Assembly (NCBI RefSeq): GCF_900106585.1
Contig: NZ_FNWH01000006.1
Coordinates: 868,001-932,000 of the forward strand
Source of the DNA: Acidaminococcus timonensis
GTDB taxonomy: Bacteria; Bacillota; Negativicutes; Acidaminococcales; Acidaminococcaceae
Direction: 5' to 3'
DNA length: 64,000 nucleotides
Part shown: positions 1-64,000 of the stretch, one piece after another
Layout: every line of letters starts with the position of its first letter
Numbering within the stretch: the stretch's first letter is position 1
Notes under the pieces: model-generated
Seen by the model: the letters and a program-made list of their open reading frames with translations, nothing else
Database searches by the model: none
Told to the model about the DNA's origin: nothing
Position numbers and translations under genes: made by a program

Positions 1-320
1 ATGCCGCTACCTCCTTGCTGTTTTTTCCTTTGCTGATCGACCCCAGGTCCATTATACCGGAAATCCTCTTTTTGGGAACCCCCCACCGTCATCATCTGCA
101 ATTTCTCCGCAACTTCGTGATTCACTGCAGGATCCCCGGTGTAGCGATGGGCTGTTTCCACGGCTTCCTCCACCTGCTGATCCGTGGCCGCCACCAGTTC
201 CTCATACCCCACCAGGGCCGCAAAGGGGGCAAACTGGGCAGCCCTTTGCTTCCTGGGCATCCGGGGCCGGGGCAGCGTCTTCGGATGGGGCAGCCCCACC
301 AAGTCTTTTTCCCCGTTCAC
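1..320 (-). CDS. YolD-like protein, partial (runs off left edge)
   Basis: The frame opens with GTG at 320, which overlaps the TGA of the upstream polymerase gene by two bases, so the two are translationally coupled. Near residue 24 it has RKQRAAQFAPFAALVGYEE, the hallmark of the short YolD-like proteins that accompany UmuC-type polymerases in Firmicutes. These are usually 80-120 aa. Here 106 codons are open without a stop up to the window edge, so the end is not seen. The last bases read as AGGAGG followed by AT, which may be the RBS and start of a next gene. A TATAAT lies about 50 bases before the edge. Role inferred: accessory to SOS translesion synthesis. Confidence 0.75.
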   Translation of the reverse strand, partial: MNGEKDLVGLPHPKTLPRPRMPRKQRAAQFAPFAALVGYEELVAATDQQVEEAVETAHRYTGDPAVNHEVAEKLQMMTVGGSQKEDFRYNGPGVDQQRKKQQGGSG

Positions 321-1798
321 GCCCGATGCCCCCCTACCTGTCCGTTCCGTTCCCGGGTCATGGCCCCCTGGAGCAAGTTGCTGCCCCGCAGCAGGGCGTT
401 CTTCCCGTACCGGGCCTGGATGTCCAGGATGGTCTGCTGCAGGCTGTCCTCCTGGTCCTCCTTTCCCTGCTCCGCCATCCCGGCGAACAGGTCCGCCTCC
501 CGGCCCCGGACTGGCACGGCTTCCGGCGGCACCACATGTTCGGCGGTCAGGGTCACCTTCCGCACCAGCAGCAGGGGATTGCACACCCGGTCGAACAGGT
601 CCAGGGCCGCCTGCCGGATGGCCGTTCCGGAGGCAGTATACCCGCCCGGCAGGTTCAGAGACCCATGGCCATGGACGGGGACCGGCCGTCCGTAATGGTC
701 CTGCACCACCCGGCCCCGGTACGACCGCCGACGCCAGGGGTCCTCCAGGTTGCTCCGGTCATACCCCAGGGTCAGCACCAGCTGGTCCGTCACCCGGCTT
801 TTCTTCACCAGGTCCAGGGCCAAAAGGTCCGCCATCTCCCACACAATGAGCCGGGCCTTGTCCGCCGGATAGGGATGCTGGAGCACCTGCCCGGACCCCA
901 GGCTGCTGCTCCGGGGGCGGTAGGTCTTGATATCCTGCAGGGTGCAGGGTTCCCAGCCCCAGGCATGGTCGATGAGCAGCTCCGCATTCACCCCGAACAG
1001 ATGGTACAGCAGGTCCGGGTCCTGGAGGGACATGCGGGCCACAGCCCCCAGGGTATACATGCCATAGCGCTGGAGCTTGCGGGTGATCCCCGGCCCGATC
1101 CGCCAGAAATCCGTCAGGGGGCAGTGGTCCCACAGGGTCTCCCGGTACCTCTGCTCGGTCAGAGAGGCGATCCGCACCCCATCCCCGTCGGGCTCCATAT
1201 GCTTGGCCACAATGTCCATGGCCACCTTGCACAGGTACAAATTGGTGCCGATGCCGGCAGTAGCCGTGATGCCCGTCTCCTTCAACACCGCCCGGATCAT
1301 CTCCCGGATCAGCTGGCGGGCGCTGCAGCCATAGCTTTTCAGGTAGGGTGTCAGGTCCAGCAGCACTTCGTCGATGGAATACACGTGGATGTCCTCCGGG
1401 GCCATGTACCGCAGGTAGGTGCGGTACACCCGGGCGCTGGTTTCCATATAGAGCCGCATCCGGGGCACGGCGGTGATGTAGTCCAGCTCCAGGGAAGGCT
1501 GCCGGTTCAATCGAGAAGCCAGGAAGGAACGGCCGGTGAACCGGTTACGGGGGCACAGGCTGCGGCGCATGGCGTTCAGCTCCTCCACCTGGCGGATCAC
1601 CTGGAACAGCCGGGGCCGGCCGGGGATTCCCCAGGCCTTCAGGGCCGGGGAAACGGCCAGACAGATGGTCTTATCGGTACGGCTCTTATCGGCCACCACC
1701 AGACAGGCATCCAGCGGGTCCAGGCCCCGTTCCACACATTCCACCGACGCATAGAAAGATTTCAGGTCGATGGCTCCATAGATCCGCTGCTGTTCCAT
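317..1798 (-). CDS. Y-family DNA polymerase, UmuC/DinB-like (translesion)
   Basis: 493 aa. The N-terminal palm motif AIDLKSFYASVE holds the first catalytic Asp (residue 11), and YSIDEVLLDL (SIDE at 141-144) holds the second acidic pair. A helix-hairpin-helix region follows (FWRIGPGITRKLQRYGM), then a little-finger domain. The long C-terminus and pairing with a YolD-like gene fit the UmuC-like group of Firmicutes and phages rather than classical DinB (about 350 aa). The start chosen is the ATG at 1798, preceded by GGGAGGGACAGG; the frame extends about 20 codons upstream without an SD. Family role: error-prone bypass of DNA lesions. No LexA box was recognised upstream. Confidence 0.9.
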   Translation of the reverse strand: MEQQRIYGAIDLKSFYASVECVERGLDPLDACLVVADKSRTDKTICLAVSPALKAWGIPGRPRLFQVIRQVEELNAMRRSLCPRNRFTGRSFLASRLNRQPSLELDYITAVPRMRLYMETSARVYRTYLRYMAPEDIHVYSIDEVLLDLTPYLKSYGCSARQLIREMIRAVLKETGITATAGIGTNLYLCKVAMDIVAKHMEPDGDGVRIASLTEQRYRETLWDHCPLTDFWRIGPGITRKLQRYGMYTLGAVARMSLQDPDLLYHLFGVNAELLIDHAWGWEPCTLQDIKTYRPRSSSLGSGQVLQHPYPADKARLIVWEMADLLALDLVKKSRVTDQLVLTLGYDRSNLEDPWRRRSYRGRVVQDHYGRPVPVHGHGSLNLPGGYTASGTAIRQAALDLFDRVCNPLLLVRKVTLTAEHVVPPEAVPVRGREADLFAGMAEQGKEDQEDSLQQTILDIQARYGKNALLRGSNLLQGAMTRERNGQVGGHRA

Positions 1799-1925
1799 TC
1801 CCTGTCCCTCCCGTTCTGTTCGTTTTATGAACATTTGTTTGTTTATAGTATAGCACAAAAGGGAGGCTTCGAAAAGCCCCCCTTGTCAAGATTCCATCTG
1901 ATCCAGATCCGCCCCTGTCCAGACA

Positions 1926-2771
1926 TCAGGCCTGGATGATCTTCATCCCCTGCACCACCTGGTCCGGAGTCAGGCTGCCCAGAGCATCCAGCAGGTGCAC
2001 GTGGAAGGTCCCCGGTCCCGGATTTCCCCGGGCTGCCACTTCCCCGGCCAGGCCCATATAGACCGTGCCCAGAACAGCGGCCGCAAAGGGCTCTCCGCTG
2101 CTGTGCCAGGTTCCTGCCAGGGCCCCTACCATACAGCCGGTGCCTGTGAGCCGGCCCAGCAGGGGCGTCCCGTTGGCCACCCCGAGGGTCCGCCTGCCGT
2201 CGGTGACCAGATCCGTGGCCCCGGTAATCAGGAGCACCGTATCGTGCTCCCGGGCGTAGGCGGCAAAAGGTTCCGCCGCCCCGGCCAGATCCGTACCCCT
2301 GATGGCATCCGCCGACCCGGCGTCCACTCCGTGGGCGTGGCTGGGCAGGCCGCACAGGGCCCGGATTTCCGAGCTGTTCCCCTTGATGATCTGAGGCCGG
2401 TTGGCTGCAATAAACGCTTTGGCATATTCCAGCCGCAGGGTGCTGCAGGCTGCCCCCACCGCATCCAGCAGGATGGGCAGTCCCATCGCATGGGCCTTCG
2501 CCCCGGCGATTGCCATGGCCTGCAGCCGTTCTTCGTTGATGTTCCCCAAATTCACCACCAGGGAATCCGCCGCCCCTGTGATCTCCTCCACCTCTTTCGG
2601 GTGAGAAGCCATGGTGGGGCTGGCCCCCACTGCCAGGATGGCATTGGCACTGTCATTCATGGTGATGGCGTGGGTCATGCAGTGGATCAGCGGTTCATTT
2701 GCCCGCACCCTGGACAGGATGGCCGTAAACACCCTGGCCAGCTTGTCTTCTGCTTCCGTGGTCATATACAT
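1926..2771 (-). CDS. thiM: Hydroxyethylthiazole kinase ThiM
   Basis: 281 aa, normal family length. It phosphorylates 4-methyl-5-(2-hydroxyethyl)thiazole in thiamine salvage. Visible signatures are PLIHCMTHAITMNDSANA near the N-terminus, GASPTM, the NLG segment, and the C-terminal GRLTGTGCMVGAL with the catalytic Cys and anion hole of the ribokinase-like fold. The start at 2771 overlaps the end of the upstream thiW-like gene by 77 bases. Residues before the conserved block are needed to match the family, so the overlap looks genuine. It is co-transcribed with the transporter gene behind a TPP-like leader. Confidence 0.93.
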   Translation of the reverse strand: MYMTTEAEDKLARVFTAILSRVRANEPLIHCMTHAITMNDSANAILAVGASPTMASHPKEVEEITGAADSLVVNLGNINEERLQAMAIAGAKAHAMGLPILLDAVGAACSTLRLEYAKAFIAANRPQIIKGNSSEIRALCGLPSHAHGVDAGSADAIRGTDLAGAAEPFAAYAREHDTVLLITGATDLVTDGRRTLGVANGTPLLGRLTGTGCMVGALAGTWHSSGEPFAAAVLGTVYMGLAGEVAARGNPGPGTFHVHLLDALGSLTPDQVVQGMKIIQA

Positions 2772-3282
2772 TCACTCCCAATTTTCTCTGGAATTCCAGC
2801 AGCGTCCCGTTTTTGGAGAGCACGGTCAGCAGGCAGAAGGCGATGGACCCGCCGATCAGGGTGCCGGCGATGAAGCTGGGCACATAGAACATCCAGGACA
2901 GACCGGTGCGGCCCATGAGGATTTCCATCACCGGATAGGAAACCATGGCCCCGATGATGCCGGTACCGATCACTTCACCCAGGCAGGCGGCAATGATTTT
3001 GCCCCCGCTGGCCCGGTAGAACAGGCCGGAAAGGACGGCCCCGAACACAGCCCCGGTCAGGGCCAGGGGCGGAATGCCCATAACGGTCATCCGGATGATG
3101 CCGATCAGCGTGGCACAAAGCAGGGAATACCAGGGTCCCAGCATCACCGAACAGGTGATGTTGATCAGATGGGCCATGGGACACATGCCTTCGATCCGCA
3201 GGATGGGCGAAATGACCACACCCAGGCCGATCATCATGGCCAGGAACACCAGACGCAGGACTTTTTGCTGTTTGCTTTCCAT
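2695..3282 (-). CDS. thiW: ThiW-like thiamine-precursor transporter, ECF S-component
   Basis: About 195 aa with five or six hydrophobic segments. The start PILRIEGMCPMAHLIN and the segments after it resemble the ThiW family, S-components thought to import the thiazole precursor for an energy-coupling factor transporter. Position directly before thiM and behind a TPP-riboswitch-like leader supports this. No ECF A/T genes are present, so a shared module elsewhere is implied. The ATG at 3282 follows AAAGGAG at a rather long spacing. The C-terminal end overlaps thiM by 77 bases. Confidence 0.82.
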   Translation of the reverse strand: MESKQQKVLRLVFLAMMIGLGVVISPILRIEGMCPMAHLINITCSVMLGPWYSLLCATLIGIIRMTVMGIPPLALTGAVFGAVLSGLFYRASGGKIIAACLGEVIGTGIIGAMVSYPVMEILMGRTGLSWMFYVPSFIAGTLIGGSIAFCLLTVLSKNGTLLEFQRKLGVNVYDHGSRRQAGQGVYGHPVQGAGK

Positions 3283-3360
3283 AATAAAAATTCCACTCCT
3301 TTTTGGACCGGTAGCACCAGCCCCTTCAGAGTGGCAATGAACATTGTGTGCGTACCCACC

Positions 3361-3445
3361 ACAGCTGAAAAAGCTGGCAGAAGCCAGTTCTGACGGTCGG
3401 TACTGTGGTACCCTCTCAACCCGGCACACGGGCTCCCTCGCTGAA
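3361..3445 (-). promoter_or_regulatory. TPP-riboswitch-like leader of thiW-thiM
   Basis: Reading on the minus strand: GGGAGCCCG...CGGGTTGAGAGGG, then ACCGTCAGAACTGG, CTTCT, GCCAGC. This parallels the TPP aptamer order GGG(G/A)GC - P3 hairpin - CTGAGA - GAACCTG - CTGG...TGCCAGC. The final conserved GTAGGGA is not seen; TTTTTCAGC takes its place. It lies in the transcribed leader between the promoter at about 3486-3514 and the thiW start. Thiamine gene context supports a TPP element, but it is divergent or decayed. Confidence 0.5.
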
Positions 3446-3485
3446 AATGAATACCGATCCAGGGCGCTCCCCCTCGATCGTTCCT

Positions 3486-3514
3486 ATTGTAACAAAAAAA
3501 GCAGAAGGAAGCAA
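3486..3514 (-). promoter_or_regulatory. Promoter of thiW-thiM
   Basis: Minus-strand TTGCTT (3514-3509), 17-bp spacer, TACAAT (3491-3486). The -35 box lies inside the terminator hairpin of the upstream operon, so the two units are packed back to back. Confidence 0.55.
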
Positions 3515-3528
3515 GTGTCCTTCTGCTT
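3494..3528 (-). terminator. Terminator of the Shango-like/MATE operon
   Basis: Minus-strand hairpin AGCAGAAGGA / TCCTTCTGCT with a short loop, followed by a T-run. It lies downstream of the MATE gene after two copies of an interspersed repeat. Confidence 0.75.
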
Positions 3529-3538
3529 CGGCTGTGAA

Positions 3539-3590
3539 CCCATCCACCGTCCATCCGGACGGCCCCCCTTCCCTTTCAGGAAAGGACAAC
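3539..3590. repeat. Interspersed CCCATCCACCGTCC repeat, copy 1
   Basis: Begins CCCATCCACCGTCCATCCGG and ends AAGGACAAC. It is a near-identical neighbour of copy 2 (3616-3667) and is related to 61490-61580. It contains the small palindrome GTCCATCCGGAC. Confidence 0.85.
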
Positions 3591-3615
3591 AAGGGTCGTA
3601 CGGTCGGTGCAGGAA

Positions 3616-3667
3616 CCCATCCACCGTCCATCCGGACGGTCCCCCTTCCCTTTCAGGGAAGGACAAC
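3616..3667. repeat. Interspersed CCCATCCACCGTCC repeat, copy 2
   Basis: Same unit as copy 1, 25 bases further on, ending three bases from the stop codon of the MATE gene. Its end carries CCCTTTCAGGG, a second short inverted repeat. Confidence 0.85.
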
Positions 3668-3669
3668 TG

Positions 3670-5031
3670 TCATTCCATGCTCCTGACGATGTATTTCCGG
3701 CAATGGACGTACACCACGGCCAGCACCACCGTGGCAACGAACCAGCTCAGGGGATAGGCCAGCAGCAGCACCAGGTAGTCCCGGTATTTGGCGAACACGG
3801 TAAAGATGTACACCAGCCGCACGCCGCAGATGCCCAGGATGGCCACAATGGCCGGAGGCAGCGCATACCCGTACCCCCGCAGGGCCCCGGACAGGATATC
3901 CAGCATCCCGTTCAGGTACAGGGTGGTGGCAACCAGATGGATCCGCTCCACCCCCAGGCGGATGACCTCCGGATCGGGATTGAACAGGCTGATGATCTGC
4001 CGCCCGAACAGCACAATGGGCGTGGTGATGCACAAAAGAAACAGTCCCTCCACCCAGAAGGCCGCTTTGGTGGTGCGCAGGCACCGGTCCAGTTTCCGGG
4101 CCCCGTAGTTCTGTCCCACAAAGGTGGTGGTGGCCTGGCTGAACCCGTTCACAAAGCAGTAGATGTTGAACTCGATGATCACCCCGGCCGCAGCAGCAGC
4201 CATCACAGCGGTTCCCAGGCTGTTGAGGGAAGACTGGATCACCACGTTGCTCACGGCGAACACCATGCCCTGGATGCCGGCCGGAAGCCCGATCTTGATG
4301 ATGTTCCGGAACTCCACCCGGCTGAACCGCATATGGTGCCGCTGGAGCCGGACGGGCTGGGGCGTGCGGCACAGCAGCACAAACAGGAACAGGGAGTTCA
4401 CCGCAAAGCTCAGCACCGTGGCACTGACCACCCCGGTCAGTCCCAGATCCAGCACCGTCACCGAAAGCAGGTCCAGGGTGATGTTCAGGATATTGGCCGC
4501 CACCAGGCTGTAGAGAGGGGTTTTCCCGTCTCCGCAGCTGCGGAAGATGGCCGCCTCGAAGTTGTACAGGGTCAGGAAGGGCATGCCCAGCAGGAAGATC
4601 CGCAGGTAGGTGGCCGCCAGGTCGTGGACCTCCTCCGGTACATCCAGGATCTTCAGGGCCGGATGGGCGATCAGCTGCCCCACGATGCTGAGCAGCACCC
4701 CCAGCCCGATGGCCATAAAGATGGCGGTCTGCACCGTCTCTTCCACCTTGTCCTGCTTTTTGGCCCCCAGATACTGGGCAATTACCACATTGGCCCCCAG
4801 GGAGATCCCGATCAGCAGCGTCACCAAAAGGCCGATGACGGGCATGTTGTTGCCCACCGCAGCCATGGCGTCCTTCCCCACAAAATGGCCCAGGATGAAC
4901 ACATCCATGCTGTTGAACAGCTGTTCGAACAGCCCCATGAGCCCGATGGGCATGGCAAAAAGAAACAGTTTGTCTGCAATGGAGCCGTGGAGCATGTCCA
5001 GGCCGTGCCGTCTGCTCTGAACTTCCGTCAT
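3670..5031 (-). CDS. MATE-family multidrug/Na+ antiporter
   Basis: 453 aa, about 12 membrane segments in two halves, the usual MATE length. Early residues PIGLMGLFEQLFNSMDVFILG and the repeat half starting IIKIGLPAGIQGMVFAVSNV match the two MatE domains. Predicted role: export of cationic or toxic compounds across the inner membrane, driven by Na+ or H+. Its ATG overlaps the helicase stop by four bases (ATGA), so it is translationally coupled to the three-gene Shango-like operon. That placement is unusual, since MATE is not a known part of that system. Confidence 0.92.
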   Translation of the reverse strand: MTEVQSRRHGLDMLHGSIADKLFLFAMPIGLMGLFEQLFNSMDVFILGHFVGKDAMAAVGNNMPVIGLLVTLLIGISLGANVVIAQYLGAKKQDKVEETVQTAIFMAIGLGVLLSIVGQLIAHPALKILDVPEEVHDLAATYLRIFLLGMPFLTLYNFEAAIFRSCGDGKTPLYSLVAANILNITLDLLSVTVLDLGLTGVVSATVLSFAVNSLFLFVLLCRTPQPVRLQRHHMRFSRVEFRNIIKIGLPAGIQGMVFAVSNVVIQSSLNSLGTAVMAAAAAGVIIEFNIYCFVNGFSQATTTFVGQNYGARKLDRCLRTTKAAFWVEGLFLLCITTPIVLFGRQIISLFNPDPEVIRLGVERIHLVATTLYLNGMLDILSGALRGYGYALPPAIVAILGICGVRLVYIFTVFAKYRDYLVLLLAYPLSWFVATVVLAVVYVHCRKYIVRSME

Positions 5032-7262
5032 CCTTCATTCCCCCATTCCCGGATCCGCTTCCGCACGTCATCCAGGTTCAAGACCCCCAGAGCGAACCCT
5101 TTTCTGATCAGCTGCTCCGGCAGGTATTCATCGTATTTGTCGAACACCGGCACCTCCTGGGGATACACCAGGTCCAGAGGATCGATGTCCTTTTCGATTT
5201 CTTCCTTCACCACCCGGTAAAAGGTCTTTTCATCCGCGTCCATGGTGAACTGCATAAAGAAGGGCCGGAAGGGATCCAGCTTCTTCAGTCCCAGCCGCCG
5301 GGCGCATTTCAGGTTCAGGAACCGTTCCATGGCCAAAAAGCCGTAGGTCCCCAGCCAGGGCAGGAGGCACCACATGTTGCCTCCCAGCTGGATCAGGGGC
5401 TTTTCCGCTGCCCCCGAGGCCACCGCCGTGTGCCGGGCCTGCTGCAGCCGGGCCACTGCATTCTTCATCAGATAGGGATAGCTCCGGTCCTCCTGCAGCA
5501 CCCTACGCATGCGCTCCAGCACCCGGGTATGCAGATCCCCGGGGCATTCCCCGAAATAAGCCGGGACTTTGCCCTTCACCATTTCGCAGTAGATCACATG
5601 CCGTTTCCGGTCCACCTCCAGCACCCGCCACACATGGCCGGCAATGGCGATCTTCTCCCCGGGAGGAGGAGGTGCCACCACGGTGCCCAGTTCTTCCGAA
5701 TCGCAGCGCACCGTGTATTCCTCGTTTTCCTGGAACACCCCGTAGAATTTGAAGGAGCTGATCACCCGCTCCCCCGCAAGGCCCACCATCAGGCCCCCCT
5801 GCTCCGTCCGTTCAATATGATCCTCCGCGATCAGGTACTGGAGCAGCACCTTGTAGTCTTCCTGGCTGATCCGATGGAAATAGCTGAGCCGCAACACCCG
5901 GTCTGCCAGGGCCGCCGGAGACAGTTCCCCGTTGCTGGCCAGCACGCTCATGGTCTGGTGGTACAACAGGCTGTAGGGCAGCCGGTCCAGCCGGGGCGGT
6001 TCCACCCATTTTTCCTCCAGGTACAGCTGGATCAGGGCGATTCCCTGGAGCAGTTTCCAGGGGATGGTGGCAGGCAGCAGCGCCCGGATCTCCGGCTCAT
6101 CCTCCCGGATCACGAACCACATCTCCGGCGGCAGATCCCGGCGCCCGGTCCGCCCCATGCGCTGGAGGAAGGAAGATACGGTCCAGGGCGCATCGATCTG
6201 GAAGGCCCTTTCCAGCCGTCCGATGTCGATGCCCAGTTCCAGGGTGGAAGTGGTCACCGTAGTCAGGTTCCTGCTTTCGTCCTTCATCAGTTCTTCCGCC
6301 GTTTCCCGCACCGCCGCCGACAGATTACCGTGGTGGATCAGGAACCGATCCGGTTCATGGCGCAGCTCGCAGTACTGGCGCAGGCTGGTAGTCACCCCTT
6401 CACATTCTTCTCGGGAATTGACGAACACCAGGCATTTCTTGCCCCGGGTATGCTCGAAGATGTAGCCCAGTCCCGGGTCCGCCTGCACCGGTGCCGTGTC
6501 CGTCTTCTGATCCAGGGCCGGAAGCCCCCTGATATCCGTCCGGTCCTCCCCGGCCTGGGCATCCTTCACGTAAAAGTGCTCCATGGAAAGCCGCCATTTG
6601 GCACCGGGGGCCTTCACCTGGGGGATCAGGGTCTTCCGGCCCGTACCAAGAGACAGGAACTCCCCCACCCGCTGGGGATCCCCCAGTGTGGCCGACAGGC
6701 CGATCCGCCGGGGATTCACCCCTGCCAGCCGGGAAAGCCGCTGGATCAGGCACAGGGTCTGGCCGCCCCGGTCCCCCCGCAGCAAAGAATGGACCTCGTC
6801 GATGACCACGAACCGCAGATCCCCGAACAGTTTGGGAATGGCCATGTGCTTGTGCAGCAGCAGGGCCTCCAGGCTTTCCGGGGTAATCTGCAGGATACCC
6901 GACGGATGGCGCATGAGCTTGGCCTTGTGGGACTGGGACACATCCCCGTGCCAGTGCCACACAGGGATGTGCCCTTCCTGGCACAGAGGCTGCAGCCGCT
7001 GGAACTGGTCGTTGATCAGGGCCTTCAGGGGACCGATGTAAATGCAGCCCACGCTTTTGGGCGGGTCCTGGGCAAACTGGCTCAGGATGGGAAAGAACGC
7101 TGCCTCCGTCTTGCCCGAAGCCGTGGAGGCCGTCAAAAGAAGGTTCTGGTCCGTATGGAGGATCACATCCCCCGCAGCCACCTGGATGGGCCGCAGTTCC
7201 GACCAGCCCTGCCGGTAAATGAAATCCTGCACAAAAGGTGCATACTGGTCAAAGATACTCAT
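5028..7262 (-). CDS. sngC: Lhr-like DEAD/DEAH helicase, SngC-like (Shango)
   Basis: 744 aa superfamily 2 helicase. Motif I TASTASGKT is at 44-52, motif II DEVH at 155-158, motif III in GLSATLGDP, and motif VI QRMGRTGR in the second RecA domain. A long C-terminal region with a winged-helix/Lhr-core look follows (VAPPPPGEKIAIAGHVWRV). It is third in the order TerB protein, BrxD-like ATPase, helicase, which matches the three-gene Shango anti-phage system (SngA, SngB, SngC). An ATG at 7262 is chosen over the GTG one codon earlier; SD is AAAGGAAG. The gap to the ATPase gene is 18 bases and the stop overlaps the MATE gene. Confidence 0.8.
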   Translation of the reverse strand: MSIFDQYAPFVQDFIYRQGWSELRPIQVAAGDVILHTDQNLLLTASTASGKTEAAFFPILSQFAQDPPKSVGCIYIGPLKALINDQFQRLQPLCQEGHIPVWHWHGDVSQSHKAKLMRHPSGILQITPESLEALLLHKHMAIPKLFGDLRFVVIDEVHSLLRGDRGGQTLCLIQRLSRLAGVNPRRIGLSATLGDPQRVGEFLSLGTGRKTLIPQVKAPGAKWRLSMEHFYVKDAQAGEDRTDIRGLPALDQKTDTAPVQADPGLGYIFEHTRGKKCLVFVNSREECEGVTTSLRQYCELRHEPDRFLIHHGNLSAAVRETAEELMKDESRNLTTVTTSTLELGIDIGRLERAFQIDAPWTVSSFLQRMGRTGRRDLPPEMWFVIREDEPEIRALLPATIPWKLLQGIALIQLYLEEKWVEPPRLDRLPYSLLYHQTMSVLASNGELSPAALADRVLRLSYFHRISQEDYKVLLQYLIAEDHIERTEQGGLMVGLAGERVISSFKFYGVFQENEEYTVRCDSEELGTVVAPPPPGEKIAIAGHVWRVLEVDRKRHVIYCEMVKGKVPAYFGECPGDLHTRVLERMRRVLQEDRSYPYLMKNAVARLQQARHTAVASGAAEKPLIQLGGNMWCLLPWLGTYGFLAMERFLNLKCARRLGLKKLDPFRPFFMQFTMDADEKTFYRVVKEEIEKDIDPLDLVYPQEVPVFDKYDEYLPEQLIRKGFALGVLNLDDVRKRIREWGNEG

Positions 7263-7280
7263 CACACGCTTCCTTTGGAA

Positions 7281-8600
7281 CTACACCGTGAACTCCGCAA
7301 ATTCAGGAGCCGTCTCCTGGCTTTCCACCTCATTCTTCGCATACTGGAACCCCTCGGAATGGAGCAGCTCCGCCACCTTCAGTTCCGGATGCTGGTACAG
7401 GATGTCCAGCACCTCGATGAAATCCCGGATCACCTCCCGGGGCGTGATGTGGGAATCGGCCCCGATGCGGCTGAATTCGATCTGGATGAAATCCCCCAGG
7501 TCCTGTTCCGTCACATGGGGTTCGTATCCGTACAGCACCCCGTGGATCTGGGCCAGTTTTTCGATCAGGATCAGCATTTCGTCACCGGTCAGCGGCTGCA
7601 GCCGGATCACCGGAGCCAGCAGGTCTCTGTGTTCCCCGCCGAAATGACCTTCCGCCAGCCGGGACCGCAGGGCTTCGTAGCTGTACACCCCCCGCCGGGG
7701 ATCTTCCATACACTGGGGCGTGCCCCCCATGATGATGCCCAGGTAACGGGCCTTGCCCTGAAGGGTATCGTTGTACATGGTCAGGATCTTTTCATAGTTA
7801 TACTGCCGGGTGATGGCGTGAGGGATCTTGTAGATGTTCACCAGCTCGTCGATGCACACCAGCAGCCCGGCATACCCGGCCTGTTTCAGGAACAGGGCAA
7901 AGATCTTCAGGTATTCATACCAGTCCTCGTCGGAGATGATGATATTCACTCCCAGTTCCTGCCGGGCTTCCGTCTTGGTGTGGTACTCTCCCCGGAACCA
8001 CTTGATCACCCTGGCCTTGGTGGATTCATCCCCCTGGCGATAGCTCTGGTAATACAGGGTCAGCAGCCGGGCAAAGTCAAACCCGTGGACCATTTCGTTC
8101 AGAGCATCGATGACCTGGCCGATTTTCTGTTCCACCAGCCCATCCAGCCGGCCGTCAGTCAGAGAAAGACCCTTCTCCTCCATGACCTGCTGCTGGACCT
8201 GGCTGATCCACCGGTCCAGGATCAGGGGCAGGGCGCCCCCTTCCGGCCGGGTCTTCGTGGCCATATTCCGCACCAGCTCCCGGTAGGTGGCCAGGCCCTG
8301 GCCCTTTGTTCCCTGCAGCCGCCGCTCCGGGGACAGATCCCCGTCCACCACCACAAAATTCCGTTCCATCACATAATTGCGCAGGGTCTGGAGCAGGAAG
8401 CTTTTGCCGCTGCCGTACCGGCCCACGATGAACCGGAAGGAAGCCCCGCCGTCGGCGATGACTTCCACGTCGTGGAGCAGGGCATCGATTTCATTTTTCC
8501 GTCCCACCGTAATATAGGGCAGCCCGATCCGGGGCACCACCCCGCCCTTCAGGGAACTGATCAGGGTCCGGGCAATCCGTTTGGGTATTTTCACTGTCAT
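7281..8600 (-). CDS. sngB: BrxD-like P-loop ATPase (DUF2791), SngB-like (Shango)
   Basis: 439 aa. Walker A GRYGSGKS at residues 60-67 and Walker B LLVCIDEL near 246-253. The start IPKRIARTLISSLKGGVVPRIG fits the BREX ATP-binding BrxD / DUF2791 family, AAA+-like ATPases. Its ATG overlaps the stop of the TerB gene by four bases. No other BREX gene (PglX, PglZ, BrxC) is present, which argues against a full BREX locus and for Shango. Inferred role: sensing or motor subunit working with the helicase in phage defence. Confidence 0.82.
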   Translation of the reverse strand: MTVKIPKRIARTLISSLKGGVVPRIGLPYITVGRKNEIDALLHDVEVIADGGASFRFIVGRYGSGKSFLLQTLRNYVMERNFVVVDGDLSPERRLQGTKGQGLATYRELVRNMATKTRPEGGALPLILDRWISQVQQQVMEEKGLSLTDGRLDGLVEQKIGQVIDALNEMVHGFDFARLLTLYYQSYRQGDESTKARVIKWFRGEYHTKTEARQELGVNIIISDEDWYEYLKIFALFLKQAGYAGLLVCIDELVNIYKIPHAITRQYNYEKILTMYNDTLQGKARYLGIIMGGTPQCMEDPRRGVYSYEALRSRLAEGHFGGEHRDLLAPVIRLQPLTGDEMLILIEKLAQIHGVLYGYEPHVTEQDLGDFIQIEFSRIGADSHITPREVIRDFIEVLDILYQHPELKVAELLHSEGFQYAKNEVESQETAPEFAEFTV

Positions 8601-10189
8601 GGTTCCAGTTGTCCTTTCAAATCCTCTTTATAATCTTCGATCACCGAGGGCGGGTCTCCGGCTTCCAGCACCGTATCCCCGAACTCCCCGTAGCATTTTT
8701 CATTGATCCCGTCCACCAGGAGCGAAGGCATCAGCCCCCTGGCCGCCACCCAGGAGGTATCCCCCCCTGTAAGCAGATCCCGCAGGTAGTGGAGTTCATC
8801 CTCCGTCAGGTTCCAGGGATTCTTCCCGGCAGCCGGAGCCGAGGGAGCAGGTGCCGTTTCCGGGGCGGCAGGTGCCCAGCCGGGGACGTCGGGCGCCCCT
8901 TCCAGAGGTTCCGTTTCCAGGGGTTCTGTTTTCCCCTGTCCCGGAGACGCGGTCCGGGGTTCCCCCGGCAGGCTTTCCGCGGGCAGGGCCTCCTCCCGCC
9001 GTTCCTCCTCGGTCATCAGCCGCTCCCGGGTCACCGCCGCTTCCCGGCGGATCCTGTCCAGGGCTTCCGGATGGAACACCACCCGGCGGGCTTCCCGTTC
9101 CTTCCGTTCCCGGTTGTCGGCAGCCACCACATCGCCCACCAGTTTCGTCAGCCAGACATAGGAAAAGGGCTGCTGCACCGCCGGTGCCACGTGGAGGGCC
9201 TCCCGCAGGAGACCGTCGAGGCTCTTCATGAGCTTGCCCAGCTTCTTCAGGCATTTGGCCTCATAATTGAACCGGCGCAGCGTCCAGTTCCCTTCATCGT
9301 CCTTGTAGATGCAAAGGGGCGTCTCCTCCACCGTGAACTGCCGCCTGTCCGGCAGTTTCAGGAATACGGCGTTGGCAAACAGATCCAGCCAGTCGTAGGT
9401 GGGATGGCCCAGGAATTCGTCCAGGAAGGTCTTTTTCTTCCGGTGCCTGGCATAATAGACCTGCAGCCCCCGATAGATCCGAGAAAACAGATGGACCGTC
9501 CGTTCCGGGTCCACCTTGTATAGCCTGGACCGGGTCAGCCGGTAGGTGGAAAAGAGATCCAGGGCATCGAAAATGGCCTGATCATCGGCCTGCTGCCAGT
9601 CCTGCAGGGTCAGCAGGGCCCTGTCCTGTTCCATCCGTTTCGACCTGGGCAGCAGTCCGGGATCCAGCTGGTAATACAGCACATAATCCCGCAGCCACTG
9701 GTGCAGGTACGGATCGATCCGGGCATCCAGGAGCCGGTATTCCTGGTGAAAGGCACAAAGTTTCCGGTAGCCCTCCATGGGATCCTTCACGCCGATCTGG
9801 TTCAGCAGTTCATAGATATAGAGAAAGGCATAGGTCAGGGAGGTCCGCTCCAGGTCATGGTGGCGCAGCCGGGTGCGCCAGCCGAAATACCCCCGCAGCT
9901 CCGGGTCCGTAAGCACCCGGTAGGTGGGATAGTAATGGAGCACCGGAAGGTCGTAGACGGCATCGTCCTCGTAGTCCTCCAGGGCTCTGCCCTGGCGCAC
10001 AAACAGCTGGGCCGTGGTTTCGTAGGACGAAGTCTCATCCTGCTGCATGGCCCGGAGCCGGGCAAGGGGTTCCGGCAGAGGCTGAGTCCGGGGCCGGTCC
10101 TTGGGCCTGATGGGCTCCGCCGCATACAGCTTCTGCAGCAGCTGGAAGGTCCGGGCCTTTTCCTCCGGGGTCTTTTTCTCGAATTCCAC
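8597..10189 (-). CDS. sngA: TerB-N/TerB-C domain protein, SngA-like (Shango)
   Basis: 530 aa, soluble, no signal peptide. The N-terminal half has YFGWRTRLRHHDLERTSLTY and FLYIYELLNQIGV, typical of the TerB-N domain. A charged Glu/Pro/Ala-rich linker follows (about 400-450). The end, EFGDTVLEAGD...VIEDYKEDL, is typical of TerB-C. It is the first gene of the operon. The GTG start at 10189 is preceded by GGGAGGGG; the nearby ATG at 10196 is out of frame. TerB domains occur in tellurite-resistance and stress modules, and with a DUF2791 ATPase and helicase this is the Shango order. Phage defence is by analogy, not shown here. Confidence 0.8.
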   Translation of the reverse strand: MEFEKKTPEEKARTFQLLQKLYAAEPIRPKDRPRTQPLPEPLARLRAMQQDETSSYETTAQLFVRQGRALEDYEDDAVYDLPVLHYYPTYRVLTDPELRGYFGWRTRLRHHDLERTSLTYAFLYIYELLNQIGVKDPMEGYRKLCAFHQEYRLLDARIDPYLHQWLRDYVLYYQLDPGLLPRSKRMEQDRALLTLQDWQQADDQAIFDALDLFSTYRLTRSRLYKVDPERTVHLFSRIYRGLQVYYARHRKKKTFLDEFLGHPTYDWLDLFANAVFLKLPDRRQFTVEETPLCIYKDDEGNWTLRRFNYEAKCLKKLGKLMKSLDGLLREALHVAPAVQQPFSYVWLTKLVGDVVAADNRERKEREARRVVFHPEALDRIRREAAVTRERLMTEEERREEALPAESLPGEPRTASPGQGKTEPLETEPLEGAPDVPGWAPAAPETAPAPSAPAAGKNPWNLTEDELHYLRDLLTGGDTSWVAARGLMPSLLVDGINEKCYGEFGDTVLEAGDPPSVIEDYKEDLKGQLEP

Positions 10190-10256
10190 CGTCCATCCCC
10201 TCCCTTCTCAACAGACTGACCAGAAGCCAAAGGCAAACATTTTTTCACCATTCTCC

Positions 10257-10262
10257 ATTATA
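10257..10262 (-). promoter_or_regulatory. Probable -10 box of the Shango-like operon
   Basis: Minus-strand TATAAT about 70 bases upstream of the TerB gene. No good -35 box was seen at 16-18 bp. Confidence 0.4.
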
Positions 10263-10330
10263 ACAAGGAAGACAAGAAAAGGAAAGAGAAGCCCGGCAAA
10301 CTGGTTTTCCCACCGGGCCCCGCCATATGA

Positions 10331-10336
10331 TATACT
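10331..10336 (+). promoter_or_regulatory. Probable -10 box of the broken barrel gene
   Basis: TATACT preceded by TGA, in the divergent region between the Shango-like operon and the plus-strand barrel gene. The -35 is weak. Confidence 0.35.
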
Positions 10337-10372
10337 GAAAAAAGAAAACCAGTAGAAAGCAGGTGATGGCCC

Positions 10373-11506
10373 ATGATGACCCCTTTCTGGTTCTTTTTGC
10401 TCTGCTGCCTGGCCCTGCCCGGTATGCGGGGCGAAGGGGCCCCGGTGGACCCTTCCCAGGCCGATCCTCCGGAAAAACAGGAACAGCGGAACACCCCCTG
10501 GCTGGAACTCCACGGGGACTATCGGTATCTCTACGGCAAGGGACGGTTTGCCGCCCGGACCCCCGCCAACCTGAAAAAAAGCCGCTGGCCCCGGACGGAC
10601 CAGGATGTATTCCTGCTCCAGCGGCGGCTGCGGCTGTTCCCGGTGATCCACACCAGCCGGGACACCCAGCTGAAATTCATGATCGAAGACAAACGGAACG
10701 ACAAGGACCACACCCAGGACCACCATCCCACCCTGGCCCGGGCCTATCTCCAGCACGAAAATGGCCATACCAAATGAGAGCTGGGCCGGTTCAACCTGTA
10801 TCTCATGGACGGGAACGTGATCGACAAACGGGTGGACGGGATCCGTACCAGCTTCGGAAAGAAAACGGACCCGGCCGGACGGCTCACCCTGTTTGCCGGC
10901 CAGACCACCGGGAGCGACAACCTCCACCGGAAAACCGGCTGGTACCTCCAGGGCGAAAAACAGCTGGGGAAGCTGAACCTCCGGTCCGCCTTCCTGGATT
11001 TCCGGACCCGCCAGTCCCTGCCTGCCAGCCTGTCGGCCCTCCAGCGACTGGGACTGGAGCCGGGCTCCAGCGGCACCGGGTTCGACCGGCAGCAGATCTG
11101 GACCACCCGGCTGGAATACCAGCCCCGGGACCGTTGGCTGTTCGACCTGGAACTGCTGGGGTCCAAAGGCTCCCACGGGCAGGATGGATACCAGGAACGA
11201 AAAGCCGGTTTTGTGGCTGCCGTAACCTACGGGGAACTGGACGAACGGAAAGGCGGTACCTGGGAAACCTGGCTCCGGTACTACCACCAGCCCCAGTCCA
11301 GCATCCTCTACCACACCATGGACGGAGATACGGGCTTCTTCCAGCGCCAGGGGTTCCGGGGCTGGGGCGCCCGGCTGGACTATGTGGTGATTCCTGGTCT
11401 GGTCTGGGCGGTGGAAGGCTTCCGGCTCCAGAACAGAAAAACAGGACCCTTCACCCGGGATTTCCGGGAGTGGGTCCTGGGGACCAGCGTAACGGCGTAT
11501 TTTTAA
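10373..11506 (+). pseudogene. Outer-membrane beta-barrel (porin-like) gene broken by in-frame TGA
   Basis: The ATG at 10373 follows AGGTGATGGCCC and encodes a signal peptide (FWFFLLCCLALPG). The frame meets TGA at 10775-10777 and then continues in the same frame to TAA at 11504-11506. Both parts have alternating amphipathic strands rich in Arg, Tyr, Trp and Gly and end in a terminal aromatic (VTAYF), as in outer-membrane barrels. Restoring the TGA to TGG would give one protein of 377 aa (HTK-W-ELGRF). No SECIS-like hairpin is obvious after the TGA. Most simply this is a nonsense-mutated gene; a sequencing error or readthrough cannot be excluded. It converges on, and overlaps by four bases, the seven-gene operon. 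Confidence 0.7.
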
Positions 11507-12018
11507 CCAAACCCTTCTTTGAGCCCCGCATAGTTCTCATAGCTGTCCCGCAGCATATGGATCACGTGGGCAGGGTCTTTCTGCAGCCAGTCCTGCCGCT
11601 TTTCCGGCATGATGGTGAACCAGGCCGGAGCTCTCAGGAGATTGTTCAGGGATCTGTACAACTGCTGTTCGGGGATTTTCTTCAGTTTCCCGGTCTCTGG
11701 CTGTACCTCATAGCCCTGGTCCCTGCCCTCTCCTTCGGCATTGACCAGGATTTCCAGCTGCCCGTTCCAGTCCATATCCAGCACGGCGATGTTCACCAGA
11801 CCGTCCCATTGGGGGACCCGGTCCCACTGGTCCCGGTTGGCCAGAAGGATCTGGAGCTGGTGCCGGAGCGCACCGGGGGCCAGGGGCCGGGGTTCAGAGA
11901 CACCGCCGGGCCACTCCTGTCTGTGGGGAAGGTCCCGTTCACAGGCCAGAGCCGGAGCCGCTCCCAACAACAGAACGAGCAGCCCCCAGGCGGCACGTTT
12001 TTTAATGGATCCATCCAT
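11503..12018 (-). CDS. Secreted hypothetical protein, last gene of seven-gene operon
   Basis: 171 aa with an N-terminal signal peptide (WGLLVLLLGAAPALA). The mature part has VLDMDWNGQLEILVN, resembling the Asp-rich calcium loops of FG-GAP/EF-hand-like repeats, and a related loop occurs in the protein at 12861-13856. Family not recognised. It is 27 bases downstream of the beta-helix gene and is predicted to act in the periplasm or at the surface. Confidence 0.7.
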   Translation of the reverse strand: MDGSIKKRAAWGLLVLLLGAAPALACERDLPHRQEWPGGVSEPRPLAPGALRHQLQILLANRDQWDRVPQWDGLVNIAVLDMDWNGQLEILVNAEGEGRDQGYEVQPETGKLKKIPEQQLYRSLNNLLRAPAWFTIMPEKRQDWLQKDPAHVIHMLRDSYENYAGLKEGFG

Positions 12019-12045
12019 TGTTCCCCCTCCCTTCTTCGGCTCTCT

Positions 12046-12849
12046 TTACCTGTCAACCATCTGGCTCACGGTTCCTCCCGTCAGGTCCATATCATTGATC
12101 CTTCCCTGGACATTCTTGAAGGTACAGTCGATCAGTTCCAACTGGGACTGGGCCACGGCGAAAAGGGGGAGATTGGTGCTGGTGTCTTTGAACAGGGTCT
12201 GGATGATCTTCATATCCCGACACTCTATGGCATTGATCAGGCCATAGGTGCAGCTGCGGATCACACTGTCCCGGAGGGTAACGCTTTCACAGCCCAGGGC
12301 TTCATACCCATAGGTCCCGCACCCGTACAGGTCCAGATTTTCCAGCCTTGCGTCCTGCACCAGATCCAGTTTCAGTACGGCTCCGCTGCAGCGGCCAGCC
12401 TGCAGGGAATGGCCGACCCGGAGATGGGCCAGCCGGAAGTTCTGACAGTTCCGGAAATGCAGCACCGGAGTATAGGGATCCTCTGTTACGATTTCTGCCG
12501 TGATCGTCTCCGTATCCTGGCCCCGGATGGTGAGATCCTGGAATCCGGCCAGCTCCAGGTTCTCATAGGCCATATACAGGCCTGGAGGGCTGAGGGGATT
12601 CCATGGGAATCTGTGGATCACCTGGTCCGCAGCGGTGCTGGCCAGCCAGGTGGACAGGTTGTAGCGGCCCGGTGCCAGGATGATTTCCGTATGGTCATCC
12701 AGGGCCTCCATCATTTCCTGTACATTGTGGACCAGGACGGTTTTCCGGGGAGCAGCAAAACCCCCGGCCGCCAACCCCAGAACCAGGACCATACACAGCA
12801 GCAGAGCCCGTATCAGGTCCGTCCATAATTTACCGATCCGTTTCATCAA
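12046..12849 (-). CDS. Secreted right-handed beta-helix protein
   Basis: 267 aa. A positively charged start (KRIGKLWTDLIRALLLCMVL) and hydrophobic stretch ending GGFAAPRK act as signal peptide. The body shows the periodic strands of a parallel beta-helix (NFRLAHLRVG, ARLENLDLYGCG, ESVTLRDSVIRSC). Such folds often bind or cleave polysaccharide, but no catalytic residues can be assigned. It sits between two other secreted-protein genes with gaps of 11 and 27 bases. Confidence 0.75.
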   Translation of the reverse strand: MMKRIGKLWTDLIRALLLCMVLVLGLAAGGFAAPRKTVLVHNVQEMMEALDDHTEIILAPGRYNLSTWLASTAADQVIHRFPWNPLSPPGLYMAYENLELAGFQDLTIRGQDTETITAEIVTEDPYTPVLHFRNCQNFRLAHLRVGHSLQAGRCSGAVLKLDLVQDARLENLDLYGCGTYGYEALGCESVTLRDSVIRSCTYGLINAIECRDMKIIQTLFKDTSTNLPLFAVAQSQLELIDCTFKNVQGRINDMDLTGGTVSQMVDR

Positions 12850-12860
12850 CTGTCACCTCC

Positions 12861-13856
12861 CTATTCCTCCCGCACCACCAGGCTGCCGTCTTTTCCGCTG
12901 ATCTGGAGGATCTTCCGATGATACCCCTTCCGGTCGTAATAGGACAGGCCGGTGGCCCGGGCCGTCCCTTCCAGATTTATGGGGTAGTTGTACCGGGTAC
13001 CCGGTTCCAGGTTCCCCAATGGTTCATCCTTTTCCACCTGCCAGGTCACCTGACCGCTGTCACTGACCTCCGCCACCTGGAGGGTGAGCAGGTGCACATC
13101 CTCCAATCTCTCTCTGGGAGTCACCGCCAGCATGGGTTCGCCAAACTCGCTGTCCTGGGTCAGGGACAGTTCCACACTCCCTTTGCCCCAACGGGCCAGG
13201 GGCTGCCAGGACTTTTTTTCCACCTTGCCCATCAGGTTTGTTTGCAGTTGCTGGAACTGCCCCGGTGTCATGGCCTGTTTCTCCGACAGGGCTCTGTCCG
13301 GAATGCCAAGGGTGTTCCAGTACACTTCCTCTTTTTCCCTGACAGGATCCCAGTTGGTGAAATAACAGTTTTCGCACACCAGATTTCCGTCCCTGTCCAG
13401 ATGGTACTCTCCCAGTATGGCAAGTCCGGTGCCCCCGGACCCCTGGTTCAGGAACCGTCCCTTTCCCAGGGGATACCAGGCGTTACGGTACAGGCCGCTG
13501 AACACCCGGTGGAGCCGGCCGTCCCGGATGGTGAACAGATTGGTGATCCGGTCGTCCTGGCCCGTCAGCAGTTCCGGCTCCCCGTCCCCGTTGCAGTCCA
13601 ACAGCTGATACTTCACCTGTTCCAGCCCCTGGGCCGGGGACAGTTCCCGGATCCCTTCCCAGACTGCCACCAGGTCCTCCCGATCCTCTCCATAAGCGTC
13701 AGGGTCTCTGCCTCCCTGGATCATATCATACAGGGTGTCCAGTTCCCGGCCATAGATTCCTTCTCCGCCGGAAGCCCCGGCCAGGACCGGCAGGCCGGTG
13801 AGAAAAGCCATGAGGCACAGGCAGACCAGCGGCCTCCAGGCATCCTTTCCTTTCAT
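12861..13856 (-). CDS. Secreted hypothetical protein with calcium-loop-like motif
   Basis: 331 aa. Signal peptide to about residue 29 (LMAFLTGLPVLAGASG). LLDCNGDGEPELLTG near residue 88 matches a DxNxDG calcium-binding loop; the 171-aa neighbour has a weaker version. The C-terminal part is beta-rich. No enzyme family recognised. It is part of the tight operon (gaps 12 and 11 bases), so likely an envelope function shared with the YdjGHI-like module. Confidence 0.72.
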   Translation of the reverse strand: MKGKDAWRPLVCLCLMAFLTGLPVLAGASGGEGIYGRELDTLYDMIQGGRDPDAYGEDREDLVAVWEGIRELSPAQGLEQVKYQLLDCNGDGEPELLTGQDDRITNLFTIRDGRLHRVFSGLYRNAWYPLGKGRFLNQGSGGTGLAILGEYHLDRDGNLVCENCYFTNWDPVREKEEVYWNTLGIPDRALSEKQAMTPGQFQQLQTNLMGKVEKKSWQPLARWGKGSVELSLTQDSEFGEPMLAVTPRERLEDVHLLTLQVAEVSDSGQVTWQVEKDEPLGNLEPGTRYNYPINLEGTARATGLSYYDRKGYHRKILQISGKDGSLVVREE

Positions 13857-13868
13857 GGCTCCTCCTTT

Positions 13869-14630
13869 TCAGAACTTTCCGCCGCCGCCCCCATGATCCT
13901 CATCGGTACTGTCGGCCTTGGAGCTTTCACGGCTCTTCTTCGGCTTGCGATGGACCGTCATGTACAGATAGTTATCTGAATTTTCTTCCAGCTGGAAGCT
14001 GTCCCGGTCCAGATAGACCCCGGCTTCCAGGGCTGGCATCACATTGTTCATCTGCCCGATGAGCACCCGGCGCACCAGGAACCCGATGCCCAGAGACACC
14101 GCAGCGGCAATGGCCAGGGCCAGAGGATTGAAAGCATTGGCAGGATCGTAGGGCTTCCCTTCTTTCTGGTAGTAGGCCAACAATTCATCCGCCCCTTTGG
14201 CATACTGGCCGAAGGCTTTCGGATAGTTGTTCTTTTTCAGGGCCGGCAGGAATTTTCCGCTGAGGGCCTTGATACCGGCTTTGTCGGTGATCATTTTCCG
14301 CATGCCGTTGTCGGTGGAAATGTACCAGTCCCGATCCTTCATGGACAGGAGCAGCACCATATTCCCCTTGAGCTTGCTGTCTTTGATCTTGTCCAGCATC
14401 CCATTGGCGAACTCTCCGGTTTTCACGTTTCCGGTGTTTTTTACCGTGACCACTGCCAGACGTACCTGGTATTTCTGGTTCACCTGTTCCAGGGACTGCT
14501 GGAGGGCTTTCTCTTCCTGGGGCCGCAGGAGATCTGCCTGATCCAGCACCAGGGCAGAGGCTGCCGATCCGGGAACCGCCATGCCCACCAGAAGCACCAG
14601 GAGTGCCAGGATGCGCAGTAACTTCTTCAT
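13869..14630 (-). CDS. TPM-domain membrane protein, YdjH-like
   Basis: 253 aa. Signal peptide (ILALLVLLVGMAVPGSA), then a TPM domain (VLDQADLLRPQEEKALQQSL ... LLLSMKDRDWYISTD), one membrane segment (ALAIAAAVSLGIGFLVRRV) and a polar tail ending GGGGGKF. Size and layout fit YdjH of B. subtilis, which works with YdjG and YdjI as the membrane anchor for PspA. The YdjG-like and YdjI-like genes are directly upstream here, with no PspA gene nearby. The TPM domain faces the outside. Confidence 0.8.
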   Translation of the reverse strand: MKKLLRILALLVLLVGMAVPGSAASALVLDQADLLRPQEEKALQQSLEQVNQKYQVRLAVVTVKNTGNVKTGEFANGMLDKIKDSKLKGNMVLLLSMKDRDWYISTDNGMRKMITDKAGIKALSGKFLPALKKNNYPKAFGQYAKGADELLAYYQKEGKPYDPANAFNPLALAIAAAVSLGIGFLVRRVLIGQMNNVMPALEAGVYLDRDSFQLEENSDNYLYMTVHRKPKKSRESSKADSTDEDHGGGGGKF

Positions 14631-14640
14631 GATGACCTCC

Positions 14641-15756
14641 TTACGTCAAGAACATCTTTGCCACAAAATACAGCGCCGGTGTAAGGATGGCCGCCACAGC
14701 CCCCATAACCATCAGGGATTTCTGGTTGTCATAGGGCAGTGTCCCCACCATCTTCCCGGTCTGTCCGTTCATCATAAAGGTGTAGGGTTTGTCCTGATAC
14801 CGGGTGGTCAGGATCCACACCGGAGCCAGGGCATAGGCCACCTGGTCTTCATCCTTCCGGACCACGCTGTCCTTGAGGATGGTCCGGTCATAGCCCCTGG
14901 CCTTGACGGTTTCTTCCAGCACCCCTACGGCGGACCGTTCCACCCGTTCATCAGCCCGGGGCACAGAAGCTTCCGCATCCACATCGTATTTGTCCGCCAG
15001 GAAACCGGTGAGATAAGCCGGGCTGAAGGGCACCATCTGAGAATAATCGAAAGGTTCGATGCTTTCCATATAGGTATCGTCCATTTTGCTGGACCCGTCC
15101 ACCGGAATCTTGTGGAAACTCATCCGGCCACTGCGGATGCACTGGAACACCCGGGTTTCCGTAATGATCTCATCGCTGGTTTCCATTACATTGTCGTCTT
15201 CCCCCTGGAAGTCGGCACTGGCATGGATTTTGGAATCGAAGAGCCAGAAGGGCACGTACATGGGCTGGATGTCCTGGACCCGGTTGTTGGCCGTAAAGGC
15301 CGCCGGCAGCAGGCGCTTGCCCTTGTAGAATTCCTTCAGGGCCGCCACCGCATCGTCCTTGGTCTTGGTGAAGGGGATCACGTAATCCGGCTTCAGCATG
15401 CCGCTGAAACGGTTGGGCATCATGGTGGGATTCCCGCAGTAGCAGCATTCCGTGGCCAGGGTGTTTTCGTCACAGACGATTTCCGCACCGCAGGCGGAAC
15501 AGGTGAAGGCTTTCAGGACGGAAGCTTCTTCCGTGCTCCATTCCTTGCCGGCCATCTCCGTATTCCAGCGTTCTTCCTTTGCTTCCTGGGCGGCTGCCGC
15601 CCGTTCCTGCTGCCGGGCAAAGAGAGCTTCCATCTGGGCCACGTCCAGTTTGGTATCGCAGTAGGGGCAGACCACCTGGCTTGCCCCTGGCTGGAATTCC
15701 AGGGGCCCGCCGCAGTTGGGACACTTGTAGGCAACAGAGGTATCGGTCATTTTCAC
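14641..15756 (-). CDS. Zinc-ribbon membrane protein, YdjG-like
   Basis: 371 aa. The N-terminal zinc ribbon CPNCGG...CPYC is followed by a second (CSACG...CCYCG), a long conserved region, and a C-terminal membrane segment (VMGAVAAILTPALYFVAKM). This is the architecture of YdjG-type proteins, which are often misnamed as helicase-like because of the zinc ribbons. Start ATG at 15756. Gaps to neighbours are 12 and 10 bases. Predicted partner of the YdjI-like SPFH and YdjH-like TPM proteins at the inner membrane. Confidence 0.8.
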   Translation of the reverse strand: MKMTDTSVAYKCPNCGGPLEFQPGASQVVCPYCDTKLDVAQMEALFARQQERAAAAQEAKEERWNTEMAGKEWSTEEASVLKAFTCSACGAEIVCDENTLATECCYCGNPTMMPNRFSGMLKPDYVIPFTKTKDDAVAALKEFYKGKRLLPAAFTANNRVQDIQPMYVPFWLFDSKIHASADFQGEDDNVMETSDEIITETRVFQCIRSGRMSFHKIPVDGSSKMDDTYMESIEPFDYSQMVPFSPAYLTGFLADKYDVDAEASVPRADERVERSAVGVLEETVKARGYDRTILKDSVVRKDEDQVAYALAPVWILTTRYQDKPYTFMMNGQTGKMVGTLPYDNQKSLMVMGAVAAILTPALYFVAKMFLT

Positions 15757-15768
15757 TCACCTCCTGTT

Positions 15769-17211
15769 TCAGCTCTTGTCGTTGTCGTCAAAAGGATCTC
15801 CGCACTGCGGGCAGAATTTGGGGGGATGATGGGGATCGGGGGGCTGCCAGCCGCATTTGTCACAGCGGTACAAAGGCGCATCCTCCGGTTTTTTGGCTCC
15901 GCAGTTCATGCAGAATTTCCCCTGGTTTACCGTGCCGCAGCCGGGACAGGTCCATCCCTGGGGCTGGGCTTTCGGCTTGGGAGCGCCACATTCCATACAG
16001 AACTTCCCGGTATTCCCTTTGTAGCCGCAGGCGCAGTCCCAGGTCCCTGCCGGTTCCGGCTTTTTGGCGCCGCAGGCCATGCAGAACTTCCCGGTATTGC
16101 CCTTCTGGCCGCAGCTGCAGTCCCAGCCATTGGGAGCCGCCGCTCCTGGGGCAAACCCATTGGGCTGACGTGGTGCTCCTGCCGGCGGTGGGGCCGGCTG
16201 CTGGGCCGCCGCCTGGCCTGCCAGGGCCTGGAACATGTTCGCCCCGGCATTCCCTGCCATATTCATGCCCATGAACCCGAAGGCGGCTCCGGCGTTCTGG
16301 TTTCCTGCCGCTATCCTCATGGAATCGGTGCTGGAATCCACCACGGCCCCCATGGCTATCCGGGGATCGCTGCCCATGGTCATGCCCATCTGGACCTTCT
16401 GGATCTTTTCTTCATCCGCTTCATTGGCTTTGATATTGCTGATTCCGAAGGAAACGATTTCAATGCCCCGGAGATCCCGCCATTTTTTGCTCAGGACATC
16501 GTTGAGGGCTTCCGCCAGTTCAAAGGTATGGGCCATGATTTCCGTGTAGTCGATCCGCTGAGCGCTGAGCTGAGCAAAAGCCGGTGCCAGGGCCATGAGC
16601 AGTTCGCTTTTCATCTGGCTGTCCAGTGTTTCCCTGCGGTATTCGTCGAAATCGTTCCCGGCCACGTGGGTATAGAACAGGATGGGGTCCGTGATCCGGT
16701 AGCTGTATTCTCCGAAGCACCGGAGCCGGATAGTCAGCACCTGGCCAGTGGTATCATCCTTCACCTTGAAGGGGATTTCGCTGGGGGTCCCGTATTTGTT
16801 CCCGATCAGTTCCTTGGTATTGAAATAGTATACCCGCTGATCCTTACCGGTATCCCCGCCGAAGGTGAACCGTTTCCCCAGCTGTTTGAAGATGTCCTTC
16901 ACATTGTCTTTCAGATCCCCGGTGAAGATGGAAGGTTCAGTGCTTTTGTCGTAGGTGTATTCCCCCGGTTCTGCACACAGATCCACCACCTTGCCGTTTT
17001 CCACGATCATCATGCACTGGCCGTTGTTCACAGCGATCCGGGATCCGTTGCTGATGATGTTGTCGTCGCCCTGGTTGGAGCTCCGGCTCCCGGTCCGTTT
17101 CTGGCCTTTCATCATCAGGATGTCCGGTGCCATCTGGCAGTAGAAAAACTCTTTCCATTGATCGGCCAGCACGCCGCCTACAGCGCCCATCCCTGCTTTG
17201 ATCAGTCCCAT
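15769..17211 (-). CDS. SPFH-domain protein with C-terminal zinc ribbons, YdjI-like
   Basis: 480 aa. An N-terminal SPFH/virion-core-like domain (to about residue 300; GEYTYD, FRYRITDP-like segment) is followed by an Ala/Pro/Gln linker and four or five tandem zinc ribbons (CSCGQKGNTGKFCMACGAKK, CACGYKGNTGKFCMECG, CPGCG...CMNCG, CDKCG...CPQCG). B. subtilis YdjI (about 320 aa) is shorter with fewer ribbons, so the array is expanded. First of the three Ydj-like genes, 46 bases after the lipoprotein gene. Inferred role: membrane-associated scaffold for envelope stress. Confidence 0.82.
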   Translation of the reverse strand: MGLIKAGMGAVGGVLADQWKEFFYCQMAPDILMMKGQKRTGSRSSNQGDDNIISNGSRIAVNNGQCMMIVENGKVVDLCAEPGEYTYDKSTEPSIFTGDLKDNVKDIFKQLGKRFTFGGDTGKDQRVYYFNTKELIGNKYGTPSEIPFKVKDDTTGQVLTIRLRCFGEYSYRITDPILFYTHVAGNDFDEYRRETLDSQMKSELLMALAPAFAQLSAQRIDYTEIMAHTFELAEALNDVLSKKWRDLRGIEIVSFGISNIKANEADEEKIQKVQMGMTMGSDPRIAMGAVVDSSTDSMRIAAGNQNAGAAFGFMGMNMAGNAGANMFQALAGQAAAQQPAPPPAGAPRQPNGFAPGAAAPNGWDCSCGQKGNTGKFCMACGAKKPEPAGTWDCACGYKGNTGKFCMECGAPKPKAQPQGWTCPGCGTVNQGKFCMNCGAKKPEDAPLYRCDKCGWQPPDPHHPPKFCPQCGDPFDDNDKS

Positions 17212-17257
17212 AGTATACCTTCCTTTCTTCTAGGTCATATCTTGCCGTCTTGCTGAT

Positions 17258-18286
17258 TTACAGATCCATCCGGTACAGTTTGGCTTCGCCTTTCTCCCGG
17301 CTGATCCGGCGGTAGATCAGGATGGAATCGTTTTTCATGGGGGTGAGGATTTCCATGGTCAGTTTGGGTTCTGTCTTGAATTTCCCCAACAGCTTTCCAT
17401 CCTTCTTGCGGTAGATCCAGTAGATGCCGCCTTCTTGTCCCAGCACCACCCGGTGCTCGGTGACCACGTACCCACGGCCTTCTTTGGTAAGAGGTCCCTC
17501 AAAGGACTGGATCAGCTGTCCGTCCTGCAGACTGTACTGCCGGACCACATTTTGATTTTTACCCTTGTCGTTTTTCATATACCCCATCAGGTATAATCCG
17601 TCCTTGTCCGCCCATTGTTTCTTGATGTTCAGCCCAGCCTTCCTGATCGCCTCTGCGGTAAGGAGTTCCTTCCCCTTGGTAAGGGTCCCTTTGTCCAGGG
17701 TCCCGGTCCAGTAGTCCCGTTTTTGGGTAAAGACCACATCCTTCCCCTGATCGATGGGAATCAGAGTCGTGCCGGTGAAATCGGTGGGCACCATGGTCTT
17801 TCCGTCGTAATAATGCCAATAGGAAGCTTCATTTTTCTTTTCACGACTTTGATAATCCCCTTGTTTGTGCCAGTCATAGACAGTTCCGTTGGATACCACC
17901 AGTTTGTCCCGCCAGTAGGCCCGTTCATCCAGCACCTTCAGGTCACTGAGCGTCTCATCCTTGAAACTGACAGACCGGAGTTTGGTCCGGTATGTTTCGT
18001 CCTTGGTGTCGAAGCCGAAGAAGTAAATCCGGTCCCCGTCCACCGCCAGGGTGTCCGTCCACAGGATCTGGTCCTTGAAGGTCAGCCCGGTATATTCATA
18101 GATGTTCACCGTCCGGCCGTCTACTTTAAAACTGGATGCCACCGGGGTGCTGATTTTCTTCCGCACCGGCAGGTCGGCGTTGGGGTCTTCAGGGGTTCCC
18201 CCGCCCCCTTTTCCCCCACCGCAGCCGGATGCCAGGACACACAGGGTCAATGCCCCCAACAAAACTTGCTTCCATGCCTTTTTCAT
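17258..18286 (-). CDS. Secreted lipoprotein, first gene of the seven-gene operon
   Basis: 342 aa. Signal sequence with lipobox LASGC at about residues 18-22, followed by a Gly-rich linker. The rest is a beta-rich repeat-like region (KRDYWTGTLDKGTL, KDGLYLMGYMKNDKGKN, GGIYWIYRKKDGKLLG) suggestive of a beta-propeller or WG-repeat-like fold. Family unknown. Its promoter carries the palindrome at 18361-18376, shared with the nucleoside hydrolase operon. Confidence 0.72.
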   Translation of the reverse strand: MKKAWKQVLLGALTLCVLASGCGGGKGGGGTPEDPNADLPVRKKISTPVASSFKVDGRTVNIYEYTGLTFKDQILWTDTLAVDGDRIYFFGFDTKDETYRTKLRSVSFKDETLSDLKVLDERAYWRDKLVVSNGTVYDWHKQGDYQSREKKNEASYWHYYDGKTMVPTDFTGTTLIPIDQGKDVVFTQKRDYWTGTLDKGTLTKGKELLTAEAIRKAGLNIKKQWADKDGLYLMGYMKNDKGKNQNVVRQYSLQDGQLIQSFEGPLTKEGRGYVVTEHRVVLGQEGGIYWIYRKKDGKLLGKFKTEPKLTMEILTPMKNDSILIYRRISREKGEAKLYRMDL

Positions 18287-18332
18287 AGTATGCTCCTTTC
18301 TTCAGATATCCGTTCGTTCTCTTTCTGCTTTT

Positions 18333-18376
18333 ATTGTACAGAATTTTCAGAAGGAGCACACTGTACTAAAGTACAG
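18333..18376 (-). promoter_or_regulatory. Promoter and regulator palindrome of the seven-gene operon
   Basis: Minus strand: CTGTACTTTAGTACAG (18376-18361), then TGTG, then 18 bases, then TACAAT (18338-18333). The palindrome is 22 bp from the -10, so it overlaps the -35 position like a class II activator site. The same arrangement is at 21253-21296. Confidence 0.65.
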
Positions 18377-18385
18377 GTTTTGGTA

Positions 18386-18422
18386 AAAAAGGGGGTGTGA
18401 AAAAATGCTTTTTCACACCCCG
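18386..18422 (-). terminator. Terminator of the nucleotidase operon
   Basis: Minus-strand GGGGTGTGAAAAA / TTTTTTCACACCCC hairpin followed by a T-run. It lies between the 5'-nucleotidase end and the next operon's palindrome. Confidence 0.75.
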
Positions 18423-18423
18423 T

Positions 18424-18472
18424 CACTAGTCACTAGTCTCTAGTCACTAGCCGATGGAAGCCAGCTGACGCT
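18424..18472. repeat. Interspersed GTGACTAG-type repeat, copy 1
   Basis: Minus-strand GGCTAGTGACTAGAGACTAG and TGACTAGTG, preceded by CTTCCATC. The unit GTGACTAG is repeated imperfectly. Related copies are at 46816-46852 and 54931-54978. Confidence 0.75.
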
Positions 18473-18512
18473 AGCGAAATAAAGGCGCAGAGGATGATTT
18501 TTTCACAGCGCC

Positions 18513-20111
18513 TTATTTCCTGTCTATCCGGATTCTCCCCTGTCCTTCCGGCTTCCGATAGGCCTCGCTGACGCCCTGTTTCTGGACGTAATCGGCCAGG
18601 ATGTCCACATCGGACAGGCCCGGTTCCGCCACCAGGGTGGTATCCCGGAACATGGAGTAGCCGTTGCCGCCGTCACTGAGGATGTAGCTGGTCCCGGCCA
18701 CCAGGTAGTCTTCTGCCGTGTCCAGGGGTTTGCCGCCGATCATCACCTGACTGACCCGCCGTTTGCCTTCCACCCGTTCAAAATTCCCCTGATCATCCAG
18801 TTTCACAGGAGACGGGATGGCAGGATCATAGACAAAGGTCAGACCGGATACCTGAAGGAACCCGCCATTTTCTTCCGGTGCATGGGATACGCTCAGTTCC
18901 AGGGCATCCAGCAGCTGCTGGCCGGAAACGCTGCGGAGCACTGCCTGGTTCCCGAAGGGGAACAGGGTCAAAAGGGTTTTCCGGGTCCAGGCGCCCCGAG
19001 GCAGACCGGACCGGAAGGAGCCCCCGTTGATCAGGGCCGCATCCGCCTTGAAACAGGTCCGGAAAGCATCCGCCGCAAAGTCTCCCAGGTTGGTTTCTTT
19101 CTGGCGCACCGCCCGCTGGCCTTCCAGGGAATCCACCAGTTCCACGGGAGATTCTCCCACCTTCTGGGCAAGAGCCTTGTCCACTTTGGCCATTTCCTTC
19201 CGGACCAGCTTCTCCACCTGGGGATCCGGTGCCGGCAGATCCCGGATCAGTTCGCCCCGGATGGTACCGTCATCTTCAATGACCATCCGTCCCAGGCTTT
19301 GGAGCTTGGTACCGGTCTGGGCCACCGGAATCATTTTGCCCTTCCGGTCCGGGTAAAACACTTCGTACTGTTCGTGGGAATGGCCGTCGATGAGCCCGTC
19401 CACTCCCGTTACATGGGCCAGGAGCGCCCGGCTGCTCCACACGGGGATGGATCCGTCGCTGCCCAGATGGGTCACCAGGATCACCGTATCCGCCCCTTGT
19501 TCCCGGGCTTCCTCCACCGTATCCTGGACCTGTCTGTAAAGCTTCACCCCTGCTTTGTCCTCACAGAATCCATAGATGAAATGGCCCTTTCCGTCCTGGA
19601 AGAACCGGGGCGTGGAAGAAACCAGAGTGCCCGGGGTGGTGACCCCGATGAGCGCCACCTTCCGTTCTTTAAAGGGAAAGATCCGGTAGGGCGTCAGTAC
19701 GGGTTTCCCGGTATCCAGCCGAACGAAGTTGCAGCTGGTGTACCCGCACTTCAGTTTTTTGGCCAGGGACAGGAAATTGTCCATGCCGTAATCGAATTCA
19801 TGGTTGCCGGGGATGGCGAAATCATAGCCCGCCCCATTCAGGATCCGGACCATGGCCCGTCCATCGGTGAGTTTCCCCAGAGGTTCCCCCTGGATGGCAT
19901 CCCCGGCGTCCAGGAGCAGGGTCTGGGGTTCCAGAGCCTTCTGCTGCTTTTTGTAAGCCGCTACCCGGGCCAGGGTCAGGTTCCTGTCCACCCCGCAGTG
20001 GATGTCGTTGGTATGGAGCAGCACCACCTGGGCCCAGGCCTGGAACGGCAGCAAAAGGGCCAGGAGAGCTGCAGAAGCCCCAGCTCTTAGGATTTTCTTT
20101 CGGTTGCTCAT
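18513..20111 (-). CDS. Secreted 5'-nucleotidase / metallophosphatase (UshA-like)
   Basis: 532 aa with a signal peptide ending in QAWAQ. Metallophosphatase motifs in order: LLHTNDIHCG, DAGDAIQG, GNHEFDYG, LVTHLGSDG, DGHSHEQ. The C-terminal 5'-nucleotidase domain includes NLGDFAADAFR, NGGSFRSG and the substrate loop near the end (SYILSDGGNGYSMF). Periplasmic or surface hydrolysis of nucleotides to nucleosides is predicted. It is 20 bases downstream of the secreted nucleoside hydrolase, so together they strip nucleotides to base plus ribose. Confidence 0.9.
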   Translation of the reverse strand: MSNRKKILRAGASAALLALLLPFQAWAQVVLLHTNDIHCGVDRNLTLARVAAYKKQQKALEPQTLLLDAGDAIQGEPLGKLTDGRAMVRILNGAGYDFAIPGNHEFDYGMDNFLSLAKKLKCGYTSCNFVRLDTGKPVLTPYRIFPFKERKVALIGVTTPGTLVSSTPRFFQDGKGHFIYGFCEDKAGVKLYRQVQDTVEEAREQGADTVILVTHLGSDGSIPVWSSRALLAHVTGVDGLIDGHSHEQYEVFYPDRKGKMIPVAQTGTKLQSLGRMVIEDDGTIRGELIRDLPAPDPQVEKLVRKEMAKVDKALAQKVGESPVELVDSLEGQRAVRQKETNLGDFAADAFRTCFKADAALINGGSFRSGLPRGAWTRKTLLTLFPFGNQAVLRSVSGQQLLDALELSVSHAPEENGGFLQVSGLTFVYDPAIPSPVKLDDQGNFERVEGKRRVSQVMIGGKPLDTAEDYLVAGTSYILSDGGNGYSMFRDTTLVAEPGLSDVDILADYVQKQGVSEAYRKPEGQGRIRIDRK

Positions 20112-20131
20112 GGCTTTTTCCTCTCTTCTTG

Positions 20132-21232
20132 TTACAGGCGGTCAAAGACTTTTTCCACCATGGGCCACAGCCGATCCTGGTCCACGGCAAAGACGATCCG
20201 GGCCTTCTGGGTGCCTTCCGGTCCGAAGCCCCGGTAGGCCAGGGTATCTCCATAGCCCGGTCCGTACTGGTCATTCACATCCACCGGCAGGGTTTCTTCC
20301 CGGGTGATCACCTGGGGATCGATGACCACGGCAGCAGCCAGCACATCCCAGATATAGCTGGAAAAACCCGGATCCTGCTGGAACAGAGGCCCTGCCCAGT
20401 AATCCTTCCACATGGCACGGGCCCAGGGCTGGGAGATTTTCCCCGTAAGCACCTGATATTCCTGCCGGCTCAGTTTGGCCGTATTGCATACATCCAGCGG
20501 CAGGAACACCTGTTCCGTCCAGGGTGCCCGGTACACTTTCCGGGCCGATTCCGGATCGATCCATACATTGAATTCTCCGTGGGGCATCACATTGCCTTCC
20601 ACCATGAAGGCTCCGGCCATGTACACCACCCGTTTCACCTTTCCGGCAATGGACGGATCCCGGTCCAGGGCTGCCGCCAGGTTGGCTCCGCTGCCAATGG
20701 CCACCAGGGTCACCTCTCCAGGATTCTTCCGGATGGTCCGGACAATGAAGTCAGCTGCCGCTTCCTTCCGGGGCTGCAGTTCCGGTTCCCGGTGGTACCG
20801 TTCCCGATATACCTGCTGCCAGGAAGCAGGACGAGGATAGCCGGCGGCTCCTTTATGGCTGTCGAAATTCTGTCCGTACAGCCGTTTCTCTTCCGCCATA
20901 TGGGCAAACCGGTCCTTCCGGGTGGGTTCATTCACCCCCATGAACACAGGGATGTCCTTCCGGCCCATCCCTTCCAGCTGGCGGATGGCTGCTGCGGTAC
21001 CGGTTTCCACCCAGGTGTTTCCAAAGACGATGGTGACCCCTTCCAGCTGGATGTTGGGGGCCTGGGCCAGCATCATCATGGCCACCCCGTCATCCAGCAG
21101 CTCCACCATATCCGTATCCAGGATCACCTTTTCCTTCTCTGCGGCCTGCCCGCGCCCCAAAGGGGCAAAGACTGCCAGGGCCAGGATTCCAACAATCGTA
21201 AAGAATTTTCTGAAATCATTCCGCATTTCCAT
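20132..21232 (-). CDS. Secreted nucleoside hydrolase-like protein
   Basis: 366 aa. Signal peptide (FFTIVGILALAVFAPLGRGQA), then VILDTDMVELLDDGVAM, a version of the DxDxxxDD calcium/ribose motif of the inosine-uridine nucleoside hydrolase fold with a longer insert than usual. LVAIGSGANLAAAL and the C-terminal VDVNDQYGPG region also fit. The ATG at 21232 has GGAGGTGG upstream; the frame is open further upstream but without an SD. First gene of a two-gene operon with a 5'-nucleotidase, behind the CTGTACT palindrome. Confidence 0.82.
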   Translation of the reverse strand: MEMRNDFRKFFTIVGILALAVFAPLGRGQAAEKEKVILDTDMVELLDDGVAMMMLAQAPNIQLEGVTIVFGNTWVETGTAAAIRQLEGMGRKDIPVFMGVNEPTRKDRFAHMAEEKRLYGQNFDSHKGAAGYPRPASWQQVYRERYHREPELQPRKEAAADFIVRTIRKNPGEVTLVAIGSGANLAAALDRDPSIAGKVKRVVYMAGAFMVEGNVMPHGEFNVWIDPESARKVYRAPWTEQVFLPLDVCNTAKLSRQEYQVLTGKISQPWARAMWKDYWAGPLFQQDPGFSSYIWDVLAAAVVIDPQVITREETLPVDVNDQYGPGYGDTLAYRGFGPEGTQKARIVFAVDQDRLWPMVEKVFDRL

Positions 21233-21252
21233 TGTTTCCACCTCCTGTCTCC

Positions 21253-21296
21253 AGTATACCGGAAGCAGGAGATTTCCACACTGTACTACAGTACAG
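21253..21296 (-). promoter_or_regulatory. Promoter and regulator palindrome of the nucleoside hydrolase operon
   Basis: Minus strand: CTGTACTGTAGTACAG (21296-21281), then TGTG, 18 bases, TATACT (21258-21253). Spacing and flanking TGTG are identical to 18333-18376. The gene for a LuxR-type regulator starts the next unit. Confidence 0.65.
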
Positions 21297-21308
21297 GTTG
21301 GGTAAAAA

Positions 21309-21347
21309 AAAGCTGTGAAGAAATGAAAAGTCCATTTTTTCACAGCC
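21309..21347 (-). terminator. Terminator of the kinase/regulator operon
   Basis: Minus-strand GGCTGTGAA ... TTCACAGC hairpin followed by eight or more T. It lies just after the LuxR-type regulator gene. Confidence 0.75.
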
Positions 21348-21351
21348 CCTT

Positions 21352-21969
21352 TTATTCCCTCCCTGCATACCCCTTCTCTGCCGCTTCCACAGCCAGTCCC
21401 ACCAGGCTTTTGTGGCCGGTTTTGCTGAGCATGTTGCTGATGTGGAAGCTGACGGTCCGGCGGGTCAGCTGCAGCCGGTCGGCGATTTCCTGATAGCTCA
21501 GGTTCTGGCAGACCAGGTGCAGGATCTGGATTTCCCGCTGGGTCAGGGTGGCGTTGTAAAATCCAAAAGTGGTCCGTTCCTGTACATCCGGGAACAGATG
21601 CTCCCCCGCCATGGTCCGGCGGATACAGTCTACAAATTGGTCTGCAGCACTTTCTTTGTAGATGAAACTGTCTGCTCCCGCCTCCTGGGCCAGTTCCACA
21701 AAATGTACATCCTGGAAACCGGTCATGATGATGACTTTGATCTGGGGAAAATGCTTTTTGATCTTCCGGGTACATTCGATCCCGCTGGTCTTCCCTTCCA
21801 TGCAGATATCCATCAGTACCACATGGGGCTTCAGCCGGCCGCAGGCTGTTTCCACCATTTCCGAAAAGGGCAGCTGCCCCACCACCTCCAGGTCTTCATA
21901 CGGTTCCAGCAGCCTGGCCAGCCCATCCAGCAGGATTTTCTGGTCATCCACCAGCAAAATTCGGATCAT
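21352..21969 (-). CDS. NarL/LuxR-type response regulator
   Basis: 205 aa. Receiver domain with LLVDDQK and the phospho-Asp in VVLMDICMEG, and Lys in FIYKES. The C-terminal LuxR HTH starts LTQREIQILHLVCQNLSYQE and continues IADRLQLTRRTVSFHISNML. The start overlaps the kinase gene end by 26 bases. Cognate to the upstream kinase. Likely binds the CTGTACT palindromes at 21281 and 18361, because they are the nearest dyads and have activator-like spacing; this is inference. Confidence 0.92.
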   Translation of the reverse strand: MIRILLVDDQKILLDGLARLLEPYEDLEVVGQLPFSEMVETACGRLKPHVVLMDICMEGKTSGIECTRKIKKHFPQIKVIIMTGFQDVHFVELAQEAGADSFIYKESAADQFVDCIRRTMAGEHLFPDVQERTTFGFYNATLTQREIQILHLVCQNLSYQEIADRLQLTRRTVSFHISNMLSKTGHKSLVGLAVEAAEKGYAGRE

Positions 21970-23356
21970 TCTTCATCCCTTCCTTTTCTTCCATCCCAAA
22001 ACGGATTTTCAGTATAAAATGAGGGGTCCCGGAAACCTCCAGTTTCCCGCCCCGGCTTTCCACTTTTTCCCGGATCCCGGTCAGCCCGCCTCCGGCCTGG
22101 ACGGGTCCGGTGCAGCCCAGTCCATTGTCCTGGATCAGAAGGTTTTCTTCGTCCAGGACCAGAGCCACCTGGCTGGCCCGCCCATGGCAGACGGCATTGG
22201 TCAGGGCTTCCCGGATGATCTGCACATACAGTTCCCCTTTCCATTCCGCCTCCGGCAGATTTCCCCGCACGGTGACCAGTACCCCCAGTTTCCGGTACAC
22301 AGAAACCAGTTCAGCCAGCCGCACCTGGGGTTTCACCCGGATTTCCTGCCGTACATCAGAAAGCATGCTGACCAGAAGGGGCATGATCCGCTGGTAATCC
22401 GCAAAATCCCGGTTGTTCAATACCTGCTGGAGCAGGCTGATCCGCATCCCCATCAGATCATGGATCCGGATCCGGATTTCCCGGAGGGTTTCCCGGCTCT
22501 GGATTTCCTGGACATGCTGGAGCAGTTCCTTCAGCTCGGCATTTTTCTGCTGCAGCTGCCGGTTCTGCTGGTCCAGGGACTGGTTCAGCCGCTGGAGTTC
22601 CGTGACATCACTGGCAGTCAGCTGCCAGTGGGACTGCCCCTGGAAATCGATCATGACCCGCTGGAACAGCAGCCAGCGGCCGTCCGGCAGACGGAACAGC
22701 AGCCCTCTGCCCTGGTTTTCCCGAAGCAGCCCGGGCCTGCGCACTTCCTGGAGCAGATGCCACAGCACATTGCCGTTCCGGATCCCCACCCCCAGCACAC
22801 TTTCCGTATACCGGAACAGGGCCCGGTTCATCAGCACCGGTTCGCCGCTAGCCAGCGAGATCAGGACCCCCTCCTCCAGGGAATCGATGGCCTCCTGGAT
22901 GGAATACTCCGTGATCTGCATCCGTTTCTCCTGGATGGTTTCCGGCAGCAGGTCCAGGGCCCGCACCAGAAAAAGGACCAGGGCCAGGCCCATCTCCCAG
23001 GGATAGCTCCCGTCGAAGAAGGGCAGGATCGCCACTGCGGCCAGACACAGGGACCGGCAGCCGATTTTCTCTTTTTGCTGCCTCAGGGCCAGGACCAGGA
23101 GACTGCCGCCAAGGACCAGACGGAACCCCATGCCATAGGGCTCTTCCCGGCCCAGCTGGATATCCAGCATCAAATCACTTTCCAGGAGAATCAGGAGGAC
23201 CAGGATCACCCCTTCCAGCGCTTTCCGGCGGCGAAACCGGAACCGGGGAAGGGGCTGGAGGAAATAGATCAGGAGGCTCTGGCTCATCAGCCCCACAAAG
23301 CCCAGCAGCACCAGTACCCGGAGGAACAGGGGTCCCAGTTTCACAAAATCTACCAT
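21944..23356 (-). CDS. Membrane sensor histidine kinase (HisKA_3/NarX type)
   Basis: 470 aa. Several N-terminal membrane segments (FLRVLVLLGFVGLMSQSLLI onward), a PAS-like middle (ITEYSIQEAIDSLEEGVLIS), a coiled coil (about 270-310), the DHp segment with IRIHDLMG, and an HATPase with REALTNAVCHG (N box) and IQDNGLGC (G1 box). The ATG at 23356 has GGGGGA upstream and overlaps the preceding gene by seven bases. It pairs with the downstream LuxR-type regulator. Confidence 0.88.
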   Translation of the reverse strand: MVDFVKLGPLFLRVLVLLGFVGLMSQSLLIYFLQPLPRFRFRRRKALEGVILVLLILLESDLMLDIQLGREEPYGMGFRLVLGGSLLVLALRQQKEKIGCRSLCLAAVAILPFFDGSYPWEMGLALVLFLVRALDLLPETIQEKRMQITEYSIQEAIDSLEEGVLISLASGEPVLMNRALFRYTESVLGVGIRNGNVLWHLLQEVRRPGLLRENQGRGLLFRLPDGRWLLFQRVMIDFQGQSHWQLTASDVTELQRLNQSLDQQNRQLQQKNAELKELLQHVQEIQSRETLREIRIRIHDLMGMRISLLQQVLNNRDFADYQRIMPLLVSMLSDVRQEIRVKPQVRLAELVSVYRKLGVLVTVRGNLPEAEWKGELYVQIIREALTNAVCHGRASQVALVLDEENLLIQDNGLGCTGPVQAGGGLTGIREKVESRGGKLEVSGTPHFILKIRFGMEEKEGMKNDPNFAGG

Positions 23357-24939
23357 GATCCGTCCCCCTTCTGATGCTGAAGAACCAGACTGCTCCCGTA
23401 TTCCAGTTCCCGGCAGAACAGGCCCCTGCCATAATGAGATTGATGCTGCGCCACGAATTCCCGGACCCAGGGCCGGGGATCCCAGAGCAGGGACAGCTCC
23501 CATCCCTTCTCACTTTCTTTGAAGCAGCAGATCTGGGAGCTTTCCCCCTGGCGCACTGCCTCTTCCGAAGCCTCCTCCAGCAGCTGGAAGAAAGCCAGGG
23601 CCGTTGTCACCGGCAGATGCCCCTCCAGACGATCGTCCACCAGCGTCTTCAGTCCGGTCCGTTCCAGGTAATGGCAGAGTTCCCGGACCGCCAGCTGCAG
23701 TTCCCGGACCGGCAGGCTGTTATCTTCCCGTCCCCGGAGCAGCAGGACACATTCTTTCTTCAAATAACAAGCCAGCACATTGAGCCGGGCCACGATCTGC
23801 CGGGTGCCCTCTCCTGGTTGGGCCTGCTCCAGGGCCCGGGCATACTGCAGGAAAAGGGGCTCTTTGCTCTGGAGGATGCCTTCCACTTCCTCATAGATCC
23901 GCTGCTTGGTCTGCTGATGGATCCGCTCTCTCCGGATCTTTTCCCAGTTCCGCCGCAGCCGGTAGGCTCGCTGGAGAGTCAGGGCCGTCAGTTCCAGTTT
24001 TTTCTTTTTTTGGCGCAGTTCTCCCATATCCTGGTACCACACCACCTGGCCCCCGAAAATGGGCATGGTCCTCCGCTGCCAGTCCCCCGCTGGATGGATG
24101 GGCATCTGCTGGCACTGGTACACCGTCCGGCCCTGGCGATCCAGGATGGTCAGTCCCAGCCGGGAATGGAGGAAGCATTCCCGATACTGGCTGTTCCCCG
24201 GCAGCAGCCGAGAGCGAAGCAGGGCTTCCATCCAAAGGAATCCAAAGAACGTTGACCACAGGACCAGTTCACTCCGGAAAAGCCAGGGGATCCGCAGGAT
24301 ATAACCAGCAATGTAGCCTCCGTACAGCAGGATAACCGTCAAGGGCTGCCACAGCCTCTCCAGACTGATTTTTTCCCGGAAAGCCCTCCAGCACAGCCAT
24401 CCATTGGCCAGGAGCAGCTGAGCCAGATAACTGAACAGGATCAGGTAATACACAAAGCCATAGGTATAGATATCCTGGTGGGGATTGGTACTGGGCTGGA
24501 TCTGGAACACCAGCTGATGCCAGTCATTGGTCAGGGCCAGCCCGGCTAAAAGAAGGTCAACAAGCAGCAGGCCCTGGAGCCAGCGGGGAAGAGCCCTGTC
24601 TTCCGGGGTCCGGTTGCTGGCATAGCTGATCCAGACCGCCAGGAAAATCAGCATCCCCATACAGGGATAATATCCATACCACAGCAGGTGGCTCACAGGC
24701 TGCCACAGGGGTCGCACCATGAGACGCAGCAGACGGATGCCCAGCCAGGTTTCCCAGACCCAGACGCCCCATCCCACCGCCTCCCGGGCCCCCAGCTGGA
24801 AGATCCGTGCCCGGAGAGAGCCCCCCCAGAGGATCACCCCGCACATGACCGCCAGGTACAGAAAAGGCAGCGGGATGCCAAACCGGGGTGCCTGCAGCAG
24901 CCCCAGAAAATCCCTCAGAGCCAGTAAAATCTCCCCCAT
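23350..24939 (-). CDS. 7TM sensor protein with degenerate kinase region
   Basis: 529 aa. About seven or eight membrane segments in the first 230 residues, then a PAS-like stretch (SRLGLTILDRQGRTVYQCQQ), a coiled coil, and a C-terminal region resembling HisKA/HATPase but without recognisable N and G boxes. It looks like the 7TM kinase family stripped of catalysis. The ATG at 24939 follows GGAGGGGACC. First gene of the three-gene sensor operon; it may act as receptor or modulator for the intact kinase next to it. Confidence 0.75.
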   Translation of the reverse strand: MGEILLALRDFLGLLQAPRFGIPLPFLYLAVMCGVILWGGSLRARIFQLGAREAVGWGVWVWETWLGIRLLRLMVRPLWQPVSHLLWYGYYPCMGMLIFLAVWISYASNRTPEDRALPRWLQGLLLVDLLLAGLALTNDWHQLVFQIQPSTNPHQDIYTYGFVYYLILFSYLAQLLLANGWLCWRAFREKISLERLWQPLTVILLYGGYIAGYILRIPWLFRSELVLWSTFFGFLWMEALLRSRLLPGNSQYRECFLHSRLGLTILDRQGRTVYQCQQMPIHPAGDWQRRTMPIFGGQVVWYQDMGELRQKKKKLELTALTLQRAYRLRRNWEKIRRERIHQQTKQRIYEEVEGILQSKEPLFLQYARALEQAQPGEGTRQIVARLNVLACYLKKECVLLLRGREDNSLPVRELQLAVRELCHYLERTGLKTLVDDRLEGHLPVTTALAFFQLLEEASEEAVRQGESSQICCFKESEKGWELSLLWDPRPWVREFVAQHQSHYGRGLFCRELEYGSSLVLQHQKGDGSW

Positions 24940-24986
24940 GGTCCCCTCCTTTCTGTCAAGACGGCTGAAAACTACCACTTTGATTC

Positions 24987-24992
24987 ATTATA
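24987..24992 (-). promoter_or_regulatory. Probable -10 box of the sensor operon
   Basis: Minus-strand TATAAT about 50 bases upstream of the 7TM gene. No good -35 box; no CTGTACT palindrome here. Confidence 0.4.
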
Positions 24993-25044
24993 CCACGGAG
25001 CGAAGGAAAAAAGGGGCTTTGTCAACGGACCAGATCGGGCACCA

Positions 25045-25080
25045 AAAAAGACGTGAGCAACAATCGCTCACGTCTTTTCA
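25045..25080 (-). terminator. Terminator after the GT2 operon
   Basis: AAGACGTGAGC ... GCTCACGTCTT hairpin with flanking A- and T-runs, so it may work in both directions. Confidence 0.75.
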
Positions 25081-25092
25081 GAATCCGTTTTC

Positions 25093-26379
25093 CTATCTTT
25101 TTTCCTTGGGCAGCACAATCTGCTTGGGCCCGGTTTCAGCGCTTTCGGGGACCAGCACATCGTTGAAGCTGATGCTGCGGGTATGGATGGTATGGCTCCA
25201 TACATGTTCATGGCGATGCAGGTACCCCAGCAGGGTGATGGGCACCCAGCTGTACAGCAGCAGCGGATAGAACAGGGTATAGAACCAGCTCTTGGGAGCC
25301 GCGTTGATCTTGAACAGGATGATGGCCGGGATCAGATACTGGGCCACCCCGATCACCTGCCAGCAGTGGTAGGGCAGCAATGCGTACAATACGTTGGTAT
25401 AGAACGGAACAAAATTGTAGATGGTGCTGCAGATCACAAAGAAAGTGGAGATCAGCATGAAATAAGGCTGGAACACGTCGATGACCCCGTCCAGGATCAC
25501 AATGTCCCGCTTCTTCAGGCCTTCCTTCAGCAGTTTGCCCATGTACCGTTCCGCCACATCGAACTGGCCCTGGGCCCACCGTTTCCGCTGGTTCCAGGAA
25601 GCCCTGAAGGTGGTGGGTTTCTCGTCGTAGATGATGGCATCCTGGCACCAGGTGGTGGGGATGCCCTCCAGCAGGCATTTCATGGTGAATTCCATGTCTT
25701 CCGTCAGGCAGGTGGCCTTCCAGCCGTACTTTTTCAGCACGTCCGTGGCGATCACCATACCGGTGCCCCCGAACACACTGGAAAGTCCGATGGTGTACTT
25801 GGCCAGATGCCACACATGGTTCACGATCCAGAAGTTGATGGCAAAGGTGCCGCTCACCCAGCTGTCATTGGGGTTCTTCACGTCCAGATACCCCTGGATC
25901 AGCCGTTCTCCCTTGCAGAACCGGTTGTTCATTTCCTTCAGGAAATCGGGATGGACCAGGTTGTCGGCGTCGAAAATGGCCACGGCATCATACTGCCGCT
26001 GCATGGCAAACAGCCGCTGGAACATCCATTCCAGGGCAAAGCCCTTCCCCACCTTTTCCTGGTTGAACCGTTCGCACACAATGGCGCCGGCCTTCCGGGC
26101 CACGTCCGCCGTATGGTCCTTACAGTTATCGGCAATCACAAAGATATCATACATATCATCCGGGTACCGGAGCATATGAAGGTTCTCCACCAGTTCTCCA
26201 ATGACCTTTTCCTCGTTGTGGGCAGCCACGATTACGGCAAAAGTGGTCCTGGGGGTGAGGATCTTCTTTTCTTTCTTCCGGGGCAGGATGCCGAACAGGG
26301 AGATCACAAAATAATAGATGGTAAAAAAGACGATCAGCACCTGGAGGGGAACCATGATGATATCAAAATACGTACTCAT
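25093..26379 (-). CDS. Membrane glycosyltransferase family 2 (processive type)
   Basis: 428 aa. N-terminal membrane anchor, then a GT-A domain with VAAHNEEKVIGELV, the DxD in AIFDADN, EDMEFTMKC and the QxxRW motif (NQRKRWAQGQ), followed by about three C-terminal membrane segments. This is the layout of cellulose/hyaluronan-synthase-like and polysaccharide GT2 enzymes. It is downstream of pssA in the same direction (20-base gap). The product is unknown; envelope glycan or lipid glycosylation is likely. Confidence 0.88.
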   Translation of the reverse strand: MSTYFDIIMVPLQVLIVFFTIYYFVISLFGILPRKKEKKILTPRTTFAVIVAAHNEEKVIGELVENLHMLRYPDDMYDIFVIADNCKDHTADVARKAGAIVCERFNQEKVGKGFALEWMFQRLFAMQRQYDAVAIFDADNLVHPDFLKEMNNRFCKGERLIQGYLDVKNPNDSWVSGTFAINFWIVNHVWHLAKYTIGLSSVFGGTGMVIATDVLKKYGWKATCLTEDMEFTMKCLLEGIPTTWCQDAIIYDEKPTTFRASWNQRKRWAQGQFDVAERYMGKLLKEGLKKRDIVILDGVIDVFQPYFMLISTFFVICSTIYNFVPFYTNVLYALLPYHCWQVIGVAQYLIPAIILFKINAAPKSWFYTLFYPLLLYSWVPITLLGYLHRHEHVWSHTIHTRSISFNDVLVPESAETGPKQIVLPKEKR

Positions 26380-26399
26380 AAAGAAACGCTTTCCTCCTC

Positions 26400-27089
26400 T
26401 TACTTAAACACGGCCTGTTTCCCGGTGAGCTTTGTGTAAATGGCATTCAGCACCCCGCACAGGGTGTAGGTGAACATGATCACAAAGGGCCAGGCGTGCA
26501 CATCGCTGTAAAGCACCAGGGCCCCCAGGATGAACGCAATGATCACCGGTACCCGGAACAGCGGATTGCCGTGTCCCTTGAAATCCGGATATTTCACATC
26601 ACTGTACATGAGGATGGCCACCGCAATGGTCAGCAGTGCAGTGAGCACCGGGCTGATCCGCATGCCTCCCAGGACAAAGGTCACGATGACACAGGCCCCG
26701 GCCGGTGCAGGCATGCCCTGGAAATAACCGTGGATGGCGGAGACGTTTACGTTGAACCGGGCCAGCCGCATGGCCGCCCCGAAGGCAAACAGTCCGGAGA
26801 TGATCATACCGGCCACCCCCAGCTGCTGCAGGCTGTAGCAGTAGATCAGCACCGCCGGAGCCATGCCGAAAGAACACACATCACACAGGGAGTCCATCTC
26901 CACCCCGAAGGGCCCGCTGACGCCCAGAGCCCGGGCTGCCCGCCCGTCACAGGAATCCGCCAGGATGGCCAGGATGATGAAAATGGCCGCCCAGTTGAAA
27001 TCCTTTTCCATGGAAAGGAAAATGGAAATCAGCCCCAGGATCTGGCTCAGTCCACTGATGCTGTTAGGTACCATGCGTTTGTAGTTCAT
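26400..27089 (-). CDS. pssA: CDP-diacylglycerol--serine O-phosphatidyltransferase
   Basis: 229 aa with five or six membrane segments. The CDP-alcohol phosphotransferase signature is present: DSCDGRAARALG followed by FGVEMDSLCDVCSFG (DGxxAR...G...D...D). It makes phosphatidylserine from CDP-diacylglycerol and serine at the inner membrane. The ATG overlaps the psd stop by four bases, so the two enzymes of phosphatidylethanolamine synthesis are coupled. Confidence 0.93.
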   Translation of the reverse strand: MNYKRMVPNSISGLSQILGLISIFLSMEKDFNWAAIFIILAILADSCDGRAARALGVSGPFGVEMDSLCDVCSFGMAPAVLIYCYSLQQLGVAGMIISGLFAFGAAMRLARFNVNVSAIHGYFQGMPAPAGACVIVTFVLGGMRISPVLTALLTIAVAILMYSDVKYPDFKGHGNPLFRVPVIIAFILGALVLYSDVHAWPFVIMFTYTLCGVLNAIYTKLTGKQAVFK

Positions 27090-27733
27090 TCTGCTTTCTG
27101 CCTCCCGATAATACTGATACCGCCCTGGACTTTATCGCCCTTGCGGACCAACACTTCCACCGAACGGGGCATGACCAGTTCCGTGCAGGAACCGAACTTG
27201 ATCATCCCGTAGGGTTCTCCCTGCCGCAGCCGGCTGCCCAGAGACGTCCAGCTGACAATGCGCCGGGCCAGGATGCCGGCGATCTGGATCACCAGTACCC
27301 GGTTCTTCCCATTATCCAGGCCGATGGCCATCCGCTCGTTGACAATGGGCGCCGAATCCTTGTAGGCCGGTTCATAGCCTCCACAGGTATAGCGCATGTA
27401 CTTGATCAGCCCGGTCATGGGCGACCGGTTGGAATGCACGTTGAATACAGAAAGGAAAATCGTCACTTTCTTGGCCGGTTCGTTGAGGAACTCCGTATCG
27501 AAGAATTCCTCCACCCCCATCACCGTACCATCCGCCGGGGAATACAGCAGGCTGGGATCCTGTTTCACATCCAGGACCCGCTGCCGGAAAAAATACATAA
27601 AATAAACCATCAGCACAAAGGGCAGCACGGCAAACACAGGGCCGGCCAGATACCCGGTCAGAAGGGTAATCGCCGCTGTGATGATGATGAAAGGATAGCC
27701 TTCTTTGAGAATAATATAGTTATATTTGAACAC
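27086..27733 (-). CDS. psd: Phosphatidylserine decarboxylase proenzyme (short type)
   Basis: 215 aa. Two membrane segments near the N-terminus, then SPADGTVMG and SVFNVHSNRSPM, and the cleavage site KFGSCTELVMP, where Ser would become the pyruvoyl cofactor. Converts phosphatidylserine to phosphatidylethanolamine. The GTG at 27733 is preferred because GGAGGTGAAGTT precedes it; the ATG at 27751 lacks an SD. Operon psd-pssA. Confidence 0.93.
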   Translation of the reverse strand: MFKYNYIILKEGYPFIIITAAITLLTGYLAGPVFAVLPFVLMVYFMYFFRQRVLDVKQDPSLLYSPADGTVMGVEEFFDTEFLNEPAKKVTIFLSVFNVHSNRSPMTGLIKYMRYTCGGYEPAYKDSAPIVNERMAIGLDNGKNRVLVIQIAGILARRIVSWTSLGSRLRQGEPYGMIKFGSCTELVMPRSVEVLVRKGDKVQGGISIIGRQKAE

Positions 27734-27792
27734 AACTTCACCTCCACCCATCGTTTCATTATACCCTATTTGGTTGAAAGTGAAAAGAATCT

Positions 27793-28536
27793 TTATTTCC
27801 TGTTTTTATATTCCAGCACTTTCACCACGAACCGGGGCAGAGCCATCATACGGCCCAGCCGGCTGGGCTGCTTGTACAGGCGGAACAGCCATTCCAGGGA
27901 TGCCTCCTGCATCCATTTGGGCGCCCGTTCCATCTTGCCTGCCAGCACATCGAAGCTGCCGCCCAGCCCCATCCGCAGAGCCGGTTTCAGCTGGTCCCGG
28001 TGCTCCTGGAGCCAGAATTCCTGCTTGGGAGCTCCCAGGGCGGCAAACAGCACATCGGCGCCGCTTTCGTTGATCTGCCGGATGATCTCCGGTTCGTCCT
28101 TCTGCTCGAAATACCCGTTCCGGGTACCCACGATCTTCACCCCCGGGTACAAAGCCTCGGCTTTTTCCTTCGCCGCTTCTGCAACCCCCGGAGCCGCCCC
28201 GAACAGGAAGAACCGGGTACCCCGGCCGGCGCCGCAGGCCAGCAGCCGCAGGAACAGGTCGAACCCGGCCACCCGTTCAGGCACCTGGTAGCCCAGTTTC
28301 CGACCCGCCCATACCGTCCCGGCCCCGTCAGCCAGGATCAGGTCCGTATGTTCCAGCAGAGCCCGGTAGGCCGGCATTTCCTGAGCCATCATGATGATTT
28401 CCGCATTGGCCGTGACCACCTGGGTGGTGACATGCTGTGCCACCCGTTCCATCAGCCAGGCCGTGGCTTCGTCCATGGAAAAGGGAGTGACCGGCACCCC
28501 CAGGATGTCCATCACAGGTTTCTTGTTGATATCCAT
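27793..28536 (-). CDS. WecG/TagA/CpsF-family glycosyltransferase
   Basis: 247 aa. Family motifs: VTANAEIIMMA, LILADGAGTVW, RFFLFGAAPGV, LFAALGAPKQEFW and the C-terminal WLFRLYKQPSR. The family transfers an N-acetylmannosaminuronic acid or N-acetylmannosamine residue to a lipid-linked acceptor for envelope polymers. The start ATG at 28536 follows GAGAGGTACGACA, 12 bases after the prfC stop. The exact sugar cannot be told. Confidence 0.9.
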   Translation of the reverse strand: MDINKKPVMDILGVPVTPFSMDEATAWLMERVAQHVTTQVVTANAEIIMMAQEMPAYRALLEHTDLILADGAGTVWAGRKLGYQVPERVAGFDLFLRLLACGAGRGTRFFLFGAAPGVAEAAKEKAEALYPGVKIVGTRNGYFEQKDEPEIIRQINESGADVLFAALGAPKQEFWLQEHRDQLKPALRMGLGGSFDVLAGKMERAPKWMQEASLEWLFRLYKQPSRLGRMMALPRFVVKVLEYKNRK

Positions 28537-28547
28537 TGTCGTACCTC

Positions 28548-30158
28548 TCAGATTGCTCTGGCCTCGCTGGGGACCTGGGTGAAGTTGATCCCCGGGTTCC
28601 GTTCCAGGATCCAGTTCAGGTTCCATTCATTGGAAACCAGGATCACCGGCCGGCTCAGCTTGTCGTAGACCAGCATCCCGTTGTCCAGCCCCTTCATGTT
28701 CCGGATCAGTTCCGGATCGTCCGCATAGACCCAGCGGGCCACCGTATAGGGCAGCTGCTGCATCACCAGTTTGGCATTGTACTCGTTCAGCAGCCGGTAT
28801 TCCAGCACTTCCAGCTGCAGTTGTCCCACAACGCCCACCACAAAGCTCTCCATGCCGATGTTTTTCTGTTTGAACACCTGGATGGCGCCTTCCTGGGCCA
28901 GCTGGACGATGCCCTTTTCAAACTGCTTCCGTTTCATGGAATCCTTGGGCTGCACCTTGGCAAAGATTTCCGGCGGGAAAATGGGGAAATCTTCAAACTG
29001 GACAGGGTGCTTTTCGTTGCACAGGGTGTCACCGATGGAGAAGATCCCCGGATCGAACACCCCGATGATATCCCCCGGGTATGCTTTTTCCACCGTGGTC
29101 CGCTCCTGGGCCATGAACTGCTGGGGCTGGGCCAGTTTCACCGGTTTCTGCCCCTGCACATGCCATACGGTCATGCCCCTTTCGAACACTCCGGAGCAGA
29201 TGCGCATAAAGGAGATCCGGTCCCGGTGGGCCGGGTTCATATTGGCCTGGATCTTGAAGATGAAGGCCGTGAAATCTTCATCCTCAGGCTTCACCTCGCC
29301 CCCGTCCTTCAATTTCCGGGGCTGGGGCTCCGGAGACAGTTCCAGGAATTTTTCCAGGAAGCTGCGCACCCCGAAGTTGGTCATGGCAGACCCGAAGAAC
29401 ATTGGCGTCAGCTCGCCGGCGTCCACCCGTTCCAGGTCGAATTCGTCCCCGGCCAGATCCAGCAGTTCGATATCATCCTTCAGGCTCTGCAAATTGGCTT
29501 CCCCGATGGCTTCCCGGATGGCAGGATCGTCCAGGCTGCCGGTGGTACTCTTCAGGATTTTGGAGCCGTGACTGCTGTCGTTGTCGAACAGCTCCACCTG
29601 CTTCTTCAGCCGGTCGTACACACCAATGTAGTGACCGTCGGTGCCGATGGGCCAGTTGATGGGATAGGCGTTGATGTGCAGCACCTTTTCGATTTCGTCC
29701 ATCAGGTCCATGGGAGCCCGTCCGTACCGGTCCAGTTTGTTCACGAACGTGAAGATGGGCAGCTTGCGGCGGTGGCAGACCCAGAACAGTTTCTTGGTCT
29801 GGGGTTCCACCCCCTTGGCGGCGTCGATCAGCATGACGGCGCTGTCGGCGGCGATCAAGGTCCGGTAGGTGTCTTCCGAGAAATCCTGGTGCCCGGGGGT
29901 ATCCAGGATGTTCACCCGGTAGCCCTCGTAGTCGAACTGCAGCACAGAGGACGTAACGGAAATCCCTCTCTGTTTTTCGATTTCCATCCAGTCGGACACC
30001 GCATGTTTATTGGCCTTTCTGGATTTCACGGAGCCGGCCAGATGGATGGCGCCCCCATATAACAATAATTTCTCAGTCAGTGTCGTTTTACCGGCATCCG
30101 GATGAGAAATAATGGCAAAGGTTCTTCTTTTCGCAATTTTTTCCTGCAGCTCAGACAT
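28548..30158 (-). CDS. prfC: Peptide chain release factor 3
   Basis: 536 aa translational GTPase. G1 ISHPDAGKTTL, G3 LDTPGHQDFSEDTYRTL, G4 NKLDR, and the RF3 C-terminal domain ending PSEARAI. It recycles RF1/RF2 from the ribosome after termination. The ATG at 30158 is spaced about ten bases from AGGAGG; the GTG three codons earlier is too close to it. Transcribed on its own promoter region with TATAAT repeats just upstream, after the tRNA terminator. Confidence 0.96.
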   Translation of the reverse strand: MSELQEKIAKRRTFAIISHPDAGKTTLTEKLLLYGGAIHLAGSVKSRKANKHAVSDWMEIEKQRGISVTSSVLQFDYEGYRVNILDTPGHQDFSEDTYRTLIAADSAVMLIDAAKGVEPQTKKLFWVCHRRKLPIFTFVNKLDRYGRAPMDLMDEIEKVLHINAYPINWPIGTDGHYIGVYDRLKKQVELFDNDSSHGSKILKSTTGSLDDPAIREAIGEANLQSLKDDIELLDLAGDEFDLERVDAGELTPMFFGSAMTNFGVRSFLEKFLELSPEPQPRKLKDGGEVKPEDEDFTAFIFKIQANMNPAHRDRISFMRICSGVFERGMTVWHVQGQKPVKLAQPQQFMAQERTTVEKAYPGDIIGVFDPGIFSIGDTLCNEKHPVQFEDFPIFPPEIFAKVQPKDSMKRKQFEKGIVQLAQEGAIQVFKQKNIGMESFVVGVVGQLQLEVLEYRLLNEYNAKLVMQQLPYTVARWVYADDPELIRNMKGLDNGMLVYDKLSRPVILVSNEWNLNWILERNPGINFTQVPSEARAI

Positions 30159-30235
30159 GCAAGGCACTCCTCCTGAAACAAGATCGGATTGGATCCACAG
30201 ATTCTCTCATTATATATTATAGCATTTCAAGCATG

Positions 30236-30268
30236 AAAAAACGCCACAAAGTTACCTTTGTGGCGTCC
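30236..30268 (-). terminator. Terminator after tRNA-Pro
   Basis: Minus-strand GACGCCACAAAG / CTTTGTGGCGTTTTTT hairpin. Confidence 0.8.
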
Positions 30269-30280
30269 AGTTCAATTAAA

Positions 30281-30357
30281 TGGTCGGAGCGGCGAGATTC
30301 GAACTCACGACCTCTTCCACCCCAAGGAAGCGCGCTACCAAACTGCGCTACGCCCCG
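30281..30357 (-). tRNA. tRNA-Pro (anticodon GGG)
   Basis: 77 nt. Acceptor arm CGGGGCG pairs with CGCTCCG (one G-U). The anticodon stem CTTCC/GGAAG encloses the loop TTGGGGT with anticodon GGG. The T arm contains GTTCGAATC. The CCA end is encoded. Confidence 0.95.
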
Positions 30358-30369
30358 AACACAAGTAAG

Positions 30370-30398
30370 ATTATACGGCAAAAGGGGATATTCGTCAA
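30370..30398 (-). promoter_or_regulatory. Promoter of tRNA-Pro
   Basis: Minus-strand TTGACG (30398-30393), 17-bp spacer, TATAAT (30375-30370), 13 bases before the tRNA 5' end. Confidence 0.8.
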
Positions 30399-30474
30399 GC
30401 ACTTTTTATAATTTTTTTTAAGATTTTCTTTTTCCCTGTTTCCAGGCCTCTGCCCACGGCTCCCCGGGCCCTTT

Positions 30475-31605
30475 TCACCCGTGCAGCGCCGAGATATCCA
30501 TATCCGTATCCACCGAGATCCAGTAGCCCGGATACAGGGGATCCAGTTCCTCTTTCAGCTCCCTGGCGGCCCTGGTGCGGTCCGTGCCAAAAGTGATCAC
30601 CACATCGAAACGCATCTGTTTCTTCTTCCGGTCCACATAGAACCCGTGGACCTGCAGGGCCCAGGCATGCTTCATGACCAGCCGGGTCACCTTCTCCCGG
30701 ATCCGGGCTGCCTCCGGATCCCTGGTATTGAAAGAATACACCGTGACCCCGGTCAGGCTCACTCCCGTGGCCTGGTATACCTTCCGGTGGATCCGGTGGG
30801 TCAGTTCATCCACCTGCTCCACCGTCATGGTATCCGGCAGCTCGATGTGCACCGAAGCGTAGTTCCGCCCAGGGCCATAGTTGTTGATCATCAGATCATA
30901 AGCCCCCCGGATCTCCGGTTCCTCCACCAGCAGATTCTTGATCTGGCGCACCAGCCCCGCATTGGGCCGTTCCCCCAGGATCTCATTCAGGGTATCCCGC
31001 AGCAGCCCATAGCCGCTTTTCAGAATGATGCAGGCGATGAAAGCCCCCACGTAGGCTTCCAGCGAAACCCCGCAGTACAGATAGACCAGTGCCGCCGCCA
31101 GGACCGAGAAGGACAGGACCGCGTCGAACAGGGCATCGGCCCCCGAACCCACCAGAGCCCCCGAATCCACCTGGGTCCCCTTGTTCTTCACATAGCGGCC
31201 CAGCACGATTTTCACCACAACGGCCACCACCAGAAGCAGGATGGTCTCCCCGTTGTATTCCGGCACCGCCGGGTCCAGGATCTTTTTCACACTTTCCACC
31301 AGGGCCGTGATGCCCGCATAGAAAATGATCATGGAAATGACCAGAGCGCTCAGGTACTCATAACGGCCATGGCCGAAGGGATGCTCGAAATCAGGATTGC
31401 GGCAGGCCAGCTTGGCCCCTGCCACCGTAATGACCGAAGAAAGCACATCGGACAGGTTGTTCACCGCATCCATCAAAATGGCGATCGAATGGGTGGAAAG
31501 GCCCACCACTGCCTTGAAGCCGGCAAGCAGGAGATTCACCACGATGCCGATCAAACTGGTGCGAAGGATCACAGCCTCCCGCTTCCAGCCTTGTATTTCT
31601 CCCAT
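30475..31605 (-). CDS. Cation diffusion facilitator transporter
   Basis: 376 aa. Six membrane segments with the HxxxD pairs of CDF exporters: SIAILMDAVNNLSDVLSS in TM2 and GSGADALFDAVLSF in TM5, plus HPFGHGRYEY in the loop. The C-terminal cytoplasmic region is long (residues about 210-376). Exports Zn2+, Mn2+ or Fe2+ in exchange for protons; the metal is not decided here. The ATG at 31605 follows GAGAGGGG; an ATG at 31623 has no SD. Confidence 0.92.
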   Translation of the reverse strand: MGEIQGWKREAVILRTSLIGIVVNLLLAGFKAVVGLSTHSIAILMDAVNNLSDVLSSVITVAGAKLACRNPDFEHPFGHGRYEYLSALVISMIIFYAGITALVESVKKILDPAVPEYNGETILLLVVAVVVKIVLGRYVKNKGTQVDSGALVGSGADALFDAVLSFSVLAAALVYLYCGVSLEAYVGAFIACIILKSGYGLLRDTLNEILGERPNAGLVRQIKNLLVEEPEIRGAYDLMINNYGPGRNYASVHIELPDTMTVEQVDELTHRIHRKVYQATGVSLTGVTVYSFNTRDPEAARIREKVTRLVMKHAWALQVHGFYVDRKKKQMRFDVVITFGTDRTRAARELKEELDPLYPGYWISVDTDMDISALHG

Positions 31606-31755
31606 GGCTAAAACCCCTCTCATATAAAGTATTGGTGATATTATAGCACAGCGGGGCAGTTAGGGGTTAGCAACAGGACCCCGGCGGCCAGGACAGGTTC
31701 CCCGGAAGGACAACCGCTTCTATGTCCCCCGGCAGGTGGGATCCTCACCGGCTCC

Positions 31756-32235
31756 TTACCGTCCTGTCCCTTCCCTCCTGCAATGGTCCAGCAGTCCCCG
31801 GCAGCCTTCCTGGACATCGTCCCAGGTCCGCCGGAAATCCCGGGTATACCAGGGGTCGGCCACAGGACGGGGATTGGCCGTATAATCCATGAGGAGGCTG
31901 CACTTCTGGTCCGGGTCGCCGCGGAAGAGGCGCTTCATGTCCCGCAGGTTTTCATCATCCATGCCGATGAAATAATCATAAGACCCGTAATCGCCGGCTC
32001 TCAGCAGCACCGCACGCTTCCAGCCAGGGTCCATGCCATGCTCCCGGAGCAGCTGTTCCACCGGGGGATAAACCGGATTGCCCCGGCCGTTCCATATCTC
32101 TTCATCCGTCGTAGCCGCCGATGCCACATGGAACCCCTTCCCCACGCCCTCCTGTTCTGCCATCTGCCGGAACACGAATTCCGCCATGGGCGACCGGCAG
32201 ATGTTGCCGTGGCAGATAAATAGTATTTTGATCAT
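31756..32235 (-). CDS. Low-molecular-weight protein tyrosine phosphatase
   Basis: 159 aa. The catalytic P-loop FICHGNICRSPMAE (CX5RS) is at the N-terminus, and the general acid Asp lies in VADPWYTRDF near the end. Normal family length. The ATG at 32235 is preferred over the GTG two codons earlier, because GGGAG is ten bases away. It may act on exopolysaccharide tyrosine kinases or metabolites; no partner gene is adjacent. Confidence 0.93.
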   Translation of the reverse strand: MIKILFICHGNICRSPMAEFVFRQMAEQEGVGKGFHVASAATTDEEIWNGRGNPVYPPVEQLLREHGMDPGWKRAVLLRAGDYGSYDYFIGMDDENLRDMKRLFRGDPDQKCSLLMDYTANPRPVADPWYTRDFRRTWDDVQEGCRGLLDHCRREGTGR

Positions 32236-32241
32236 GGACAC

Positions 32242-32510
32242 GAAACTCCCTTCTATGCCGAAATATGCCGAATTACTGCGGGTTTGCCCGTTTCACCTGT
32301 TCACGGAGAAAAGGACATAATTTTGCAAAAAACGGCACAACTTTCCCCATTGTAGTAGTAAAAATGGTAGTAAAACGGGATGTTATTACTACTGCACTTT
32401 TTGTGGGGTGAATTTTTTCTCTGTTATTATAGCAGAAAAGCCACACACTCAACCATACCTCTCTGGAGAAGACCCAACGCTATGGCATTCATGGGTCCCT
32501 CCTTTTCAGG
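32242..32510. other. Intergenic stretch, no gene seen
   Basis: AT-rich start of the accessory region. It holds an imperfect inverted pair GTAGTAGTAA ... TTATTACTAC near 32353-32393 and nothing else recognisable. Confidence 0.5.
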
Positions 32511-32514
32511 TATA

Positions 32515-32545
32515 AGAAAAGCCCGCTGCCGGGGCAGGGGGCTTA
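32515..32545 (-). terminator. Terminator after the small LSm-like gene
   Basis: Minus-strand AAGCCCCCTGCC / GGCAGCGGGCTTTT hairpin directly at the gene end. Confidence 0.65.
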
Positions 32546-32749
32546 TTGTAATATTTGTATTGACTTGATTTCGTTTATTCCAAATTCAATTCCATTCCTT
32601 GGCTCATCCGGTTTTTGTAAAACAACAGCCTCTCCTTCTCCTTCACCATAATCAGCTGAAGAATAGGCTATAATTTTTCCTTTCCAGAGTTTATTGTTCT
32701 CGTCTTTCAACATAACGTTTAGGCCAAGATAATCGCTTAACCTTTTCAT
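32543..32749 (-). CDS. Small conserved hypothetical protein (LSm-like beta-barrel?)
   Basis: 68 aa beginning MKRLSDYLGLNVMLKDEN. A beta-rich pattern, with a strand-turn-strand such as KGKIIAYSSA and acidic loop GEGEGEAVV, resembles small proteins common in Firmicutes mobile regions. ATG at 32749 with GGAGG five bases upstream. No function assigned. Confidence 0.65.
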   Translation of the reverse strand: MKRLSDYLGLNVMLKDENNKLWKGKIIAYSSADYGEGEGEAVVLQKPDEPRNGIEFGINEIKSIQILQ

Positions 32750-32815
32750 TTTTTCCTCCAAGGTACTATATGTGTTCCCGTATTCGAATAAGGATTTTTT
32801 CCACCATGTCTCTCC

Positions 32816-32880
32816 TCATTTCCGCACCAATGCTACCAGCAGCACCGCCCCTATCCCATAAGCCAGATTCGGTTGCCACT
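32816..32880 (-). pseudogene. Remnant of a small membrane-tail protein
   Basis: The minus-strand frame ends NLAYGIGAVLLVALVRK, nearly identical to the C-terminus of the 50-aa protein at 38858-39010 (NLAYGIGTVLLVALVRK). The upstream part does not match it, so this appears to be a detached 3' piece. Confidence 0.5.
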
Positions 32881-33005
32881 CAATATTTGATACAATTACA
32901 CAATAATGCCCTTGTACCCTTGAATGATGCACCCCAGGGGAACCTTTTCTTTTAAAATTTGGTGACCGCATATAGAAAGATAATCAATCAATTAATACAT
33001 ATCAT

Positions 33006-33290
33006 CTATAGAAATTGGATATCTGATTCCACAATATTATTGAAGTCGCCCGTTAACATTTTTCTTAGACCAGCATAAGTAATCCTTACAGGAATAACTT
33101 TAGAGCTGAATTCACTTTCTTTTGGATATGGATGAACTTCTGCATATTCAAGTGGGCCATAAAATTTTACACATAAGTATTTCTTATAGGCAAGCTCTTT
33201 AACAGAATGACTATCCATGATTTGCATAATAGTATCTCTATATTTTGAATCTTGTCTGGCATGAATAATCCAATCATAGGAAGCAATCAT
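33006..33290 (-). CDS. Small hypothetical protein C
   Basis: 94 aa, soluble, no family recognised. Its ATG overlaps the TGA of the upstream small frame (ATGA), a sign of real translation of both. Third of three consecutive minus-strand small genes that lost their promoter to the IS21 insertion. Confidence 0.55.
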   Translation of the reverse strand: MIASYDWIIHARQDSKYRDTIMQIMDSHSVKELAYKKYLCVKFYGPLEYAEVHPYPKESEFSSKVIPVRITYAGLRKMLTGDFNNIVESDIQFL

Positions 33291-33490
33291 AAATTCTGTA
33301 TCCTCACAAATCTCAATTTATCACTTTTCAACTTCGTAATACCCCTCTGCCTGGTTTTTGCCATAGTATTCCAAATCTGTTTACCGATGGCTTCCAGATT
33401 GTCTTTGTTCGTATAAGTATTAGTGATATTTGTCAACGAACGATTCATAGAACTCACTACGCTGGTTAATATCTTCAATGTTGGCATCAA
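33287..33490 (-). CDS. Small hypothetical frame B (possibly truncated)
   Basis: 67 codons from the first ATG. The part after the end of the upstream gene (AIGKQIWNTMAKTRQRG) looks protein-like, and the stop is coupled to the next start. The N-terminal third overlaps gene A in another frame, so the true start may be later or the gene may be a 3' fragment. Confidence 0.4.
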   Translation of the reverse strand: MMPTLKILTSVVSSMNRSLTNITNTYTNKDNLEAIGKQIWNTMAKTRQRGITKLKSDKLRFVRIQNL

Positions 33491-33710
33491 TAAAAGCCTG
33501 TAAGTCTTTTTTCATCATTTCAAACAGCTGGTGAGACTCTTCAGGATCTGTAAAGACCGTATGTACCATATCACCATACACCCCGCAAGTAATGGCATCA
33601 TACGGATTGCACCGTTCCAGTGTGATACGGCATTGCCCCTTATACTCTTCATCATCTAAGATTACACCGCCTTCTGATCCAATTATATCTTTATGTAATA
33701 TTTTCCACAT
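33420..33710 (-). CDS. Small hypothetical protein A, cut from its promoter by IS21
   Basis: 96 aa starting MWKILHKD, with EGGVILDDEEYKGQCRITLE and YDAITCGVYGDMVHT. Acidic and soluble, resembling unnamed Firmicutes proteins; possibly an immunity-type protein, not provable here. The ATG lies inside the 6-bp target duplication of the IS. The matching SD (GGAGAGTGTAAA) and a TATAAT are on the far side of the IS at about 36120-36162, so expression is probably lost or IS-driven. Confidence 0.6.
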   Translation of the reverse strand: MWKILHKDIIGSEGGVILDDEEYKGQCRITLERCNPYDAITCGVYGDMVHTVFTDPEESHQLFEMMKKDLQAFIDANIEDINQRSEFYESFVDKYH

Positions 33711-33834
33711 TTGTGAATGCTAATATAAAAGTGAGCCATTTAAGATCTAAATGCTCATGAAAAAGTGAGCCACTCTGAAACAAGTTCCCCTATACTAGAG
33801 TCAGTAATTTGATTCTAAGGGGATTGATGTTAGG

Positions 33835-35277
33835 ATGGTCATCACTATGAAAGATTATGGTCAAATTCGCCAGATGTACATTCGCGATGGAAAATCTATC
33901 CGCCAGATTGCCAGAGAAATGCATATCTCCCGTAATACTGTGGCCAAGTATTGCAAAGGAAATGCACTCCCGGGCATCCGCTGCGAATATCATCGGACAT
34001 CTGCAGTGATTACAGAGGAGGTGACTCGATTCATCCAGAGCTGTCTGGATGAAGATGCGAAAGAACCCAATAAGAAGCAGCACCACACAGCCAAGCGGAT
34101 TTATGACCGCCTGGTAGAAGAAACTGGATTTACAGGAGGTGCAAGCACAGTCCGGCGCTGCGTTCATCTGTTACGTGGCAATCTTCAGGAAGCCTTCGTC
34201 CCTTTGGCTCACCTTCCAGGTGATGCGATGCAGATTGATTGGGGTGAAGCTGTGGTTTACCTCAAAGGAGTGCGTACTAAAGTCAATTTCTTTTGTGCCC
34301 GCCTTTGCTACAGCTGTGCTCCTTTCGTGGTCTGTTTCCGCAGGAAGAATACGGAAGCTTTACTTGAAGCATTGAGAAAAGCTCTGGAATTCTTTGGGGG
34401 CGTCCCTGCTAAGGTCATTTTTGACAATGACCGGGTAGCCGTTAAGGAAAAAGGTGGCAAAGAAGCCATTGCCCAGGAAAAGTATGAAGCATTTGCAGCC
34501 CATTATTGCTTCCATACCGTTTTCTGCAATGTCCGGAGTGGAAATGAAAAAGGACTGGTGGAGAATCTCGTAGGCTGGGTCCGCCGGAATGTCTTTGTCC
34601 CTGTACCCAGAGTAGATGCGCTGGACGAATTGAACAGACTCCTGCTGGATAAATGCAAGGTGTATGCGAATACGCATAAAATCCCTGGACGGGAGAACCC
34701 TGTAAAGGATCTGCTCCTGGAAGACCAGAAACGTCTCTGCCCACTGCCGGGCAGCCCTTTTGATGCAAGCAGAGCAGCAGTCTGCCGAGTAACACCCTTT
34801 TCTGTTGTCCGATTCGTCGCTAACGATTATTCTGTGCCCGTGAAATATGTGGGACAGGAGGTCACGGTGCGAGCCTATGCTGAACAGATTCGGATCTTTG
34901 CCAAGGGGGAACTGATTGCTGAACACGCCAGAAACTATGGGCAAAACCAGCAGATTCTGAAACTTGCGCATTATCTGCCGTTGCTGGAATACAAGCCGCG
35001 CAGCATCCTGGAAGCAAAACCGGTACGGCAGAACCTCAGTGCTGCCCTGCTACAGTTCCTGGAGACCAATGCATTCAGCAGCGAACAGCTGGTTGAGATT
35101 CTGCGGCTATGTGCTGCCGACGGAGAGAACGCTTTTTGGGAGCACAAAGAGCAATTTATGGTTTCCGACAGGAAAGCGCATATCCTTACCGACCCGGTAA
35201 AAGTGCAGCAGACAGATCTTTCAATGTATGACCAGCTTTTACAGGAAGGAGGCACTATGTGCAGGACGCAGGTGTAA
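33835..35277 (+). CDS. istA: IS21 transposase IstA
   Basis: 480 aa. N-terminal HTH (SIRQIAREMHISRNTVAKYC), then a DDE-type integrase core with MQIDWGEA (first Asp), VIFDNDRVAV (second Asp) and GNEKGLVENLVGWVRR (Glu). A C-terminal beta domain follows. Full length for the family, so probably active. Overlaps istB by 19 bases. Confidence 0.96.
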   Translation: MVITMKDYGQIRQMYIRDGKSIRQIAREMHISRNTVAKYCKGNALPGIRCEYHRTSAVITEEVTRFIQSCLDEDAKEPNKKQHHTAKRIYDRLVEETGFTGGASTVRRCVHLLRGNLQEAFVPLAHLPGDAMQIDWGEAVVYLKGVRTKVNFFCARLCYSCAPFVVCFRRKNTEALLEALRKALEFFGGVPAKVIFDNDRVAVKEKGGKEAIAQEKYEAFAAHYCFHTVFCNVRSGNEKGLVENLVGWVRRNVFVPVPRVDALDELNRLLLDKCKVYANTHKIPGRENPVKDLLLEDQKRLCPLPGSPFDASRAAVCRVTPFSVVRFVANDYSVPVKYVGQEVTVRAYAEQIRIFAKGELIAEHARNYGQNQQILKLAHYLPLLEYKPRSILEAKPVRQNLSAALLQFLETNAFSSEQLVEILRLCAADGENAFWEHKEQFMVSDRKAHILTDPVKVQQTDLSMYDQLLQEGGTMCRTQV

Positions 35278-36014
35278 AGGAAGCACTCCGTTTCTATGCG
35301 AAACAGCTTAAACTTCCCACTTTCAAAGACGTCGGTGAACCAGCGGAAAAATTCCGCCCCGGACAAAGCCTGGAAGAATTCGTGCTCGGGTTGATGAAGC
35401 GGGAATATGCATCCCGTCAGGAAAAACAGCAGCAACGCAGGCTGAAGAGAGCGCACTTTCCCATGCTCAAGACCCTGGAAGAGTTTGATCTCACAAGGCT
35501 GGAACATGTTCGGCCTGAATATGTGAAGCAGCTGGCAAGCTGCGATTTCATAAAGAGGCATGAGAACCTGGTGATGATCGGTAATCCGGGGACGGGGAAA
35601 ACACATCTGATGACAGCCCTTGGAGTGAAAGCCTGTCTGCTGGGCTGGAAGGTCATTTTCTGCAATGCCACAACGCTGGCAACTGAGCTATGTGAAGCCC
35701 ATGATGATTACCAGTTGCGCAAGATGGAAAAAACTTTGAGCGGAGCAGACCTGCTGCTCATAGATGAATTAAGTTATGCAAGATTCAACCAGGAAGAATC
35801 TGAAATGTTGTTCAAAGTGATTGCCGAAAGGAGTGAAAGAGCCAGTACAGTGATTACGACAAACCTGGAGTTTTCCAAATGGACGGAGATGTTTGCCAGC
35901 GAGACGCTGGTTGCCGCATTGGTCGACCGGCTCACCTACCACTCCAGTGTTTTAAATATGAATGGACAGTCTTACCGTTTGCACAGCAGCAAACAGAAGA
36001 TGACGAATGCTTAA
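35259..36014 (+). CDS. istB: IS21 helper ATPase IstB
   Basis: 251 aa AAA+ ATPase. Walker A GNPGTGKTHLMTAL, Walker B LLLIDELSY, sensor VITTNLEFSKW. It controls target choice for IstA. Starts inside the end of istA, typical of the family, and ends just before the right terminal repeats. Confidence 0.96.
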   Translation: MQDAGVKEALRFYAKQLKLPTFKDVGEPAEKFRPGQSLEEFVLGLMKREYASRQEKQQQRRLKRAHFPMLKTLEEFDLTRLEHVRPEYVKQLASCDFIKRHENLVMIGNPGTGKTHLMTALGVKACLLGWKVIFCNATTLATELCEAHDDYQLRKMEKTLSGADLLLIDELSYARFNQEESEMLFKVIAERSERASTVITTNLEFSKWTEMFASETLVAALVDRLTYHSSVLNMNGQSYRLHSSKQKMTNA

Positions 36015-36118
36015 GTGGCTCAAAAATTCGTGAGCAGGTGGCTCACTTTTTCATGAGCATGAGTGGCTCAAAAATTCGTGAGCAAGTGGCTCACTTTTTG
36101 GTTGACATTCACACACAT

Positions 36119-36162
36119 TTTACACTCTCCAGCCGTCGTATATACTTCGTACAGGAATTATA
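36119..36162 (-). promoter_or_regulatory. Promoter and RBS stranded by the IS21 insertion
   Basis: Minus strand: TATAAT (36162-36157), then GGAGAGTGTAAA leading into ATGTG at the right-hand target duplication. Without the IS this would run directly into gene A (start 33710). Confidence 0.6.
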
Positions 36163-36189
36163 ACACGAAAAACAATTCATGCTCTTATA

Positions 36190-36921
36190 TCAAAAATCCT
36201 TATACTCATCCTCCGTCTCGGTCAATTCTGCCCACCGCGCTGTCAGAAGTTTTGCATAGTCAATATAAAACAGCCCGTAACTTCCCAGTGCATATCCATC
36301 ATTGACTTCAATGAGTAGAGTTTTGTCCGTATCCGTCACACCAAAATCCAAAGAATAGCCGGCTGGCGCGGTTTTGTAATCCCGTACGGCCCTTTTGATG
36401 ACTTCCGGATCCGGTATTTTCTCCCAGGTTCCCCGATAGTGTCTTGCATCCAGGATTTTTCCATAGCGAATAAAACAGCGCCACTCTGTTACAAACCGGA
36501 CGGGTTCCGAACACCACACAGGTACATCGTGCTCCCAGTTTCCGCAGCCGATCAGATCTTTGGGAGAACGGACCAGTACGCCGGTGATTTCTTTATCAGC
36601 AATGGATTTGACGAATACAGGCCACTGTTCTGGATGGGAGTTAATGGTATTGATGGTGGATTTCCAGATTTTTCTTCCCAGACAATATTCCAGCTCTACC
36701 GGATAATCCAAGTCTGGATAGGAGAAACCCATTTCTTCCAAATGTTGCTGGACCGCTTCTACATAACCAACCAAAATATCTTCTGGCTCAGCCTGCCGCA
36801 TTTCCAAGGGATTATGAAAGAAGCGGATTTCGGCCCCCAGTTCTTCAAACCCGCACATGGCCTCAAAAAAATTCTTGCTGGCAGGACGTTCCCCTTTGTG
36901 AGCCTGTATCCAAACTTTCAT
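36190..36921 (-). CDS. ATP-grasp domain protein, copy 1
   Basis: 243 aa starting MKVWIQAHKGERPASKNFFE. ATP-grasp-like features: WPVFVKSIADKEITG (nucleotide-binding Lys region), EWRCFIRYGKILDARHYRG, and GYSLDFGVTD...LLIEVNDGYALGSYG with the metal-binding E-x-N. It fits the DUF4343-type ATP-grasp proteins. Substrate unknown. Almost identical to 39563-40297, but lacks one Trp codon after EPVR; the last about 18 residues also differ. The ATG at 36921 is about nine bases from AAAGGAAG. Confidence 0.75.
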   Translation of the reverse strand: MKVWIQAHKGERPASKNFFEAMCGFEELGAEIRFFHNPLEMRQAEPEDILVGYVEAVQQHLEEMGFSYPDLDYPVELEYCLGRKIWKSTINTINSHPEQWPVFVKSIADKEITGVLVRSPKDLIGCGNWEHDVPVWCSEPVRFVTEWRCFIRYGKILDARHYRGTWEKIPDPEVIKRAVRDYKTAPAGYSLDFGVTDTDKTLLIEVNDGYALGSYGLFYIDYAKLLTARWAELTETEDEYKDF

Positions 36922-37007
36922 TTTGTTCACTTCCTTTACTTTCTGGTGATGCCCAAATCTTTCTTATTCTCAGTATATCATATGACCTGTGCAAAAAAGC
37001 GGACAGA

Positions 37008-37054
37008 AACAGGCCCGTAATCTTCTCAAGACTGCAGGCCTTCTTTTTTTGCCC
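37008..37054 (-). terminator. Terminator-like hairpin next to copy 1 of the ATP-grasp gene
   Basis: CAGGCCCGTAATC ... AGACTGCAGGCCT followed by a T-run on the plus strand. The same unit is at 40383-40429. A palindromic repeat follows each. Confidence 0.5.
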
Positions 37055-37130
37055 TCTGGGCGACCTGGCGACGGGCTCCCCTGACGGGTAGCCCCTACGG
37101 CATTGCAATGGGTCATTGGATATCCACAGT
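37055..37130. repeat. Palindromic interspersed element, partial copy
   Basis: GCCCTCTGGGCGACC, then CCCTGACGGGTAGCCCCTAC, then GGCATTGCAA. The central part found at 40429-40620 is missing, as if deleted between two CCCTACGG motifs. Confidence 0.7.
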
Positions 37131-37149
37131 ACCGTTTTTATTTTATAGG

Positions 37150-37178
37150 TTGAATTTATCCTATTTACGGGTTACAAT
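37150..37178 (+). promoter_or_regulatory. Promoter of phd-doc
   Basis: TTGAAT (37150-37155), 17-bp spacer, TACAAT (37173-37178), 32 bases before the antitoxin start. Confidence 0.65.
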
Positions 37179-37209
37179 TAAATCATCAAACTTTAAGGAG
37201 GCATCAACT

Positions 37210-37452
37210 ATGAATGTCAATACAGAAAATCTTGTTTCCATCACAGAAGCAAACCAGAACTTTTCCCGTGTAGCCAGAATGGTTGATGAGAAAGGTCCTG
37301 TTGTCATTCTGAAAAACAACTCGCCTCGCTATCTACTGATTGAGTTCAACAACGCTGAACAGGAACAGCTTGCTGACGACGAAGATGTACTTACCGTTTC
37401 CAGGCGTTTAATCGCCAAGAATCGGAAGGCCTATGAGGTTCTTGCCAAATGA
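37210..37452 (+). CDS. phd: Phd/YefM-family antitoxin
   Basis: 80 aa. The N-terminal SITEANQNFSRVARMVDEKG and VILKNNSPRYLLI are the DNA-binding fold of Phd/YefM antitoxins; the acidic C-terminus binds the toxin. SD AAGGAGG upstream. The stop overlaps the toxin start (ATGA). Expected to repress its own promoter. Confidence 0.9.
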   Translation: MNVNTENLVSITEANQNFSRVARMVDEKGPVVILKNNSPRYLLIEFNNAEQEQLADDEDVLTVSRRLIAKNRKAYEVLAK

Positions 37453-37826
37453 TTGTTCTTTCAAAAGATCAAATCATCAAACTTCATACGCAACTGATTC
37501 AAGAGACAGGGGGAACTGATGGCATCCGGGATGAAGGATTACTGGAATCCGTATTGGCCGCACCATTTCAGTCCTTCTCAGGCACAGACATTTATCCATC
37601 TTTACAACAAAAGGCTGCTCGTCTCGGATATGGTCTTGTAAAGAACCATGCTTTTATTGACGGCAATAAACGTATCGGTGCACATGTAATGTTGGTGTTT
37701 CTCGCTCTTAATAAGATTGAGCTCACCTATACACAAGATGAACTGTCAGATACATTTTTAAAAATTGCCTCTGGAGAACTCTCGCAGCAAGATCTTCTTC
37801 ACTGGATTATCATTCATCAAGAATAG
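37449..37826 (+). CDS. doc: Doc-type (Fic-fold) toxin
   Basis: 125 aa. Carries HAFIDGNKRIGAH, the Fic/Doc motif HxFxDGNKR, followed by a helical C-terminus. Doc toxins phosphorylate elongation factor Tu and stop translation. Full length, coupled to the antitoxin. Placed between the two ATP-grasp copies. A piece of the same 3' end occurs again near 42376. Confidence 0.92.
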   Translation: MIVLSKDQIIKLHTQLIQETGGTDGIRDEGLLESVLAAPFQSFSGTDIYPSLQQKAARLGYGLVKNHAFIDGNKRIGAHVMLVFLALNKIELTYTQDELSDTFLKIASGELSQQDLLHWIIIHQE

Positions 37827-37847
37827 CTCCATGCCATTTGTTGCAAG

Positions 37848-37888
37848 AAAAAGCCTTGTAGGATTTTTACATCCTGCAAGGCTTCTCT
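37848..37888 (+). terminator. Terminator of phd-doc
   Basis: AAAGCCTTGTAGGAT ... ATCCTGCAAGGCTTCTCTTT hairpin just after the toxin gene. Confidence 0.7.
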
Positions 37889-38110
37889 TTATTCTCTTTT
37901 CTCGTGAGTCTATCACCCCGACTGCGGGCTTCCTCTTTTCTGTCCCCTGGACGACCGGGGATGGGCTCGTGCATCTGGCGGGGCGCCAGGCCTGCGCCTA
38001 GTTGCTTTTTTACTCTCTTGACCGCCTGCTCTGTATGTGATATATTTTTAACATGAAATATGTATTTTCAATATATGTATTCTATTTCCCAAAGTAGAGG
38101 TGTATCCGTA

Positions 38111-38518
38111 ATGTCTAAAAAGATCTTTGTTACTGTAAAGCAGTCTATCTTTTTGAATTATACTTTTACCGGTATATGCTGGATTATAGCTGGAATATGT
38201 AAATTCCTGCATTCTTTCATTTTCACATTGACTGCTTTAGTTTTCGTTTCACTGGCTACTATTTTAAGTATTTTTTTATTTACAATGGGACAAGAAGAAG
38301 AAAGGGATGAAATGGCTAAATCCCATATTATGGAATCCTGTTATAGGGGTTTTAAGGTTATGTGTATGACCACAATGTTATCTCTTATCTTCGCCATAGG
38401 TAATAGTTTTTTACCAACACCTATTAACTTTCCACAAGAAGCTCTGTTGAATATTATCTTAGGAGCTGGAATGACTGCTGCTGGGCTTACTTTTAGTGAC
38501 CTAGAAAAGGATGCTTGA
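38111..38518 (+). CDS. Small four-TM membrane protein paired with Xre regulator
   Basis: 135 aa with about four membrane segments (FTGICWIIAGICKFL, LTALVFVSLATILSIFLF and others) and a short charged loop (QEEERDEMAKSH). ATG at 38111 with AGAGGTG upstream. Three bases before an Xre-type regulator gene, a pairing common in Firmicutes. Function unknown. Confidence 0.7.
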   Translation: MSKKIFVTVKQSIFLNYTFTGICWIIAGICKFLHSFIFTLTALVFVSLATILSIFLFTMGQEEERDEMAKSHIMESCYRGFKVMCMTTMLSLIFAIGNSFLPTPINFPQEALLNIILGAGMTAAGLTFSDLEKDA

Positions 38519-38521
38519 ATC

Positions 38522-38764
38522 ATGGAGTATCTAATTACAAAAATCCGTGACTTACGCCGGATCCATAAAATGCAACAAAGTGATTTAGCCAAATTAGTTC
38601 ATGTCCGCAGAGAAACAATCAGTAATGTTGAAAACGGCAAATATAATCCTTCTTTAAAATTGGCCTTGGACATTGCTCATGTATTTGGTAAACCTGTGGA
38701 AGATATTTTTGAATACATTGAGGAGGATGATTTACATCTTCCGGATTCTGAAAAAACAAAATAG
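38522..38764 (+). CDS. Xre-family HTH regulator
   Basis: 80 aa. HTH_3 domain: IRDLRRIHKMQQSDLAKLVH, VRRETISNVENGKYNPSLKL, AFGKPVEDIF-like end. Short type without effector domain. Likely controls itself and the coupled membrane gene. Confidence 0.9.
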   Translation: MEYLITKIRDLRRIHKMQQSDLAKLVHVRRETISNVENGKYNPSLKLALDIAHVFGKPVEDIFEYIEEDDLHLPDSEKTK

Positions 38765-38822
38765 CGCATCCTATCTTTAATTCTAGTATATCATCTTACA
38801 AGAGTGAAAATACGGACAGTAA

Positions 38823-38853
38823 AAAAGCCATGGCAGGAATTCCCACCATGGCT
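38823..38853 (-). terminator. Terminator of the zinc-ribbon/50-aa pair
   Basis: Minus-strand AGCCATGGTGGGAATT / CCTGCCATGGCTTTTTT hairpin. Confidence 0.7.
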
Positions 38854-38857
38854 CTTT

Positions 38858-39010
38858 TCATTTCCGTACCAAAGCCACCAGCAAAACCGTACCTATTCCA
38901 TAAGCCAGGTTCCGCTGTGCTTTCAGCCGTTTCTGTGTTCTATTGGTTTCTTTCTCGTATGCGGGTAAGGATTCGTTGGCAATCCGCAAGGATTCATCCT
39001 GTAATTTCAT
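38858..39010 (-). CDS. 50-aa protein with C-terminal membrane tail
   Basis: Starts MKLQDESLRIANESLPAY and ends NLAYGIGTVLLVALVRK, a single short membrane anchor. The amphipathic, charged middle (KETNRTQKRLKAQR) may be a coiled coil. Its ATG lies 14 bases inside the end of the zinc-ribbon gene (overlapping ATGAAATTACAGGATGA), so the two are coupled. A detached copy of the tail is at 32816-32880. Confidence 0.6.
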   Translation of the reverse strand: MKLQDESLRIANESLPAYEKETNRTQKRLKAQRNLAYGIGTVLLVALVRK

Positions 39011-39440
39011 CCCCCTTTTTCCAAGCTTCACGTGCCTCGTTCAGGGACATTTTGTTGGCGCCGTTTTTCATGTCCGGGTCTGCGGTTTGCCTGTCATCCA
39101 CTTTCCATCCGCATTCAATACATTTGCCAAATTCTTTCACAACACTTCTGGTTCCGCAAACTGGACATACTTCCTCATTATCAGGTTTCCCTTCCACAAA
39201 CTTCTTTTGAAAAAGGAGCTCTGCTTCTTCTGGCGTAATCTTTAGTGGCTTTGTGGGCCCATCATAACAAATACATAAAGTTGATATTTCGTCTGCCGTA
39301 AGTTTATCCATTGGCAAGTTGCGAACCTGCTTATATCTTTCCCAAAATTCTTTTTCTTCCCGGGATGGTCTCTTCCGCTTTTTTCTTACTGGTGGGTCTT
39401 GCCGTTTTTTTATCATTACGTTATTTCTTCGTTTTTTCAT
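38994..39440 (-). CDS. Hypothetical protein with zinc ribbon
   Basis: 148 aa. Very basic N-terminus (MKKRRNN, RKKRKRPSREEKEFW), then a CPVCG ... CIECGW zinc ribbon near residue 100, then a helix (MSLNEAREAWKKGDE). The internal ITPEEAELLFQKKF also looks helical. An ATG two codons earlier is possible, but the SD spacing favours 39440. Paired with the 50-aa membrane-tail protein. Not assigned to a family. Confidence 0.65.
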   Translation of the reverse strand: MKKRRNNVMIKKRQDPPVRKKRKRPSREEKEFWERYKQVRNLPMDKLTADEISTLCICYDGPTKPLKITPEEAELLFQKKFVEGKPDNEEVCPVCGTRSVVKEFGKCIECGWKVDDRQTADPDMKNGANKMSLNEAREAWKKGDEITG

Positions 39441-39562
39441 AGACATATGCCCTTCATTATATATGTCAACGGTTGGAGAAAACAGCCCACCTAAAAGATT
39501 GGAAACGTTCTATAAAAGTTCTCCAATCAAAATAGATGGTTGTATCTCAACAATCCAGATAG

Positions 39563-40297
39563 TTAAATATCTTCATACTCATCCTTCGTGCCTGTTAATT
39601 CTGCCCAACGGGCTGCCAGGAGTTTTGCATAGTCAATATAAAACAGTCCGTAACTTCCCAGTGCATATCCATCATTGACTTCAATGAGTAGAGTTTTGTC
39701 CGTATCCGTCACACCAAAATCCAAAGAATAGCCGGCTGGCGCGGTTTTGTAATCCCGTACGGCCCTTTTGATGACTTCCGGATCCGGTATTTTCTCCCAG
39801 GTTCCCCGATAGTGTCTTGCATCCAGGATTTTGCCATAGCGGATAAAACAGCGCCACTCTGTTACAAACCACCGGACGGGTTCCGAACACCACACAGGTA
39901 CATCGTGCTCCCAGTTTCCGCAGCCGACCAGATCTTTGGGAGAACGGACCAGTACGCCGGTGATTTCTTTATCAGCAATGGATTTGACGAATACAGGCCA
40001 CTGTTCTGGATGGGAGTTAATGGTATTGATGGTAGATTTCCAGATTTTTCTTCCCAGACAATATTCCAGCTCTGCCGGATAATCCAAGTCTGGATAGGAG
40101 AAACCCATTTCTTCCAAATGTTGCTGGACCGCTTCTACATAACCGACCAAAATATCTTCTGGCTCAGCCTGCCGCATTTCCAAGGGATTATGAAAGAAGC
40201 GGATTTCGGCCCCCAGTTCTTCAAACCCGCACATGGCCTCAAAAAAATTCTTGCTGGCAGGACGTTCCCCTTTGTGAGCCTGTATCCAAACTTTCAT
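39563..40297 (-). CDS. ATP-grasp domain protein, copy 2
   Basis: 244 aa, about 99% like 36190-36921 from the start to near the end, with the extra Trp (EPVRWFVTEW) and a different last stretch (LAARWAELTGTKDEYEDI). The duplicated block also includes the upstream DNA, a terminator-like hairpin and the first part of a palindromic repeat. Same motifs and unknown substrate as copy 1. Confidence 0.75.
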   Translation of the reverse strand: MKVWIQAHKGERPASKNFFEAMCGFEELGAEIRFFHNPLEMRQAEPEDILVGYVEAVQQHLEEMGFSYPDLDYPAELEYCLGRKIWKSTINTINSHPEQWPVFVKSIADKEITGVLVRSPKDLVGCGNWEHDVPVWCSEPVRWFVTEWRCFIRYGKILDARHYRGTWEKIPDPEVIKRAVRDYKTAPAGYSLDFGVTDTDKTLLIEVNDGYALGSYGLFYIDYAKLLAARWAELTGTKDEYEDI

Positions 40298-40382
40298 TTT
40301 GTTCACTTCCTTTACTTTCTGGTGATGCCCAAATCTTTCTTATTCTCAGTATATCATATGACCTGTGCAAAAAAGCGGACAG

Positions 40383-40429
40383 AAACAGGCCCGTAATCTT
40401 CTCAAGACTGCAGGCCTTCTTTTTTTGCC
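40383..40429 (-). terminator. Terminator-like hairpin next to ATP-grasp copy 2
   Basis: Same sequence as 37008-37054: CAGGCCCGTAATC ... CTGCAGGCCT with T-run. Confidence 0.5.
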
Positions 40430-40620
40430 CTCTGGGCGGCCGGGGTGGGCTCCCCTGACGGGTAGCCCCTACGGAATGATATCGTACAGTACGTGATATG
40501 CGTAGGGACGACCCGTAAGGGGCGTCCGTTCCCAGGTCTGTAAGCGGGCGGATCACCGCTCGGACCCTACGGCATTGCAAAAGATCGTTGGACCCACACC
40601 GTCCTGCTCCTTGCTCTTCA
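40429..40620. repeat. Palindromic interspersed element, near-full copy
   Basis: Contains CCCTGACGGGTAGCCCCTAC, the dyad GATATCGTACAGTACGTGAT, GGACGACCCGTAAGGGGCGTC, GGCGGATCACCG and CCCTACGGCATTGCAA, ending ACCGTCCTGCTCCTTGCTC. Matches 41998-42195 almost throughout. No gene inside. Confidence 0.85.
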
Positions 40621-40861
40621 CTCTTCCTTTAATAACACGGCGGGCAGGAGGGAGGTCATCGTCTCGACCTGCCCTCCTCTGCTCAGTCTGTTTATGATCA
40701 AGGTCTCAACCCGTATACCGTTAACTTGGTCGGTATCTTGGTCGCTTATCTTGGTCGGTCACCGATCAAGTTGCTTTCTCCTTGAACCGGTTCCGACATG
40801 ACTCCAATGTCCGAATTTCTATTTGACTGCAAACGAACGATGTACCGTTGGAGCGATGAAT
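40621..40861. other. Intergenic stretch with hairpin and short tandem repeat
   Basis: A hairpin AGGAGGG-GGTC / GACC-CCCTCCT at about 40649-40679, and three tandem 12-13 bp units beginning CTTGGTCG at about 40735-40771. No gene seen. Confidence 0.5.
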
Positions 40862-41194
40862 TCAAATTCGATTCTGTTCTCCCCAGACACACATCTGGTC
40901 CAGAATCGGCATGAGAGATTTACCGCGTTCTGTCAGGCTGTACTCCACTTTAGGCGGAATTTGCGGATACTCTTCGCGATGGATCAATCCATCATTTTCA
41001 AGTTCCTTCAAGGTGGAGCTGAGAGTTTTGTAAGAAATTGTATTGATATACTTTTTGAGTTCATTGAAGCGAACAACGCCATATCCGGCAAGCGCATAAA
41101 GAATATACATCTTATATTTTCCCTGGATCAATGACATGGTATAGCTGAAGCCGGTTTCCTCAAGCTTTGCGTCCTGAATACATGGTGCACTCAT
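40862..41194 (-). CDS. HxlR-family transcriptional regulator
   Basis: 110 aa winged-helix. LIQGKYKMYILYALAGYGVV, FNELKKYINTISYKTLSSTL and EYSLTERGKSLMPIL are family hallmarks. There is one Cys near the N-terminus (CIQDAKLEETGF) that could sense redox or electrophiles. Divergent from the flavin reductase gene, which it probably controls. Confidence 0.9.
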   Translation of the reverse strand: MSAPCIQDAKLEETGFSYTMSLIQGKYKMYILYALAGYGVVRFNELKKYINTISYKTLSSTLKELENDGLIHREEYPQIPPKVEYSLTERGKSLMPILDQMCVWGEQNRI

Positions 41195-41211
41195 ATTTAC
41201 ACTCTCCTTTT

Positions 41212-41280
41212 AGTAAGTATTGCACTTCAATGTGCGTACTTGATTCTTGTTACATTCTTGCTAAAATTATAATTACATAG
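41212..41280. promoter_or_regulatory. Divergent promoter region with operator-like dyad
   Basis: AAGTATTGCACTTCAATGTG then CGTACTTG form an imperfect inverted repeat (AAGTA ... TACTT). On the plus strand TTGATT, 16-bp spacer, TAAAAT follows. Likely HxlR operator. Confidence 0.45.
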
Positions 41281-41321
41281 ACGGGAGCAGTCAATCCCGC
41301 AGATTTGGAGGAGGAGTTTCA

Positions 41322-41867
41322 ATGAGTAAAAATATTGTAGTAATTACCGGCAGCCCTCGTAAAAATGGCAATAGCTTCGCTATGACCGAGTCGTTTATCA
41401 AGGCAGCTGAAGCCAAAGGACATACCGTTACCCGTTTTGACGCTGCTATGATGAATATTGGCGGCTGTCACGCCTGTGAGACCTGCTATTCTACAGGTAA
41501 GGCATGTACCTTTGATGATGATTTCAATACCATCGCTCCTGCAATTCTGGATGCTGATGCTGTTGTATTCACCATGCCTGTATATTGGTACTCCATCCCT
41601 GCACAGATCAAGGGTGTAATCGATAAGATTTTCTCGCTGGTTGTTGGAGGTAAGGATGTTGCAGGGAAGGAATGTGCACTGATTACCTGCTGCGAAGAAC
41701 ACGATATGTCCGTTATGGATGGTGTTCGCGTTCCCATTGAGCGCAGTGCGGCTCTTCTGAAGTGGAAGATGGTTGGTGAAGTTCTTGTTCCCGGTGTTCT
41801 GAACCCGGGCGCCATTGATGAAACTGATGGCTGTATACAGGCTGCTGCACTAGCAGATAAGTTCTAA
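41322..41867 (+). CDS. NADPH-dependent FMN reductase / flavodoxin-fold oxidoreductase
   Basis: 181 aa. Phosphate-binding loop TGSPRKNGNS, the Cys-rich GGCHACETCYSTGKACTFDD, and MPVYWYSIPAQIKGVIDK are typical of iron-sulfur flavoprotein-like/NADPH:FMN reductases of anaerobes. Predicted role: reduction of quinones, nitro compounds or electrophiles under HxlR control. SD GGAGGAG upstream. Confidence 0.9.
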   Translation: MSKNIVVITGSPRKNGNSFAMTESFIKAAEAKGHTVTRFDAAMMNIGGCHACETCYSTGKACTFDDDFNTIAPAILDADAVVFTMPVYWYSIPAQIKGVIDKIFSLVVGGKDVAGKECALITCCEEHDMSVMDGVRVPIERSAALLKWKMVGEVLVPGVLNPGAIDETDGCIQAAALADKF

Positions 41868-41957
41868 GGGAGACGGTAACGACAACCGTGCGACACGTTC
41901 GTAAGTGAAAAGCTTGCGCACAAGGTCGAAGGAACAATGATTCCGTCCGATCGTAAA

Positions 41958-41999
41958 AAGCAGACCCGCAATCACCTTGACTGCGGGTCTGTTTTTTTC
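41958..41999 (+). terminator. Terminator after the flavin reductase
   Basis: GCAGACCCGCAATC ... GACTGCGGGTCTG followed by a T-run. The same module recurs at 42416-42456 and 43877-43918. Confidence 0.8.
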
Positions 42000-42195
42000 T
42001 CGCTGGGCGACCTGGCGACGGTCTCCCCTGACGGGTAGCCCCTACGGAATGATATCGTACAGTACGTGATATGCGTAGGGACGACCCGTAAGGGGCGTCC
42101 GTTCCCAGGTCTGTAAGCAGGCGGATCACCGATCGGCCCCTACGGCATTGCAAAAGATCGTTGGACCCACACCGTCCTGTTCCTTGCTCTGCACT
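41998..42195. repeat. Palindromic interspersed element, near-full copy
   Basis: Same order of motifs as 40429-40620 (CCCTGACGGGTAGCCCCTAC, GATATCGTACAGTACGTGAT, GGCGGATCACCGATCGGCCC, CCTACGGCATTGCAAAAGAT). Sits directly after a terminator. Confidence 0.85.
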
Positions 42196-42319
42196 CTTCC
42201 TTCATTCAGTCCCTCATGCCTTATTGGGAAACCGGATCACCTTGGGCTGGATTTCTCCCACCTGCTCCAGCTCTTTCCGTTATATCCCTATTGTCTTTCA
42301 AAAAAAATGGAGGATCTGA

Positions 42320-42370
42320 ATGCTTAAGATCCGCTACCGCAAGCAATTCAAAGTTGATAAAATGGGCTGA
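42320..42370 (+). pseudogene. Truncated RelE/YafQ-type toxin fragment
   Basis: MLKIRYRKQFK is the N-terminus of a YafQ/RelE toxin; after a few codons it stops (VDKMG). The bases before it (GAG GAT CTG AAT GCT TAA) look like the tail of the matching antitoxin overlapping the toxin start. Confidence 0.55.
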
Positions 42371-42373
42371 TCC

Positions 42374-42415
42374 CCAATCATCAAGAATAGCTCCATGCCT
42401 TTTCTTGCAAGAAAA
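42374..42415 (+). pseudogene. Remnant of a Doc-type toxin 3' end
   Basis: ATCATCAAGAATAGCTCCAT followed by TTGCAAGAAAAAG repeats the last codons and downstream DNA of the intact doc gene at 37814-37850. Confidence 0.5.
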
Positions 42416-42456
42416 AGGCCCGCAATCACCTTGACTGCGGGTCTGTTTTTTGTCCT
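42416..42456 (+). terminator. Terminator module after toxin remnants
   Basis: GGCCCGCAATC ... GACTGCGGGTCTG with T-run, followed by a short piece of the palindromic element (CCTCTGGGCGGCC). Confidence 0.7.
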
Positions 42457-42499
42457 CTGGGCGGCCAGGATGGGTCCCGGGCGCTGTACTCATTGAGTT

Positions 42500-43189
42500 T
42501 CATGTTGTCAAAAATTCAGCAACTTTTTTCAATTCATCCTGAGATATCCCCAGCACTTTGTTAAAAGGAAATTCCGGCGTGACTACCTGCAGCACATCGG
42601 GCTTTAAAAGGGCAACAGCACTGCGAAAAATATCCAGGGATTCCGGATCGTCACTGTAGCCTTTAACCACCGTGATTTCCAGATGGAAACGGCCCGTGTA
42701 TGATTTCCTGAAGTTCACCATATTTTGAATATGCTGCCGAACCGTATAACCGGCGATAGGCCTTTGGGCTTTCTGGAAAGCTTCTTCCCGTCCCATTTTC
42801 AGTTCCCCGATGACTTCTTCACACCGACCTGCAATGGCCGCATACGCCGGATTTCCATAAAGATAGCCGTTTGACAGAAGTCGGATGGGGACTTTCTCCC
42901 TATGAACAGTATCAATGACCTGTTCCACACCTTTCAGCAGCACGGACTCGCCCAAAGAATTGAGAAATACCAAATCAGGCTTGGTTCTCTGAATCCGCTG
43001 TCGCAGATCCCGAATCGCATCGTCCAGATTTCCCAGATCCACGGACTCCTGGGTCTGTACGTGTACCAGCTTACGACTCACAGGACAAAAAATGCAGTTA
43101 AAATTGCAATATTTGCCGGGGAAAAGGTTTACTTCCAAAATAGATTTTCCCTCTTCCTGATACGGTTTTTTATAAATAAACTTTTCCAT
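42500..43189 (-). CDS. Radical SAM protein
   Basis: 229 aa. CNFNCIFC is the CxxxCxxC-type [4Fe-4S]/SAM motif (CX3CX2C read in GKYCNFNCIFCPVSR). Followed by LVFLNSLGESVLL (GGE-like) and IRLLSNGYL. Short radical SAM of the wyosine/MoaA-like class without an auxiliary cluster domain. ATG at 43189 with AGGAG upstream. The frame is open for 56 codons upstream, but that DNA forms a hairpin. Substrate not known. Confidence 0.85.
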   Translation of the reverse strand: MEKFIYKKPYQEEGKSILEVNLFPGKYCNFNCIFCPVSRKLVHVQTQESVDLGNLDDAIRDLRQRIQRTKPDLVFLNSLGESVLLKGVEQVIDTVHREKVPIRLLSNGYLYGNPAYAAIAGRCEEVIGELKMGREEAFQKAQRPIAGYTVRQHIQNMVNFRKSYTGRFHLEITVVKGYSDDPESLDIFRSAVALLKPDVLQVVTPEFPFNKVLGISQDELKKVAEFLTT

Positions 43190-43228
43190 TAGTTTCTCCT
43201 GAATGTTTATTATGGTCAAAAATAAATA

Positions 43229-43275
43229 GGCCGCTTCCTTATCTGCTAAGACCTGACGATAAGGAAACGGCGTAC
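43229..43275 (-). promoter_or_regulatory. Leader hairpin (attenuator-like) of the radical SAM gene
   Basis: Minus-strand 14-bp stem GCCGTTTCCTTATC / GATAAGGAAGCGGC with a 14-nt loop, followed by CTATTTATTTTTG. It lies about 40 bases before the radical SAM ATG, and no upstream gene on this strand needs it as a terminator. Confidence 0.55.
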
Positions 43276-43521
43276 TTCTGACTACTCGGCAGCAGCCAGC
43301 ACCACTTGTATATGATTGATTCATGTTGAGTATAACAGAGTTGATGAAATTTGGCAAGCAGTCTGTGGGTTGAATTTCACCTGCCTGCTCCTACGAATCG
43401 CCAAATTTTATTTTTGCATCAATTTATGCTGCAGAAATAAAGCATTGTCATTTATTATATTTCTTTCTTCACTCTTTTTGCTTATAATTAAATTGATAAA
43501 CAACAAAAGAGGTGAGTCAGG

Positions 43522-43803
43522 ATGACTACTGCCAACATCAATGTCCGCGTGGACGCAGAGCTAAAAAAGGAAGCGGAAGGATTATTCAATGATTTGGGAC
43601 TGAATATGTCGTCTGCCATCACCATGTTTTTAAAGAGTGCGGTCAGATGTGACGGGATTCCCTTCCAAGTCCGCCGCAATGCATTCAATGCTGAAACACG
43701 TGCTGCCCTTGCCGAATATGAAGAAATGAAAACTCATCCGGAAAAATACAAACGGTATCACAGCTTTGCTGACCTTATGAAAGATGTGGACAATGAAGCT
43801 TGA
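43522..43803 (+). CDS. RelB/DinJ-family antitoxin (orphan)
   Basis: 93 aa. Ribbon-helix-helix N-terminus (ANINVRVDAELKKEAEGLF, LGLNMSSAITMFLKSAV) as in DinJ/RelB. SD AGAGGTG upstream. The toxin that should follow is cut to 21 codons, so this antitoxin is alone. Confidence 0.88.
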   Translation: MTTANINVRVDAELKKEAEGLFNDLGLNMSSAITMFLKSAVRCDGIPFQVRRNAFNAETRAALAEYEEMKTHPEKYKRYHSFADLMKDVDNEA

Positions 43804-43858
43804 CATCGTTGTACTGGAATTGTTTTTTCGCACTGGTTCCCATTCTGACTTGTTCTGA
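43793..43858 (+). pseudogene. Truncated toxin partner of the DinJ-type antitoxin
   Basis: The ATG overlaps the antitoxin end (ATGAAGCTTGA) and reads MKLDIVVLELFFR then stops. The overlapping start is where a RelE/YafQ toxin normally begins. Confidence 0.55.
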
Positions 43859-43876
43859 AACATTACATATCGAAAA

Positions 43877-43918
43877 AAGCAGCCCCGCAATCACCTTGAC
43901 TGCGGGGCTGTTTTTTTT
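43877..43918 (+). terminator. Terminator module after the broken TA locus
   Basis: CAGCCCCGCAATC ... GACTGCGGGGCTG with a long T-run. Confidence 0.8.
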
Positions 43919-43985
43919 GCCCTCTGGGCGACCTGGCGACGGTCTCCCCTGACGGGTAGCCCCTACGGAATGATATCGTACAGTG
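43919..43985. repeat. Palindromic interspersed element, left part only
   Basis: CCTCTGGGCGACCTGGCGAC to GATATCGTACAGT, then unrelated DNA. Follows the terminator exactly as in the other copies. Confidence 0.75.
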
Positions 43986-44063
43986 CGGAAACAGGCATTC
44001 TTTAAGACGTTCACTGATTGGAAAACCAAGATTTTTGACAAAGGACCTTTTTGGATGCCTTTG

Positions 44064-45437
44064 TCATTGCGCCAGGAGCCCGAACAGGATGGCGATTCCC
44101 AGCCTTCCCACGAACACCGGCAGTCCACGCTGCCAGAGGTATCTGGGGGCCATGCCACAGCCCACCGGGATGGCCCGGATCCCCGTGGGCAGCAGGAAGG
44201 CTCCGTTCAGGGCCATGACGGCCATTTTCCAGCTGGGCAGCAGGGGCATTCCCTCCGTCCGGGTCAGGGTGATCACCAGGGGTACCACCATGGCCGAAGA
44301 AATGGTGATCCCTGCCGTCTCGGAAAACAGGCAGGCCAGCAGAGCGATGGCGGTGTACAGAGGCAGCCCGGGTTCCAGCTCCATCCCCTGCAGCCACGTG
44401 GCCAGGATGGCGTTGGCACCGGAGGCTTCCAGCAGATTCCCCATGGCCAGCCCTCCGGCAAACAGGATCAGCATCCCCCAGATCATGTGCTGCTGCACGT
44501 AGTTCCAGGTCAGGAAGGGGTTCCCCTGCCGGTCCGTGAGGAAGAACAGCAGGAAGCCCACAGAGCCATACAGATAGGCCGGCTGCAGCTGGGGGAACCA
44601 GGGGGCATACAGGGGCCGCAGGAAGGATCCCACAAGGGCCGTCCCGAACAGCCCCAGGCACAGCTTTTCATCCCGGGTCACGGGCCCCAGTTTTTTCCAC
44701 TCCCGCCGGAAATATTCCCGGGTCCCCTCCAGCTGTTTCACCGGGCAGGGCAGCACCAGCTGAAGGGCCAGTGTACCTAGGGTGGCTGCCACCAGGTAGG
44801 GCAGGAACCAGAGCACCCACTGGGAAAACAGGACCTCCTGCCCCATTGCCTGCTGATACAGGGAGGTGGCCACCACGTCCATGGCCCCTCCCACCGGAGT
44901 CCCCACTCCGCCGATGACGGCACCAAAGCAGACGGCACACAGGATGGGTCCTGCTGCGGGAGCGTCTGCCCCATAGCCTGCCGCCTTCAGCATGGCCAGG
45001 GCCGTAGGCGTAAAGATGGCCACCACCACGGCATTGGGCAGGACCGTGGAAAACAGCACGGATGCCAGGAACCATACGGCAATCTGGCTCTTCATACTGG
45101 TCCCGATCAGGCCCAGGCACTGGAGGGCGATCCGGTGATCCAGGCCGATTTTTTCCCAGGGCAGGGTCAGTAAGGTAGCGGCAAACAGCAGGACGATGCT
45201 GCTGGAAGCGTATTTGGCCAGCAGCGGATCCATGGGGCCCAGATCCAGGATGGCATTGGCCACCACCGGCAGCAGGGCCGTCACCGTCAGCCCCACCGGC
45301 CGGGTGATCCACCAGAAAATCATCCACAGGGCGATGCCCAGGGCCATGGAGATCTTGAACCCCAGCCGGCTGCCCCAAAGGGCCCACAAAAGCAATGGAC
45401 AGCAGGGTCCAAGGGCCAGGAAAATACGGTGTTTCAT
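44064..45437 (-). CDS. DASS/SLC13-family anion:Na+ symporter
   Basis: 457 aa, 11-12 membrane segments. SSSIVLLFAATLL, LPNAVVVAIFTPTALAMLKAAG, GGVGTPVGGAMDVVA and FAGGLAMGNLLEASGAN fit the citrate/dicarboxylate (DASS) carriers. Normally imports dicarboxylates such as succinate or malate with sodium. The ATG at 45437 has GGAGGAGG upstream. It stands alone between the accessory region and tyrS. Confidence 0.87.
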   Translation of the reverse strand: MKHRIFLALGPCCPLLLWALWGSRLGFKISMALGIALWMIFWWITRPVGLTVTALLPVVANAILDLGPMDPLLAKYASSSIVLLFAATLLTLPWEKIGLDHRIALQCLGLIGTSMKSQIAVWFLASVLFSTVLPNAVVVAIFTPTALAMLKAAGYGADAPAAGPILCAVCFGAVIGGVGTPVGGAMDVVATSLYQQAMGQEVLFSQWVLWFLPYLVAATLGTLALQLVLPCPVKQLEGTREYFRREWKKLGPVTRDEKLCLGLFGTALVGSFLRPLYAPWFPQLQPAYLYGSVGFLLFFLTDRQGNPFLTWNYVQQHMIWGMLILFAGGLAMGNLLEASGANAILATWLQGMELEPGLPLYTAIALLACLFSETAGITISSAMVVPLVITLTRTEGMPLLPSWKMAVMALNGAFLLPTGIRAIPVGCGMAPRYLWQRGLPVFVGRLGIAILFGLLAQ

Positions 45438-45477
45438 AGGCGGGACCTCCTCCTTGACGATTGGGACGGACAAAGCA

Positions 45478-45511
45478 AAAGGAGGCTGTGGGTCCTCACA
45501 GCCTCCTTTCT
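45478..45511 (-). terminator. Terminator of tyrS
   Basis: Minus-strand AAAGGAGGCTGTGAGG / CCCACAGCCTCCTTTT hairpin directly after the gene. Confidence 0.85.
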
Positions 45512-46738
45512 TCAGCCTCTTACGATCTTATAATACTTTTTCTTGCCCTTGCGCAGCAGCAGGCTTTCCTTGTCGTTGAACAGGGCATCGTCCACCACCG
45601 TGTCCACGTCGGTGATCTTCACATCGTCGATGGAAAGGCCGTTCTGTTGCATCAGCCGGCGGCCTTCGCTCTTGGTCTTGATGACGCCGTTCTGGGCCAG
45701 CAGATCCAACAGCTTGCAGCCCATGGCTTCCGCCGGTACGGTGATGGTGGGCACATTGTCCATATTGGCACCGCCGCTGAACAGGGCTTCGGCAGCCTGT
45801 TTGGCCTTGTCGGCCGCATCCTTGCCATGGACCAGCTTGGTCACTTCATAGGCCAGCACCACCTTGGCCTCGTTGATGTCAGCCCCCTTCAGGGCTCCCA
45901 GCCGCCGTACCTCATCCATGGGCAGGAAGGTCAGCAGGGCCAGGCATTTTTCCACGTCGGCATCGTCCACGTTCCGCCAGTACTGGTAGAAATCGTAGGG
46001 AGAGAATTTCTCCGGATCCAGCCATACGGCACCGCCTACGGTCTTGCCCATCTTCTGGCCCTGGCTGTTGGTCAGCAGGGTGTTGGTCATGCAGTAGGCC
46101 GGCTGCCGGTCTTTCCGGCGGATCAGTTCTACCCCGGCGATCATGTTGGACCACTGGTCGTCGCCGCCCAGCTCCATGACGCAGTTGTATTTCTTGTGCA
46201 GGGTATAGAAATCATAGGCCTGCATGATCATGTAGTTCATTTCGAAGAAGGTCAGGCCGTTGTCGCTGGCCAGACGGGTCTTATAGCAGTCAGCGGCCAG
46301 CATCCGGTTCACGGAGAAGTGGACGCCGATGTTGCGCAGCATGTCCACGTAATTCAGGTTCAGCAGCCAGTCGGCGTTGTTCACCACCAGTGCCTTGCCC
46401 TCGGACAGGTCGATGAACCGGCTGATCTGTTTTTTGAAGCAGGCGATATTGTGGTTGATGAATTCGGGGGTCAGCATCTTGCGCATTTCGTTTTTGCCGC
46501 TGGGATCCCCCACCATCCCGGTGCCGCCGCCCAGCAGGACAATGGGGCGATGGCCGGCGCGCTGCATATGGGCCATGACCATCAGGGCGATGAAATGGCC
46601 TACATGGAGGCTGTCCGCAGTGGGATCAAAACCGATATAGAACGTGATTTTCTCCTTTCCCAAAAGTTCCCGGATTTCGTCGGGATGGGACATTTGTTTC
46701 AAATATCCACGTTCTTCCAGTACATCTAATACGTTCAT
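45512..46738 (-). CDS. tyrS: Tyrosyl-tRNA synthetase
   Basis: 408 aa class I synthetase. [13 protein letters not shown] is the HIGH motif; KMGKTVGG is the KMSKS equivalent. A C-terminal S4-like RNA-binding domain follows ([19 protein letters not shown]). ATG at 46738 with AGGAGG six bases upstream. No T-box leader was seen in front of it. Confidence 0.97.
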
Positions 46739-46785
46739 GAACATCCTCCTAGTTTGCGTGATTGATGGTTCTTTATTTTTCCTGG

Positions 46786-46812
46786 GCGGGCGGATCACCG
46801 ATCCGCCCCTGC
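46786..46812. repeat. GGCGGATCACCGATCCGCC palindrome, copy 1
   Basis: Perfect short dyad between mscL end and tyrS start; could act as mscL terminator stem. A diverged form is at 58497-58530 and part of it occurs in the larger palindromic elements. Confidence 0.65.
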
Positions 46813-46815
46813 ATT

Positions 46816-46852
46816 CGGCTAGTGACTCGTGACTCGAGACTAGTGACTGCCT
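46816..46852. repeat. Interspersed GTGACTAG-type repeat, copy 2
   Basis: CGGCTAGTGACTCGTGACTC then GAGACTAGTGACTGCC. It runs into the last codons of mscL. See 18424 and 54931. Confidence 0.75.
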
Positions 46853-47289
46853 TTAGCCGGCAGCTCGGACGTGCAGTGCGGGCACCGGGTGGCTTCCGGA
46901 TCCACGGGCTGCTTGCAGAACGGGCACAGGGTGGGTTCTGCCTTCGGTTCTTCCTTCTTGAACCTGTTCAGCACCGAAATCAGGCAGAAGATCACAAAGG
47001 CCATGATGATGAAATCGATCACATTGGTAATGAAATTGCCGTAGGCAATCACCGGCAGATTGGCGGCCTTGGCTTCTGCCAGGGTATTCACCTTTTTGCT
47101 GCTCAGATTGAGGAACAGGTCGCTGAAATCCACGCCGCCGATCAGGATCCCCAAAGGGGGCATGATGATGTCGTTCACCGCCGAGGACACGATCTTCCCG
47201 AACGCACCCCCGATGATGACGCCGACGGCCATGTCCACCACATTGCCCCGGAGGGCAAAAGCCTTGAATTCCGATAAAAATTTCCCCAT
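46840..47289 (-). CDS. mscL: Large-conductance mechanosensitive channel MscL with zinc ribbon
   Basis: 149 aa. [20 protein letters not shown] with [21 protein letters not shown] is the MscL N-terminus and TM1; TM2 is [16 protein letters not shown]. After the usual end ([10 protein letters not shown]) there is a zinc ribbon [18 protein letters not shown] and a short tail. E. coli MscL is 136 aa with no ribbon. Releases solutes under hypo-osmotic stress. The ATG at 47289 is preferred over the TTG two codons before. Confidence 0.95.
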
Positions 47290-47306
47290 GTTCAATCCTT
47301 CCCTTC

Positions 47307-48236
47307 TCAGGCGTTTTTCTTCCGTTTGCTCAGTATGGACATGCAGGACCCGAAAAGGATCAGGCAGATGCCCACAATCATGTTGATGGTAATGGGTTCA
47401 TCGATCACCAGCCAGGCCATGAAGGCCGTAAGGATCGGTTTGATGTAGAAAGCCAGGCTGGCCGTGGCCGGATCCGTATATTCCATGGCCAAGAAATAGC
47501 TGGCGTAGCCCAAGCCGGTGACACCCACGGCAATGTAGGCCAGGGCCGGGATGTGGGCCATGGTCAGGCCTTCCAGGATGGGGATGTCGGTGAACACCTT
47601 CAGCCCCAGGTCCAGCATCAGGGCCCGTACCGGCGCCAGGGTGCTGAGGCCGATCAGCACCAGCATCTCCAGGGACCCGCACAGAAAGCTCAGGCTGGTC
47701 ATGGCAATGCCCCCGTACCGCTGGGCGTGTTTCCGGCCGGCGATGCCGTACAGGGCAAAGGTCATGGCCGACAGCAGGATCAAGATGATGCTCAGCTGGC
47801 TGCCCGTCATGTTCACCGGATTCACGATGCACACAATGCCGGCAAAGCTGGCAATCAGCGAGAAGATGGTCAGTTTATCGATGGGCTCCCCCAGGAGGAA
47901 GTAGGCAAACAGCACCACGAACACCGGGTTGCAGCTGAAGATGACCCCGTTCACCGAAGCCTTGCCGTACACAATGGCCATCTGGTACAGGATCATGCTG
48001 ACCACCACGCCCAGGAAGCCGGAGAACATAAAGAACTTCCAGTCCTTCCTGTTCAGTGTCACCCCTTTTTTCTTCAACGCACTCATGGCCATGGGCAGCA
48101 GCACCAGGCCCCCGATGAGGAAACGGAGAAAGGTGATCTGGATGGGATGGAACAGATTCCCGAAGAATTTCAGGGCGGTTTCCATGGTCCCGAACAGAAA
48201 CGCCGTTACAAGCACAAAAATATAACCTTTATTCAC
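47307..48236 (-). CDS. EamA/DMT-superfamily transporter
   Basis: 309 aa, ten membrane segments in two EamA repeats ([20 protein letters not shown] and [20 protein letters not shown]). Typical exporter of amino acids or metabolites; substrate not decided. Downstream of murB in the same direction, 27-base gap. Confidence 0.9.
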
Positions 48237-48263
48237 AACCGTATACTCCCTCTCTGCAGTGTC

Positions 48264-49175
48264 TTACTTTTCTCCCAAGATCCGGACTTCCGGTTCCAGC
48301 CAGACACCGCTCATGGCATGGACTCTGGTCTTTACATCATCCATCAGCTGCAGGATCTCACTGGCCGTGGCATGGCCCCGGTTCACGACGAACCCTGTAT
48401 GTTTTTCCGAGACCTGGGCATCGCCCACCCGGTAGCCCCGAAGGCCGGCCTGGTCGATCAGTGCCGCCGCAAAATAGCCCGGCGGCCTTTTGAAGGTGCT
48501 TCCCGCACTGGGGAAATTCAGGGGTTGTTTGGTGATCCGTTTCTGTGTCAGGTCCCGGATCCGCTCATGAATGGCCTCCGGGTCGCCAGGTGCCAGTTCC
48601 AGGGTGGCGGAAAGGATGATATCCCCCGTTTCCATCACCACAGAATGGCGGTACCGGAAATCCATCTGCTCCCGGTCCAGGTTCCTGACCTGCCCTTTGG
48701 TATCCACCACCGTTACGGTGCGGACCAGGTTGCCGATTTCGCCTCCGTAGGCACCGGCGTTCATCAAAATGGCGCCGCCCAGGCTGCCCGGGATGCCGGA
48801 AGCGAATTCCAGCCCTGTCAGGCCTGCATCAGCCGCCGCCGTGGCCAGCCGGGAAAGGAGCACGCCGGCTTCCACCCGGATCCGGGTACCTTCGATGACA
48901 AGTCCATTCAGTGCGTTGCCCAGCTTCAGCACCACACCCCGGATGCCCTTGTCCAGCACCAGCACATTGGATCCGTTGCCCAAAATGGTGCAGGGCACCT
49001 GTTCGGCCTGGATGGCTGCCAGCAGGGTGCAGACCTCCTCCTGGCTGTTGGGAGACACCAGGATATCCGCCGGCCCTCCCACCCGGAAGGTGGTGTACTG
49101 CGCCATGGGCACATGAATCTGGAACTGGCCTGGAAAAGCCTTTTCCAGAAAGGAAAGAAAGCCCGACATACCCAT
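48264..49175 (-). CDS. murB: UDP-N-acetylenolpyruvoylglucosamine reductase MurB
   Basis: 303 aa, type II length. FAD-binding TTFRVGGPADILV and ILGNGSNVLV, GLEFASGIPGSLGGAI, and catalytic SAGSTFKRP with Ser; the distal Glu is in LEPEVRILG. Second step of peptidoglycan precursor synthesis. ATG at 49175 overlaps the ylbF stop (TGATG), so they are coupled. Confidence 0.97.
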   Translation of the reverse strand: MGMSGFLSFLEKAFPGQFQIHVPMAQYTTFRVGGPADILVSPNSQEEVCTLLAAIQAEQVPCTILGNGSNVLVLDKGIRGVVLKLGNALNGLVIEGTRIRVEAGVLLSRLATAAADAGLTGLEFASGIPGSLGGAILMNAGAYGGEIGNLVRTVTVVDTKGQVRNLDREQMDFRYRHSVVMETGDIILSATLELAPGDPEAIHERIRDLTQKRITKQPLNFPSAGSTFKRPPGYFAAALIDQAGLRGYRVGDAQVSEKHTGFVVNRGHATASEILQLMDDVKTRVHAMSGVWLEPEVRILGEK

Positions 49176-49510
49176 CAGTCCAGGACTTCTTTGATGGTGT
49201 CACCCAGGGTCTTGGACAGGTCGGTGATCATCATCTGGAAGCGGATGTAGGCCTGCAGGTAGTTGCTGGCCACAGGGTTCAGCTGCAGCACATTGTACAG
49301 GTCCTGCATCTTCTTCACCTTGGCATCATCAGGTTTCTGGCCCTGGTACTGGGCGATCTCGATTTCCTGTTTCTGTTTCAGGAAATCCTTCACCATATCG
49401 TCGGCGCTTTTGTCGGCCGCCAGTTTCGGTTTGGCTTCCGCCAGCATTTTAAATTCATGGGTTTCCTTGATTCCCTGACAGAGTTTGTTCATTTCATCAT
49501 AGACGTTCAT
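49175..49510 (-). CDS. YlbF/YmcA-family regulator protein
   Basis: 111 aa, all-helical. YDEMNKLCQGIKETHEFKML and VASNYLQAYIRFQMMITDL are typical of the YlbF/YmcA family, which in B. subtilis forms the Y-complex affecting RNase Y. Translationally coupled to murB. Confidence 0.88.
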   Translation of the reverse strand: MNVYDEMNKLCQGIKETHEFKMLAEAKPKLAADKSADDMVKDFLKQKQEIEIAQYQGQKPDDAKVKKMQDLYNVLQLNPVASNYLQAYIRFQMMITDLSKTLGDTIKEVLD

Positions 49511-49589
49511 GATGGATTCCTCCTTTTATGTTATCTTAATAATGATACCATATTTTGGGGACAGTGGGTAGTGGGCCCCGCCCCGCAGT

Positions 49590-50624
49590 TTACATCTTCT
49601 CATTCAGGATCCGGTACCGGCTCCCTGCATCGTAATCGAAATGCCACCATTCCATGTCACTGGCGGTGAAGCCCTGCAGGGTCATCTGCTGCCGCAGCAG
49701 GTCCCGCAGCGCCCGCTGCCGCTGGGTGCCACCGGCAAACTGGGCATACTGGGCCGGGCTGGGTTCGTCGAAGTCAGAGATCATGGTCACCGGCTCCCCG
49801 GTCTCCAGGTCATACAGGCTTACATCCACACTGCGGCCGGAGTTGTGGCTGTACCCCTCCTCCGGCCGGGGCAGCATGTCGGCATGGTCCGTGCCCAGGG
49901 CCAGGGTGGCCAGTTTGAAATCGCTCCAGCTCCGGTACCCTTCCCAGATCACCAGACCATAGCCATAGGGCTCCAGTCCCTTCTGCACCTGTGCCAGGGC
50001 CCGGGCGGCACTGCGGTCCAGATACGCCTTCGGGCTCAGTACCAGGGGCGCCCCGAACAGGTTGTTGCTGGTGGTATACCGCAGATCCAGCTTCACCCCG
50101 GGCACCACCTGGCTGATCTCCACCAGGTCCGCCGTCTTGTCATAAGGCAGATCGGACGGCGTGGCCCCTTCCGCCTGCCGGCGCAGGGTCTCCATGGGCT
50201 GGGGCGGGGTGATCCGCAGCCCCCTGCCGCTTTCGCTGCCGGTGAACCGGCGGGTATAGCTCTTTTGCCCCAGGTTCAGGCTGATGCCCTGGCCATTCTT
50301 GTCCCGGTCGAACCGCACGGTGCTTTCCGAGTCCGTATTGGGCCCGGTCTCCCGCAGGTCGTAGTTATCATAATGGTTCTTCACCAGGGTGAACGTATTC
50401 GCTCCGGTGAAATCCTTATCCTTCTGCAGGAACCGGTACAGCAGCTGCAGATGGCCGTTATTTTCCCGTACGGCCAGGGATTCTCCGTTCCCCTGGTAGA
50501 AGCCGATGAGAGCCTCCTGGTCCTTACTGGGTTCCTCCGGCAGCCAGGCCCCGGCCAGGCAGGGCAGCGCCAGTCCCAGACACAGGGCCGCCGTCAGCAG
50601 CCCGACTTTCTTAGTCCTTTTCAT
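49590..50624 (-). CDS. VanX-like D-Ala-D-Ala dipeptidase (M15D) with N-terminal extension
   Basis: 344 aa. Signal peptide (LLTAALCLGLALPCLAGA). An N-terminal beta-rich domain of about 130 residues is unassigned. The M15D peptidase then shows EISQVVPGVKLDLRYTT, SHNSGRSVDVSLYDL (HxxGxxxD zinc/catalytic site) and EWWHFDY. Plain VanX is about 200 aa. Being exported, it more likely trims peptidoglycan-derived D-Ala-D-Ala than gives vancomycin resistance. Its start overlaps the end of the histidine kinase gene, so it belongs to that operon. Confidence 0.88.
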   Translation of the reverse strand: MKRTKKVGLLTAALCLGLALPCLAGAWLPEEPSKDQEALIGFYQGNGESLAVRENNGHLQLLYRFLQKDKDFTGANTFTLVKNHYDNYDLRETGPNTDSESTVRFDRDKNGQGISLNLGQKSYTRRFTGSESGRGLRITPPQPMETLRRQAEGATPSDLPYDKTADLVEISQVVPGVKLDLRYTTSNNLFGAPLVLSPKAYLDRSAARALAQVQKGLEPYGYGLVIWEGYRSWSDFKLATLALGTDHADMLPRPEEGYSHNSGRSVDVSLYDLETGEPVTMISDFDEPSPAQYAQFAGGTQRQRALRDLLRQQMTLQGFTASDMEWWHFDYDAGSRYRILNEKM

Positions 50625-52260
50625 GGATTTCCTCCTGTTCAAAGCTGGCATCCTCCGGTTCCGGGTGCACATTCTCCACCACTTCCGCCTCGTGGGCGCC
50701 GTCCGGAGCCACATGGCTGGGTTCCTTGTAGGGCGGGAAGGTAATGATGAATGCTGTACCCTTGCCCACCTTGCTCTGCACCTGCACCTTGGCCTTGTGC
50801 ATGCGGATGATTTCCTTTCCGATGGCCAGCCCCAGCCCCGTGCCCGGAATATGCCGGGAATGGGATTTGTCCGCCTTGTAGAACCGTTCCCAGATATAGG
50901 GAATGTCCTCTTCGGGGATCCCGTAGCCCCGGTCCGCCACCGTAAGCACCGTTTCCTTCCGGGCATTTTCCATCACCTGGAACCGGATCACCGACGAATC
51001 AGGGGAATACTTCATGGCATTGTCCCCCAGGATCATGACCAGCTGGTACAGCCGGTCGCCGTTGCCGTACACCAGCAGGCTGTCGTCCACATACTGCTCC
51101 AGCCGGATGTCCCGTTTCCCGGCCCGGCCCTCCAGCATGCCGCACACGCTTTCCACGATCTTGCCCAGGGGGATGGGTTCCATTTCCTCCCCTTCTCCCC
51201 GCTGGAGACGGCTGATGTCCAGCAGCTCATTGATGAGCCGCTGGAGCCGCTGGGTCTCGTTGTTGATCAGCCCCCGGTACTTCTTCACGTCCTCCGGGTC
51301 CGTAATGGTGCCGTCCGACAGGGCCTCATTATAGCCCTGGATGATGGTGATGGGTGTCCGCAGCTCATGGCTGACATTGGCCACAAAATCCCGGCGCATC
51401 TTCTCCATCTTCCGGCTCTTCAGCACGAACTGTTCCAGATCCCGTCCCAGAGAGTTCAGGCTGCGGCCCAGGTCAGCGATCTCGTCGTTGCCGTCCACGG
51501 CCACCTTCAGGGAATAGTCTCCGGAAGCAATGGCCCGGGCTGCGTTCTTCATGGAAATCAGGGGCTTCACCATGCGCCGGCTCAGTCCGCTGACGATCAC
51601 CACGCTGATGCACAGGGCCACGATCCCCACAATGATCGTATACAGGTAGATATCCTTCAGCACCTTGTTCAGGCCGCCCAGGGGCGAGGCCAGCAGCATG
51701 GCACCGGTTACATTTCCCCTGGGATCCTTCAGGGGAATGCCCACCATCAGCACCTGTTCCTTGTAGATGGGGTGGAAGATCCGTTCGTTCACCCGGTCAC
51801 CGCCATACACTTTGCTCAGGATGGTGTGGAACCGGTTGGCTTCGGCCCCTTCCGAGCGGATCTGCTTGTCAATGGCCGCCACGCTCTTCATCCATTTGTC
51901 CCGGCGCCGGGCCGCCTGTTCCTGCTGGCTGGTACCATCCCCATGGATCTGCTCGAAATCGGACTGGGTCTCCGAAGCCCCGATCAGCTCATACCGGGTG
52001 TTGAACAGCCAGATCCGGGCCCCCACCAGCTGGTCCATGCTGGTCAGATAATCCCGCAGGATGGTGGGATCCATATTCAGGGCATTGAAATACCGCACCA
52101 TCATGGCCACCTGGCCGCCCTTGTCGTTCAGCTCCAGTTCCTTGGTGCGGAAGAAATAGTCGGTGATCAGGTAACTGAGCCCCACAGAAATCCCGATGAT
52201 GATAGCCAGAATCAGGCCCATGTAACTGTACATGAGCCTGGTGGATAATGATTTTTTCAC
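50611..52260 (-). CDS. Sensor histidine kinase (HAMP-HisKA, PhoR/ResE-like)
   Basis: 549 aa. TM1 (YSYMGLILAIIIGISVGLSY), a large extracytoplasmic sensor region, TM2 (TIIVGIVALCISVVIVSGL), HAMP, HisKA with NVSHELRTPITIIQGYNEAL, HATPase with ILGDNAMKYSPD and VADRGYGIPEEDIPYIWERF. GTG start overlapping the regulator stop (GTGA). Cognate to the OmpR-type regulator next to it. Signal unknown; the coupled VanX-like enzyme suggests the cell wall. Confidence 0.93.
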   Translation of the reverse strand: MKKSLSTRLMYSYMGLILAIIIGISVGLSYLITDYFFRTKELELNDKGGQVAMMVRYFNALNMDPTILRDYLTSMDQLVGARIWLFNTRYELIGASETQSDFEQIHGDGTSQQEQAARRRDKWMKSVAAIDKQIRSEGAEANRFHTILSKVYGGDRVNERIFHPIYKEQVLMVGIPLKDPRGNVTGAMLLASPLGGLNKVLKDIYLYTIIVGIVALCISVVIVSGLSRRMVKPLISMKNAARAIASGDYSLKVAVDGNDEIADLGRSLNSLGRDLEQFVLKSRKMEKMRRDFVANVSHELRTPITIIQGYNEALSDGTITDPEDVKKYRGLINNETQRLQRLINELLDISRLQRGEGEEMEPIPLGKIVESVCGMLEGRAGKRDIRLEQYVDDSLLVYGNGDRLYQLVMILGDNAMKYSPDSSVIRFQVMENARKETVLTVADRGYGIPEEDIPYIWERFYKADKSHSRHIPGTGLGLAIGKEIIRMHKAKVQVQSKVGKGTAFIITFPPYKEPSHVAPDGAHEAEVVENVHPEPEDASFEQEEIHEKD

Positions 52261-52961
52261 TTGTCCTTTTTAACCTCGAATTTATACCCTACGCCCCAGA
52301 CGGTCATAATGTCCCAGGTGGAATCCGGCGGAATGGCCAATTTGTGGCGCACCCGTTTGATGTGGGTATCCACCGTGCGGGTATCCCCGTAGTAGGTGTA
52401 GCCCCAGATCTTTTCCAGCAGCTGGTTCCGGCTGAAGACGATGCCCGGGTTGGAGGCCAGGCACCACAGCAGTTCCATTTCCTTGGCCGTGAAGGTGATT
52501 TCCCGGCCAAAAGCCACCACCCGGTATTCGCTCAGATTGATCATCAGGTCCGGATATTCCAGCACCTGCTTGTTCTGGGTATTCAGAGAGGCGTTGGTCC
52601 GGCGCAGCACCGCCTTCACCCGCGCCACCACTTCCCGGGTGTTGAACGGCTTGGAGATGTAATCGTCCGCGCCGATCTCCAGTCCCAGGATCCGGTCGTC
52701 GTCGGAATCCTTGGCCGTCAGCATGATGATGGGCACATCGGAGATCTTCCGTACCTGTTTGCACACTTCCAGTCCGTCCAGGACGGGCATCATGATGTCC
52801 AGCAGGATGATGTCCGGCTTGCCGGCCTGGACCTGCACCAGGGCTTCGGCCCCGTCGGCTGCTTCTATGACTTTAAAACCTTCTTTTTTAAAATAAATGC
52901 TCAGGATCTCACGGATCTGAGGTTCATCGTCAGCAATCAATACCGTTTGTTGTTTGTTCAT
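52257..52961 (-). CDS. OmpR/PhoB-family response regulator
   Basis: 234 aa. Receiver VLIADDEPQIREILS, phospho-Asp in IILLDIMMP, Lys in YISKPFN; winged-helix DNA-binding domain (FTAKEMELLWCLASNPGIVF, TRTVDTHIKRVRHKL). ATG at 52961 with GAGG upstream is preferred over the TTG two codons earlier. First gene of the regulator-kinase-dipeptidase operon. Confidence 0.94.
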   Translation of the reverse strand: MNKQQTVLIADDEPQIREILSIYFKKEGFKVIEAADGAEALVQVQAGKPDIILLDIMMPVLDGLEVCKQVRKISDVPIIMLTAKDSDDDRILGLEIGADDYISKPFNTREVVARVKAVLRRTNASLNTQNKQVLEYPDLMINLSEYRVVAFGREITFTAKEMELLWCLASNPGIVFSRNQLLEKIWGYTYYGDTRTVDTHIKRVRHKLAIPPDSTWDIMTVWGVGYKFEVKKDK

Positions 52962-53118
52962 AGCCAATCCTCGCTATTCTGGCAGCAGGCTGCCGGGATG
53001 TTTCCATAAAAGGTATTATACCATAATTTAGAGATATGAGAATGAAAGAACCGTGAATTTGAAAGGCGAAAAAAGAATGTTGTCCTTCCCTGAAAGAGGG
53101 AGCGGCCGTTTCCGTACA

Positions 53119-53158
53119 AAAAAAGGACCTTCGATTCTTTCCCATCGAAAGTCCCTTT
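53119..53158 (-). terminator. Terminator of the MntR-type gene
   Basis: Minus-strand GGACTTTCGAT / ATCGAAGGTCC hairpin then T-run. Confidence 0.8.
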
Positions 53159-53174
53159 TCCCGGTTCCTTTTTC

Positions 53175-53558
53175 TCAGCGCCTGGAGCGGAGTCTCATGT
53201 ACTCCTTCTTCAGGGCGTCGAAGGTTTCATCGCAGATGTCGTGTTCGATCTTGCAGGCATCGTGCTCGGCGTTCTTCCTGGAAACCCCCAGATTCACCAG
53301 GATCAGCGTCAGCACCTGATGGCGCTCATAAATCCGTTCGGCAATATCCCGGCCCGTTTCCGTCAGGTTCACAAACCCGGAATCATCTACCGTCACCAGT
53401 CCCTCGTGACGAAATTTCTTCATGGCCACACTGATGGTGGGCTTGGAGTACCCCATTTCGTTGGCAATATCGATGGACCGCACCAGCCCCAGCCGGTTCT
53501 TCAGGATGAGGATGGTTTCCAGATACATTTCTGTGGATTCAGTTTCATGGAATTCCAT
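53175..53558 (-). CDS. DtxR/MntR-family metal-dependent regulator
   Basis: 127 aa. N-terminal winged helix (ETILILKNRLGLVRSIDIAN, EMGYSKPTISVAMKKF) and a metal-binding dimer domain (ISERIYERHQ-like, EHDACKIEHDICDETFDAL) with His/Glu/Cys ligands. Short form without SH3, like MntR. Represses metal uptake genes when Mn2+ or Fe2+ is bound. Its own promoter carries a perfect dyad at +1. Confidence 0.9.
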   Translation of the reverse strand: MEFHETESTEMYLETILILKNRLGLVRSIDIANEMGYSKPTISVAMKKFRHEGLVTVDDSGFVNLTETGRDIAERIYERHQVLTLILVNLGVSRKNAEHDACKIEHDICDETFDALKKEYMRLRSRR

Positions 53559-53588
53559 AACAATTTCCCCTATACAACCCGTATCTTG

Positions 53589-53646
53589 TGATACGAAAAT
53601 TTATTGTCGTATCATCTATTGTACACCATCCATGCCAATAGTGCAA
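53589..53646 (-). promoter_or_regulatory. Promoter and operator of the MntR-type gene
   Basis: Minus strand: TTGCAC (53646-53641), 17-bp spacer, TACAAT (53623-53618), then the operator TGATACGA-N10-TCGTATCA (53614-53589) over the start of transcription. Predicted autorepression. Confidence 0.7.
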
Positions 53647-53653
53647 ACGACAA

Positions 53654-53686
53654 AAAGACCGCCCCCAGAGGGACGGTCTTTTTCAT
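53654..53686 (-). terminator. Terminator of ompA-like gene
   Basis: Minus-strand AAAGACCGTCCC / GGGGGCGGTCTTTTT hairpin. Confidence 0.85.
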
Positions 53687-53698
53687 CGGTTTCGGGAC

Positions 53699-54754
53699 TT
53701 ATCTGTGTTCCCAGATATCCACACGACGGTTGTCGGCTTTGCCGGCTTCGGAAGCGTTGGAAGCTACAGGGTTGTTTTCGCCCTTGTAGTTCAGTTTCAT
53801 ACGATCAGCGGCTACGCCGTTGTCGTTGGCATACCGGGCTACGTTCAGCACACGCCGTTTGGACAGATCTTCGTTGTAAGAATCAGAAGCGTCGCTGTCG
53901 GTGTTGCCCACCAGTTTGAAGGTGGAATCCGGATGTGCCTTGGCTACTGCAACGAAGTTGGCCAGTTTGCCGGCTTCGGAAGCTTTCGGGGTATCCACAT
54001 CGCTGTCGAAGTGGATGCTGTCCAGATAGTAATCATTGTACACATGAGCCGGAGCCACAGGGGTTTCCACAACCGGTGCAACCGGTTCTTCCACCACGGG
54101 GGCAGCCTTCTTGTGGCCGCCGAAACGATAGGACAGGCCAACCAGGAAGCCACGATATTTGATGTTGTTGTCGTCATCCAGCTTGGTATCCACATACCGG
54201 TACCCGGCATTCAGATCCCAGTTGTCGGCGAAGGTATAGGCCAGGCCGGCATCCCACTGGCTGGTCTTCTTGGTGCCCAGGGCGCCTTCTGCGTAGAAGG
54301 CCAGGTTCTTGGCCAGGTCGTATTTGGTACGGATACCGAATTGGGCCACGTTGTTGATCACACTGTCAGCAGCGCCGGTATGAGCACCATGATAGCTGCC
54401 GTCAAAATCGTTGTTGATTCGGTTCCAGCCGGCGAACAGAGCCCAGTTCTTGCCCAGGCTGTAGGCCAGGTTGACTTCGTTCTGATTCCCGTCGGTCTTG
54501 GAATCATCCATTTTGGTCTTCAGGCCGCGATACTTGTATTCCAGAGCCCATTTGTCGCTCAGGCCATAAGCCAGGCCGCCATCGAAGTTCCATTTCGTGC
54601 TGGAATTTTCTCCATCGAATTTGGCTTTCGGAGCCCAGGCCCCCAGATCCATTTGCCATTCTCCCTGATCCCAGGAAGTTTGCGGTGCAGCGCACCCGAT
54701 GGACGCAGCCGTAGCCAGAACAGCCAGCGTCACTGCAAATACCTTGTTCTTCAT
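53699..54754 (-). CDS. OmpA-type outer membrane protein
   Basis: 351 aa. Signal peptide (VFAVTLAVLATAASIGCA), an eight-strand OmpA-like barrel (about 30-215, ending LVGLSYRFGGHKK), a Pro/Val/Glu hinge, and a C-terminal OmpA peptidoglycan-binding domain (IHFDSDVDTP, LVGNTDSDASDSYNEDLSKRR, DNRRVDIWEHR). Tethers the outer membrane to the wall. No SLH domain, unlike OmpM of Negativicutes. Isolated unit with its own terminator; strong expression likely. Confidence 0.93.
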   Translation of the reverse strand: MKNKVFAVTLAVLATAASIGCAAPQTSWDQGEWQMDLGAWAPKAKFDGENSSTKWNFDGGLAYGLSDKWALEYKYRGLKTKMDDSKTDGNQNEVNLAYSLGKNWALFAGWNRINNDFDGSYHGAHTGAADSVINNVAQFGIRTKYDLAKNLAFYAEGALGTKKTSQWDAGLAYTFADNWDLNAGYRYVDTKLDDDNNIKYRGFLVGLSYRFGGHKKAAPVVEEPVAPVVETPVAPAHVYNDYYLDSIHFDSDVDTPKASEAGKLANFVAVAKAHPDSTFKLVGNTDSDASDSYNEDLSKRRVLNVARYANDNGVAADRMKLNYKGENNPVASNASEAGKADNRRVDIWEHR

Positions 54755-54787
54755 TGCAGATTCCTTCTTCCGATACGATTTTTCTCC

Positions 54788-54815
54788 ATGAAAAAGACCG
54801 GACTTACCGGTCATT
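54788..54815 (-). promoter_or_regulatory. Terminator-like hairpin in the ompA leader
   Basis: Minus-strand GACCGG TAAGT CCGGTC TTTTT, some 35 bases before the ompA start. It may act as mRNA stabiliser or attenuator. Confidence 0.4.
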
Positions 54816-54887
54816 TCATGGATTTATTTTACCGCTTTTCCTATGAAGGAAAAATGAATAATCTGTGTCAATTCTGTGACACGACAA

Positions 54888-54918
54888 CAAAAAAGACGCC
54901 CGAAGGCGCCTTTTTTCA
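54888..54918 (-). terminator. Terminator after the 388-aa secreted protein region
   Basis: GACGCC CGAA GGCGCC hairpin with A- and T-runs on both sides; may work in both directions. Confidence 0.75.
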
Positions 54919-54930
54919 TTCTGCCTGCGT

Positions 54931-54978
54931 CAACAGGCTTCCATCGGCTAGTGACTGGTGACCAGTAACTGGTGACTG
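54931..54978. repeat. Interspersed GTGACTAG-type repeat, copy 3
   Basis: GCTTCCATCGGCTAGTGACT, GGTGACCAGTAACTGGTGAC. Shares the leading CTTCCATCGGCTAGTGACT with copy 1. Confidence 0.75.
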
Positions 54979-54981
54979 CTC

Positions 54982-56148
54982 CTATTCATCCACTCCCGGT
55001 TTCAGCTTGCTGCCATCGTTGTTCTGCAGCAGGCTGAAGCTTTCCACGCTCTGCTTGAACGCGTTCAGCTTCAGATCATAGTTGATGGTATCATCCGTCT
55101 GGTAGCGGATCTGATATCCGTTACCCTGAGAATTCATCAGGAAGGTGTTCACCACGAACACCTTTTTCAGATCCCCGGTGTCCGTACATTCCATCATGCT
55201 CCCGTTCAGGGTGCCCACGGTAATGGGCTGGTGCCGCAGCACCGTAATGTTGGGTGTGTACCGGGTCACCTTCTGCACAAAGGCGTTTTCCGCGGCCGTC
55301 AGCCCGGCTGCCGTGGACGTGCCCAGTTCCTGGAAGGTATCATCGGAAAATTCCCGCACCATGAGCCCGTCCGTATGGACACTGCTCAGGCTCCGGCCGA
55401 ACAGCACATTGTCCGCCCGCAGGGTGTACATCCGCCACCCGCTGGGGATTTCCATTTCGTACCCCATGCCGGGTACGGTCAGAAGGTTCACATCGGTGTA
55501 CTTCACCGGGCTCAGGGTCAGGTCGCTGGTCAGGGCCTTCAGGGCCTGGCGGGCGGCGGTTTCCAGGTTTTCCGGCGCGCTCACGTTCACCACCAGCAGC
55601 ACATTTTTTTCCGGCTGGTAGGCCCGGCCGATCAGGAACGGCCGATGGGTCCGGAGCTTTTCCTGGGGTACGGCCACATAGGTGTAGCTGTCCGGTCCCT
55701 TCTTTTTGCCCGCCCGTTGGGGTTCTGCTTCCCCGCTGGTCCTGCGGTACTTCCGCAGCTTCCGTTCCAGGATGCCGTCCAGGGCCGGAGCACTGCCCAT
55801 ATCCCTGTTGGTACCATCCTCCTGGATGGTATCGTTTTCCTGATCCTGGATCCGGGTCAGGAATTTGGTGAAGTCTTTTTTCTGTTCACTGGAATACTGC
55901 TTCATGGGCACAGAGATGAAACTGGGCAGCGTATACAGGTCCGCGCTGACCAGAAAGTCCCTGCCCACCGTGAAGCGGATCCCGGTGGATGTATGGTAGA
56001 TTTCCTTGCTGCCGGCCGGTACGGTGAGGCTGTACCCACCGCTGGCCGGTTTGAATGTAGTTTTTGGCGCAGCGTTCCCGGCTGAAGCCCAGGGCAGGCT
56101 GAGCCACAGGAGAGAAGCTGCCACAGCCAGAGATTTTTTCAGTTGCAT
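54982..56148 (-). CDS. Secreted hypothetical protein
   Basis: 388 aa. Signal peptide (AVAASLLWLSLPWASAGNA). The mature protein has two similar halves, each starting with a Gly-x-x-hydrophobic beta pattern (GGYSLTVPAGSKEIYHTSTG and MGYEMEIPSGWRMYTLRADN), like PsbP/MOG1-type folds, separated by a basic linker (RAGKKKG). Family not identified. Monocistronic. Confidence 0.72.
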   Translation of the reverse strand: MQLKKSLAVAASLLWLSLPWASAGNAAPKTTFKPASGGYSLTVPAGSKEIYHTSTGIRFTVGRDFLVSADLYTLPSFISVPMKQYSSEQKKDFTKFLTRIQDQENDTIQEDGTNRDMGSAPALDGILERKLRKYRRTSGEAEPQRAGKKKGPDSYTYVAVPQEKLRTHRPFLIGRAYQPEKNVLLVVNVSAPENLETAARQALKALTSDLTLSPVKYTDVNLLTVPGMGYEMEIPSGWRMYTLRADNVLFGRSLSSVHTDGLMVREFSDDTFQELGTSTAAGLTAAENAFVQKVTRYTPNITVLRHQPITVGTLNGSMMECTDTGDLKKVFVVNTFLMNSQGNGYQIRYQTDDTINYDLKLNAFKQSVESFSLLQNNDGSKLKPGVDE

Positions 56149-56232
56149 AAGCAGCCCTTTCTGTTGTTTCGTTCATCGTTGATCGTTCATCGCTGGTCGT
56201 TGAATCCACCACCGGACACTACCCACGAATCA

Positions 56233-57618
56233 CTATTTCAAATTCCCTTTGATGTATTGATCGATTTCCACGGCAGCCTTCTTACCGGCACCCATGGCGG
56301 AGATGACCGTGGCCGCACCGGTTACGATGTCGCCGCCGGCGAACACACCGGGGATGGAGGTCTCTTCGTTTTCATCCACGGTGATGAGTCCTTTTTTGTT
56401 GGTCACCAGATCCGGGGTGGTGTGCTTCAGAAGCGGGTTCGGACCCTGGCCGATGGCCATGACTACCATATCCACGTCATACACATGGTTGCTGCCTTCG
56501 ATTTCCACCGGTCTGCGGCGGCCGGAGGCATCGGGTTCGCCCAGCTCCGTGCGGATGCACTCGATGCCCGTGACCCAGCCGTCCTCGTTGCCCAGGATCC
56601 GCACCGGATTGTTCAGCATGTGCAGTTCGATGCCCTCAGCCTTGGCATGGGCGATTTCTTCCTTCCGGGCAGGCATTTCGGCCTCGCTGCGGCGGTACAC
56701 CACCACCACTTTTTCAGCCCCCAGCCGTTTGGCGGTCCGGGCGGCATCCATGGCCACGTTGCCGGCACCCACCACGGCCACACGTTTCCCTACGTACACA
56801 GGGGTGGCCATCTTGGGGAACTTCCAGGCCCCCATCAGGTTCACCCGGGTCAGGAATTCGTTGGCGGCATACACCCCGTTCAGGGCTTCGCCGGGAATGC
56901 GCATGAAATGAGGCAGACCGGCACCGGTCCCTACGTACACGGCCTTGAAGCCTTCCTCATTCAGCAGTTCATGCAGGGTAAAAGTCCGGCCGATCACCAC
57001 GTCCGTCATGATCTTCACGCCCAGTACCTTCAGCTGTTCGATTTCGTGCTGCACGATGGTCTTGGGCAGACGGAATTCAGGGATGCCGTACATGAGCACG
57101 CCCCCCACCTTGTGCAGGGCTTCGAACAGGGTCACGTCATAGCCCAGTTTGGCCAGGTCACCGGCCGCCGTCAGGCAGCTGGGGCCCCCGCCCACTACGG
57201 CCACTTTGATGCCGTTTCTGGGAGCCAGGCCTTCTTTGATCATATCCGTGCCGTTTTCCCGTGCCTTATCCGCCACGAACCGTTCCAGACGGCCGATGGC
57301 CACCGGTTCGCCCTTGATGCCCAGGATGCACTGCTTTTCGCACTGGTTTTCCTGGGGACATACACGGCCGCACACAGCGGGCAAGCTGTTCTTCCGTTTC
57401 AGGATGTGGATGGCCCCGTCGAAATCCTTTTCCGTCACCGCATGGATGAACTCAGGAATATCCACGTTCACCGGGCAGCCCGTCACGCACCGGGGATTCT
57501 TGCAGTTCAGGCAGCGCTGGGCCTCGTCCACTGCCACCGCTTCCGGATAGCCCAGGGCCACTTCGTCAAAGTTCTTGTTCCGTACGTCCGCCGGCTGTTC
57601 CGGCATGGGATTTCTCAT
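56233..57618 (-). CDS. nfnB: NfnB, large subunit of electron-bifurcating transhydrogenase
   Basis: 461 aa, similar to glutamate synthase small subunits. Two [4Fe-4S] binding runs: CLNCKNPRCVTGCPVNVDIP and CGRVCPQENQCEKQC. FAD site AVVGGGPSCLTAAGDLAKLG, NADPH site VAVVGAGNVAMDAARTAKR, and VFAGGDIVTGAATVI at the end. Adjacent NfnA makes the pair NADH-dependent ferredoxin:NADP+ oxidoreductase rather than GltD, since no GltB is near. Start uncertain among ATGs at 57630, 57618 and 57606; it overlaps or abuts the nfnA stop in each case. Confidence 0.9.
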   Translation of the reverse strand: MRNPMPEQPADVRNKNFDEVALGYPEAVAVDEAQRCLNCKNPRCVTGCPVNVDIPEFIHAVTEKDFDGAIHILKRKNSLPAVCGRVCPQENQCEKQCILGIKGEPVAIGRLERFVADKARENGTDMIKEGLAPRNGIKVAVVGGGPSCLTAAGDLAKLGYDVTLFEALHKVGGVLMYGIPEFRLPKTIVQHEIEQLKVLGVKIMTDVVIGRTFTLHELLNEEGFKAVYVGTGAGLPHFMRIPGEALNGVYAANEFLTRVNLMGAWKFPKMATPVYVGKRVAVVGAGNVAMDAARTAKRLGAEKVVVVYRRSEAEMPARKEEIAHAKAEGIELHMLNNPVRILGNEDGWVTGIECIRTELGEPDASGRRRPVEIEGSNHVYDVDMVVMAIGQGPNPLLKHTTPDLVTNKKGLITVDENEETSIPGVFAGGDIVTGAATVISAMGAGKKAAVEIDQYIKGNLK

Positions 57619-58466
57619 TCCTCCACGCATTTGCAATGCCCCCCGCAACTGTATTCTACTGCTTCCTGGTCTTTATACATCTTCGACCGCTGCATCAGGT
57701 TCTTGAAGTCCACCTTATGGGCGTCGAATTCAGGCCCGTCGCAGCAGGTGAACTTGCTCTCGCCGTCCACCTGTACCCGGCAGCCGCCGCACATGCCCGT
57801 GCCGTCCACCATCAGGCAGCTCAGGCTGGCGGTGGTCTTTACGTTGTAGGGGGCCGTCGTCTTCGCCACGTTGGCCATCATGATGATGGGTCCGATGGCT
57901 ACAACCAGATCGGGATGTTCGCCTTTTTCCAGCATTTCGCCCAGAGGCTGGGTCACAAAACCCTTGATGCCTTCGGAGCCGTCATCAGTGGTGATGATCA
58001 CCTGGTCGCTGATCTTTTCCATCCGGTCCCGCCACAGGATCAAATCCTTATTGCGTCCACCGATGATGGTAATCACCTTGTTGCCCAGTTCGTGGTACGC
58101 CCGGGCAATGGGATGGACCGGTGCCACGCCGATGCCGCCGCACACCATGACCACGGTGCCGAACTTGCCCATTTCCGAGGGCTGGCCCAGAGGCCCCAGC
58201 ACATGCTGCAGTTCGTCCCCTTCGCCAAAATCATTGCAGATATGACGGGTGGTGTTGCCCACAGCCTGGACCATGATGGTGATGGTGCCTTTTTCCCGGT
58301 CGAAATCCCCGATGGTCAGTGGGATCCGTTCGCTGGTTTCGTCACACAGTACCATGACGAACTGGCCCGGTTTGCATTTGTGCGCAATCAGAGGCGCTTC
58401 CAATTCGAATTCCCATACTGCAGGTGCCAGCTGCAGCTTCTTCAAGATCTTTGCCACACGTACCAC
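57615..58466 (-). CDS. nfnA: NfnA, small subunit of electron-bifurcating transhydrogenase
   Basis: 283 aa. FAD domain (CKPGQFVMVL, ERIPLTIGDFD), NAD domain (MVCGGIGVAPVHPIARAYHE, VITIIGGRNKDLILW), C-terminal Cys cluster MCGGCRV...FTCCDGPEF for [2Fe-2S]. With NfnB it couples NADH and reduced ferredoxin oxidation to NADP+ reduction in anaerobes. Cytoplasmic. Operon nfnA-nfnB. Confidence 0.92.
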   Translation of the reverse strand: MVRVAKILKKLQLAPAVWEFELEAPLIAHKCKPGQFVMVLCDETSERIPLTIGDFDREKGTITIMVQAVGNTTRHICNDFGEGDELQHVLGPLGQPSEMGKFGTVVMVCGGIGVAPVHPIARAYHELGNKVITIIGGRNKDLILWRDRMEKISDQVIITTDDGSEGIKGFVTQPLGEMLEKGEHPDLVVAIGPIIMMANVAKTTAPYNVKTTASLSCLMVDGTGMCGGCRVQVDGESKFTCCDGPEFDAHKVDFKNLMQRSKMYKDQEAVEYSCGGHCKCVEE

Positions 58467-58496
58467 TCCTTACCGATTTTTGTTGTCAACTTTTCC

Positions 58497-58530
58497 AGGG
58501 CGGACGGATCATCGATCCGTCTCTGCGGGG
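58497..58530. repeat. GGACGGATCATCGATCCGTC palindrome, copy 2
   Basis: Diverged relative of 46786-46812 between mtaD end and nfnA start; may serve as terminator stem for mtaD. Confidence 0.6.
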
Positions 58531-58533
58531 CGA

Positions 58534-59811
58534 CTATTTCGGGATCACGTACCCGATGCACCGTTCCACTTCCGCTGTCACCTTTTCCAGGTCGATGGTG
58601 GTGAACTCACCCTTCTTCAGCAGGATGTTCCCATCCACCAGCACCGTATCCACATCGGCGCTGCTGCCGGCGTACACCAGCAGGCTGGTCCGGTCGTTCC
58701 GGGGATACCAGGCCGGGCTGTCCATGTTGTACAGCACCACATCCGCCTTCTGCCCCGGCTCCAGCCGGCCCACATTCTTCAGGCCCACGGCTTCGGCCCC
58801 CATCCAGGTACCCATGGCCAGGGCCTGGGACGCCGGCACGGCCTTGGGGTCCCCGCTCTGGGTCTTGGCCAGCATGGCCGCCAGCCGCACTTCCTCCAGC
58901 ATGTCCAGGTTGTTGTTGCTGCTGGCCCCGTCAGTGCCCAGGCCCACGGTGATCCCCTTCTGCAGCATACCGGCCACGGGCGCAATTCCGCTGGCCAGTT
59001 TCAGGTTGCTCTGGGGATTGTGGGCCACCCGCACATGGTGCCGGGCCATGATTTCCAGGTCCTCTTCATCCACGTGCACGCAATGGGCGGCCAGGGTCCC
59101 CACTTCGAACATCCCCAGGCTCTCCATCAGGGCAATGGGGCTCTTGCCGTATTTCTTCCGGCATTCCTCCACTTCTCCGGCCGTCTCCGCAAGGTGCATG
59201 TGGATTTCGCAGCCCAGCTCCCTGGCCCGGGCGATTACGCTCTCCAGGTAGTCATTGCTGCAGGTATAGGGCGCATGGGGCCCCAGCATCACATGGATCC
59301 GGTCGTTGCAGGCCCCGTTCCAGTTCCGGTACAGCTCCGTGTTCTCCTCCAGCCGGCTGGCTCCGTCCGCCACGCTGCTGCCGGTGAGGCCCCGGGACAG
59401 CACTGCCCGGATGCCGCTGTCGCCCACGGCCTTGGCCGTTTCTTCCATAAAGAAATACATATCCGCAAAACAGGTGGTGCCCGTACGGATCATCTCGGCA
59501 ATGCCCAGCAGGCTGCCCCAGTACACCGCCCGGCCGTCCAGGTTGTTTTCCATGGGCCAGATCTTGTTCTGCAGCCAGTCCATCAGCACCATGTCATCCG
59601 CATAGCTGCGGAACAGAGTCATGGCCACATGGGTATGGGCGTTCACCCAGCCCGGAGCTGCCAGATGGTCGCGGCCGTCGATCACTTCATGGCCTTCCAC
59701 CGGTTCCGTGCCCACATAGGCGATATTGGAACCGGTGATCCCGATAAAATAGCGCTGGTTGTCACTGCGGTCCGCCAGTTCCACATCTTTGATTACGATA
59801 TCATAAGTCAT
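58534..59811 (-). CDS. mtaD: 5'-methylthioadenosine/S-adenosylhomocysteine deaminase MtaD
   Basis: 425 aa amidohydrolase. Metal ligands in NAHTHVAMTLFR, HMHLAETAGEVEEC, AAHCVHVDEED and LGTDGASSNN. The TRZ/ATZ branch, which deaminates MTA/SAH; close to cytosine/guanine deaminases. Overlaps mtnP by four bases, which supports a methylthioadenosine salvage role. Confidence 0.9.
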   Translation of the reverse strand: MTYDIVIKDVELADRSDNQRYFIGITGSNIAYVGTEPVEGHEVIDGRDHLAAPGWVNAHTHVAMTLFRSYADDMVLMDWLQNKIWPMENNLDGRAVYWGSLLGIAEMIRTGTTCFADMYFFMEETAKAVGDSGIRAVLSRGLTGSSVADGASRLEENTELYRNWNGACNDRIHVMLGPHAPYTCSNDYLESVIARARELGCEIHMHLAETAGEVEECRKKYGKSPIALMESLGMFEVGTLAAHCVHVDEEDLEIMARHHVRVAHNPQSNLKLASGIAPVAGMLQKGITVGLGTDGASSNNNLDMLEEVRLAAMLAKTQSGDPKAVPASQALAMGTWMGAEAVGLKNVGRLEPGQKADVVLYNMDSPAWYPRNDRTSLLVYAGSSADVDTVLVDGNILLKKGEFTTIDLEKVTAEVERCIGYVIPK

Positions 59812-60647
59812 TTGCCGGCTTCATCCTCCTTTTTCCCGGCCGAAAAAGCTTCCAGCCGGAATCCCCCGTACTCTTTCAGGGCTTCGTGGCAGTGGCAGGT
59901 ATGGGTCACAGGTTCTCCATCCCCCACATAGGCCTCGATCAGGGCCACGATCCGTTTCTTCATGGTTTCCATGGCCTCCGTCACTTCTTCGTGGGAAAGG
60001 GCCCGGATGCTCAGCCCCGATCCCATGTTGGTCACCACGGACACATTGGCGTAGCAGATCTCCGCCTCCCGGGCCAGCACCGCCTCCGGCATATTGGTCA
60101 TGCCGGCCACGTCACCGCCCAGGGATGCGTACATCCGCACCTCCGCCGCCGTCTCGTACCGGGGCCCTTCCGTCACCACGTAGGTGCCCTGTTTGGAGTG
60201 CCGCAGCCCCAGTTTGATGATGTTCCGGATCAGGCGCTCCCGCACCACCGGACAGTAGGGATGGGCAAAGTCCACATGGGCCACCAGCCCGTTTTCTCCG
60301 TTGAAGAAGGTGTTCACCCGGTTCTTTGTGAAGTCCAGGATCTGGCTGGTCACCACGAAGGTGCCCGGGGGCAGGCCCCGGTTCAGGCTGCCCACCGCCG
60401 TGAAAGAAACGATTTCCGTGACCCCCATGCTCTTCAGGGCGAAAATATTGGCCCGGTAGTTGATCTTATGGGGCGGTACACTGTGGCCCGCTCCGTGCCG
60501 CGCCAAAAAGTAGATTTCATGCCCGGCTGCCGCTGCCTTCAGGCAATGGGCCGTGCCAAAAGGTGTTTCTATGGAAAGGGGCTCCAGCTTCCCGAAGCAG
60601 GAAGCGTCTTCCACGCCTGTGCCCCCGATGATTCCGATCTTGCGCAC
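59808..60647 (-). CDS. mtnP: S-methyl-5'-thioadenosine/purine nucleoside phosphorylase MtnP
   Basis: 279 aa. GIIGGTGVEDASCF, LARHGAGHSVPPHKINYRAN, TEGPRYETAAEVRM and GDVAGMTNMPEAVLAREAEI are the PNP/MTAP-2 signatures. GTG start at 60647 with AGAGGTG upstream. Cleaves MTA (or inosine) with phosphate. Operon HAD-mtnP-mtaD. Confidence 0.92.
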   Translation of the reverse strand: MRKIGIIGGTGVEDASCFGKLEPLSIETPFGTAHCLKAAAAGHEIYFLARHGAGHSVPPHKINYRANIFALKSMGVTEIVSFTAVGSLNRGLPPGTFVVTSQILDFTKNRVNTFFNGENGLVAHVDFAHPYCPVVRERLIRNIIKLGLRHSKQGTYVVTEGPRYETAAEVRMYASLGGDVAGMTNMPEAVLAREAEICYANVSVVTNMGSGLSIRALSHEEVTEAMETMKKRIVALIEAYVGDGEPVTHTCHCHEALKEYGGFRLEAFSAGKKEDEAGK

Positions 60648-60652
60648 TGCAA

Positions 60653-61324
60653 TCACCTCTTTTGTTTCATTTGGTTGACCAGGGGAAGGAGGTCCCCCAG
60701 GGTATCGATGGTGTAATCCGGCTGGACGAATCGGTCGAAGAACGATGGGGTGAACGACGTCCAGTTCACCTTCACCGTCCTGCACCCGGCCTGCTCGCCG
60801 CTCATCAGGTCGTAGGGGCTGTCCCCCACGCACAGGCACCGGTCCGCCGGCACCCCCAAAAGCGCCAGGCCCTTTTCCATGGGTTCCGGATCCGGCTTGT
60901 GGGCCGTGCATTCCTGGCAGCCGACGATGCCGTGGATATAATCCGCCAGCCCCAGGCAGCGAAGGCCCCGCAGGCAGCTCTGGCGGAACTTGCTGGTGAC
61001 GATCACCATGGGCACATGGGCATCAGAAAGAGCCGCAAGCCCCTCCTTCACCCCGGGAAAAGGACGGATCATCCGGTCATGCCAGGCGAAATTGAAATGG
61101 CGGTAATATTCCGTCATTTCGTCGATGGCATCTTCCTGGTACTGGCCCGTCAGTTCTGCCAGTCCCTGGCGCAGGGGCAGGCCGAAGGTATTGATGATGT
61201 CCTGGTCCGAGAAGGTCTTATCCGGGGCGAAATGACCCAGGGTCTTGTGGAATGTGGCCAGGATCAGGGGCGTGGTATTGGCCAGCGTCCCGTCAAAGTC
61301 GAATAAGATACCGCAGGTAGACAC
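60653..61324 (-). CDS. HAD-family phosphatase (phosphoglycolate phosphatase-like)
   Basis: 223 aa. Motif I FDFDGTLANTTPL, motif II VIVTSKF, motif III Lys near CTAHKPDPEPM, motif IV CVGDSPYDLMSG. Type I cap. Could be PpaX/Gph or a nucleotidase; next to MtnP a phosphatase for ribose-phosphate or MTA-derived sugar is possible, but unproven. Five bases before mtnP. Confidence 0.88.
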   Translation of the reverse strand: MSTCGILFDFDGTLANTTPLILATFHKTLGHFAPDKTFSDQDIINTFGLPLRQGLAELTGQYQEDAIDEMTEYYRHFNFAWHDRMIRPFPGVKEGLAALSDAHVPMVIVTSKFRQSCLRGLRCLGLADYIHGIVGCQECTAHKPDPEPMEKGLALLGVPADRCLCVGDSPYDLMSGEQAGCRTVKVNWTSFTPSFFDRFVQPDYTIDTLGDLLPLVNQMKQKR

Positions 61325-61375
61325 AAAGTCCCTCCTTCACACAAACTACGACAGAATTTTACCACAAATCACAAT

Positions 61376-61414
61376 AAAATTAAAGGAGGGAGCCATCTGG
61401 CTTCCTCCTTTAAA
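61376..61414 (-). terminator. Hairpin between DnaQ-like and HAD genes
   Basis: TTAAAGGAGGGAGCC ATCT GGCTTCCTCCTTTAA, nearly perfect. Could terminate transcription coming from the DnaQ-like gene. Confidence 0.6.
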
Positions 61415-61419
61415 TCTGT

Positions 61420-61489
61420 GTCCCCCTGAAAGGGGGAAAGGACCCGCTTGCGGGTAGGGGGTTTTTACATCAAATGTACGACGTAAAAA
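61420..61489. repeat. Hairpin-rich stretch before repeat copy 3
   Basis: CCCCCTGAAAGGGGG, ACCCGCTTGCGGGT and GGGTTTTTACATC ... GACGTAAAAACCC follow each other. Together with 61490-61580 it looks like one long folded repeat element. Confidence 0.6.
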
Positions 61490-61580
61490 CCCATCCACCG
61501 TCCATACGGACGGTCCCCCTTCCCTTTTCCCCGGGACTAGGCTGTTCCTTCTCGTCACAGCCGTCGCAGGGAAGGACAAC
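61490..61580. repeat. Interspersed CCCATCCACCGTCC repeat, copy 3 with insert
   Basis: Same unit as 3539 and 3616, but split by about 40 bases (CCCCGGGACTAGGCTG to CCGTCGCA) before its GGGAAGGACAAC end, which abuts the DnaQ-like stop codon. Confidence 0.75.
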
Positions 61581-62251
61581 TACCACAAACTCAGCTGCTC
61601 CCCTTCCTCCGGGTTCAGTTTCTTCCGGATGGCCTCCAGGAACGCCCCGGCGCTGCCGAACCTGGCCACTCCGTCCCCTGCCACCTTCCGGTAGCAGGCG
61701 TCAGTGGTCAGCACATCGCTCAGGGCCCGATGGGCCCGGGGATTTTCCACGTGGTACCAGGCTGCCAGGTTGTTCAGCCGGTGGTGCTCCCACAGGGGGA
61801 ACAGGGTCTGGGCCATGGGCAGCACATCCACCCAGTCGTTGGGAAGGGCCCGGTGGAGTTCCTTCCGGAATCCCTGCTGCAGGAACCCCATGTCGAACCC
61901 CACATTGTATCCCAGAACGATCCGGTCCCCCAGGAACCGGCCCAGCGCAGCCAGAGCCTCCGCCGCCCGGGGAGCCTCCAGCAGCTGGTCATTGCCGATC
62001 CCCGTCAGCCGGGTGATGAAGGGCGATACGAACTGGCCGGGCTGTGCCGTTACCGGCTGCACCAGGGTGGTGAAATCAGCACCCGGTTTGCCGTCTATAA
62101 CTTCCAGGGCCCCGATTTCGATAATCTGGTCCCGTACCGGATCCAGACCCGTGGTCTCCAGATCCACCACCACATAGGTGGAAGGCATCTGCAGCAGACT
62201 GCGGCCTGTACCCGGCAGCGTGCCGGCAAAGGTTCTTTCCCTGCGTCCCAT
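61580..62251 (-). CDS. DnaQ-like 3'-5' exonuclease
   Basis: 223 aa. ExoI VVVDLETTGLDP, ExoII GYNVGFDMGFL, ExoIII with HRALSDVLTT (HxAxxD). Similar to PolC-type/DNA polymerase III epsilon exonuclease domains, found stand-alone in Firmicutes. The ATG at 62251 starts four bases after the CopZ-like stop; MPSTYVVVD at 62188 is an alternative start. Confidence 0.87.
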   Translation of the reverse strand: MGRRERTFAGTLPGTGRSLLQMPSTYVVVDLETTGLDPVRDQIIEIGALEVIDGKPGADFTTLVQPVTAQPGQFVSPFITRLTGIGNDQLLEAPRAAEALAALGRFLGDRIVLGYNVGFDMGFLQQGFRKELHRALPNDWVDVLPMAQTLFPLWEHHRLNNLAAWYHVENPRAHRALSDVLTTDACYRKVAGDGVARFGSAGAFLEAIRKKLNPEEGEQLSLW

Positions 62252-62255
62252 GATG

Positions 62256-62516
62256 TCAACCGAACAGGCGGGCAAAGAACCCCTTCTTCTTTTCATAGGG
62301 TTCCACCCGGAAGCTGGTCATCTGATAGCCCGTATTGTCAATGACCTTGCGGACCTGGTTTTCATCCAGGGGTTCGTCCGCAATGATATCCGTTTCCTTT
62401 TTGCTGCGGGACGAAGAAACCGAATCCACCCGGAAGGCGTTCCGGATGGCAGAATTGATATGGCTTTCGCACATGCCGCAGGCCATGCCTTCGACACCAA
62501 CAATCATTTTTACCAT
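62256..62516 (-). CDS. HMA-domain copper chaperone, CopZ-like
   Basis: 86 aa. MACGMCESH is the MxCxxC metal site of the ferredoxin-like HMA fold. It has about 15 extra C-terminal residues (EPYEKKKGFFARLFG). Cytoplasmic copper delivery or storage. No CopA ATPase is adjacent; the promoter carries a CsoR-like dyad. In one transcript with the DnaQ-like gene. Confidence 0.88.
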   Translation of the reverse strand: MVKMIVGVEGMACGMCESHINSAIRNAFRVDSVSSSRSKKETDIIADEPLDENQVRKVIDNTGYQMTSFRVEPYEKKKGFFARLFG

Positions 62517-62543
62517 AAAATTGCCTCCTTGCTCAGAAACCCT

Positions 62544-62600
62544 ATACCTCGTATGGGTATCTGGTGGTTTTCATTATAGACGGTTTCAAAGATTTGTCAA
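62544..62600 (-). promoter_or_regulatory. Promoter and CsoR-like operator of the CopZ-like gene
   Basis: Minus strand: TTGACA (62600-62595), 16-bp spacer, TATAAT (62578-62573), followed by ATACC-N7-GGTAT (62560-62544) near +10 to +25, like a copper-sensing CsoR box. Confidence 0.65.
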
Positions 62601-62720
62601 GGCTAACTTTGGTTTCTCCCGCCAGTTTCTCCTTTTCCCGTCAACTTCTGACCACTCCTCGCTGACAGAATAACATTTTCTATTTTTTCATCCCATTATA
62701 AAAATTTTTCCGTAACCCTA

Positions 62721-62749
62721 TTGACACGGTTTGTCCACTATGGTATCCT
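62721..62749 (+). promoter_or_regulatory. Promoter of the T-box transporter unit
   Basis: TTGACA (62721-62726), 17-bp spacer, TATCCT (62744-62749). Confidence 0.8.
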
Positions 62750-62775
62750 TCTATCCATCAAACAAAAACGCCAAA

Positions 62776-63055
62776 ACGCTATGACGCAAAATAGTACGTT
62801 TGGAAGAAGGCTCCAGAGAGCTGCCGCCCGGTGCAAGGCAGCGCCCGATCCAGACCGAACTGATTGCCGAGCGGATGGGACGAAAAACAAGTAGTCCCCT
62901 ACGGGCACTCCCGTTACAGAGCATGGCTGTCGCCACAGGCCGCAGCCGAGAGCGCGTCCATCGGACGAAACAGAGTGGTACCGCGGAAGGTCAGTTCGCC
63001 TTTCGTCTCTTAGCAGCCATGCGGAGAGACGAAGGGCGTTTTCGTTTCTCTGGAC
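62776..63055 (+). promoter_or_regulatory. T-box leader with terminator
   Basis: AGAGAGCTGCC and AGTACG belong to stem I; the T-box motif is AGAGTGGTACCGCGG (62972-62986). The terminator CGCCTTTCGTCTCT ... AGAGACGAAGGGCGTTTTCG follows. The specifier is tentatively ATT (Ile), read after GAACTG as in other T-boxes. Uncharged tRNA would prevent termination and switch on the transporter. Confidence 0.85.
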
Positions 63056-63084
63056 ACTTTCTATCTTGTAAGGAGGAATATCCA

Positions 63085-64000
63085 ATGACCATCCAATCCA
63101 CTGCCATCAAGGGCGCCACCTTATCCATGTGCTTCTCCGTAGGCGCTGTACTGTTCAGCTCCCACGCCGGCGGCGGCTTTGCCACCGGCAACCAGGAAAA
63201 CGTGTACTTCATCAGCCTGGGCTGGCTGGGGCCCATCACCGCCATCTTCACCATGCTCCTGTTCACCCTCACCATCAAAGAGGCCATGAACATGTACAAC
63301 AGCCGCCACCTGACCAGCTACAAACAGCTGTTCCAGAACCTGTACAGACCGGTGCGGGGCCTGGAATATTTATTTGAAGCTTTCTTTTACATCATGGTGC
63401 TCATGGCCGTGTCCGCCACCATCTCCGGCGCTGCCTCCGCCCTGGCTGCCCAGACCGGCATGGCCTACACCACAGGCATCGGTGTGGTAGGCGCCGTGAT
63501 CTTCTTCCTGACCATCTTCGGAGCCGGGCTGGTACGCCGGGCCACCACCTACATGGGCATCGCCATCCTGGCCATGGCCATCACCATCTTCTCCGTGGGC
63601 ATCGCCATGGGAGGGCAGGTTCCCGGCACCCATTTCATCGCCGACGCCCTGGCGGCCGACTTTGCCGCCAATGGCTTCAGCAAACTGCCCACCGCCATTT
63701 TACACGCCTTCACCTACTCCGGTTTCCAGTGTGTGGTCATCCCCACCATGGTCGTAGTGGGCGCTCCCCTGGTCACCCGGAAGAACTGCGCCACCAGCAT
63801 GTGGTTCTCCTTCTTCATGAACGCCACCGCCCTGACCATGGCCGTGTGCATGCTCATGGGCTGGACCGGCATCTACGGAAAGACTCCCCTGCCCACCCTG
63901 ATGAGCCTGAAAGCCATGGGCATGCCCTGGCTGACCATCCTCTACACCGTAACCCTGATGCTCTGCCTGATCTCCACCGGTGTGACCACCGTGTTCGGAT
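63085..64000 (+). CDS. YkvI-family membrane transporter, partial (runs off right edge)
   Basis: 305 codons in the window. SSHAGGGFATGNQE near residue 25 resembles the GxGFxSG(xE) of YkvI/LeuT-fold transporters; about eight membrane segments are visible. ATG at 63085 with AGGAGG nine bases upstream. Control by a T-box argues for amino acid transport, and the tentative Ile specifier suggests branched-chain amino acids. Confidence 0.82.
   Translation, partial: MTIQSTAIKGATLSMCFSVGAVLFSSHAGGGFATGNQENVYFISLGWLGPITAIFTMLLFTLTIKEAMNMYNSRHLTSYKQLFQNLYRPVRGLEYLFEAFFYIMVLMAVSATISGAASALAAQTGMAYTTGIGVVGAVIFFLTIFGAGLVRRATTYMGIAILAMAITIFSVGIAMGGQVPGTHFIADALAADFAANGFSKLPTAILHAFTYSGFQCVVIPTMVVVGAPLVTRKNCATSMWFSFFMNATALTMAVCMLMGWTGIYGKTPLPTLMSLKAMGMPWLTILYTVTLMLCLISTGVTTVFG

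Follow-up and report, generated by a model that had tools for sequence, protein, structure and literature searches.

A Shango defence operon followed by a probable passenger MATE exporter gene in Acidaminococcus

Results

Organization of the locus

The window, a 64,000-nucleotide stretch of DNA from the 2.30-Mb genome G000, which belongs to the same genus (Acidaminococcus) as genomes G004 and G005, carries four consecutive minus-strand genes that span positions 10189 to 3670 when its open reading frames are read. These genes and their adjoining features are:

10190..10272, minus strand: sequence upstream of sngA that accompanies the four genes in sister species (DNA similarity)
8597..10189, minus strand: SngA, 530 aa, GTG start; TerB_N and TerB_C domains; PADLOC SngA, 237 bits
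7281..8600, minus strand: SngB, 439 aa; BrxC/BrxD-type P-loop ATPase; PADLOC SngB, 634 bits; Pfam BrxC_BrxD, 578 bits
5028..7265, minus strand: SngC, 745 aa, GTG start; SF2 (Lhr/BrxHI-like) helicase; PADLOC SngC, 912 bits; Pfam DEAD and Helicase_C
3670..5031, minus strand: predicted MATE-family exporter, 453 aa; Pfam MatE; TIGR00797; probable passenger gene
3498..3529, minus strand: terminator-like site beyond MATE, a hairpin and then a run of T (consensus match, not proof)

The sequence-only reading of this DNA had recognized a TerB-N/TerB-C protein, a BrxD-like ATPase and an Lhr-like helicase in the order SngA-SngB-SngC. Its coordinates are exact, and both Pfam and PADLOC agree with the assignments. 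The Pfam domains of all four proteins score far above their cut-offs, with TerB_N at residues 46–234 and TerB_C at residues 357–525 of SngA. Inspection by eye finds a Walker A motif (GRYGSGKS) and a Walker B motif (CIDEL) in SngB, and the motifs ASGKT, DEVH, SAT and QRMGRTGR in SngC. The genes had also been described as joined by 4-base or near-zero overlaps. This holds for the SngA/SngB junction and for the SngC/MATE junction, each of which is a 4-base ATGA overlap, but SngB and SngC are separated by a 15-base gap.

Upstream of sngA, the DNA similarity to the sister species extends as far as window position 10272 in G004 and 10263 in both G001 and G005, where it forms a separate piece in G005. 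A TATAAT sequence can be read by eye on the minus strand within this region, but it is absent from the list of the consensus promoter scan, which gave no promoter-like site on the minus strand before SngA. At the other end of the operon, the terminator-like site (3529–3498, minus strand) lies about 140 bases beyond the MATE stop codon, and the same kind of consensus scan found none at the SngC/MATE junction. A terminator shared by the four genes, as proposed from the sequence, is thus plausible, although the site is a consensus match and the scan returned 15 sites in the region against a shuffle mean of 6.1, several of them inside genes. The sngC-MATE junction in the window is too short to hold a promoter, and MATE is probably co-transcribed with sngABC. 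Short repeats behind the MATE gene (3591–3667) match sequences elsewhere in the same genome and in relatives.

SOS control of the operon is not supported, as the window scan found no LexA-like GAACNNNNGTTC site near the SngA start. There is one exact GAACNNNNGTTC site inside the MATE gene (4915–4926) and a one-mismatch site at 1829–1840, upstream of a Y-family polymerase gene. In total the window holds 31 GAACNNNNGTTC matches against a shuffle mean of 21.8, a number reached by 1 of 100 shuffles.

Several further features of the window lie outside the operon. A repeat of about 130 bases (18385–18518) has at least dozens of copies in the same genome and in G001. The genes between 33835 and 43357 have a much lower third-position GC content than most others and are perhaps a foreign insert. 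A PADLOC scan of 44 further window proteins gave one match each to DEDDh, to PDC-S48 and to DrmD (a helicase of DISARM; E 2.4e-41), and the matching proteins may be housekeeping ones. Rfam searches of positions 1–20000 returned no family, such as a TPP riboswitch, at its gathering score.

Identity of the operon

The PADLOC profiles of SngA (E 1.5e-70), SngB (E 4.5e-191) and SngC (E 6e-275) are the best matches for the three respective proteins, which answers a profile check suggested with the original reading. The genes are adjacent, on one strand and in the order A-B-C, an order also found in annotated Paenibacillus, Cetobacterium and Klebsiella plasmids. Since all three system-specific profiles match, and do so in the correct order, window 10189–5028 is, judged by its sequence, a genuine Shango operon, sngA-sngB-sngC. 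With profile E-values from 1e-70 to 1e-275 and the same order in three other species, the four-gene arrangement is not due to chance. The MATE protein matched no PADLOC family.

Distribution and inheritance of Shango

SngB is present in 8 of 9 genomes of the genus and in 10 of 59 genomes of the family. In wider samples it was found in 26 of 380 class genomes (E <= 1e-100) and in 22 of 398 phylum genomes (E <= 1e-150). Trees of SngB and SngC pair G003 with G008 and G006 with G007 and show a group of four, as does the rpoB tree; this group (G000, G001, G004 and G005) is set apart in the rpoB, SngA, SngB and SngC trees, all of which are unrooted. The agreement of the SngB and SngC trees with rpoB makes Shango in Acidaminococcus look inherited rather than freshly acquired.

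SngC relatives are encoded in 681 plasmid records (449 from Klebsiella; some may be BrxHI) and in one Klebsiella phage record (OK490421.1). On a conjugative IncFII plasmid of Klebsiella electrica (L152), Shango lies near psiA, psiB, a ParB-type gene and ssb.

Occurrence of MATE behind sngC

A MATE gene directly follows sngC in only four of the eight Shango-bearing Acidaminococcus genomes, namely G000, G001, G004 and G005. The MATE proteins of G001, G004 and G005 are 81–82% identical to that of the window, and the four form one clade; other MATE matches in the genus reach at most 47%. No MATE gene lies directly behind sngC in the other four Acidaminococcus loci or in the two Shango-bearing genomes from a second genus of Acidaminococcaceae. 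Three of those Acidaminococcus genomes have a Y-family polymerase gene as the tail neighbour of sngC, 22 (G006), 140 (G007) and 226 (G008) bases on, and in G003 an EamA transporter gene lies 16 bases behind it. A polymerase gene of this family, followed by a small ORF, is the Shango tail neighbour in loci L015, L017 and L019, and the window has both further downstream (317–1858).

The wider survey took in 73 non-redundant loci whose sequence runs on for 500 bases or more past sngC; 68 of them have 1.4 kb there and 59 have 3 kb. MATE lies within 1.4 kb behind sngC in 4 of the 73, all of them Acidaminococcus, and within 3 kb in six, the additional two being the unrelated L099 (1.5 kb) and L060 (1.9 kb). 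In 36 further Shango loci there was none; 34 of these have at least 500 bases behind sngC, four of which were taken as repeats (of L080, L081, L104 and L111), while L183 breaks off within sngC and L190 shortly after it. One set of loci covered 80 of the 352 relatives found. Loci L050–L054 and L079 were left out as duplicates, being on the same contigs as loci among L011–L019. Loci without a readable sngB were left out of the 79-locus count, and those without an sngC stop codon or with fewer than 500 bases behind it were removed as well (77 to 73). The downstream profile scan covered 40 ORFs that we chose out of 61 listed. MATE was rejected as a general component of Shango (4 of 73 loci, 0 of 36 further loci). 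Its adjacency is not unique to one strain, one of the outcomes that the sequence-only reading had asked about, but it characterizes neither Acidaminococcaceae nor Shango.

The sequence-only reading had further taken the ATGA overlap as a sign of translational coupling. The overlap is present in the window (gap of -4 bases) but is unique to it among the four species. At the matched start codon the sngC-MATE gap is 31 bases in G001, 27 in G005 and 67 in G004, and at the earliest start codon it is 4, 27 and 58 bases, respectively. Because the gaps differ among the sisters, the overlap appears to be a detail of the window species. Each Acidaminococcus genome has 4–11 MATE matches, so that, by our informal estimate, a single adjacency arising among dozens of slots would be unsurprising.

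Rearrangement around the four genes

The four-gene unit has different surroundings on either side in the window and in the sister species. In all three sisters, the DNA found to the right of window position 10336 continues leftward over about 12 kb of shared, Shango-free sequence, which places a breakpoint between window and sisters just upstream of sngA. On the other side, MATE adjoins thiW in the window, the thiM-thiW pair occupying 1926–3429. In G001, Shango-MATE is followed by an oppositely oriented GGDEF/PAS gene and then a DUF1848 gene, with thiW-thiM about 7 kb on; in G004 and G005 it is a different MATE gene, whose product is 42% identical, that adjoins thiW. The four genes stay together in every arrangement seen, which we count toward some advantage of their linkage. 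Beside the operon, the gene at 10373–11506, which has no Pfam match, contains one in-frame stop codon; it is intact in the three sister species.

The MATE protein and its origin

The MATE protein scores 199.1 bits against the Pfam MatE domain (cut-off 24.9) and 226.8 bits against TIGR00797 of NCBIfam (cut-off 147.4). Its aspartate D43 in the first transmembrane helix (TM1) is kept in all four species and aligns with D40 of the MATE exporter BH2163, which we take to be a residue that matters. With a dN/dS of 0.11–0.23, MATE is an ordinary constrained gene under purifying selection.

Among 250 class genomes, the nearest other MATE proteins (65–71% identical) come from six genomes of one genus in another Negativicutes family (f33). 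All six fall outside the set of 26 class genomes with SngB (E <= 1e-100). In five of the six loci the MATE gene precedes a co-directional ruvC-ruvA-ruvB set, with 0, 1 or 2 genes between; the sixth contig ends too early to show this, and Pfam confirmed ruvCAB on one locus and queA on another. This MATE gene family thus occurs without Shango. MATE may have been transferred to Acidaminococcus from another family, as the one class-level search of 250 genomes suggests; alternatively, MATE may have been lost in other lineages.

Passenger genes in other Shango operons

Of 79 loci, 19 have more than 240 bases between sngB and sngC, and 14 of these large gaps hold same-strand ORFs of at least 90 aa, five of which start in a 4-base overlap with sngB. 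The encoded proteins include GNAT, NUDIX, PNPOx, AAA kinase-like, GIY-YIG and ArsC proteins. Seven loci (L058, L060, L061, L062, L063, L067 and L069) share 84–93% DNA identity in sngB and sngC, but the contents of their gaps align at only 34–46%: GNAT acetyltransferases with little identity to one another occur in three, and the others hold a pyridoxamine oxidase-like gene, membrane-like proteins or a four-gene set. Part of a short sequence preceding sngC is conserved in this group. An integron-like repeated site at the sngB-sngC slot is not supported, as the candidate (up to three mismatches) occurs once each in two of six genomes and is absent from the other four. In L015 (G006), a 971-base repeat stretch (7735–8705) with 84 matches in that genome lies between sngB and sngC. 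Of the 36 loci sampled from the class and the phylum, just one has a gap above 200 bases, so the passenger habit is confined to some lineages. Given these examples, the Acidaminococcus MATE would be one passenger among several kinds.

Divergence of SngA

Among the four species, SngA is 62–78% identical, compared to 90–97% for SngB and SngC. Its dN is about 5–9 times that of its partners, and its dN/dS is 0.19–0.35 versus 0.04–0.11. The faster divergence of SngA is seen in the window and in loci L011–L019. As the ratio stays below 1, SngA evolves fast with positive selection not proven. The linker at residues 390–452 is the most variable part (27–50% identical), and the folded parts vary too. 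The AlphaFold2 model of SngA (mean pLDDT of 88.7) is confident except for a low-confidence linker at about 404–454. Foldseek gave no match to this model at E <= 0.001. The best VIA-align match (Z of 5.0) covers 73 C-terminal residues and is to a DNA-binding regulator, a level that may mean a common arrangement only. A sequence search of solved structures found no match to SngA or SngB at the limits used.

Discussion

The reading that we favour, with a probability of about 0.77, is that the locus is a genuine Shango operon of an ordinary kind behind which a MATE gene was acquired once, and that MATE is probably co-transcribed with the defence genes but works as an exporter in its own right and forms no part of the defence. 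According to this scenario, MATE would have been placed directly behind sngC in the common ancestor of the four Acidaminococcus species and since inherited, and probably co-transcribed, with sngABC, while working as a predicted exporter outside defence. In the defence proper, the SF2 helicase SngC, which belongs to the BrxHI/DruE/DpdJ clade, would act on invading DNA, SngB, a BrxC/D-type ATPase, would drive or load SngC, and SngA, the fastest-evolving subunit, might sense phage, a role suggested by its evolutionary rate. The sequence-only reading had left a choice between a hitchhiker and an added export function. The hitchhiker fits better, since close relatives of MATE are found near ruvCAB in genomes with no SngB match.

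Three observations weigh against MATE as a passenger: it has stayed beside sngC in all four species despite the differing flanks, which is compatible with selection for linkage; the window leaves no room for a promoter between the two genes; and L099 and L060 also have a MATE gene, 1.5 and 1.9 kb behind sngC. In a variant of our favoured reading, the linkage itself is selected because MATE gains expression or spread from the operon and gives an advantage independent of phage. The persistence of the linkage in four species and the unrelated same-strand genes in other Shango operons speak for this variant, but we see no sign here of the four-gene unit moving between genomes, and Shango looks inherited in the genus; we consider it possible without leaning towards it. 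A broader idea is that Shango operons are a chassis that repeatedly gains and exchanges passengers, with the Acidaminococcus MATE as a tail-end case, and so provide an expression platform for non-defence genes. We offer it tentatively and find it rather doubtful.

MATE might instead be a lineage-specific fourth component of Shango that exports a toxic or signalling product of the defence or blocks uptake, and that is translated with SngC for stoichiometry. Its position on the same strand, the 4-base overlap in the window, the lack of a terminator-like site at the junction and its place beside sngC in four of four species of the group, though the flanks differ, all speak for such a component. 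This is nevertheless unlikely, as MATE is missing from the other four Acidaminococcus loci and has no counterpart at operon distance in the remaining Shango loci surveyed, its 65–71% relatives reside in genomes without an SngB match, the overlap with sngC is not conserved and a single acquisition accounts for all four cases.

Least of all do we expect the three genes to be a BREX fragment (BrxD plus BrxHI): SngB and SngC do match BrxD and BrxHI, but at far lower PADLOC scores than their Shango profiles (159 versus 634 bits and 411 versus 912 bits, respectively), SngB reaches only 159 of the 350 bits that NCBIfam BREX_BrxD (NF033438) sets as a cut-off, and none of the 44 other window proteins, which are likely genes of at least 140 aa picked by codon composition rather than every ORF, matches a BREX profile (BrxC, PglZ, PglX or BrxL) at E <= 1e-10.

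The locus adds a well-supported Shango operon in eight of nine genomes of a gut genus, together with an argument that a tempting exporter lies outside the definition of the system. It also offers two testable handles. The divergence of SngA, much faster than that of its partners, is one on the mechanism of Shango; the tolerance of Shango operons for foreign genes inside and behind them is another.

Comparison with known systems

Several known systems resemble parts of this locus. Over nearly its full length, the MATE protein matches the sequence of the exporter BH2163 (PDB 4lz6, 5c6o; best E 1.3e-24), but unlike such exporters it is encoded in a defence operon. SngB belongs to the same Pfam family (BrxC_BrxD) as BrxD of BREX, and SngC matches the BrxHI profile; unlike in BREX, SngB falls below the BrxD equivalog cut-off and the window has no linked BREX profile match.

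Papers on Shango cite Millman et al. (2022). In the accessible parts of the literature, including PMC10250203, PMC11096173, PMC12278908 and PMC10952713, we found neither a mechanism for Shango nor a link between Shango and MATE; most subscription papers lay outside this search. In a phylogeny of helicases, SngC groups in one clade with BrxHI, DruE and DpdJ (PMC12278908). The Shango system of Pseudomonas aeruginosa PA14 is described as a TerB-like protein, an ATPase and a DEAD/DEAH helicase that give a modest, 10–100-fold reduction in plating of many but not all phages (PMC10250203). The window operon encodes the same three kinds of protein as Shango of PA14 and E. coli. It differs from them in its additional MATE gene behind sngC and in its host, a gut Negativicute.
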